36,666 bases of DNA from the NCBI GenBank assembly GCA_937941245.1, contig CALDYC010000088.1:1-36666 (forward strand), read 5' to 3'. Positions 1 to 36,666 of this stretch are shown here, one piece after another. Source of the DNA: an uncultured Acidimicrobiales bacterium (lineage in GTDB: Bacteria > Actinomycetota > Acidimicrobiia > Acidimicrobiales > UBA10347). Below the pieces are notes generated by a model that saw nothing but the letters and a program-made list of their open reading frames with translations, made no database searches and was not told the DNA's origin. A program made the position numbers and the translations under genes. Each line of letters opens with the position of its first letter. The stretch's first letter is position 1.

Positions 1-434
1 CTCGGGTCTATGTTGACCAGGTCACACCGCCGCGGGAGGTAAAGATGACGGTGCAAGTTGCCTCGTCATTCCCGCTACATGCCGGTGCATCGTCGAAGGC
101 GTTTCTCGCCTGGCTTCCGCAAAGCGATATCGACGACTACATCGCCCAAAGCGACCTCGAAGCGGTCACCTCATCAACCATTGTCACCGAGTCGGCGCTG
201 CGCACTGAGCTGGCCCAGATCCGCAATCAGGGATTTGCCGTATCACTCGGCGAGCGTCAGGAGGGCGCAGGCTCAATCGCAGCGCCCCTCGTCGATCACA
301 CCAATATGCCGGTCGCAGTCATCAGCGTCTGTGGTCCGTTGGAGCGCTTCAGCAGCACGATGCATGCGTCAGCAGTGCATTTGGTTGCGGCGACGACCGA
401 GATCTCGCGACGCCTCGGCGCGCCCGCTATTTGA
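1..434 (+). CDS. IclR-family transcriptional regulator, C-terminal effector domain (5' truncated by window edge)
   Basis: Reading frame is open upstream of the ATG at 45 (RVYVDQVTPPREVK-MTVQV...). Typical IclR C-terminal pattern: 'FPLHAGASSKAFLAWLP', 'GFAVSLGERQEGAGSIAAPLVDHTNMPVAVISVCGP'. Confidence 0.88.
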   Translation, partial: RVYVDQVTPPREVKMTVQVASSFPLHAGASSKAFLAWLPQSDIDDYIAQSDLEAVTSSTIVTESALRTELAQIRNQGFAVSLGERQEGAGSIAAPLVDHTNMPVAVISVCGPLERFSSTMHASAVHLVAATTEISRRLGAPAI

Positions 435-455
435 GCGCGGCCTATAGGTGCATGT

Positions 456-2063
456 ATGAGTTCACCCCTGGGTGTCGCGAGCAACCCGAATTGGCGTGAC
501 CAGCTGCGCGTCGCGTGCGCGCAGTTCGCTGGCTCGACTGACCTCGAGCACAACCTCGCTACCTGCCTCGATGCGATTGACCAGGCCGCAGAAGCCGATG
601 CTGATCTTGTGGTGCTCCCAGAGTTCGCGAACCACCTGTCGGTGTACGAAAGCGCCGCGCATTGTCGTGAGGTTGCGGTTGCGGCCGACGGGCCGTGGCT
701 TCGCTCGATTGGCGACCGGGCAGCGCAGCACCGCATACACGTTGCGGTGACGGTGACCATGCCCCGCAGGCAAGGCCATACGACGGCAACGAGTGTGCTG
801 TTCGACCATCACGGGCAGATGATCGGACAAGCCGACAAGCAGACGCTCATGGGCAATGAACGTGCGTTCCTCGTCGGCGGTGACCGCGGCGCGCCTGTGG
901 TTGACACCGTCTTTGGGCCCGTCGGTATCTATGCCTGCATGGATGGTGTCACATTCGAGACGCCACGATCGTTTGCCGTTCGGGGAGCCCGGCTGCTTCT
1001 GAACGGTCTCAATTCGTTCGCACTTGACGAAGCGGCCTTACACATTCCGGTTCGAGCGGTCGAGAATGGTGTTTTCGTGGCAGCCGCAAACAAGGTCGGA
1101 CCGCTGCTCCCCGCACATCAGGTCGACGCGTTTAGCCACGCTCTCGGTATTCCTGCCCATGCCCTCGACGGCGCAGGCGAAAGCCAAATCGTTGCGCCCG
1201 ATGGCACGATCGTTGCTCAGGCATCGCGGTGCGACACCGAAATGGTCTGGGCCGACATCGATCTGTCCCACGTTGCACCGGTGACCGACCGGTTTCGCCA
1301 CCGTCGCCCCGAGACGTACGGGCTGCTTGCGCAGCCCGAGAATCGACCCTTGCGCCAACTTGACGACCGTGCGCTGACGGTTGCGAGTGTCGAATCCGCC
1401 GATCAGGTCACCGCTGCCGTCGCTGACGGAGCGCAACTGATCGTGCTTCCGGAGCTGATGGTGCCGCCGACTGTCATCTCGCCGGGTGTGTTCGTTGTGA
1501 CGACGGCGATCGATGGGGGTGCCCACGTTGGGCGCGTGTACACGAGCGAGGGACTCGTGCACGAACAACGACAACTGCATGCCAGCGAGCGGTTTCCGAC
1601 CGTCGATGTGTTGAGCGATGTCGTTTCGGTGTTCTCAGCCCCGTGGGGTGATGTTGCGTTGATCGTTGGCGACGACCATCTGTACCCCGAAACCATGCGG
1701 ATGGCGGCAATCGCCGGCGCGCATATTGCCGTCGTGTGCTGGAGCCCTCAACGGCGCGTCGATGCCGAGCTTGCACTCGCCGAACGAGCCGCCGAGAACC
1801 GTTTGTGTGTCGTCGCTTCGGCAGCTGCGGCACCGTTTGCGGCCCGGGTGTTGAATCCTCCGCGCGACTCGTTGTGGAACCCCGACCGGGTCGCTGACTA
1901 CGACGGCACGATTAATACCCCCGAGGTCGTCGTTGCCCAAGCAGGCATGCCGCTGATCGCTGATCTGCACCCGGAACGCAGTTTGGATCGCCATATTTCG
2001 CGCGACACCGATCTGGTTGGCGGGCGGGCCTGGCAGGCCTCGCGGTATCTCGCCAGTGCGTGA
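456..2063 (+). CDS. Tandem carbon-nitrogen hydrolase (nitrilase superfamily) with an apparently inactive second domain
   Basis: Domain 1 has E (LVVLPEF), K (QADKQTLMGNERAF) and C (IYACMDG). Domain 2 keeps LIVLPEL but has no clear Lys and reads 'ALIVGDDHLYPE' where the Cys is expected. Confidence 0.85.
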   Translation: MSSPLGVASNPNWRDQLRVACAQFAGSTDLEHNLATCLDAIDQAAEADADLVVLPEFANHLSVYESAAHCREVAVAADGPWLRSIGDRAAQHRIHVAVTVTMPRRQGHTTATSVLFDHHGQMIGQADKQTLMGNERAFLVGGDRGAPVVDTVFGPVGIYACMDGVTFETPRSFAVRGARLLLNGLNSFALDEAALHIPVRAVENGVFVAAANKVGPLLPAHQVDAFSHALGIPAHALDGAGESQIVAPDGTIVAQASRCDTEMVWADIDLSHVAPVTDRFRHRRPETYGLLAQPENRPLRQLDDRALTVASVESADQVTAAVADGAQLIVLPELMVPPTVISPGVFVVTTAIDGGAHVGRVYTSEGLVHEQRQLHASERFPTVDVLSDVVSVFSAPWGDVALIVGDDHLYPETMRMAAIAGAHIAVVCWSPQRRVDAELALAERAAENRLCVVASAAAAPFAARVLNPPRDSLWNPDRVADYDGTINTPEVVVAQAGMPLIADLHPERSLDRHISRDTDLVGGRAWQASRYLASA

Positions 2064-2934
2064 CCCAAGTCCCGCTGCAGGCTTGCGGGAGCTGATCGAG
2101 GCTCCACAGGCCACGCTTCTCGGCGGCTGCTTTGACGGCATTTCGGCTCGACTCGTGCAGGCTGCGGGCTTCGCAGGCGCGCACATGTCCGGCTTTGCCG
2201 TTGCAGCGTCGCTGCTCGGTGAACCTGACGTCGGGCTGTTGTCCTTTACCGAGATGGCCGAAGCGGCCGGTCGGTTAGCGAATGCTCTTGCGATACCGCT
2301 TCTCGCCGATGCCGACACCGGCTATGGCGGGGTTCTCAATATTGAACGAACGATCAACACCTATATGCAGCGCGGGGTCGCCGGACTGCATATCGAGGAT
2401 CAGGTTGCGCCAAAGCGATGCGGCCACCTGAGCGGAACCTCGGTGGTGCCCGCCGAGGAGATGGTTGCCAAGATTCGAGCTTCGGTCGCGGAACGTGAAC
2501 GAACCGGCGGCGATCTCGTCATCGTTGCTCGTACCGATGCCCGAGCGACCGAAAGCCTCGAGTCAACGCTTGAACGCGGGCAGAGATATCGCGACGCTGG
2601 AGCGGACGTCTTGTTCGTCGAAGCGCTGCCGTCGGTTGACGAAGTCGAACGAGTCGCCGATGCACTCTTCGATGTCGCGCTGCTGTTTAACTGCTCCGAA
2701 GCCCGAGCGCCGCAGTTCACTCTGGACGAACTCACCGAACTCGGCTTTGATCTGGTGCTTGCGCCGATAACGGCACTGTTGGCATCGGCGGCGGGCATGC
2801 AGCGAGCGCTAGCCGAACTTGTTGCTGCAGGGCCATCGCCAGAACTGCAGCAATCGATGATGAGCTACGTCGACATGCTTCAGCTGGTCGAATACGACAA
2901 CGCCGCGGCCCGCGAAGCCAGCTATCGCCCCTGA
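2056..2934 (+). CDS. Isocitrate lyase/PEP mutase superfamily protein (alkylmalate/methylisocitrate lyase-like)
   Basis: ADADTGYGG, HIEDQ and KRCGH motifs. GTG at 2056 overlaps the previous stop, so it is a better start than the ATG at 2017. Confidence 0.85.
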   Translation: MRDPSPAAGLRELIEAPQATLLGGCFDGISARLVQAAGFAGAHMSGFAVAASLLGEPDVGLLSFTEMAEAAGRLANALAIPLLADADTGYGGVLNIERTINTYMQRGVAGLHIEDQVAPKRCGHLSGTSVVPAEEMVAKIRASVAERERTGGDLVIVARTDARATESLESTLERGQRYRDAGADVLFVEALPSVDEVERVADALFDVALLFNCSEARAPQFTLDELTELGFDLVLAPITALLASAAGMQRALAELVAAGPSPELQQSMMSYVDMLQLVEYDNAAAREASYRP

Positions 2935-3776
2935 CCCGGTTGGTCAACACCAGAAGGCAACGGCGACGACTGTGCCAATCTCGATCGAGCCATGCGCACG
3001 ACAGCGTGGTCGACGAATACGCCATCGACCACCGCCGTCCCCGTCCCGTGGCTCTCGGCGGACTCGAATGCGGCGATGACTCGTCGTGCGTGTTCGAGTG
3101 CGCCAGCGGCGGGGGTAAACGCCCTGTGTACGGCCTCGACCTGATCCGGATGGATGATCGAACGTCCGCCGAAGCCTTGGCGCCGCAGCTGCTCGCTCGA
3201 CGCGGCCAAGCCGTCAACGTCGCGAAGATCGGTTGCTACGGGGCCAGCGGGCGCGACCAGCCCAGCACATGTCGAAGCGATCACGACCGAACTTCGAGCG
3301 GGCCACAGTTCGCGGCGGTCTGGTGAGGGATCGATGCCGAGGTCGGCACACAGATCGGCCTCGCCAATTGCTAGCCGCACCACGTTTGGGGATTCGGCCA
3401 GTTCGTGTGCATCGCGTAGCCCGCGCGCTGACTCGATGAGTGCAACGCATCGCACCTTGATCTGTGCGATCGCCGCAGCAGTTGCTTTCGGGACGACCAC
3501 TCCAAACGCGTGCGTGTCTTGAACCATTTCGAGGTCGTGGCTGAGTAGGTCAGGGTGGTTGTTCACCCGAACCCAGACCGGAAGCGAGCTGCTGTGCGCA
3601 AGCCACTCGGCAGCCGCAGACCGGGCCTCAGATTTGGCACCTGGAGCCACGCTGTCTTCAAGGTCGATGATGATGGTGTCGGCCCCACTGCCCGCTGCCT
3701 TGGCAAAACGATCGGGACGATCGCCCGGTACGTACAGGCTTGACCTGATCGCGAATTCAGTGTGACTCAAACCCAT
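2922..3776 (-). CDS. HpcH/HpaI aldolase/citrate lyase beta (CitE-like) family protein
   Basis: 'RSSLYVPGDRPDRFAKAAGSGADTIIIDLEDSVAPGAKSEAR'. ORF extends to 3803; start at MGLSHTEF (3776) judged likelier. Confidence 0.85.
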   Translation of the reverse strand: MGLSHTEFAIRSSLYVPGDRPDRFAKAAGSGADTIIIDLEDSVAPGAKSEARSAAAEWLAHSSSLPVWVRVNNHPDLLSHDLEMVQDTHAFGVVVPKATAAAIAQIKVRCVALIESARGLRDAHELAESPNVVRLAIGEADLCADLGIDPSPDRRELWPARSSVVIASTCAGLVAPAGPVATDLRDVDGLAASSEQLRRQGFGGRSIIHPDQVEAVHRAFTPAAGALEHARRVIAAFESAESHGTGTAVVDGVFVDHAVVRMARSRLAQSSPLPSGVDQPGQGR

Positions 3777-3815
3777 TGCCGTTCTGTTTGACACCTCTTG
3801 CACGCTCCACGTAGC

Positions 3816-3832
3816 GTTCCACTAAATGAAAC
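3816..3832. promoter_or_regulatory. Secondary degenerate IclR-type half-operator
   Basis: GTTCCA-CTAAA-TGAAAC, exactly 20 bp before the primary palindrome at 3836. Confidence 0.45.
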
Positions 3833-3835
3833 CGT

Positions 3836-3852
3836 GTTCCGCTTGACGGAAC
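3836..3852. promoter_or_regulatory. Putative IclR-family operator, site 1
   Basis: Perfect palindrome GTTCCG-CTTGA-CGGAAC in the divergent region between the CitE-like and RCCR-like genes. Confidence 0.75.
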
Positions 3853-3937
3853 AACCAGTTTGCCGCACCCGTGCACTATGCACAAAAGTCGTGGCTCGAA
3901 CATCGCGGAGCGCACGCGCCGCACCGACAGGGAACCT

Positions 3938-4750
3938 ATGAAAGAAACGCTCGAAGGCGTCGAAGAAATCTTCGACCGTCGGGATCAGGTTGACTCGACC
4001 GAGACTTTTAACCGCCTGTGGTCAATCACGACCGACCTGATGGCGAAACTCGAGGCCCGATTCGAGCTGACACGGGACCCGAGCACCGAACAGCTCGAGT
4101 CCTACAAGGGTGAAGCCGACTACCCGTCTGGTCGCCTTGCGGCCTACACGGGACCGGAGATCGACTGGCTAGTGCACTCATGGATTGGTAACCCACCGCT
4201 CGGGTTTACCAACATGCACGTCACAGCCTGGCTCGGGCCACAGATCGACGTGCCCCATCTCGGCATTGCTTGGGGCACCTTGCCAGACCTGTGGTTCTAC
4301 ATTGACTACAACCCTCGATCAGACCTCATGCTCGACACCGATTCGCTCGACCGTTACTACGGCGTGCAGAACGACGAGTTTCTCGAGCTGCGTGCCGATG
4401 AGGGCCTCGCACCGTTCACAAGCAAAGCGCTCTATGTGCGCCAGGCGCTCAGCGACACGGCGATCTGCTACACGGTGCCGGGTGTGACGCACGACGAGGG
4501 CCGACTCGACCAGATAGAGATGCTTGCTCACAAGCGGCTGGACGAGTGGCTGGCCCACGTCGATGCCGCAACCCCCGTTCCGCAAGAACGCCGTGAACGG
4601 CTCGCCGCAGACGACCTCATGCGTCGGCGCACGATCGCTGAACGCGACCCAGCAAATATCATGGCCGACCGTTTCTTTGGCGAAGAGCTCACCAAGACTC
4701 TGGTACGAGCCCTTTGGGGTGGCGACCGCCAGCTTCCACGGCCGGGCTGA
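3938..4750 (+). CDS. Red chlorophyll catabolite reductase (RCCR)-like protein
   Basis: Resembles Arabidopsis ACD2 along its length: 'IDWLVHSWIG' vs 'IDFVIGSWI'; 'DVPHLGIAW...LWFYIDYNPRSDLMLDTDSLDRYYGVQND' vs 'KAPNFVVEL...LVLILDLPHRKDLVLNPDYLKEYYQDT'; 'KALYVRQALSDTA' vs 'PSLFVRSAFSPTA'; 'RRRTIAERDPANIMADRFFGEEL' vs 'RRKSIEDDLDLQFPRMFGEEV'. Start at 3938 preferred over 3860. Confidence 0.8.
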   Translation: MKETLEGVEEIFDRRDQVDSTETFNRLWSITTDLMAKLEARFELTRDPSTEQLESYKGEADYPSGRLAAYTGPEIDWLVHSWIGNPPLGFTNMHVTAWLGPQIDVPHLGIAWGTLPDLWFYIDYNPRSDLMLDTDSLDRYYGVQNDEFLELRADEGLAPFTSKALYVRQALSDTAICYTVPGVTHDEGRLDQIEMLAHKRLDEWLAHVDAATPVPQERRERLAADDLMRRRTIAERDPANIMADRFFGEELTKTLVRALWGGDRQLPRPG

Positions 4751-4833
4751 AAGAACGACATGAAAACGAATAACGCGACAGCGGTTGGCCGCAGGCTGAT
4801 CGACCACAGGCCATCCATCGACAGGAGCGCGCG

Positions 4834-6000
4834 ATGCTGATCAAGAACAACTGGTACGCAATTGAATTCGGTCACGAGATCACGGATTCACCGAAAACCG
4901 TGCGGGTCGACACCCACGACATCGTGTTGTGGCGCGGCACCGAAGGCACGGTCAACGCTCAATCCGATGTGTGCGTGCACCGCGGTGGCTCTCTTGGTGG
5001 CGGTCGTGTCGTTAACGGCTGCGTCGAATGCCCGTATCACGGATGGCGCTTTGACGACGACGGCGTTTGCGTCGACATCCCTGCCAATCGTGAAGGCCTG
5101 CCAATTCCGAAAAAGGCCCGAGTCGACAGCTACCCGTGCGTTGAACGTCACGGTTTCGTCTGGGTCTTCCTGGGCGATGCTCCTGCCGAAGACCGACCGC
5201 CCGTGCCTGCGCTCGCAGGGCTCGATGCAACGACGTCCGCGCGGGCCGATGGGTATCGAGCGGTCTATGGCGATTTCACGTGGAATGCCAACTACGACCG
5301 TGTGCTCGAAAACGCGGTTGACATCGCTCACACGCCATTCGTCCACAGCGGATCATTCGGCAACGCCGACAAGCCCGAGATCCAAGACTTTGATCTCGAC
5401 GAGGTGCGCAGTGGTGATCGTCTGCTCGAGGTGAGTGCGACCGTCAAGCTTGACCCGCCGTCGCCATCGGGTATTTGGGCAGTGCTGCGCAAGAATAAGG
5501 AACGCGAGCTGGTCGAGACGACGACCGGCTTCTACCCGCCGAACGTCACCATGTTGATCGTTCGGCTTCCGCTTGGTGAAATCCGCATCTTCACCGCTGC
5601 AGTTCCAATCGACGAGCACACAACGGTGTCGAAGTACATCATGATGCGCACGTTCTTCACCGGCGGCTGGGCAGACAAGGACTCGCGCCGTCGCACCGAG
5701 AAGATCTTCCTCGAAGACCAGGCAACCGTCGAATCACAACGCCCCGAATTGATCCCATTCGACCTGTCCGCCGAACTGCATGTCAAGTCTGACTCGATCC
5801 AGCTCGCATACCGTCGCTGGCGCCAGCAACAGGTGGACGCCGGCCTCGCTATCGCTTCGATCAACGACGATGAGGGCCGACGGGGCGTGGCAGTTATTGC
5901 CTCGCCTGCCCGAACGGCTGATCCTGAGCTTGCCAATGCCTGGGTGTTCCCGACGGTTGATGAAGCACTCGCAGCCGACCAGAACGGAACTGCTACATGA
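4834..6000 (+). CDS. Rieske [2Fe-2S] non-heme iron oxygenase, alpha-subunit type
   Basis: CVHRGG and CPYHGW Rieske ligands; 'NYDRVLENAVDIAHTPFVH' catalytic-domain motif; C-terminal 'EDQATVESQRPE...RRW' typical of the vanillate demethylase/PaO-like group. Confidence 0.92.
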   Translation: MLIKNNWYAIEFGHEITDSPKTVRVDTHDIVLWRGTEGTVNAQSDVCVHRGGSLGGGRVVNGCVECPYHGWRFDDDGVCVDIPANREGLPIPKKARVDSYPCVERHGFVWVFLGDAPAEDRPPVPALAGLDATTSARADGYRAVYGDFTWNANYDRVLENAVDIAHTPFVHSGSFGNADKPEIQDFDLDEVRSGDRLLEVSATVKLDPPSPSGIWAVLRKNKERELVETTTGFYPPNVTMLIVRLPLGEIRIFTAAVPIDEHTTVSKYIMMRTFFTGGWADKDSRRRTEKIFLEDQATVESQRPELIPFDLSAELHVKSDSIQLAYRRWRQQQVDAGLAIASINDDEGRRGVAVIASPARTADPELANAWVFPTVDEALAADQNGTAT

Positions 6001-6728
6001 GCCTGCCGCGTTCGCTTTGCGTCGGCGCTCTCGACGAGATCGCCAATCAGCTCGGCCTTGCAGAGATACAGAGTGCCGAACTCACATCGGCGATGGACGG
6101 TTCGACGGTCGGCGTTCACCGGGTGCTCGGTGGGCCAGCGTCGGCGTCGGGTGTGACGATCGTCTATGTCGCGATGACCGTCGAAGCTTTTGGCCTCGAC
6201 AGCCACATGATGTTCGCGTTCACGCCAGAAACCAGCGCGGTTCCTCACTTCACGATCGACTCGGTCAATGCCGGCGAGCACTACGCGTTCCACCTCGACT
6301 TGATTCCTCGGATCGACCCGGGTGCCAACCTCGGCTACCTCGACCATTGCTTCACGCCGCTAACCGAAGCACACGATGGAGCTGCTGAGATCGAAGGGCT
6401 CACCCGAGCCCATTTGGCTCCCCGTCAATGGCAGCTTATGTCCGCCTGGATGCTCGCTCATCGCGCCGATCAGGGCGCGTTCGCAAACATCGGTCCCACA
6501 GTCGATGCCTATCGCGACCACTGGCTTGGGCTGGTCCGCAACGGCGTACCAGCAGCGTTGACCTCGTCGGTGACCCCAGACCAGCTCCGTGTCCGCGACC
6601 GAGCCAACCGTGCTGCCATCTTCAGTCCTGACGTCGACCCGGTCTGGGCTCAAGTTGACCGATTGCTCGGTGCCGATGTCAGCGCTGACATTCAGCAGAG
6701 TTTGCGCACCGCTGGCACAACCGCCTGA
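5997..6728 (+). CDS. RCCR/ferredoxin-dependent bilin reductase-like protein (divergent)
   Basis: ATGA overlap with the Rieske gene. Core 'VPHFTIDSVNAGEHYAFHLDLIPRIDPGANLGYLDHCFTPL' resembles the PHF...LDLxPRxD...YL segment of RCCR/FDBR proteins. Confidence 0.55.
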   Translation: MSLPRSLCVGALDEIANQLGLAEIQSAELTSAMDGSTVGVHRVLGGPASASGVTIVYVAMTVEAFGLDSHMMFAFTPETSAVPHFTIDSVNAGEHYAFHLDLIPRIDPGANLGYLDHCFTPLTEAHDGAAEIEGLTRAHLAPRQWQLMSAWMLAHRADQGAFANIGPTVDAYRDHWLGLVRNGVPAALTSSVTPDQLRVRDRANRAAIFSPDVDPVWAQVDRLLGADVSADIQQSLRTAGTTA

Positions 6729-6792
6729 TCTCTGCTGATTCTCGACCCGCCACACCACGTACCGCTTCCGAACCCTGACCCGAAAGAACGCC

Positions 6793-7746
6793 ATGTCTGA
6801 TGCAACGAACAACGCTCCCGAAGCCAGCGAGTGGCAACAACGGATCACCGGCGAGTGGTACGGGCTTCCGTCCGTGTTCGATGCCGACGGTGGTCACACT
6901 GGGTTCAACAAGGTCAACCGGTCATCGGTCTTCGAAGATGGTGTGACGACGTATTACATGCACTGCAATTTCATGAACAGCGGCCCATTGCGCAACCGGT
7001 TCGAGATCTCAGACTTTGCATTTGGTGTCGATGACGGTGGCCGCAACCGGGTGTATCTCGGCCCTGACTTCTATGGCGCCGGCCACCCCTACGGATCACT
7101 TGTTGACTCGCACTATTATTCGCCAGCTTGGCGGGCGGATCTCAACACGATGAACCAGATTCTGCCCGATGGTGTGACGCAGGTCTATTCGTCGCTGTTG
7201 TACGAGGGGCCGACACTGTTCTCAGTCTTCAACGGCGTGTATCTCAACGCGCACGACTACGACACCAACCCCGAGACCAAAGCCCATATCGACGCGTTCC
7301 TCGAGGAAGAGCGGGCAATGGCAGCCTGGTCTCACTCGCTGCCTGATCGTCAGTCAGGCGAGTGGAACGGCACCTGCGAGGTCTATAGCCCGGAGCAAGA
7401 ACTCAAGGGCGAGGTCGAGGTTCGCATTACCCACCAGCCACTCGACCTGGTCCGTGCCCAGCAAACAGTGACGTTCAGCGGAGTCGTGAACCGCAGCTAC
7501 AGCTTTATCCGCCAACGCAACTCGAATCGCCATACCTACGAAGGCCCTGACATGTTCGGCAACGCCATTTCCTACGGAAGGGCGCTGTACACGACCCAGC
7601 ACCACGCGAGCGAGGCATTCAAGGTCAAAGGCCGCGAGTTCATCATCGACCGTGACTTCACGATTGCTGGTGCATGGAAGCTGTCATGGGGCGACCAGAT
7701 GACAGACCTGGTTCACGGACCGCTTGTGTGGACACCCGACTCGTGA
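6793..7746 (+). CDS. Two-repeat calycin/lipocalin-like protein (DUF3598-like?)
   Basis: Two 'GEWxG...D/YxPxxxLxG' modules (GEWYGLPSVFDADGG; GEWNGTCEVYSPEQELKG), similar to the proteins at 9231-10151 and 10972-11436. Confidence 0.5.
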   Translation: MSDATNNAPEASEWQQRITGEWYGLPSVFDADGGHTGFNKVNRSSVFEDGVTTYYMHCNFMNSGPLRNRFEISDFAFGVDDGGRNRVYLGPDFYGAGHPYGSLVDSHYYSPAWRADLNTMNQILPDGVTQVYSSLLYEGPTLFSVFNGVYLNAHDYDTNPETKAHIDAFLEEERAMAAWSHSLPDRQSGEWNGTCEVYSPEQELKGEVEVRITHQPLDLVRAQQTVTFSGVVNRSYSFIRQRNSNRHTYEGPDMFGNAISYGRALYTTQHHASEAFKVKGREFIIDRDFTIAGAWKLSWGDQMTDLVHGPLVWTPDS

Positions 7747-8510
7747 TCAACCACTTTGCTGCTGGGTCGGCGACCCACGTGTGCATCGGGGCAACCGACC
7801 CTGACCGCACCGCAGCGTTTTTCGCAGCGTTCGGCTTCGTCGCGGATGATGACCGTTCGATGGTGCGTGGCCTGGGTCAACGAACAGAGATCGAGATCAC
7901 CGAAGCGTCTGGCGGCCGTCGACTCGTCGACTACGACCTGGGCCCTCGAGGGCTCGACGTCTACACCAGAGACATCGAGGCAACGATCGCGGTTGCACAG
8001 AGAACCGGTGCAGATATCGGACCGGTGGGCGTCGTTGAAATCGGCCCGATGCGCATGCGGCAGGTGACGATTTGGGGACCCGATGGTGTCCCGCTCGTGG
8101 CGATCGAAAGTGAGAAACGACGATCGAGTCTGCTCGATGAACATGTCGACGAACTGCATTCAGAACTGCATAGTTTGGTCTGGGCCGTCGATGACCGTGA
8201 CTGCGAAGTCGAATGGTTCTGCGCCGGCGGTGCGACCGCTGGGGCCAAGCTGGCTTTTGGTGATCCGGCCGTCGCAACGTTCATGTGCCTGCCCGATGAA
8301 AGCGTCGAGTTGAACATGTGCATGCTGGCTGGGATCGACAATCACCCGATCCGATTCGAACTCTTGACCTTTGCAGGTATGCCCGGGAACCCGTTCGAAG
8401 CGACGGCTCAGGCAGGCATCCAAGCGATCGGCTTCACCGTTGACGGACTCGATGCTCCAGCCCGAATCGTGAGTCCCGGAGGGGTCGTGGTCGACCTGCG
8501 AGCCAGCTGA
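7743..8510 (+). CDS. VOC (glyoxalase/extradiol dioxygenase-like) superfamily protein
   Basis: 'ATHVCIGATDPDRTAAFFAAFGF...', two-module betaalphabetabetabeta layout, 'VTIWGPDGVPLVAIE'. GTGA overlap with the upstream gene suggests start 7743. Confidence 0.7.
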   Translation: MINHFAAGSATHVCIGATDPDRTAAFFAAFGFVADDDRSMVRGLGQRTEIEITEASGGRRLVDYDLGPRGLDVYTRDIEATIAVAQRTGADIGPVGVVEIGPMRMRQVTIWGPDGVPLVAIESEKRRSSLLDEHVDELHSELHSLVWAVDDRDCEVEWFCAGGATAGAKLAFGDPAVATFMCLPDESVELNMCMLAGIDNHPIRFELLTFAGMPGNPFEATAQAGIQAIGFTVDGLDAPARIVSPGGVVVDLRAS

Positions 8511-8575
8511 TCCCGGCCGTTCCTATCTGCTGTCCTTTCGTGGCGGTTCTATCCTGTCGGTGCCACGACCCATGG

Positions 8576-9238
8576 TCAGCCGACGATGCGAATCGTTGCC
8601 GAGGTGTTGTCGTCGCTGAGCGTCTCGGCGATATCGGTGATGGTTCCAGAGATCGGATCGGACATCGCCGCACGACGAATCGTCGTGGCCGGGTCCACGC
8701 GTGACAGCCCGACGCGCATTGGACCAATGCGACGTTCGACCATCATCGGCTCGTCAAACGTTGGCGGTTCGACGGTGAGATCAAGCCGCGGGTCAACCCC
8801 GGCCATCTCGGGTACGGCCACACCGACGATGTCGGCCACCGACCGTCCTGCTAGCGAAAACGTCCCGCCAGTCAGCTGACGTCGCGGGTTTACAAGCACG
8901 CTGTAGGAGCGAAACTCGTAGCCGAACCTCGGCCAGACTCCTGAACCGGTCATGGCACCTTCAGCCCACAGGGTGCCCCGGCCAACTACGTCGGGGCCGA
9001 GATAATGGCGATGATCGCCATGTACCTCCATGTCGAATACCCATTCGCCGGCGAACCCGGCCATGGCATGACCGTCGAGCGCGGTGTCGGGCTCGCACAC
9101 TTGCGTGACTCTGATGCCGGTGCCGCCCTCTGTCGCCGCCAGGGTGCGGCGCTGGTGCAGGTTCCCGGCAAAGGAACCATCGGGATTGAACACGTACTCG
9201 GTGACCAGCCAGGCACCACCGAATGGATCGTCACTCAT
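8576..9238 (-). CDS. Calycin-like protein of unknown function
   Basis: 'GGAWLVTEYVFNPDGSFAGNLHQRRTL...' and 'YLGPDVVGRGTLW' resemble the 6793 and 9231 proteins. Start at 9238 (MSDDPFGG) overlaps the upstream stop by 8 bp. Confidence 0.5.
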   Translation of the reverse strand: MSDDPFGGAWLVTEYVFNPDGSFAGNLHQRRTLAATEGGTGIRVTQVCEPDTALDGHAMAGFAGEWVFDMEVHGDHRHYLGPDVVGRGTLWAEGAMTGSGVWPRFGYEFRSYSVLVNPRRQLTGGTFSLAGRSVADIVGVAVPEMAGVDPRLDLTVEPPTFDEPMMVERRIGPMRVGLSRVDPATTIRRAAMSDPISGTITDIAETLSDDNTSATIRIVG

Positions 9239-10151
9239 GGCTAGAACTTTCGAAGTTGGCGTGTCCAACAGCAGCGCCGATGCGCCGTTCGCCTTCGAAC
9301 CATTGGTGAATGACTGCCTTTGCTGAACCGTCGGCACGCGCAATCTCGCGGGACCACAAGCGGCGCTCGTTGGACATAAATAGCAGCTGGCTCGACACGG
9401 CGCGGCCGCCGGCCAGCGTGCCTGAGCCAACGACGTCGTGGGCAGGGGAGAAGCGGGAGTTCCCCTCGACAGAGAAGCTCGCCGTTGCATCGGCGGCGAA
9501 ATGCAGGCCCGACCACGCCAGATCGAGGCTGTCGCCAGCCGCAGTCACTGTTTCGGTATAGGGCGTGGTGCCAACTGGGTTCAGGTCGCCGTCACAGGTG
9601 ACGAGTTGGCCGGACCAGCTTCCGCGACGGTGCAGCAAGGCGGCGCCGCGTCCGGCATTGAGATCTTCAGCGACACCGGCAGGGTCAGTGTCGGCAAAGA
9701 CTGGTTCGATGTCGTCCTCGTCGAGTCGGCGGTGTGATTCGCCGACGACGAGGTAACGCAGCTTCTCTCCACGTGAGATCACCGCGAGTGACAACTGAGT
9801 TCGTTGATCTTGAGCGACAACGAGAGCAAAGCGTTGAGACAAACCGAGATCCGGCCAGTAGTTGTGCGCAGTAACGGCATTATCGCCGATCGGCTCGGCT
9901 CGGCCGTAGTTGAGCGGGCCCTGATACACCCGATAGGTGCCGTGATCAGCGATCGTGTACGAGCCAGCCAGCTCGAAGGGCCCGCTGAATGTCACGTCGA
10001 TCGTGACGATCCCGGTATCGGGATCTCGCTGAACGTTGCGCTGATCTCTGCCGTAGCCGAGAAAGCGCCCAGTTGGGTCATAGACCTCGGACTGGCCGAA
10101 CCATTCGCCGACCCCGGCGCTGAACGAGCGTGACAGCGGGGATTTGTTCAC
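9231..10151 (-). CDS. Two-repeat calycin/lipocalin-like protein
   Basis: 'GEWFGQSEVYDPTGRFLGYGRDQRNV...YRVYQGPLNYGRAEPIGDN' and 'GSWSGQLVTCDGDLNPVG'. GTGA overlap with the upstream gene. Confidence 0.55.
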   Translation of the reverse strand: MNKSPLSRSFSAGVGEWFGQSEVYDPTGRFLGYGRDQRNVQRDPDTGIVTIDVTFSGPFELAGSYTIADHGTYRVYQGPLNYGRAEPIGDNAVTAHNYWPDLGLSQRFALVVAQDQRTQLSLAVISRGEKLRYLVVGESHRRLDEDDIEPVFADTDPAGVAEDLNAGRGAALLHRRGSWSGQLVTCDGDLNPVGTTPYTETVTAAGDSLDLAWSGLHFAADATASFSVEGNSRFSPAHDVVGSGTLAGGRAVSSQLLFMSNERRLWSREIARADGSAKAVIHQWFEGERRIGAAVGHANFESSSHE

Positions 10152-10975
10152 CCGGGCACCACATGCACGGTCTGATGGACGACGGTCGTGTCATCGAGAA
10201 TCTGCGCCAGGTCGGTTTCGGCGGGTTGGGGCAGCAGGTATCGACCGGCAGTGCTGAGGTCGAGTGTCTCGGCTTCAAACGGCCATGGGGCCACGGTGTA
10301 CGTCGGGGTTGCGTCGCCCACGGTTTCGGCGAGCTCGGTGACAGTGATGGTGACGTCGCTGCCATTAGAGGCTGGCACGTGGTCGAAACATGCCTGACCT
10401 CGATCTCCTGGGTGGGCACAGTGCATGTACAACGAGAACGTGTCAAAGAACTGGAGCTGTTTGTAGGCAGTGAAGATCGCGTCTTCGGTCGCGTACTCGG
10501 GCATGGACTGCTCGAGCTGGCTGGTCAAACGTTGCTGACGCTCGGCTTCGACCTCGAGCATGGCATCGACCGTGGACCGGAGTTCGTCAGGAATCAGTTT
10601 CAAGAACACCTTGTCGGACATGCCGAAGCGGCCGTTGTATAGGCCCGTCGTATGCATCGACGAGATCAACCCGCTGAACGGATGATGGGCCTCGTTGAAT
10701 GCGGGCGAACCGGCGCTTGTCGACACGATCTGTTCGAGAGGTGTGGCGGTCAGGTGATACGGAAGCCCGGTCTCGGGGCTCTGCGGTGCGAGCGCATCAA
10801 GTTCGGCCCATCCGTGGTCGTGATGATCGACAACGTACTGCACCGGCTCGCGTGGTGCGATCGGGGCAAAGTCTTTGTTACCGAAGTGTGCCGACACCGA
10901 CCCGGCAAAGGCGGTGTGCTGGTGCATGGCGATCACAAAGTGCGGATGCCCCTCGGCCGCAGTCTGGACGATCAC
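10148..10975 (-). CDS. DUF3891-like protein
   Basis: 'HFVIAMHQHTAFAGSVSAHFG...VDHHDHGWAELD' pattern; ATGA overlap with the upstream gene. Confidence 0.6.
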   Translation of the reverse strand: MIVQTAAEGHPHFVIAMHQHTAFAGSVSAHFGNKDFAPIAPREPVQYVVDHHDHGWAELDALAPQSPETGLPYHLTATPLEQIVSTSAGSPAFNEAHHPFSGLISSMHTTGLYNGRFGMSDKVFLKLIPDELRSTVDAMLEVEAERQQRLTSQLEQSMPEYATEDAIFTAYKQLQFFDTFSLYMHCAHPGDRGQACFDHVPASNGSDVTITVTELAETVGDATPTYTVAPWPFEAETLDLSTAGRYLLPQPAETDLAQILDDTTVVHQTVHVVPG

Positions 10976-11436
10976 GGACGCACAACTCGCACGAAGTCTT
11001 GAATCTGGAACAGATTCGTCTCGCCATCGCGGACCTTGTGCGTGATGATGCGGCGGGTGTCTGGATCAATGAAGTAGTGATTGTTGTAGACGATCGTGTT
11101 CGTCACCTGGCTGTCGATCGTAAACACGTAGTTGAAGTTGGTGAGTTCGGTCCCCTCGAGGGTGAGCTGCTCACTGGTTGCAAAGCATCGTTTGCCATCG
11201 ACGCTGATTGGCGTTTCGTAGATCGTCTCGCCGACGCCGTACAGGTTGTCGAAGTGCTCGTGGAGGTGCCACGTGTTCTCATCGAGCCAGTAGACGTCCA
11301 TGTGGACGGCGCTGCCATCGAGAAACTCGCCGCCAGGTGTGTATGTCTTACACATACCTTCCCAGCGGCCCATGAAGCACTGGTAGGGGCGAGGAGATGC
11401 GGGTCCATAGTTACGGTTGGCGTTTGTCACGCCCAC
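10972..11436 (-). CDS. Single-domain calycin-like (DUF3598-like) protein
   Basis: 'FMGRWEGMCKTYTPGGEFLDGSAVHMDVYWLDENTWHLHEHFDN', a GxWxG...PxGxxxxG lipocalin-type start. Confidence 0.55.
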   Translation of the reverse strand: MGVTNANRNYGPASPRPYQCFMGRWEGMCKTYTPGGEFLDGSAVHMDVYWLDENTWHLHEHFDNLYGVGETIYETPISVDGKRCFATSEQLTLEGTELTNFNYVFTIDSQVTNTIVYNNHYFIDPDTRRIITHKVRDGETNLFQIQDFVRVVRP

Positions 11437-11472
11437 ATCGTAGATTCATTTGGGTTCGCAAAGTGAAACTAC

Positions 11473-11489
11473 GTTCCGCCTAGCGGAAC
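11473..11489. promoter_or_regulatory. Putative IclR-family operator, site 2
   Basis: Perfect palindrome GTTCCG-CCTAG-CGGAAC between divergent operons (11436- and 11502+). Degenerate companion GGTTCG-CAAAG-TGAAAC at 11453, 20 bp away. Confidence 0.78.
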
Positions 11490-11501
11490 AGGGGGTCTGT
11501 C

Positions 11502-11798
11502 ATGCATGTGCACGCAGTGCAGGTCGTGTTGCACGATCGAACGACCGCCGATCGGTGCGCCGCGTTGATGGCATCGATGGCCGACAAATTCGACGGACTG
11601 GTTCACTTCGAGGTGCGACAGAACGAGGTCGTTGGCGCGTACTCGGCCGATCTTTCATTGACGACGACGTGGGTCGATCTCGCGGCCTATGAGGTCTACG
11701 CATCGCACCCTGACCATCTTGAGGTTCGTCAACAGGTCCTGGACCTCATGTCGAATGCGACAACGCTCGACTACACGATCGATGACATCGCGCCGTGA
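11502..11798 (+). CDS. Dabb (stress-responsive alpha/beta-barrel) domain protein
   Basis: 'VLHDRTTADRCAALMASMADKFDGL...YSADLSLTTTWVDLAAYEVYASHPDHLEVRQQV'. Confidence 0.75.
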   Translation: MHVHAVQVVLHDRTTADRCAALMASMADKFDGLVHFEVRQNEVVGAYSADLSLTTTWVDLAAYEVYASHPDHLEVRQQVLDLMSNATTLDYTIDDIAP

Positions 11799-12760
11799 TA
11801 CGGGCTATCCACTTCTCATTCGATGTGCCGGACTGCTCGGCGGCGGTGGCGACCTTGCACTATCGCGGAGACCCAGGTTCGCTCGATTCTGCCCGGCTGA
11901 CCGGGCTTGTCGCCCCTGATCTCGGCGACGGGCCGCGGCCCGTTGTGATCATTGTCCCTGGCGTGAACATTGCCGTCGAGTCCTATCGCTGGCTGGCAGA
12001 ACGGCTGGTCGAGGCCGGACTGTGCGTTGTCACGTACACCGCCATCGGGTCTCTGGGGCCCGCGGGCGTCGGCATCTCTCCCGGCATCGACCTTGGCGCG
12101 TTGGCCCCCGATCAGGCAGGAAGCCGACCGTCGGCCTCCGCACTTGGACCGCTACTTGAACGGCTCGGCTCGCTCGAAGCTGACTTCGGCGCCGAGGTGG
12201 CTGCGGTCGTGGACCTCGATCGAGTCGGCCTGATTGGTCACTCCGCCGGCGGAACGGTGGTGTTACACAATGCGAATCCCGAGTGGTTCCCAGCAGTTCG
12301 CGCTGCGGTGGCCTACGGCGCACACACCATGACCGCGACGGCACTCGGCCACGGCGAAGCCGCGATTGTCGAAATTCCATCCGCGGTGCCAACGGCGTTA
12401 ATCGCCGGCCAGGTCGACGGCGTGATCGAATCGAGCCGCGACCGGTACCGAAGCGACGATGCCCGCCATGATCCGATTGGCGACACGTTCGACCGGGCCA
12501 TCACGAGCAATCGAGGTGATTGCCACTTCATTGAGATCGCTGACGGCAATCATTTCACGATGTGTGACCCGGTCATTGAGAGTAGCGGCCGGTCCTTTCT
12601 TGAGCCTGAGCTTCGTGGCGACGACCTCGACTCGCGCCGAGTGCTTGGCGACGTTGTAGTCGGCTTCTTGGTCCATTACCTGGCCCCGACGAACGAGAAT
12701 GCCGCTGCGCTGCGCAACGTTCTTGGCTCGTCGGGCGTTTCACGAACCCGACATCGCTGA
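11795..12760 (+). CDS. Alpha/beta hydrolase, chlorophyllase-like candidate
   Basis: 'PVVIIVPGVNIAVESYRWLAERLVEAGLCVV', nucleophile elbow 'GLIGHSAGG', late 'DGNHF' His. ATGA overlap with the Dabb gene. Confidence 0.7.
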   Translation: MIRAIHFSFDVPDCSAAVATLHYRGDPGSLDSARLTGLVAPDLGDGPRPVVIIVPGVNIAVESYRWLAERLVEAGLCVVTYTAIGSLGPAGVGISPGIDLGALAPDQAGSRPSASALGPLLERLGSLEADFGAEVAAVVDLDRVGLIGHSAGGTVVLHNANPEWFPAVRAAVAYGAHTMTATALGHGEAAIVEIPSAVPTALIAGQVDGVIESSRDRYRSDDARHDPIGDTFDRAITSNRGDCHFIEIADGNHFTMCDPVIESSGRSFLEPELRGDDLDSRRVLGDVVVGFLVHYLAPTNENAAALRNVLGSSGVSRTRHR

Positions 12761-12794
12761 CCTCGGCCGGCTCCGACCCACGAACGGATATCTC

Positions 12795-13610
12795 ATGAGC
12801 GCACCCCGAAAACGAATCGTGATCACCGGAAGCACCCGAGGGATTGGCAACGGCCTGGCGCGCGAGTTCCTCAAGCGCGACTGCGCCGTTGCGATCAGTG
12901 GCCGGTCGGCTGGTCCGGTGGCTGCGGTCGTGGCAGAACTCGGCGAGTACTACGGAACCGACCGGGTTTGCGGAGCAGCGTGCGACATCACCGATAGCCA
13001 TTTGCTGCAGGGGCTGTGGGACGTAGCGGCTGATGCCTTCGGTGGGGTGGACGTATGGATCAACAATGCTGGTGTGAGCATTGTCCGAAGCCCGTTATGG
13101 GAACAAAGCGATGACGAACTTGCGTCGTTGGTTGCCACCAACCTGACTGGCGCGTTGCTCGGCTCCAAAGTTGCGATTCGAAACATGATCGAACAGCAGA
13201 GCGGCCAGGTGTGGAATACCGAGGGCTTTGGGTCCGATGGAGCTACCCAGAGCGGCATGGTGGCCTACGGCAGCACGAAACGGGCCGTGCGGTACATGCA
13301 GAAGGGCCTGCGCAAAGACACCGCCGACACGCCAGTGCAGGTCTGCACAATGTCGCCGGGAATTGTCGTCACAGATCTGCTCGTCGGTGACTACGACCTG
13401 ACGTCAGACGAGTGGGAGAAGTCGAAGAAGATCTTCAACATTCTCGGCGACACTGTCGAAACGGTCACGCCGTGGCTCGCTGAGCACATGCTGTCCACTG
13501 ACAAGTCAGGTGCGAGAGTCGCGTGGCTCACCCGACGCAAAGCCTCGAGTCGATTTATGACCGCCGCGTTCCGCAAGCGTGACCTCTTTTCAGCGATCGA
13601 GGGTGCCTGA
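12795..13610 (+). CDS. Short-chain dehydrogenase/reductase resembling chlorophyll b reductase (NYC1/NOL)
   Basis: 'RIVITGSTRGIGNGLAREFL', 'DVWINNAG', 'VAYGSTKRAVRYMQKGLRKD', 'CTMSPGIVVTDLLV', 'KKIFNILGDTVETVTPWLAEHML' closely track plant NOL ('NVVITGSTKGLGKALAREFL', 'INIWINNAG', 'AVYGSTKCGLRQ', 'ASPGMVLTELLL', 'KQMFNIICELPETVARTLVPRM'). Confidence 0.8.
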   Translation: MSAPRKRIVITGSTRGIGNGLAREFLKRDCAVAISGRSAGPVAAVVAELGEYYGTDRVCGAACDITDSHLLQGLWDVAADAFGGVDVWINNAGVSIVRSPLWEQSDDELASLVATNLTGALLGSKVAIRNMIEQQSGQVWNTEGFGSDGATQSGMVAYGSTKRAVRYMQKGLRKDTADTPVQVCTMSPGIVVTDLLVGDYDLTSDEWEKSKKIFNILGDTVETVTPWLAEHMLSTDKSGARVAWLTRRKASSRFMTAAFRKRDLFSAIEGA

Positions 13611-16376
13611 CCCTTCAGGGCTAGCGACCGAGCCCGAGCGGGCAATCGCTGCGGGGTCATCGCCGAGATAGCTGCGAATGACTGCCTCGTCTTCTTGGAC
13701 CTCGACCGGAGTCCCCTCGGCGATGACGCTGCCAACTTCGAGCGCAATCATGCGATCACAGATCGACACGAGCATGGGCATGTCATGTTCAATGACCACG
13801 ACGGTGATTCCGTAGACGTCGCGGATCTGCGAAATGATCTGACCGAGCATTTCGGTCTCGGCCTGAGCAATGCCCGCTGAAGGTTCGTCGAGCAGAAGCA
13901 GACGCGGCTGCAACGTGACGTTTGCTGCGAGCTCAACGATGCGACGGGTGCCAGTCGACAGCGACGAGATCGGCTGGTCGCCGAGCGCAGTGAGCCCGAA
14001 AAGGGCCAGCGTGGCGTCAACATCAAAGGGCGCTCGTGAGTCGATCCGTGCCGCGGCCGCAAGCAGCAGCACATAGCGCGACGTCATGGTCGGGAAGAGC
14101 GACGCGTTCTGAAACGAACGCACCAGACCGAGGGCGCTTCGCTGATGCGGGGCCATCGATGAGACGTCGACACCATCAAAGATGACTCGGCCGGTGTCGG
14201 GCGTGACAAAGCCGCTTATCAGCTCAAACAGCGTGGTCTTGCCAGCCCCATTAGGGCCAATCAGACCGAGTGTCTCGCCGGCTGCAACGGTCAGCGAAAC
14301 GTCGTCGACCGCCCGAACCGACCCGAATGTTCGCGTGACGTTCTCGACGACGAGCAGGGGCTGTCCCGAGGCGGTCGGGGTGACAGCCGGTGGGCCGGAA
14401 CGTGTGGCTTGGCCACTGGCGTCGGTACCAGCGAGCGTGGCGAAGTCGAGATCCGGATCCAGAGCGTTGTCATCGTTGCCGTCAACCACGACCCCTGCCC
14501 GCAGAGCGATGCGGTCAACGAGGTTGCGCCGAGTCGACGCGAGTAGACCGGCGAGCCCCCGTGGCTGTTCGATAATCAGGATGAGCCATGCGGCGTTTAC
14601 GCCCGCAAGCGCTGACAGTTCGAGGTCGAAGAACCCGGGAATACCCACCAGATATGCCGCGCCAAGCAGCGGGCCAGCAAGCTCGGACAGCCCGCCGATT
14701 ACTGCAATAGACACCACGTTGATGCTGTCGGTCGGGGTAAAAAGTGCCCGGGTTACAAAGCTGTTCGCGAACGCCAGGGTGCTTCCGCCCACCCCAGCCA
14801 AAACACCAGCGAACGCGTAGGCGAGCAAGGTTGCTCGTCGAGGGGACACCCGAAAAACCTGTGATGCCGGTTCGTTGTCGCGTAACGCAACGAGTGAACG
14901 CCCGAAGTCTGAGCGGCGCACGATCGTTGCAAGGATCAACATCACGACAAATACCGCAAGGGCCACGTGATAGAACCCGCGAGCGGTGACCACTTCAGCC
15001 CCCGCCAGCTTGAGTGGCCGCGAAGACAGCCCGCTTCCGAGCGTGAAGTCTTGGCGCAGGAACCAGCTGTAGGTCGCCACTGCGAACGCGAGCGTGACGA
15101 TCGCCAGACGAAGGCCTCTGAATCGTAGGGCGGGGACAGCGACCGCGGCCGAAACGGCTGCTCCCACCCCGGCACCAGCAACAAGCCCGAGCAGCATGCT
15201 CGACGTTTCGGTGGAGACCTTTACCGCGGCAACCGCACCGATGGCGGCAACCGCGATCTGACCCAGTGACAGCTGGCCAGCGATTCCAGTCAGGAAGCTC
15301 ACCGATACCGCAACCAGTGCAACCGAGAGCACGGCAGTCAGGACGAAAGCTGACTGGTTGCTGATCCAAATCGGGGCGAGAGCCGCAGCCACCACGCCGA
15401 TGCCGCCGAGCACCCACCCGAGATTGCGGATCAGCCAGACGTGTTCATAGGCGTCGGGCAGACGATCGGTCGTGCCCAGCGTTCCCCACGATTCGACGTC
15501 GTCTCGTTGATCGCTCACCTGCAGCGCAACCGCGACCGTGATCAGCACGAAGAGTGCAACCTCGAACCAACCGGTTGCATCCCGGTTTGATGCAATGACT
15601 TGCTCGAGCACACCAATACCGACGCCGGCAACAAGCGCGGCGCCGAGGTTGGCGAAGCGGGCCAACGCGGCGACCGCCAGACCACGCAGAATGAAGTCGG
15701 GGCCGAGCGTTTCGGGTGTGACCGTGCTCTGGTTCGGGATGATCAAAATGGCCGCGAACGCGGCGATCGCCCCGGCCAATGCCCACGACAGCATGGCCAT
15801 GTACTTCGGGTCGATTCCGGCGAGCGTGGCCGCATCGGGGTTCGAAGCAGCGCCTCGAATTGCGATGCCGAATCGGCTGCGTTGGAGGAACAGATACAGA
15901 GCGCCGATGACGATGGGCGAGAGGAACATGAGCGCAGAAGCCGATGGCGACACGAACACCGTCAGGTCAAATTGCGGGAAGCCCGGAGGTTGCGGAAAAC
16001 TTCGCCCACCCAATCCGCCGCCGGCGAACGACAATGCAAGCAACAGCAGCGCCTGCCCAGTGCCTAGCGTCGCGACCATGGCGAGAACCTTCGGGGCGTC
16101 GGCCAGCTTGCGCACGACGAACGCTTCGAGACCGGCGCTAATCAGAGCTGCGACGATGAGCGCACCGACGAACCCAAGCCAGTACGGCACGCCGTAGCCG
16201 TTGACGACCACCGACATCATCGATGCAGCGACGAGACCAACGGCCCCGTGAGCGAAGTTGATGAACCCCGATGACCGATATGCCAGCACCAATCCGATGC
16301 CCAGCAGGGCGTAGCCGATGCCGAAGATCGTCCCAAGCAACACGAGCGGTCCGGAGAAGTCGAATCCCCACATCAT
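13590..16376 (-). CDS. Fused branched-chain-type ABC transporter: LivH-like permease + LivM-like permease + LivG-like ATPase
   Basis: N-terminus 'GIGLVLAYRSSGFINFAHGAVG' (LivH), middle 'GIAGQLSLGQIAVAAIGA' (LivM), C-terminus 'LGLIGPNGAGKTTLFELISGF...LLLLDEPSAGIAQAE' (LivG), in one 928-aa frame. Confidence 0.92.
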   Translation of the reverse strand: MMWGFDFSGPLVLLGTIFGIGYALLGIGLVLAYRSSGFINFAHGAVGLVAASMMSVVVNGYGVPYWLGFVGALIVAALISAGLEAFVVRKLADAPKVLAMVATLGTGQALLLLALSFAGGGLGGRSFPQPPGFPQFDLTVFVSPSASALMFLSPIVIGALYLFLQRSRFGIAIRGAASNPDAATLAGIDPKYMAMLSWALAGAIAAFAAILIIPNQSTVTPETLGPDFILRGLAVAALARFANLGAALVAGVGIGVLEQVIASNRDATGWFEVALFVLITVAVALQVSDQRDDVESWGTLGTTDRLPDAYEHVWLIRNLGWVLGGIGVVAAALAPIWISNQSAFVLTAVLSVALVAVSVSFLTGIAGQLSLGQIAVAAIGAVAAVKVSTETSSMLLGLVAGAGVGAAVSAAVAVPALRFRGLRLAIVTLAFAVATYSWFLRQDFTLGSGLSSRPLKLAGAEVVTARGFYHVALAVFVVMLILATIVRRSDFGRSLVALRDNEPASQVFRVSPRRATLLAYAFAGVLAGVGGSTLAFANSFVTRALFTPTDSINVVSIAVIGGLSELAGPLLGAAYLVGIPGFFDLELSALAGVNAAWLILIIEQPRGLAGLLASTRRNLVDRIALRAGVVVDGNDDNALDPDLDFATLAGTDASGQATRSGPPAVTPTASGQPLLVVENVTRTFGSVRAVDDVSLTVAAGETLGLIGPNGAGKTTLFELISGFVTPDTGRVIFDGVDVSSMAPHQRSALGLVRSFQNASLFPTMTSRYVLLLAAAARIDSRAPFDVDATLALFGLTALGDQPISSLSTGTRRIVELAANVTLQPRLLLLDEPSAGIAQAETEMLGQIISQIRDVYGITVVVIEHDMPMLVSICDRMIALEVGSVIAEGTPVEVQEDEAVIRSYLGDDPAAIARSGSVASPEGSGTLDR

Positions 16377-18361
16377 GTGTCGAGCGCCTGGGCTAGACCC
16401 TTGAGATACGCGGACTGCAGTAACTCAGGGCGGGCCCGCAAGTCCGCTGCCGAGCCTTCCCAGCCAATCGAACCCTTCTCCATGACATAGGCATGGTCGG
16501 CAACCGACAGAGCAATGTTCACTGATTGCTCGACGAGCAGCACGGCCGCGCCACGCTCGGCAATCGTTCGCACGACCGGCAGCAGGTCAGCGATCACGGT
16601 CGGAGCGAGACCGAGTGAGAATTCGTCGATGAGTAGAAGCTGGGGACGCACAATGATTGCCTTGGCGAGCGCCAACATTTGTTTCTCGCCGCCGGAAAGG
16701 GTGGCAGCTCGCTGGCTCCGACGTTCTGCGAGCCGAGGAAACAGCGCGACCGCCTCTTCGATCGCGTCGGAACGGCGAACGGGATCGATGCCGTGGCTGA
16801 ACAAACGCAGGTTCTCTTCGATGGTCATCGGCCCAACGACTGCTTCGCCTCCGACGATCTGGTGCAGGCCCATACCCACGCGCCATGTTGGGCGGGTTCG
16901 GGTGATGTTCAAGCCGGCATAGACGATGCGGCCGCTGAGCGAGGGTTCGAGCCCACTAATCGTGCGCAGCAGCGTCGTCTTGCCGGCCCCGTTGGTTCCG
17001 AGCAGCGCCACAACCTGGCCCGGCTGGACTTTGAGGTCTACGCCGAAGAGGACCTGCACATCGCCATAGGCCACAGCGAGGTTCTCTACCCGCAACAGGT
17101 CGGTGGGTGCTGTCCCAGCTTCGCCGTCGAGTGCATCGACCCGACGGGGGACCGTTGCTGCTGATGTGGTGACTGCGGACAGTTCAGGAGGGCGGGCCGA
17201 GTCCGAGTACCTGCGCACGTGCCAGCCGACGTATGCGATGGGCGGACCAAGCCAGGCAATGCGCCACTGTGCATGCAGCCCGTCGATGAGCCAGGCGTTG
17301 ACGCTGCAGGCGACGGCCGCGCCGACCGCCGCCGCTTGCACCTGGCCCGAAGCAATCCTGCGCCGCACGGCGGGCGTTGAGCTTGCGAACGTCGAAGCAT
17401 CGAGACCGATTGCAGCCAGGCAGAGCAGTCCGCCGCCGACGGTCCAGCTAACGACCAGACCAATGTAGGTGAAGGACAACGCGCCGGTGGTTATCGCCGC
17501 ACCGGCGCCAAACAGTTGCAAGCCAATGACGTCGGCGCGGCGGCTTCCGGTCAGTTCGCCCAACCGGTGGTACCACGAGCCGAAACCTGCGACGAGTGCG
17601 GCAGCGAGCGTTGAGACGCCGAGTACCGCGGCCAATTGTCGGTCGCTGCGTTGCCATTCGTCGAGTAGTAGTTCTTGGGCCGGGCTAGCTGCGGCCACCA
17701 TGGCTGCACCGACAGTGAGCGCAGCGAACTTGCTGCGGCGAACCCACGGCGTGTCGAGCAACGGCGATGTCCCCTCAGAAACCACGTCATCGTCATGCGC
17801 GAGTGCGTGGGGCGTCAGGGCTGCGGTTGCGCCGGCCATGACGGCCATCGCGATCCACAGCTGAGTGTCAACGCTTGGCTCAGCGATCACTCGCAGCCCG
17901 AGCGGCCATCCAGCTCCACACGCCACGCCAACCCAATAGCGCGAAACGTATCTGAACCGGGTTTGGTGAGTGGATGCCGTCGAGACCATGACCCGGTGAA
18001 GTGCCATCGCCGGTCCGAGTGCGGCCGCGACGATGATTGCTGCGACGGTAAAGAGGACGATCTCGATCGTCCAGGCGGCGAGAGCGAGTCCCAGCGTCGC
18101 GACGAGAGCACTCAGCCAGAGAAAAACTCCTGCGGGAAGCACATCGCGCGTGCGGACCGTAGCGACGCAACCCAGGACAAGAACGGCTGCGGCAATGGTG
18201 GCCTCGGCCGTCAGCGCGCCGAGCACCTCAAACTCGCTAGCCAGCCGTGCCCGGTTGAAGAGCAGGATCGAGATCGGGGCAGCGACAGCCGCTCCGTGCA
18301 AGCCGATCGCACGCACCAACCACGGTGTCGAAGCTGCGACGGGTGCCGCAGCCTCAGCCAT
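16373..18361 (-). CDS. MFS-like/polytopic membrane domain fused to LivF-like ABC ATPase
   Basis: About 400 aa of hydrophobic segments, then 'LLRVENLAVAYGDVQVLFGVDLKVQPGQVVALLGTNGAGKTTLLRTISGL...LSGGEKQMLALAKAI...LLIDEFSLGLAP'. ATGA overlap with the next gene. Confidence 0.88.
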   Translation of the reverse strand: MAEAAAPVAASTPWLVRAIGLHGAAVAAPISILLFNRARLASEFEVLGALTAEATIAAAVLVLGCVATVRTRDVLPAGVFLWLSALVATLGLALAAWTIEIVLFTVAAIIVAAALGPAMALHRVMVSTASTHQTRFRYVSRYWVGVACGAGWPLGLRVIAEPSVDTQLWIAMAVMAGATAALTPHALAHDDDVVSEGTSPLLDTPWVRRSKFAALTVGAAMVAAASPAQELLLDEWQRSDRQLAAVLGVSTLAAALVAGFGSWYHRLGELTGSRRADVIGLQLFGAGAAITTGALSFTYIGLVVSWTVGGGLLCLAAIGLDASTFASSTPAVRRRIASGQVQAAAVGAAVACSVNAWLIDGLHAQWRIAWLGPPIAYVGWHVRRYSDSARPPELSAVTTSAATVPRRVDALDGEAGTAPTDLLRVENLAVAYGDVQVLFGVDLKVQPGQVVALLGTNGAGKTTLLRTISGLEPSLSGRIVYAGLNITRTRPTWRVGMGLHQIVGGEAVVGPMTIEENLRLFSHGIDPVRRSDAIEEAVALFPRLAERRSQRAATLSGGEKQMLALAKAIIVRPQLLLIDEFSLGLAPTVIADLLPVVRTIAERGAAVLLVEQSVNIALSVADHAYVMEKGSIGWEGSAADLRARPELLQSAYLKGLAQALDT

Positions 18362-19808
18362 CAAAGTCGATGGGGTCGCTGTCGATCGTCATGCATTCGC
18401 AGGTCTCGTCGAAACTGAAGCGGACGTACTTGTCGCCGCCGGCATATATGCCGGGCGTGAACTCGACCCCGTAGACCGATGCGGCCTCGAACGAGTCGCC
18501 GAGGCCCCAAACGGCTTCGCTGATTCCGGCGGCGCTGATCTCGTCCGCCTGGTTACCAGCGGCGGCTACCAGATTGATGGCGTCGCAAAAGACCAGGCCG
18601 GTGCGGACCGACGCTCGGTCGGTGACGTCAAGCCCGGCAGCGACGAACAAGTCAACACAGCCCTTCTCGGCATCGTTCGCAGGAAATGCGTACTCGGCAT
18701 CTTTGACGTCGTAGCCGGGCAGCACGCTAATCCCGGCCGCTCCACCCATCATCTCGGGGTAGTTGAAGGTGTTGAAGTCAGGGGCGTCGTAGCTCGACAC
18801 CGCAAACTCGGCTGAGAAGTTCTGCACCAAGCTGGTATCGATAAACCACGAAACCAGGCGCGAGCCACCAATCGCGACGACGCGGTCAACGCCTGCTTCC
18901 TTGAAGTTCACGATTGCCTGCAGCTGATCATTGTTGAAGGACGTGCCATCGGTCGGGTCGATGGTGTTGTACGAAGCGATCTCAATGCCGGCTTCGCGGA
19001 GCACGGGTGCGAACTGCTCGTCGAAGACCCGCTGGCTAAGCCCTGAATCGATGGCGATCACACCAACCGTGCCGCCGTCAAACCAGCCGCTCGCAACGAG
19101 GTCTGAGCCGAGGCCGGAAACGAGATCGTCATAACTGGGCAGGAACGGAGACCAGTAGTAGGGCGCAAGTTCTTCGAACCCAGCGTTGTCGACGGGGTAC
19201 AGCGTGGCATCGAGCATGAGCGTGTTTGCTGCGGCGTAACACGGCCGAGCGTTCTCTTGGAGTTGCCCAGTCATCACCACTGCGAACGCCTTGTCGTCTT
19301 GGGTGATCGCGTTGCAGAGCTGCTCTTCGGCAACGGGGCCATCGGTGATCGCGTTGAACACGTGGATCTTGGGAACGATTTGGCGACCGGCAACGCCGCC
19401 ATTGGCGTTTGCCGCGTCGACCAGCGCCATGACCTGCGCTTCGCGGTCGCCCTCGCTGGGAGTCTCCCATCCGAATGCGGCAGCAACCGCGCTGGTATCG
19501 GTGATGATGAAGGACATCGTGATTTCGTCGTCGGTCACGCCGGGGGTGTCGGGCCCGGCGGGTGCGAGTGTGGGAGCTTCGTCTTGGTTCGAAGCGGCAT
19601 CACTGTCTGTGTCTGTGTCGGTGTTTGCGTCGGCGTCTGCAGGGTCGGGGTTGCCCTGGTCGCTCGTGGCGGCAGTCGTTGTGTCGTCGGTGTTTGTGCT
19701 GTCGTCGGCATTGTCCGATGCGGACTGGGAGCAGGCGTTGAGGGCCAAGGTGAGAATGGCCAGAATGGCGATCACGGTGCGGAGCCTGCGGGGGTCGGTG
19801 CGATGCAT
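18354..19808 (-). CDS. Extracellular substrate-binding lipoprotein (Leu/Ile/Val-binding, type 1 periplasmic fold)
   Basis: Lipobox 'TLALNAC', Asp/Thr-rich linker, 'VAEEQLCNAITQDDKAFAVV...GGTVGVIAIDSGLSQRVFDEQFAPVLREAGIEI'. Adjacent to Liv-type ABC genes. Confidence 0.85.
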   Translation of the reverse strand: MHRTDPRRLRTVIAILAILTLALNACSQSASDNADDSTNTDDTTTAATSDQGNPDPADADANTDTDTDSDAASNQDEAPTLAPAGPDTPGVTDDEITMSFIITDTSAVAAAFGWETPSEGDREAQVMALVDAANANGGVAGRQIVPKIHVFNAITDGPVAEEQLCNAITQDDKAFAVVMTGQLQENARPCYAAANTLMLDATLYPVDNAGFEELAPYYWSPFLPSYDDLVSGLGSDLVASGWFDGGTVGVIAIDSGLSQRVFDEQFAPVLREAGIEIASYNTIDPTDGTSFNNDQLQAIVNFKEAGVDRVVAIGGSRLVSWFIDTSLVQNFSAEFAVSSYDAPDFNTFNYPEMMGGAAGISVLPGYDVKDAEYAFPANDAEKGCVDLFVAAGLDVTDRASVRTGLVFCDAINLVAAAGNQADEISAAGISEAVWGLGDSFEAASVYGVEFTPGIYAGGDKYVRFSFDETCECMTIDSDPIDFDG

Positions 19809-19822
19809 GCGAATATCTCTCA

Positions 19823-20113
19823 TCAGGTTGGTGTCGTAACACCGGACGGGGAACGGGAAAGGGCCGAGTCTCGGGTGTCGAGACTGGATGCGCGCACCGC
19901 GGTGCGATACGCGCTTCGCCGCTCGCTCAGCCTGTCATTGACAAGCCACGCGATCAACAAGAGTAGAACCACAACGATGAGCGTCTGCGGCAGGCGACCG
20001 AGCTTGAGCCAGCCTTCGCCGATGACGTGGAGTAACTCATCATTGAATCCACACAAGTACAGCAGAGTTCCAGCTCCGGGGCCGAACCATGGTCGTGTGA
20101 GCATGCGGTTCAT
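19823..20113 (-). CDS. Small single-TM protein of unknown function
   Basis: ATG at 20113 overlaps the acyl-CoA dehydrogenase stop (ATGA). 'MNRMLTRPWFGPGAGTLLYLCGFNDELLHVIGEGWLKLGRLPQTLIVVVLLLLIAWLVNDRLSERR...'. Confidence 0.55.
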   Translation of the reverse strand: MNRMLTRPWFGPGAGTLLYLCGFNDELLHVIGEGWLKLGRLPQTLIVVVLLLLIAWLVNDRLSERRSAYRTAVRASSLDTRDSALSRSPSGVTTPT

Positions 20114-21387
20114 GTGCCGGTGGTCCCGAACTGAGCGCCTTCGCTTCCGCTCACGAGATACGACGCAGCTTCGAGGCGGCCGCGTTCGGCAGGGAAGCCC
20201 TGCACCAGTCCCATCGAGAGGTCTCGCAGAGCTCGCGAGATCGGCCCGGTCATGCCCGTGTTTGACGTGCCACACGCCTTCATGGCCTGCACCGCTACCT
20301 GAAAGCAGTTGTCGGCGATCTCGCCCTTGGCGATGCGCCAATTGGCGACCACATCATCTTTGTGAAGGATCTCGGGATTTGCGGTTTCGAGGGCGATCTG
20401 CCGGCGGGCCCACAGCATGGCGGTATCGAGGTGGCGGCGCATCGAGCCGACCAGTTGCTGGTGCACGTTGCTCGTGCCGATTGGTTCGTCAGTGCCGTGA
20501 TAGGTCGTCGTCGTCAAAAAGTTGATGGCGAAGTCATAGACGGCTTGCGCTGCGCCGATGTACACCGACGACAGAGCGACCTGATTACCGACGAAGCTGC
20601 CTCTGCTGACCTGAGTCATCTTCACGAACGATCCGGGCACGGTCAGGGCATCGTCGTCTGAGACGAAGACATCTTCGAGCACGATGCCGTGTGTTGCGGT
20701 GGCACGCATGCCGACGGCGTCCCACTTGGTGCGTTCACCGGTGCCGGGTGCGGTGCGATCGATCAGGAAGACGGCCAGGTGCTCAGCCGTGTCGCCCGTG
20801 TCGAGCTTTGCGGTGACGAGGTAGTCGTCGGCCACACCGGTCGCGCACCCGAACGATTTGACGCCATTGACGAGCCAACCTCCGTCAGTTCGGCTGGCCT
20901 CGGTGGCGATCGTGATTGCAGCCCCCTTGGTGCGCACCGACTCGCTCGCAAAGTTCGCAACCCACCGTCCTTCGTCGCCCATGCGTCGAAGGATCTTTTC
21001 GCCGAACGCTCGGACGACGGGGATCTCATCACTGTCGTACAGGCCAGCTTCGATCGCAGCAAGCGGAAGCAGGCCGCGCGACGATCCGCTGCACTGGAAG
21101 AAGTAGGCGAGAGAGGTCGACGCGCACTCGGTTGCCATCGCGAACGTGGCAGCAGCGAGGTCTCGAAGGCCGCCGCCGAGCCCGCCGTAGTCGGTCGGTA
21201 CCGTCAAGCCGAGCAGTCCTGCCTCAGAGATGGTGCGAACGTGCTCGATCGGGAATGTGCCCGAGAGGTCAGCTTCGACGGCCTTCTCCGCAAGAGCGGG
21301 GAGCACCGAATCGACTTTGAGTGCTCGTGCGCGCTCGGCGTCGGTCATGTCTTGGATGAATAGCTCGCCGATTGCTCGGCCGGTCAT
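20110..21387 (-). CDS. Acyl-CoA dehydrogenase family protein
   Basis: 'GLLGLTVPTDYGGLGGGLRDLAAATFAMA', 'VNGVKSFGCATGVADDYLVTAKL', 'WDAVGMRATATHGIVLEDVFV'. ATG at 21387 just after the upstream stop. Confidence 0.88.
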   Translation of the reverse strand: MTGRAIGELFIQDMTDAERARALKVDSVLPALAEKAVEADLSGTFPIEHVRTISEAGLLGLTVPTDYGGLGGGLRDLAAATFAMATECASTSLAYFFQCSGSSRGLLPLAAIEAGLYDSDEIPVVRAFGEKILRRMGDEGRWVANFASESVRTKGAAITIATEASRTDGGWLVNGVKSFGCATGVADDYLVTAKLDTGDTAEHLAVFLIDRTAPGTGERTKWDAVGMRATATHGIVLEDVFVSDDDALTVPGSFVKMTQVSRGSFVGNQVALSSVYIGAAQAVYDFAINFLTTTTYHGTDEPIGTSNVHQQLVGSMRRHLDTAMLWARRQIALETANPEILHKDDVVANWRIAKGEIADNCFQVAVQAMKACGTSNTGMTGPISRALRDLSMGLVQGFPAERGRLEAASYLVSGSEGAQFGTTGT

Positions 21388-21388
21388 G

Positions 21389-22135
21389 TCAGTGTTCTTC
21401 AAGGATCCTCCCGAACCCGGAGATCTTCTCTTGTAGCCCCGTAGCCCGCATGGCATGCCAAAGCGTGGCGATGTTGATTGCGATGACTGGCTTGTTGAGC
21501 TCGCGTTCAAGTTCTGCTGCCTGCGCGACGAATGAGAGGTTCGTGCCCACCTGCACGATGGCGTCGACATCGGCTGCATCGATTTCGTCGACAACGGCGG
21601 CGATTTCGGGCGGGTGTACCTCGGCAATGGCGGTCGCGGTTGGACAGCGCAGTCCAGTCACGTTCGCGACCGAGAAGCCGGCTTGGTTGAAGAATTCGCG
21701 CACCTGGGTATCTGCGACGGGCTGGTACGGGCTGAACACCGAGATCCTCTCGGCGCCGAAGCAACGAAGGGCATCTTCGCAGGCGCTCGCTCCGGTTGAG
21801 ACCTCGAGGCCGCTCTGGTCGCGAACTCGCTGCTCAAAGGCTCGGTTGCCTTCGACTCCGCCCCAGAATGTCTCCGCACTCATTCCCATGACCATGTACG
21901 TGGGCTTGGCAGTGATTACGTCGCGAATGGCAATGCGGATCGACTGACGAATCTCACCAAGTAGACGTTCAAACTCTGCGTCGTCGCCGAGATCCGGATT
22001 CTCGATGTACATCCGTCCAGTGTGAAAGGTCACGCCGGCGGGAGCGACCATCGCAAAATCATGCTCAACCACGGTGTTGGTCGACGGGGCAATCACGGCG
22101 AACCGACCACGGGTGCCGACTGCGGACTCACCCAC
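21389..22135 (-). CDS. Asp/Glu racemase superfamily (maleate isomerase/arylmalonate decarboxylase-like), copy 1
   Basis: 'APSTNTVVEHDFAMVAPAGVTFHTGR', 'MGMSAETFWGGVEG', 'VSTGASACEDALRCFGAERISVFSPYQPVADTQV'. GTG at 22135 places the operator upstream. Confidence 0.8.
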   Translation of the reverse strand: MGESAVGTRGRFAVIAPSTNTVVEHDFAMVAPAGVTFHTGRMYIENPDLGDDAEFERLLGEIRQSIRIAIRDVITAKPTYMVMGMSAETFWGGVEGNRAFEQRVRDQSGLEVSTGASACEDALRCFGAERISVFSPYQPVADTQVREFFNQAGFSVANVTGLRCPTATAIAEVHPPEIAAVVDEIDAADVDAIVQVGTNLSFVAQAAELERELNKPVIAINIATLWHAMRATGLQEKISGFGRILEEH

Positions 22136-22149
22136 GGCAGTGTTCTCGC

Positions 22150-22166
22150 GTTCCGCCCAGCGGAAC
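22150..22166. promoter_or_regulatory. Putative IclR-family operator, site 3
   Basis: Perfect palindrome GTTCCG-CCCAG-CGGAAC, with GTTCGC half-site at 22170 (20 bp away), upstream of the 21389 (-) gene. Confidence 0.75.
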
Positions 22167-22314
22167 GCTGTTCGCGTTTGACACACTCGCAAACTAGGAC
22201 CGCAGGTGTGCCATCGTCAAGGCGGCGCGGTCGATTATGGGCAACGTCGTCGGCGACATCGCTTCGCGAGTGACAGGCAAACGCTCAACGCTCCGAGTTC
22301 CCGCTGGGCAGTTG

Positions 22315-25107
22315 CTACTGCGTGGCGACATGCAGCGCGCCCACGAGCAGATCAGCGTCGCCCTGGTTGTCCCCGAGCAGGCTCCCGTACGAGTAGCCGC
22401 TCCAGACCAGGGTGGTGTCGTCAACGACGTCAATGCCGGTGATGTCATCGACAGCCGCAGAGCCGGTCTGATCAATCGAAAGCAGCGTTCCGTCGAGCGC
22501 GAACCAGACGAGCAACGTGTCGCGATCGCCAGCAGGTGTCCCCAGAGCACCGGCGCTGCTTCCGGATACGACAATTCGATCACCGACCAGACGAACCTCA
22601 AAGCCGGTGTCGAGTTCATCGGTCCCGACCTGCGAAACGAAGACTTCATTGCCCTCGGCGTCGAACGACGCGACCACCAAATCGCGCCCTCCCTGATGAG
22701 GTCCCGCAAGCGAACCCTCGGTCGAGCCGGTGATGAGCACGCCACCGTCGGGACCCTCTCCGACACCTTGGGTCCAGTCGAGCGCATCGCTTCCGATCTG
22801 ACGGGTCCATATGGTCTCACCAGATGCCGAGAGGCGGGTGATGAAGATGTCTTTGCCTCCGCTGTTCGCCCCGTCCATGTCGCCTTCGGTGTAGCCGGTG
22901 ACGTACACGCCATCGTCGGGGGCGAGTGCGGAGCCTTGGCCCCAGTCAGTTGCGTCGGTGCCGATGTGGCGCAGCCATTCTTGATTGCCCTCGCCGTCAA
23001 AGCGGGTGACGTAGCCATCGAAGCCTTCGAGATCGCTCTGCGGGTCAAGCGCGCTGGCCGTGTATCCGGTGACGTACACGCCATCGTCGGCCGCGGTGAC
23101 GTCGAAGCCACGATCCCATCCGTCTGCGCCGAACTGGGCACGCCAGATCTCATTGCCATCGGCATCGAACCGGGCGAGCCATACATCTGCTGAACCCTGG
23201 TTGGGTGATGCAAAGTCCCCCTCGGTGAAACCCCCGACATAGAACGTGTCATCGTCGGCGACAGACACGCCCAATGGCGACTCGTTTTTCGCGCTGCCGA
23301 ACTGCAACGCCCATCGCTCGGCACCCGTGTCGTCGTAGCGGGCAAGGAAAATGTCCCGACCGCCGAGATTCGGGCTTGCCAAGCTGCCCTCGGTGGCGGC
23401 CGCGAGCACCAGGTCTCCGCTGGACATCGCCGCGACTCCAAAGCTGGTATCGGCGGCGTCTGAACCAAACTGCGTTTGCCAGATCGGCGCAGAACCCGAC
23501 CCGCCGACCTCAGCCGGCGAGGTCGCTGCTTCGCCAGTTGTATTGCTGTCCGAAGCTGTCGGGGTATCGAGCGAGAAGATCAGTAACTCATGGGTTTCGT
23601 AGCTGGTGAACAGGATCTCGTGGTCGCCGTCGCCGTCGAGGTCTTCGACGATACCGCCAGCCGCTTGGCCGAAATTCTCTGCAAGAACGTGTTGGGTGAA
23701 CTCGCCGGGGGTGATCTGTTCAAGCCAAAATATGCGGTTGTCGCCGTCGCCGGAAACGGCCAGGTCGATGTCGCCGTCGTCGTCGACGTCACCCCACGAG
23801 AATACGCCTGGGGCGGCTTGGAAAGCAGTGCCGATGGTCTCGCGAGACACAATGTTGTCGCTGATCGGTTCGACGTCCCACGGGTCGCGGGGGTCTGGGG
23901 CCGGCGTCAGCAGGTGAATGCTTGCTGGCAGCGCCCCTTCACGGTTGGGTACGTGATTTGACCCGACCCAACCGGTTCGCCCATCGCCGAAGAGGTCGTC
24001 GATGGCCGCGATCTGGATGGTGCGACCGACCGAGGCGACGACTTCGTGGCGGATCCACGAGCCCGCCCGATTCGCGTCATCTGGAGGGGCGAGGTTTTCG
24101 AACCACACGTAGGAAGCGCCCTCGATGAAGAATTCTCCGCTGGCGAGATCGATGTCGCCGTCGCCGTCGACATCGTGAGCGACGGGCAAGCTTCCGCCGC
24201 CCTGGCCGATGATGCGGGCTTCGGTCTCGAACTGCAGTCCTTCGCCCGTTCCGCGGTACCACTCTGCTTGAGCATCGGCCTGGAACTCGGCGACGGTGAT
24301 CAAATCATCGATGCCGTCGCCGTCAATGTCTGCGAACTCTGATCGGTGGTAGAACCCAGTCGCGCCTCGAGGCACGATGTCTCGGCGGATCCACTGTCCG
24401 TCACTGTTCTCGAGCCAAAACAGCGCGCCACATGGTCCGATCTCTTGGTTGAGCTCACATACGAAGAAACCGCCTCCGACCATGATGTCGAGATCACCGT
24501 CGCCGTCCATGTCGCGCGGGAGCGCCTCGTTGGGAAAGTAGTCCCCGTCGTCGGGTGTGATCACTGGCTCTGCGATCCAACTGTCGAGGTCTCCCTGGTT
24601 CCAGAAGATGGTGATGCCCCCGGGCGGGAATTCGATCGGTCCGGGATTCTCTCCGCGGTCGCCAAAGAAGTTCATAACCAGGTCGAGGTCGCCGTCGCCG
24701 TCCATATCCGCAGGTTCGGCGCCAGCAGGGCCGTTGCCGTCGGTGGTGACAGTGATGACCGAGAAGCGGCTGTCGGCGGGCGTTGTGGGCTCCGGTGCAT
24801 CTGCTAGCTCTGGTTCTGTCTCTGCTTGCGTTTCTGCTTGCGTTTCTGCTTGTGTTTCTGGTTCCGCCTCGGCTGCGACGGTCGGCTCGGTTGTCTCGGT
24901 CGATGCAACGGTTGGCAATGGTTGCTCGGCGTCGTCTGAATCGAGTACCTCGGCCGACTCTTCACGAATGTCTGGTTCGGAGGTGATGCCGGGCGCGTCT
25001 GAGTCCTGTGTGGTCTCGTCCTCGGCGACGCCGCCGCATGCGGCGAACACGAGTAGGGACGCACAGAACGCGCTTCCAACAGATCGAGCGATGCGGCGTG
25101 TCGGCAT
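22315..25107 (-). CDS. Secreted lipoprotein with FG-GAP/VCBS repeats and C-terminal SBBP-like beta-propeller repeats
   Basis: Signal with lipobox 'LVFAACGG'; repeated 'DxDGDGDLDL' calcium-type motifs; then repeated 'W..QFGSD..D...GV......V.V.G.T.G.L...N.GG.DIFL.R' units. Confidence 0.85.
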   Translation of the reverse strand: MPTRRIARSVGSAFCASLLVFAACGGVAEDETTQDSDAPGITSEPDIREESAEVLDSDDAEQPLPTVASTETTEPTVAAEAEPETQAETQAETQAETEPELADAPEPTTPADSRFSVITVTTDGNGPAGAEPADMDGDGDLDLVMNFFGDRGENPGPIEFPPGGITIFWNQGDLDSWIAEPVITPDDGDYFPNEALPRDMDGDGDLDIMVGGGFFVCELNQEIGPCGALFWLENSDGQWIRRDIVPRGATGFYHRSEFADIDGDGIDDLITVAEFQADAQAEWYRGTGEGLQFETEARIIGQGGGSLPVAHDVDGDGDIDLASGEFFIEGASYVWFENLAPPDDANRAGSWIRHEVVASVGRTIQIAAIDDLFGDGRTGWVGSNHVPNREGALPASIHLLTPAPDPRDPWDVEPISDNIVSRETIGTAFQAAPGVFSWGDVDDDGDIDLAVSGDGDNRIFWLEQITPGEFTQHVLAENFGQAAGGIVEDLDGDGDHEILFTSYETHELLIFSLDTPTASDSNTTGEAATSPAEVGGSGSAPIWQTQFGSDAADTSFGVAAMSSGDLVLAAATEGSLASPNLGGRDIFLARYDDTGAERWALQFGSAKNESPLGVSVADDDTFYVGGFTEGDFASPNQGSADVWLARFDADGNEIWRAQFGADGWDRGFDVTAADDGVYVTGYTASALDPQSDLEGFDGYVTRFDGEGNQEWLRHIGTDATDWGQGSALAPDDGVYVTGYTEGDMDGANSGGKDIFITRLSASGETIWTRQIGSDALDWTQGVGEGPDGGVLITGSTEGSLAGPHQGGRDLVVASFDAEGNEVFVSQVGTDELDTGFEVRLVGDRIVVSGSSAGALGTPAGDRDTLLVWFALDGTLLSIDQTGSAAVDDITGIDVVDDTTLVWSGYSYGSLLGDNQGDADLLVGALHVATQ

Positions 25108-25115
25108 CGTGGGTT

Positions 25116-25132
25116 GTTTCGTTGTACGGAAC
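25116..25132. promoter_or_regulatory. Putative IclR-family operator, site 4
   Basis: GTTTCG-TTGTA-CGGAAC, with GTTTCG half-site at 25136 (20 bp away). Confidence 0.65.
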
Positions 25133-25223
25133 ACCGTTTCGTTCTACTGCCATTCGTCTGTCGTCGGCAAGTGCCGGAGTCGGGTGGTCTGGGCTCCGGG
25201 CTCGTCGGGCCAATCTCGATGGT

Positions 25224-25240
25224 GTTCCGTTGACCGGAAC
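25224..25240. promoter_or_regulatory. Putative IclR-family operator, site 5, overlapping a + strand promoter
   Basis: Perfect palindrome GTTCCG-TTGAC-CGGAAC, half-site GTTTCG at 25244. TTGACC (25230)-17 bp-TACTGT (25253) reads as -35/-10 for the 25314 gene. Confidence 0.7.
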
Positions 25241-25313
25241 GGCGTTTCGTTCTACTGTCTAGTCATCGCACCCGCGATCTTTCGCTGGGTGCAGGGAAAA
25301 TAGGGGATTTCTG

Positions 25314-26060
25314 ATGATTCGTCGCACATTTGTCGTACTTGGCTTGGTCCTTGGGTCGATTGGGCTCTTGGCCAACACCGCTGGAGCAGACCACGCCGTA
25401 GCGCACAACGGCGAGACCGCCGAAATTTCGAAGTCGGACGGCTTGACGCAGGACGAAACAGTGATGGTGACCGGCATCGGCTATGCCCCCGGTTCCACGC
25501 TGACCGTGGTGCAGTGTTTCACGTTCCCGGCCGCCGGCCCGACCGATTGTGAGCTCAGCAATTACGGCCTGCACACCGCCGAAGTGGACGACGAGGGCTT
25601 CGGGACGGTCGAGTACGTCGTCAACGTTGTCGACGGCAAGTGCGATGCGAGTAACCCCTGTTTCATCGTGGTTAGCGACGGCATCGGGCCCTCGGCAAAT
25701 GGTGTTGGTCTTGAAGTGACGTTCGCAGACCCAGCCGCTGAGCAGGCTGCGGCTGAGCAGGCGGCGGCTGAGGAGGCTGCGGCTGAGGAGGCTGCGGCTG
25801 AGGAGGCTGCGGCTGAGGAGGCTGCGGCTGAGGAGGCTGCGGCTGAGCGGGCTGCGGCTGAGCGGGCTGCGGCTGAGGAGGCTGCGGCTGACGAGGAGGC
25901 TCCGGATAACGGCGACGACTCGAATACTGACGAAAGTGATGACTCAGATAGTGACGGTGACGGCGGCGGCTCGGGTTGGATTGTTCCGGTCGTGATCGTC
26001 GGTGCCGTGATAGCTGCGGGTGGCGCATTTGCCGCAACCCGCCGCGGCGGATCGAGCTGA
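25314..26060 (+). CDS. Secreted, membrane-anchored protein: neocarzinostatin-like domain + AEEAA-repeat stalk + C-terminal TM
   Basis: Signal peptide; 'SDGLTQDETVMVTGIGYAPGSTLTVVQCF...DCELSN...VSDGIGPSANGVGLEVTF' resembles the neocarzinostatin apoprotein fold; (AExAA)n; 'GWIVPVVIVGAVIAAGGAFAATRRGG'. Confidence 0.8.
   Translation: MIRRTFVVLGLVLGSIGLLANTAGADHAVAHNGETAEISKSDGLTQDETVMVTGIGYAPGSTLTVVQCFTFPAAGPTDCELSNYGLHTAEVDDEGFGTVEYVVNVVDGKCDASNPCFIVVSDGIGPSANGVGLEVTFADPAAEQAAAEQAAAEEAAAEEAAAEEAAAEEAAAEEAAAERAAAERAAAEEAAADEEAPDNGDDSNTDESDDSDSDGDGGGSGWIVPVVIVGAVIAAGGAFAATRRGGSS
25736..25890 (+). repeat. 15-bp coding tandem repeat (consensus GCGGCTGAGGAGGCT), about 10 units
   Basis: Direct reading of the DNA; encodes AEQAA/AEEAA/AERAA units. 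Confidence 0.92.
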
Positions 26061-26072
26061 ACCAGCCGAATC

Positions 26073-26094
26073 CACTGTCGGGTTCGACAGTGGT
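26073..26094 (+). terminator. Stem-loop, likely terminator
   Basis: CCACTGTCG-GGTT-CGACAGTGG, 12 bp after the stop of the 25314 gene. Confidence 0.6.
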
Positions 26095-26110
26095 GCTTGA
26101 CCTTTCTCAA

Positions 26111-26144
26111 CGATGCCGGTTCGCTGCAACGAGCCGGCATCGTC
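26111..26144. terminator. Second stem-loop, likely bidirectional terminator between convergent genes
   Basis: ACGATGCCGGTTCG-CTGCAA-CGAGCCGGCATCGT, 14-bp stem with one T-G wobble. Confidence 0.6.
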
Positions 26145-26167
26145 GCGCTGTGGCCGGGCGAGGTGGC

Positions 26168-27415
26168 CTAGGTGGCGGAACGAGGCTCGAGAGGGGGATA
26201 GGCGCCGACTTCGCGCAGTTCAGTCTCCATTGCCTGCACAGCGGTGATCATCGAAGCCGTTCGTAGGTACTCGAGGCAGAGATCGGGGTCATTCGCCCGA
26301 GTGCGCATCTGTTCGAGCGCCTCGGCCCGAACAGCGGCGTCGGGGGTCGCGAGCGTGACCGCGTTCGTGTGGGTGTGGCGCTGTACGAAATCGATCGCTA
26401 GCTGGCGACGCAATCTGGCGTAGTCATCAAGGCGCGCGCTGCTGGTCGTGCCATGGAGATAGCCGGCGAGCCCAGCGCCGAGCAGCACCGCGTCATGAAC
26501 CCCGCCGTTCATGCCCATGCCGCCAAGAGGATTGTTGATGTGCGCCGCGTCGCCGGCCAGCAGAACGTTGCCGACCCTGAAGGTCGAGGCAACGCGCTGA
26601 TGCACCCGATAGATGGTGCGGTGCGCGATGTCATAGCTCCCATCGCGGGCGACTACGCCTTGCAGGCGGCGTTGTGCGCTTTGGTCGGTGAGCGCTTCGG
26701 CGTCGGTTTCGTCTTCGCCAACTGGGAACAGTGCTCGCCACAAGTCGACAGTGCGAAGAAGCACCAGCCACTCATCAGGGTCAGAGATGTAGTTGACGTA
26801 GGCCAAATTGTCGAGAGATTGGGAGAAGTCGAAGGTGGTCGACACGACGAGGTACCGGTCGGCGTACGTCATGCCCTCAAAGTCAAGGTGCAGACTCTTG
26901 CGGACAGCGCTCGAAGCTCCATCGGCGCCCAAGACGGCATCGCACGGTATTTCCTCACCAGATTGCAGCGAGACCACGGCGCCGTCGTCGGTCGAGCTCG
27001 CGCCAGCTACGGCCGCCCCAAAGCGCACTGTGACACGGTCGCCTTCGGCGAATTGGTCGAGCAACGCCTCGCAGAGCTTGTACTGCTCACATTGGAGCCG
27101 GAACGGAAATCGTGTCTCGTCGCTCAGCAGGCCAAGATCGAATTCCGCGACCACCCCATGCGAACGCTCGCGATAGGCGAACCGTTCGGCGATAAGACCG
27201 CGAGCGACCAGTGTGTCGATAATCCCGAACGGCTCGAGCATTTCGAGAGTTGCCGGGTGAAAGGTCGAAGCCCGCAGCTCGCGAGGAAGGTCGTGGGCAG
27301 CTTCGAGCAGTGTGACGTCGATATTGCGGGCCGCGAGCGTGGCTGCCGCAACGCAACCAACGGGTCCGGCCCCAGCGACGACGACATGGGGGCGAGGCGT
27401 CGTAGTAGTCATCAA
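26168..27415 (-). CDS. FAD-dependent monooxygenase (PHBH/UbiH-type aromatic hydroxylase family)
   Basis: 'VVVAGAGPVGCVAAATLAARNIDVTLLEA', 'GADGASSAVRKSL', 'VGNVLLAGDAAHINNPLGGMGMNGGVHDA'. Confidence 0.9.
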   Translation of the reverse strand: MMTTTTPRPHVVVAGAGPVGCVAAATLAARNIDVTLLEAAHDLPRELRASTFHPATLEMLEPFGIIDTLVARGLIAERFAYRERSHGVVAEFDLGLLSDETRFPFRLQCEQYKLCEALLDQFAEGDRVTVRFGAAVAGASSTDDGAVVSLQSGEEIPCDAVLGADGASSAVRKSLHLDFEGMTYADRYLVVSTTFDFSQSLDNLAYVNYISDPDEWLVLLRTVDLWRALFPVGEDETDAEALTDQSAQRRLQGVVARDGSYDIAHRTIYRVHQRVASTFRVGNVLLAGDAAHINNPLGGMGMNGGVHDAVLLGAGLAGYLHGTTSSARLDDYARLRRQLAIDFVQRHTHTNAVTLATPDAAVRAEALEQMRTRANDPDLCLEYLRTASMITAVQAMETELREVGAYPPLEPRSAT

Positions 27416-28158
27416 AACTCGCGCAGCATCATGCCGTGGCCCTCGAATTGGTCAGCGATGTCCAGCGTGCGCAATGCATGCCACAAGCACGTCGCGTTGA
27501 TCGCGAGCACTGGTTTGCCCAGGATCTTCTCGGCCTCGTCGGCTACCGCCACCATCGACAGGTTGGTGCCGCATTGCACGATGGCGTCGATGTCGGGGCC
27601 ATCGAGGGCTTTGAGTTCCTCGAGTAGCGTCTCTGGTGTGACGTCGGCAATCGACGTGGCGGTCTCGCAGCGCAGTCCTTTGACCCGCTTGACGTCGTAG
27701 CCGCATTCTGTGAAGTAGCCGTGCACTTGCTCGTCGCCGACCGGTTGGTAGGGGGTGATACACGCAATCCGGCTTGCGTCGAGGCGCTCGAGAGCGGCGT
27801 TGCATGCGTCGGCCCCCGAGGTGATGCCGAGGTCTCCGGAGATTTCTCGAACTCTGGCTTCGAACTCGGCGTTGCCTTCCTTGCCGCCCCAGAATGTTTC
27901 TGCCGACATGCCCATCAAGATGTAGTCCGGTTCGCACGTCATGATGTCGCGAACTGCGTTCGGAATGGTGTCCCGAATGAGTCCGAGGAAGTGCAGGAAC
28001 GCATCGTCAGAGCTCAGGTCAGGTGCTTCGACGAAGAAGCGGCCGCTGTGAAATGTGACGCCTGGCGGACGCACCTGGTTCAGGTCATGCTCGACCACGG
28101 TGTTGGTCGATGGCAGAATCACGCCAATCTTTGCTCGGTAACCAACAACATCGGGCAT
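27412..28158 (-). CDS. Asp/Glu racemase superfamily (maleate isomerase/arylmalonate decarboxylase-like), copy 2
   Basis: 'GVILPSTNTVVEHDLNQVRPPGVTFHSGRFFVEAPDL', 'LMGMSAETFWGGKEG', 'IVQCGTNLSM'. Clear paralogue of 21389-22135. ORF extends to 28185. Confidence 0.82.
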   Translation of the reverse strand: MPDVVGYRAKIGVILPSTNTVVEHDLNQVRPPGVTFHSGRFFVEAPDLSSDDAFLHFLGLIRDTIPNAVRDIMTCEPDYILMGMSAETFWGGKEGNAEFEARVREISGDLGITSGADACNAALERLDASRIACITPYQPVGDEQVHGYFTECGYDVKRVKGLRCETATSIADVTPETLLEELKALDGPDIDAIVQCGTNLSMVAVADEAEKILGKPVLAINATCLWHALRTLDIADQFEGHGMMLREF

Positions 28159-28234
28159 GACGGTCTCCTGGAATCGTTGCATCATCGCCCATGAGGGCGA
28201 TGCGGCGCCGCAGTCGGACGCAACTCGGAACGCT

Positions 28235-28251
28235 GTTCCTCTGGCCGGAAC
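28235..28251. promoter_or_regulatory. Putative IclR-family operator, site 6
   Basis: GTTCCT-CTGGC-CGGAAC, with an extra CGGAAC at 28226 (20 bp from the right arm) and GTTCCG at 28267. Confidence 0.6.
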
Positions 28252-28316
28252 AATACACCGCAGACGGTTCCGCTGGCAGATGCGAAGAGCGGATGCAGTC
28301 GTACTAGCGTCGAGTC

Positions 28317-29453
28317 ATGTCATGGCAGCCGCCGCCCTATCCCTACGACCGCTTGAACGAGCTGAAGGTGCACGGCGAACGATTTGACGGTGGATTGATT
28401 GACCTGTCCATCGGTACGCCGTTCGATGCGCCGCCCGATGTCGCGCTTGTGGCGATGGCGTCGTCCGATGCCGAGCGGGGGTACCCGCCTTCGATCGGCC
28501 TGCCGGCGGTGCGCCACGCGGCCAGCGATTGGTTGCAGCGTCGCTTCGGCGCCGAAGTTCCGGCTTCGCACATCGCTGCGACGATCGGAACCAAGGAATT
28601 TGTGGTGTCGGTTCCGCGCTATCTCGCCCTTCGGTCTGACCGTCGTGACACGGTGCTGTATCCCGAGATCAGCTACCCGAGCTATGCAATGGGCGCAGAG
28701 CTCGCCGGGCTGCGATCGGTCGCGGTTCCCGTCGATAGCAACTGGTGTCTGGATCTTTCAGCGGTCGACGCAGCTGATGTTGAGCGGGCGCTTTGCCTTT
28801 GGGTCAACACTCCAGGAAATCCTGCTGGCGGACTTGACGACTTGGCGGCCATTGCCGAGTGGTCGAAGCGCACGGGTGTCACGGTGCTGAGCGACGAGTG
28901 TTACATCGAGTTCACGTGGGACGGCCGATACCGGACCGGGGAGACACCCGGGGCGACGCTGCTTGCCCACACGACTGACAACGTGATCTCGTTGCACTCG
29001 CTATCGAAACGATCGAACTTTGCCGGCGCTCGTTTTGGGTTCTTTGCCGGCGATCCGGAGTTGGTTCACTTTCTGTCAGAGGTGCGCAAGCACGCCGGGA
29101 ACATGGTCCCGGGGCCGGTGCAACACGGGGCGATCGCCGCGCTGGGCGACGATGTACATGTCGAGGCTCAACGGCAGCGATACGAGCAACGGTTGTCACT
29201 TGTGGCAACCCAGCTCACCGCCTACGGGATCGAGACTGCGATGCCAGATGGCGGTTTCTACTTGTGGGTCCCTGCCCCGGACGGCGATGCATGGGCCTTT
29301 GTTGCTTGGTTGGCCCGTGAAGTTGGCGTGCTTGCCAGTCCAGGAGAGTTCTATGGGGTTGCTGGCTCGGGCCACATCCGCTTGGCGATGGTGGCGTCGA
29401 CCGACCAATTGCAGGCGATCGAGGCACGGTTGGGTCAGGCCGCGCCGATCTGA
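28317..29453 (+). CDS. dapC: PLP-dependent aminotransferase, N-succinyldiaminopimelate transaminase-like
   Basis: Fold-type I: 'IDLSIGTPFDAPP', 'LWVNTPGNPAG', 'VLSDECYIEF', 'SLHSLSKRSNFAGARFGFFAGDP'. Confidence 0.75.
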   Translation: MSWQPPPYPYDRLNELKVHGERFDGGLIDLSIGTPFDAPPDVALVAMASSDAERGYPPSIGLPAVRHAASDWLQRRFGAEVPASHIAATIGTKEFVVSVPRYLALRSDRRDTVLYPEISYPSYAMGAELAGLRSVAVPVDSNWCLDLSAVDAADVERALCLWVNTPGNPAGGLDDLAAIAEWSKRTGVTVLSDECYIEFTWDGRYRTGETPGATLLAHTTDNVISLHSLSKRSNFAGARFGFFAGDPELVHFLSEVRKHAGNMVPGPVQHGAIAALGDDVHVEAQRQRYEQRLSLVATQLTAYGIETAMPDGGFYLWVPAPDGDAWAFVAWLAREVGVLASPGEFYGVAGSGHIRLAMVASTDQLQAIEARLGQAAPI

Positions 29454-29480
29454 GGTGCTACTCGATCGAGCTCGCAGAGT

Positions 29481-30152
29481 TCAGAGTTTGCGCAGGACGG
29501 TGACCACTCGACCAAAGATTGTGACCTCGTCCGGTGCGAAAACCATTGGTTCAAGGGATGGGTTCTGTGGCTGAAGGACGATCCGCGAGGCAGAGCTCTC
29601 CGCGAGGGTCTTGACCGTTCCTTCATCGCCGGGAATGCCAGCAACGACGATGTCGCCGATCTCGGCAGTTGGTTGGACCCGAACGACCACGAAGTCGCCG
29701 TCGAAGATGCCCGCGTCGATCATCGATTCGCCGCGTACCCGCAGCATGAAGAGCTCACCGTCGCCGGTGAGATCGGCAGGAAGCGGAACCAGTTCCTCGA
29801 CATTGGACTGCGCGAGTACATCGGTGCCGGCAGCGACGTCGCCGATAAGTGGAACGTGGCAGACGGTTGCTTTGTCGGCAACCGCTCCTGAGCGTGGGTC
29901 ATAGCGGACCTCGATTGCGCGTGGCTTGTCGGGGTCGCGGCGGAGAAAGCCATGCTTCTGCAAGGTGGCGAGGTGTGCATGCACCGTTGATGGCGATGTC
30001 AGTCCAACTGCTTCGCCGATCTCGCGCACCGAAGGCGGGAACCCCCGCTCGCGCATTTGGTCGGCGATGAACTCAAGAATGCCGCGTTGTCGGTCGGAGA
30101 GCTTGTGTGTGTCGGGCTCGGCGTATGCATCGTTCGTGGTCATGTCACTCAT
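29481..30152 (-). CDS. lexA: LexA repressor
   Basis: HTH 'LSDRQRGILEFIADQMRERGFPPSVREIGEAVGLTSPSTVHAHLATLQKHGFLRRDPDKPRAIEV', Ala-Gly cleavage site 'DVAAG', 'RGESMIDAGIFDGD', 'GTVKTL'. Exact start uncertain. Confidence 0.96.
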   Translation of the reverse strand: MSDMTTNDAYAEPDTHKLSDRQRGILEFIADQMRERGFPPSVREIGEAVGLTSPSTVHAHLATLQKHGFLRRDPDKPRAIEVRYDPRSGAVADKATVCHVPLIGDVAAGTDVLAQSNVEELVPLPADLTGDGELFMLRVRGESMIDAGIFDGDFVVVRVQPTAEIGDIVVAGIPGDEGTVKTLAESSASRIVLQPQNPSLEPMVFAPDEVTIFGRVVTVLRKL

Positions 30153-30278
30153 TTCTTCTTCGTCTTCGACTCGGTCTTTGTTGTCGACTCGGTCTTTGTC
30201 GTCGTCGTGGGGTAGCGGGGGCGGGGGCGGTTGGATCAGGTGGTCGGAGCGGTGAGGGGCAATGGTGCGAGTTGCAAT

Positions 30279-30355
30279 CGAACGTGTGTTCGGTTTACAG
30301 TGATGTCTGGTCGAACGTATGTCCGTCGAATGCATGTTCGCCGAACGGCCGTTCG
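30279..30355. promoter_or_regulatory. Cluster of four SOS boxes between lexA and the divergent LysM gene
   Basis: CGAACGTGTGTTCG (30279-30292), CGAACGTATGTCCG (30312-30325), CGAATGCATGTTCG (30327-30340), CGAACGGCCGTTCG (30342-30355). Confidence 0.88.
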
Positions 30356-30487
30356 ATGTCAAGGATCTTCTCGACCCACCACCTACCGCCACCAGACCGA
30401 CGAAATCACGCACGAGAGAACACGCCAGCCACAGGTCGGCCCAACACAGCAGACCACGTGTCACACCCCTCAGAAAGACTTCATGAC

Positions 30488-31060
30488 ATGACAGCAACCG
30501 CATACGCACCAGCAACCACATCGAACGCAGGTTTCTCCAACGCAGATCGACCGAGCACCGCTGCCGCCGACATGCGTTCTGTTCACGGTTCAGATTCGAC
30601 TCGAGCGAATCTCCCTGCAGTGGGTCAGGTGCCGATTCCTCTGCGGTTGGTCGGCGCCCCAAGCGCCTCGCCGCAGCCCTGCCCGCCTGTCACATCGGCA
30701 CAATGGCAGCCGCAAACCGATCTCCCGCTGATGTGGGTGCAGGCAGATCCGCATGCGATCATCCGTCGGCGTCAGTTCGTTGCATGCGTCGTGTTGACCA
30801 TTGCGGTGCTGCTCGGCGCCCATCTCGGCGGACTTTCAATCACGAGCTTCCCGTCGGTCGGCTCGCTCGATGCCGGCGTCACCCAAGCGGCTCTGCCTAC
30901 CGTGCATGTTGTGGCGGTCGGTGACAGCTACGGATCAATCGCCGCTGGCCTGCAACAGCAAGCACCCCTACTCACCGCCGAAGCATTGCGCGACCTGAAT
31001 GGCGGCGCACAGTTGATTCCTGGGCAACGACTCGTGCTCGACCTGACCTCATTTGGCTGA
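30488..31060 (+). CDS. Single-TM LysM-domain protein, SOS-linked (YneA/ChiZ/DivS-like cell-division suppressor candidate)
   Basis: TM 'FVACVVLTIAVLLGAHLGGLS', C-terminal 'HVVAVGDSYGSIAAGLQQQAPLLTAEALRDLNGGAQLIPGQRLVL'; divergent from lexA. Confidence 0.75.
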   Translation: MTATAYAPATTSNAGFSNADRPSTAAADMRSVHGSDSTRANLPAVGQVPIPLRLVGAPSASPQPCPPVTSAQWQPQTDLPLMWVQADPHAIIRRRQFVACVVLTIAVLLGAHLGGLSITSFPSVGSLDAGVTQAALPTVHVVAVGDSYGSIAAGLQQQAPLLTAEALRDLNGGAQLIPGQRLVLDLTSFG

Positions 31061-31753
31061 GGTCGTAGGGCGACGCAGGTACCGCAGAAAGACGATGCCG
31101 TCGCCTACCCCGACCCGGTCCAGTGCAAACCGGTGATCCGGGCCAAGTGAGGGTCCGGATGCGATCGTCGGCCCATCTCCGCCAACAACGATAGGTGACA
31201 CGCTCAACAAGATCTCATCGACCAGGTCATGCTCAAGGAACTGCGCATTGAGCGACGGTCCGCCTTCAAGCACGACGTGGCGATCCCCCCGTCCATCCAG
31301 GTCGGCCAGCACCTGGCGGCAATCGATCGAATCACCGAGGTCGCAGACCTCGGCGATGCCGACAAAGTTTCCGCCGCGTGACTCGGCCGCCTGGGTGGTG
31401 GTGAACAGCAACGGGGTTGGCCCTGGCCCAAAGAACAGACGAGCACTGGGATCTGGTGAGAGCGAGCCGGTGATGACTGCGATGCGAGCCCGAGCGGGCC
31501 GGTAGTCCTCGACCCGAACGGTTGTGGCCCCCACCAAGATCGTGTCAGCGAGTTTGCGGGTCGCCGAGAACCGCTTCTGGTCGCTCGGAGCCCCCAATGG
31601 GCCCGACACGCCGTCGATCGAGATCCTGCCGTCCAGGGACGCGATCATGATCATGGTGACCCACGGCCGCCCTTCGGGCTTTGGGCGGTTGTCGCCAGCG
31701 AGTCGCGCAGCGATATCGATGTCATTGCCCGGATCCGGCCAGAGTTCATCCAT
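31049..31753 (-). CDS. RibD C-terminal domain/dihydrofolate reductase-like pyrimidine reductase
   Basis: 'RPWVTMIMIASLDGRISIDGVSGPLG', 'ADTILVGATTVRVEDYRP', 'VVLEGGPSLNAQFLEHDLVDEILLSVSPIVVGGDGP'. Confidence 0.87.
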   Translation of the reverse strand: MDELWPDPGNDIDIAARLAGDNRPKPEGRPWVTMIMIASLDGRISIDGVSGPLGAPSDQKRFSATRKLADTILVGATTVRVEDYRPARARIAVITGSLSPDPSARLFFGPGPTPLLFTTTQAAESRGGNFVGIAEVCDLGDSIDCRQVLADLDGRGDRHVVLEGGPSLNAQFLEHDLVDEILLSVSPIVVGGDGPTIASGPSLGPDHRFALDRVGVGDGIVFLRYLRRPTTSAK

Positions 31754-31763
31754 TGCTTCGAAA

Positions 31764-33182
31764 CTATCCGTCGATCGCCGTCTGAGATGATCCCGATTCG
31801 ATCCACGCGGTTCCTCGCATGCGCCAAATCAGCGTCGCGGCCCGCACCCCGATGAAGCAGCTCAGTGCCACCCACATCGCGACGATCCCGCCGTTTGATA
31901 GGGCAACGACAACCAACATGACCGCGAATGACGCCGCAGAAACCATCATTGCCCGAGATAGGTAGCGCAGGTCGCCTGCCCCAATCAATATGCCGTCGAG
32001 GGCGAAGGTCAATCCTGCAACCGGCAGCGCGAGCGCAAGAATGAGCAACAGGTCCGCAGCGATTCCGATGACCTCGACATCATTCGTGAAGAGATGCGGA
32101 AGGCGCCGGGCAGTAATCCCGATCACTGCTGCCGCACCCACGCCCAGCACCAGCCCCCAGCCAGCGAGGCGTCTCCCGACGATCAGCGCTCGCGGCGCGT
32201 CGCCAGCTCCGAGCAGCGTGCCGACCATTGCCTGCGCTGCGATCGCAACGGCATCGAGGGCAAGCGCCAGAATGTAGAAGATCGCCATGGTCACTTCGTG
32301 TCCCGCGAGAGCTTCGGTGCCGATCGAGGCCGCGAATGCGGCGGCTCCCAAAAACGAGGCACGCAGCGCGGTTGTTCGCCAGAACAGGTCGACTCCATCG
32401 CGCCCGAGCCGACGCAGCGTCTGTGGGTCTGGTGCCCACGACAGGTCGAACTGGCGGGTGTCGCGCAGCACCCACCACAGATAGGCGCTGGCACCGACCC
32501 ACTGGAAGATGACGGTCGACAGCGCTGACGCTCCAATGCCGAGATCTAGTCCAAACACCAAAATCAGTTCCAGCACCAGATTGCCGAGTGCAGTCACGAC
32601 AGCGACGATGAGTGGACGGGTCGTGTCCTTGAGCCCCCGCAGGTACCCGACTGCAGCAAGCATGATCAACATCGCGGGGAAGCCAAACACGGAGATACGC
32701 AGATAGCGACGACCGAAACTCACCACATCTGGCTCGGCTTGGAGTATCTGCAACAGGGGAGTAGCGAAGACCCAGCACACCGCGCCGAGAAAGACGCCGA
32801 CGCCGGCCGCGATCCACAGGCTCTGGACTGCCTGGTGAGCAGCGTCGCGGCGGCGGCCTGCCCCGAGCAGTCTGGACACCGCCGAGGTGGTGCCATAGGC
32901 GAGAAATATCGATACCCCGAGCACGGTGCCGATGATCTGGGTGGCAAGCCCTAGCCCTCCGAGTTGCGGGGTGCCGATGCGCCCGACCACGGCGGTATCG
33001 GCGAGTACGTAGAGCGGTTCGGCTATCAACGCACCAAGAGCCGGGATACCAAGACCGAACATCTCGCGGTCGATCTCGTTCAGCCGTGCGCCAACTCCCA
33101 CCGGCCCAGTGTGGAGGGCGGGGCAGCTGATCAGGCGGGCGGAAGCGGGAGTGGCCAGACTGTTCAGAAGCGCCAGGGCCAC
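31764..33182 (-). CDS. MATE-family efflux transporter (DinF-like)
   Basis: 'ALGALIAEPLYVLADTAVVGRIGTPQLGGLGLATQI', 'FLAYGTTSAVSRLLGAG', polytopic. True start may be downstream of 33182. Confidence 0.88.
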   Translation of the reverse strand: MALALLNSLATPASARLISCPALHTGPVGVGARLNEIDREMFGLGIPALGALIAEPLYVLADTAVVGRIGTPQLGGLGLATQIIGTVLGVSIFLAYGTTSAVSRLLGAGRRRDAAHQAVQSLWIAAGVGVFLGAVCWVFATPLLQILQAEPDVVSFGRRYLRISVFGFPAMLIMLAAVGYLRGLKDTTRPLIVAVVTALGNLVLELILVFGLDLGIGASALSTVIFQWVGASAYLWWVLRDTRQFDLSWAPDPQTLRRLGRDGVDLFWRTTALRASFLGAAAFAASIGTEALAGHEVTMAIFYILALALDAVAIAAQAMVGTLLGAGDAPRALIVGRRLAGWGLVLGVGAAAVIGITARRLPHLFTNDVEVIGIAADLLLILALALPVAGLTFALDGILIGAGDLRYLSRAMMVSAASFAVMLVVVALSNGGIVAMWVALSCFIGVRAATLIWRMRGTAWIESGSSQTAIDG

Positions 33183-33201
33183 GGTCTAGGGTTGACCCAC
33201 C

Positions 33202-34824
33202 ATGAACGCCTCATCAGCGCACGCCAGAACCACTGCCGCCGGATCCCCTGCATGGCTGCGAGGTGCCGTCGGGTACGAGGTGTACGTCAAATCGTTCTCT
33301 GACACGTCTGGCGACGGCATCGGCGACATCGCAGGGGTCACCAGTCGGCTGGACTACGTGAAGTGGCTAGGCATCGATGTGGTGTGGCTGACGCCGTTCT
33401 TTGTGTCGCCAGGTCTGGATCACGGCTATGACATCGCCAGCTACTGTGAGATCGACCCCCAACATGGCGACCTCGACGCAGTCGATGCTCTCATCGCTCG
33501 AGCCCATCAATTAGGCATTCGGGTCGTTTTCGACCTGGTGGCGAACCACACGTCAGTGGCGCATCGTTGGTTTGAGACGGCACTTGCCGATCCGCTGTCG
33601 CCTGAACGTGACTACTACCTGTTTCGTGACCCCAGCCCCGACGGTGGCCCCCCGAATAACTGGCTGAGCCATTTCGGGGGCCCTGCGTGGACTCTCGACG
33701 AATCCAGCGGACAGTATTGGTGTCACCTGTTCCTGCCCGAGCAGCCCGATTTGAACTGGCGAAATCCCGCGGTGCGAGCCGAGTTTGATGCGATCCTGCG
33801 ATTCTGGTTCGAACGGGGCGTCGACGGCTTCAGAGTCGACGTGGCGCATGCGTTGACCAAACACCCTCAGTTGCCGGACAACCCGCAGATCCGAGAGATC
33901 GCGCCCGATGCTGGGCCGATGAGCGCGTTCGCGTCATTCGACCACGTCCACGACCTCGATCAGGATTCGAACGCCGAGATCTTTGAGCGATGGCACGACA
34001 TCGCCGCGTCGTATGGCGCGTGTCTCATTGCCGAGAGCGGTGTGAGCGACCCAGCGCGCCTCGCCCGCTACGTCGCGCCCGGCAAACTTGATTTGGCTTT
34101 CGCTCTAAAGCCGGCTCGGATGACGTGGCAACCAGCCGAATTGCTGACCGAGATGCTCGCTCTGGCCGAGGCTGAACCTGATCGGCTGTCGTGGGTCACC
34201 AGCAATCATGACCAGGACCGGGTCGTATCCCGCTTTGGTGACGGACCGCAGGGACGACAACGAGCGCTAGCTGTTTCGACACTGATGTTCTCGCTAGGGG
34301 GCGTTCCATTCCTCTATCAGGGCGAGGAGCTTGGATTGTCGAATGGCCAAGTCGACCCAGACGATCGCCAAGACCCGATCGCTACCCGAAACGGCATCGC
34401 CACTGGTCGGGACCTGGCCCGTACTCCGATGCCGTGGAACCCCGACATCAATAACGGCTTCAGCATCGGGCAACCGTGGCTTCGATCAGCTCAACGACCC
34501 CAGGGCCTGACAGTCGCGGGCCAGCACGAGAATCCGCGCACACCATTGCATCGGTATCGCCGGCTCATTTCGCTTCGTCGTCACTACCCCGAGCTCTGGC
34601 AGGCGCCGCACTCGATCGTCTCATCAGGGCGAGACGATGTCGCAGTCGTTCAACGGGGGCGCACACTCACAGTCGCAAACCTCAGTCCTGAACCGTTCGC
34701 GATCAATCTCGGCGATCGTCGGTGGCGGGTAGTGTTTGCTTCGCAAGGGGCTGACGGCGATGCGGCCCGCGGTGTGGTGAATATCGCGGCCGAGACGTCA
34801 GCTGTGTTGGTGTTGGACGAGTAG
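33202..34824 (+). CDS. GH13 alpha-amylase family enzyme (alpha-glucosidase type)
   Basis: 'YEVYVKSFSDTSGDGIGDIAGVTSRLDYVKWLGIDVVWLTPFF', 'DLVANHTS', 'GFRVDVAH', 'LIAESG', 'SNHDQDRV' conserved regions. Confidence 0.95.
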   Translation: MNASSAHARTTAAGSPAWLRGAVGYEVYVKSFSDTSGDGIGDIAGVTSRLDYVKWLGIDVVWLTPFFVSPGLDHGYDIASYCEIDPQHGDLDAVDALIARAHQLGIRVVFDLVANHTSVAHRWFETALADPLSPERDYYLFRDPSPDGGPPNNWLSHFGGPAWTLDESSGQYWCHLFLPEQPDLNWRNPAVRAEFDAILRFWFERGVDGFRVDVAHALTKHPQLPDNPQIREIAPDAGPMSAFASFDHVHDLDQDSNAEIFERWHDIAASYGACLIAESGVSDPARLARYVAPGKLDLAFALKPARMTWQPAELLTEMLALAEAEPDRLSWVTSNHDQDRVVSRFGDGPQGRQRALAVSTLMFSLGGVPFLYQGEELGLSNGQVDPDDRQDPIATRNGIATGRDLARTPMPWNPDINNGFSIGQPWLRSAQRPQGLTVAGQHENPRTPLHRYRRLISLRRHYPELWQAPHSIVSSGRDDVAVVQRGRTLTVANLSPEPFAINLGDRRWRVVFASQGADGDAARGVVNIAAETSAVLVLDE

Positions 34825-34843
34825 CACCTGTCGGTTCGGTCGC

Positions 34844-36034
<1,191 letters not shown>

Positions 36035-36072
36035 GGCTAGACACTAGAACGTCAGTGACGTCGGTGCTCAAT

Positions 36073-36666
36073 TCAGCGGCGTTTGCGGCGCGCCGTTGCG
36101 GTTGGCTTACGGCCCTTCATCGACGCGCCCTTCACCGTGCGTTCGCAGAACCAGAAGTTGCATGCCCACTTCTCGCCGCTCCAGACCGGGTTCCCGGCGT
36201 GCATGGCGTTGTAGTCGGGCTCGGTTGTGCCAGGAACGACGAGGTCGAAGAGCACCAAACGCCCAGGTTTGGCCTTGACCTTTGCCTTGGCCTTCGGGAA
36301 GCTCGTGGCCCCGCCCCGTGTGGGAGCGGCGAGGTAGAGCAAACCGGTCTTTAGGCGTTGACCATCTCGGCGCAAGTTGGCATCGTCGACGCCTGGTTGG
36401 TAGGCGTCGATGTGTTGGGTGTGCTTGCCCCCGGCGTCGTAATGCACGACCTGAATACGCTCGCAGGTGCGAGCGGGAAGGCCAGCCAGCTCGGCGACTC
36501 GTTTCACCAGTGCACGCACAACTGGCGTCTGATCGGTATAGATCCAGGCAATGTCGGCGGTGCGGCGCAGGGTGCTTCCGGTCCGCTCCCCGTCAGCGCC
36601 GAGGACTTCGGCCGGCGACAGGTTGCCCTCTGCCAGCCCAATGATGTGCGCACATTCTTCTGGAGT
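36073..36666 (-). CDS. 2OG-Fe(II) oxygenase, prolyl 4-hydroxylase-like (5' part beyond window)
   Basis: Frame open to the window edge ('...HIIGLAEGNLSPAEVLG...TADIAWIYTDQTPVVRALVKRV...'); 'RIQVVHYDAGGKHTQHIDAY' and 'AMHAGNPVWSGEKWACNFWF' Fe/2OG motifs. Confidence 0.87.
   Translation of the reverse strand, partial: TPEECAHIIGLAEGNLSPAEVLGADGERTGSTLRRTADIAWIYTDQTPVVRALVKRVAELAGLPARTCERIQVVHYDAGGKHTQHIDAYQPGVDDANLRRDGQRLKTGLLYLAAPTRGGATSFPKAKAKVKAKPGRLVLFDLVVPGTTEPDYNAMHAGNPVWSGEKWACNFWFCERTVKGASMKGRKPTATARRKRR

Follow-up and report, generated by a model that had tools for sequence, protein, structure and literature searches.

To our knowledge the neocarzinostatin (NCS) fold is known almost only as a carrier of enediyne drugs, and many other members of the family have no assigned ligand. 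The enediyne apoproteins shield their chromophore, and in neocarzinostatin itself the C37-C47 disulphide and F52 lie directly beneath the enediyne ring (PMC2694159). Besides its own chromophore the neocarzinostatin apoprotein also binds ethidium, naphthoates and flavone (PMC2694159). The window, i.e. the whole stretch of DNA that was analysed (36,666 nucleotides, one contig of an uncultured Acidimicrobiales bacterium), encodes a protein which shares with the apoproteins of neocarzinostatin, macromomycin, C-1027 and kedarcidin the fold, a domain of ~115 residues, two Cys pairs, secretion and, in alignment with Phe52 of neocarzinostatin, an aromatic residue. Unlike these apoproteins, however, it is tethered to the cell by a stalk and a transmembrane (TM) segment. 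Its parts are as follows:

25314-26060, + strand: open reading frame of the NCS-domain protein, 248 amino acids
25314-25388, + strand: signal peptide, residues 1-25, read from the sequence, with a predicted AGA/DH cleavage site ahead of 25389
25389-25736, + strand: neocarzinostatin-fold domain (residues 26-141), containing both Cys pairs and the motif of the clade (from PF00960, structure model, Foldseek and motif)
25737-25896, + strand: stalk, (AAAE[EQR])n, a 15-bp tandem repeat of 10.7 copies with 94% match
25897-25976, + strand: acidic, Ser- and Gly-rich linker, from the sequence
25977-26057, + strand: TM segment at the C-terminus (about 25977-26036), followed by a TRRGGSS tail and read as a type I membrane anchor

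A locus search gave five related loci, of which four are in Acidimicrobiales-type MAGs and the fifth is in a MAG that carries the label Rhodospirillaceae, and further relatives were added by a profile search of the genomes of the order; L024 and G261 are one assembly (identical 343,977-base contig) and were counted once. The window domain matches PF00960 (Neocarzinostat) with an E-value of 1.4e-6 and 28.7 bits, the curated cut-off being 25, a match that spans only positions 3-54 of the 110 of the profile, i.e. its first half. Nowhere else in the genome is PF00960 found above the cut-off, and all six aligned orthologous domains match it. The AlphaFold2 model of the isolated domain, made from an alignment of the window domain and five relatives (A1), has a pLDDT of 84 and a pTM of 0.79. 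When it was compared with the PDB by Foldseek, ten chains fell below an E-value of 1e-3 and all belong to the neocarzinostatin family, among them macromomycin (TM 0.70/0.72), holo-neocarzinostatin 1nco (0.65) and engineered neocarzinostatins, with antibody V domains ranking after them at weaker E-values. The domain has both of the family's Cys pairs, and by sequence they are conserved across the close clade; the pair matching C37-C47 of neocarzinostatin is retained, and almost every member has Tyr or Phe at the F52-aligned position.

The likeness to enediyne carriers has limits. The domain reaches 35.4 bits with NCBIfam NF040680 (enediyne antibiotic chromoprotein), which unlike the enediyne apoproteins leaves it far below the cut-off of 86. 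A profile search gave kedarcidin as the top match (E 0.004). Ahead of the second Cys pair, the hairpin of kedarcidin has 11 residues (7+4) more than that of the window clade, so the full-length two-stranded ribbon beside the chromophore cleft was not found here. Since this hairpin is short, one side of the cleft must differ from that of the enediyne carriers and binding of the enediyne type should not be assumed. Moreover, no enediyne biosynthetic context was seen among the neighbours in the window and its relatives, which are catabolic and transport genes.

The order of the parts is signal peptide, NCS domain (~116 residues), ten AEEAA/AAAE[EQR] units, linker and TM segment. An equivalent C-terminal TM segment with a basic tail occurs in the close orthologues that have a complete C-terminus. 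An LPXTG-type sorting signal is absent from the protein sequence, the TM segment with its TRR tail standing instead. Signal peptide, folded domain, variable low-complexity stalk and anchor are common to bacterial stalked surface receptors in general, the difference being that the folded domain is here of the neocarzinostatin type and comes without a sortase signal. The stalks vary in length and chemistry between orthologues (AEEAA in the window, a short Ala/Glu piece in G004, EP-rich, PTEAPEP or TTTEAP elsewhere); the spacer is kept and its sequence is not. Relatives have stalks rich in EP or TEAP, or else a lipoprotein-like anchor at the N-terminus, so the AEEAA helix itself is not important, and the stalk as a functional element was ruled out by the lack of conservation of its sequence. 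The mature N-terminus DH directly after the AGA cleavage site is kept in relatives. It begins a nearly invariant DHxxxHNGE element (window 25389-25418 and orthologues), whose two His may possibly be ligands of a metal or of a tetrapyrrole metal.

An earlier note, made from the DNA alone, had described this frame as a surface-displayed NCS-type domain on an AEEAA-repeat stalk which, by analogy with apoproteins that bind and shield reactive hydrophobic chromophores, could capture a hydrophobic pigment at the cell surface. The fold assignment is confirmed by the agreement of PF00960, model and Foldseek, and the AlphaFold check that it had proposed for an unrelated Ig-like fold was run and returned the neocarzinostatin family. 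Surface display is likewise upheld by a signal peptide, stalk and TM segment that are conserved in orthologues. As to the stalk, the ten-unit repeat is indeed there, but the importance of its helix did not survive the comparison with relatives; nor can the shielding analogy simply be carried over, given a hairpin ~11 residues shorter beside the chromophore cleft.

The neighbourhood is best introduced by the second described system, the PAO/RCCR pair of plants, which the cluster context (and not the NCS protein) resembles in that a Rieske oxygenase lies beside an RCC-reductase homologue. The Rieske enzyme of the window is however of the VanA_C type and not PAO, and the bacterial cluster continues into an apparent catabolism of ring fragments. 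The main neighbours are:

3860-4750, + strand: RCC reductase/bilin reductase homologue (PF06405), same regulon, from Pfam and profile search
13590-19823, - strand: LIV-type ABC importer, permease/ATPase fusions and substrate-binding protein (family by inspection, synteny)
22315-25134, - strand: FG-GAP/SBBP beta-propeller protein with a lipoprotein-like N-terminus, divergent partner of the NCS gene
26168-28185, - strand: FAD monooxygenase and a maleate-isomerase-like protein, whose genes neighbour the NCS gene in close relatives

Further genes of the window encode a CN-hydrolase, a PEP-mutase/ICL-type lyase, an HpcH-type lyase, an acyl-CoA dehydrogenase and, in all, two maleate-isomerase-like proteins, the cluster extending over window positions 456-28185. 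The product of 3860-4750 scores 59 bits with PF06405 (cut-off 24.9), and the bacterial RCC-reductase profile finds plant RCCR with an E-value of 2e-16 and the plastid bilin reductase 6qwq with 1.5e-7. Of the two catalytic residues of plant RCCR, a Glu and an Asp, the Asp has an invariant Asp aligned with it or close by, and the Glu lies opposite a gap. The cluster looks like an undescribed pathway for tetrapyrrole or pyrrole degradation. A 12-bp tandem repeat (AETQ repeats) was also seen at window 24821-24860, in the N-terminal low-complexity part of the propeller gene.

The palindrome GTTCCG-N5-CGGAAC occurs as five perfect copies in the 2.68-Mb assembly and four of these lie in this 36.7-kb contig (binomial P about 1.7e-7). 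The perfect sites (GTTCCGNNNNNCGGAAC) start at 3836, 11473, 22150 and 25224, and two sites with one mismatch at 25116 and 28235:

3836-3852, no strand assigned: operator between the divergent HpcH and RCC reductase genes, from motif search
11473-11489, no strand assigned: operator between the divergent genes at 11436 (-) and 11505 (+), from motif search
22150-22166, no strand assigned: operator upstream of a maleate-isomerase-like (Amdase)/acyl-CoA dehydrogenase pair, from motif search
25116-25132, - strand: one-mismatch operator where the divergent beta-propeller gene starts, from motif search
25224-25240, + strand: operator GTTCCGTTGACCGGAAC, overlapping the -35 box TTGACC of the NCS gene, from genome motif search and orthologues
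25230-25258, + strand: promoter with -35 TTGACC (25230-25235), 17-bp spacer and -10 TACTGT (25253-25258), from the sequence
28235-28251, no strand assigned: operator with one mismatch upstream of an Amdase-like/FAD monooxygenase pair (and aminotransferase), from motif search

The operator/promoter GTTYCGTTGACCGGAAC precedes the NCS gene throughout the close clade (G175, G228 and G298 have variants that differ in a single base), and the same palindrome stands at other cluster promoters in several related species. A longer motif, GAACNNNGTTTCGTTCTAC, was rejected as the shared unit because no more than two exact copies of it occur genome-wide; what the sites have in common is the shorter palindrome. 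At the flank of the cluster in G243 a gene for an IclR-type regulator adjoins the CN-hydrolase (L130 5943-6800; IclR_C 154 bits), and the counterpart of this position in the window falls beyond the contig end. This regulator is possibly the owner of the palindrome, to which it would bind. LexA (29481-30161) is not favoured in this role: the copies of the palindrome are concentrated in the cluster, and in G243 it is an IclR-family gene that lies at the cluster's flank. After the IclR gene of L130 there are genes for CoA-transferases, MmgE/PrpD, an amidohydrolase, an HMGL-like protein and an isochorismatase.

The linkage of the NCS gene with this cluster extends well beyond the window. Gene order is conserved in relatives, where the NCS gene sits between the FAD monooxygenase and the acyl-CoA dehydrogenase genes, and the SBBP part of the propeller gene adjoins it in other genomes too. 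Among 397 genomes of the order the PF06405 enzyme was found in 17, the NCS clade (defined as an A1 profile match with E below 1e-37) in 13 and both in 12, for which the hypergeometric value, ignoring kinship, is 3e-18. In genus g35 all five enzyme-positive genomes have the NCS clade, and the six listed enzyme-negative ones show only weak matches to another NCS-domain protein. The one genome with the NCS clade only, G228, is fragmented, and its NCS gene lies with FAD monooxygenase, Amdase and acyl-CoA dehydrogenase genes on an 8.8-kb contig. In four further enzyme-positive genomes (G023, G250, G324 and G388) the cluster itself contains a gene for a divergent NCS-domain protein, which in G023 and G324 is apparently an N-terminally anchored lipoprotein with the stalk first; on the 21-kb contig of the enzyme-positive G356 no NCS-domain protein was seen. 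The genomes with the clade domain in the cluster include two that are essentially single-contig, G176 and G243, and a foreign or artefactual reading frame was ruled out by the close domain relatives found in the same cluster of 13 of the 397 genomes. RCC reductase was found in three of 377 sampled genomes of the phylum, all three in this order. A second, divergent RCC-reductase paralogue (34% identity) lies at about 9357 of L149 (G324:C33:52000-71000), and no other gene of the window cluster was detected near it.

That the NCS gene belongs to the regulon of the cluster is thus well supported, by the shared operator/promoter and by linkage, and we are confident that its product is a surface-tethered NCS-fold member of the RCC-reductase regulon. 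The catabolic operator that the earlier note had placed over the gene proves to be the palindrome of the cluster within the NCS promoter, conserved in relatives. The pigment character which it had given to the cluster is in turn substantiated by the presence of the RCC-reductase/bilin-reductase homologue and its tight co-occurrence with the NCS clade.

Our main reading, to which we give a probability of about 0.45, is that the protein is a surface ligand-binding protein of an IclR-type-controlled catabolic regulon, feeding a bilin-type substrate to the importer. It would be made once the operator over the -35 box is released, presumably through repression and induction. The NCS domain, held off the membrane by the low-complexity stalk and the C-terminal TM helix, would capture the hydrophobic substrate of the cluster, which is probably linear-tetrapyrrole-derived and of the bilin type, and together with the beta-propeller lipoprotein might hand it over to the LIV-type importer. 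Breakdown would then proceed through the RCC-reductase homologue, the Rieske and FAD oxygenases and the maleate-isomerase-like enzymes. A small-ligand role of the domain is likely, and that this ligand is a tetrapyrrole is an informed guess, for which the linkage to the enzyme speaks. Narrowed to a receptor for linear tetrapyrroles, namely breakdown products of chlorophyll or haem, which feeds an undescribed IclR-type-controlled bilin degradation, the proposal is tentative and the odds are against it. If it is true, this would be the first natural non-enediyne role of the neocarzinostatin fold. The tie of the NCS clade to a regulon bearing a bilin reductase gives a specific and testable ligand class, and the cluster is a candidate bacterial route for the breakdown of chlorophyll-derived bilins. 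The literature searched, on RCC-reductase clusters in bacteria, on the catabolism of bilins and on neocarzinostatin proteins of the cell surface, gave no description of such a cluster and nothing else of relevance.

The enzymes of the cluster also allow a different substrate. The closest PDB chains of the FAD monooxygenase are PnpA and the pyridine enzyme HspB, it resembles nitrophenol/pyridine monooxygenases, and as the Rieske enzyme is of the VanA_C type the substrate could be another aromatic or N-heterocycle. Capture at the surface would then take place as proposed, with a smaller N-heteroaromatic or aromatic ligand degraded via maleamate/maleate in place of a tetrapyrrole. The two maleate-isomerase-like proteins agree with this, as do the hydrolases encoded within or close to the cluster (isochorismatase, amidohydrolase and nitrilase-type), but all of these would also fit the breakdown of bilin pyrrole/maleimide fragments. 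As the RCC-reductase/bilin-reductase homologue is a core and consistently linked gene, we hold the smaller ligand to be rather unlikely.

PF00960 is not rare in the order: it was matched in 112 of the 397 genomes, many of the matches lying in multi-domain frames of 400-1500 residues with several copies each. The domain name alone therefore does not imply pigment binding, and such large proteins suggest a generic Ig-like use, which counts against the main reading. The NCS domain could accordingly be a structural or adhesive block with no small ligand, which holds the propeller lipoprotein or fixes cells to particles; the NCS and SBBP propeller genes adjoin even in distant clusters, and some relatives have tandem NCS domains in one protein (L021 7940-8617; L143, from G228:C78, 2103-3314). 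These other PF00960 proteins belong to the same domain family and are often large multi-domain frames. In the 30 loci checked, none has the motif C[FY]x[FY]Pxx[GS]PxDC of the clade, an aromatic/Pro loop between the first Cys pair. Searched as C[FYW]x[FYW]Pxx[GSA]PxDC, it was found in each of the 13 loci of the clade, against 0 of 30 PF00960 loci from elsewhere in the order. With an operator that is tightly conserved and linked to one catabolic cluster, this clade-specific loop makes a purely structural use unlikely, and it is linkage and loop, not the domain family, that carry the argument for a pigment. Least probable is a protective carrier or quencher, sequestering a photoreactive surface pigment to limit damage rather than feeding uptake: the apoprotein role cited above and the pigment-linked context would suit it, but the hairpin is truncated, and in relatives the NCS gene comes first in a run of genes on one strand that includes those for acyl-CoA dehydrogenase and the importer, an arrangement that speaks for feeding more than for shielding.

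Some other genes of the cluster deserve mention. Window 6793-7743, 8576-9301 and 9231-10151 encode paralogous beta-rich proteins (19-26% identical) for which only a sub-threshold match to DUF3598_N was obtained and which are possibly calycin-like bilin handlers. The protein of 6793-7743 is strongly conserved in the clusters of relatives (up to 86%), and its structure model had a pLDDT of 36 and was unusable. Next to these, at window 10148-10975, the cluster contains a DUF3891 protein (119 bits), and the linkage might help to assign a function to this family.
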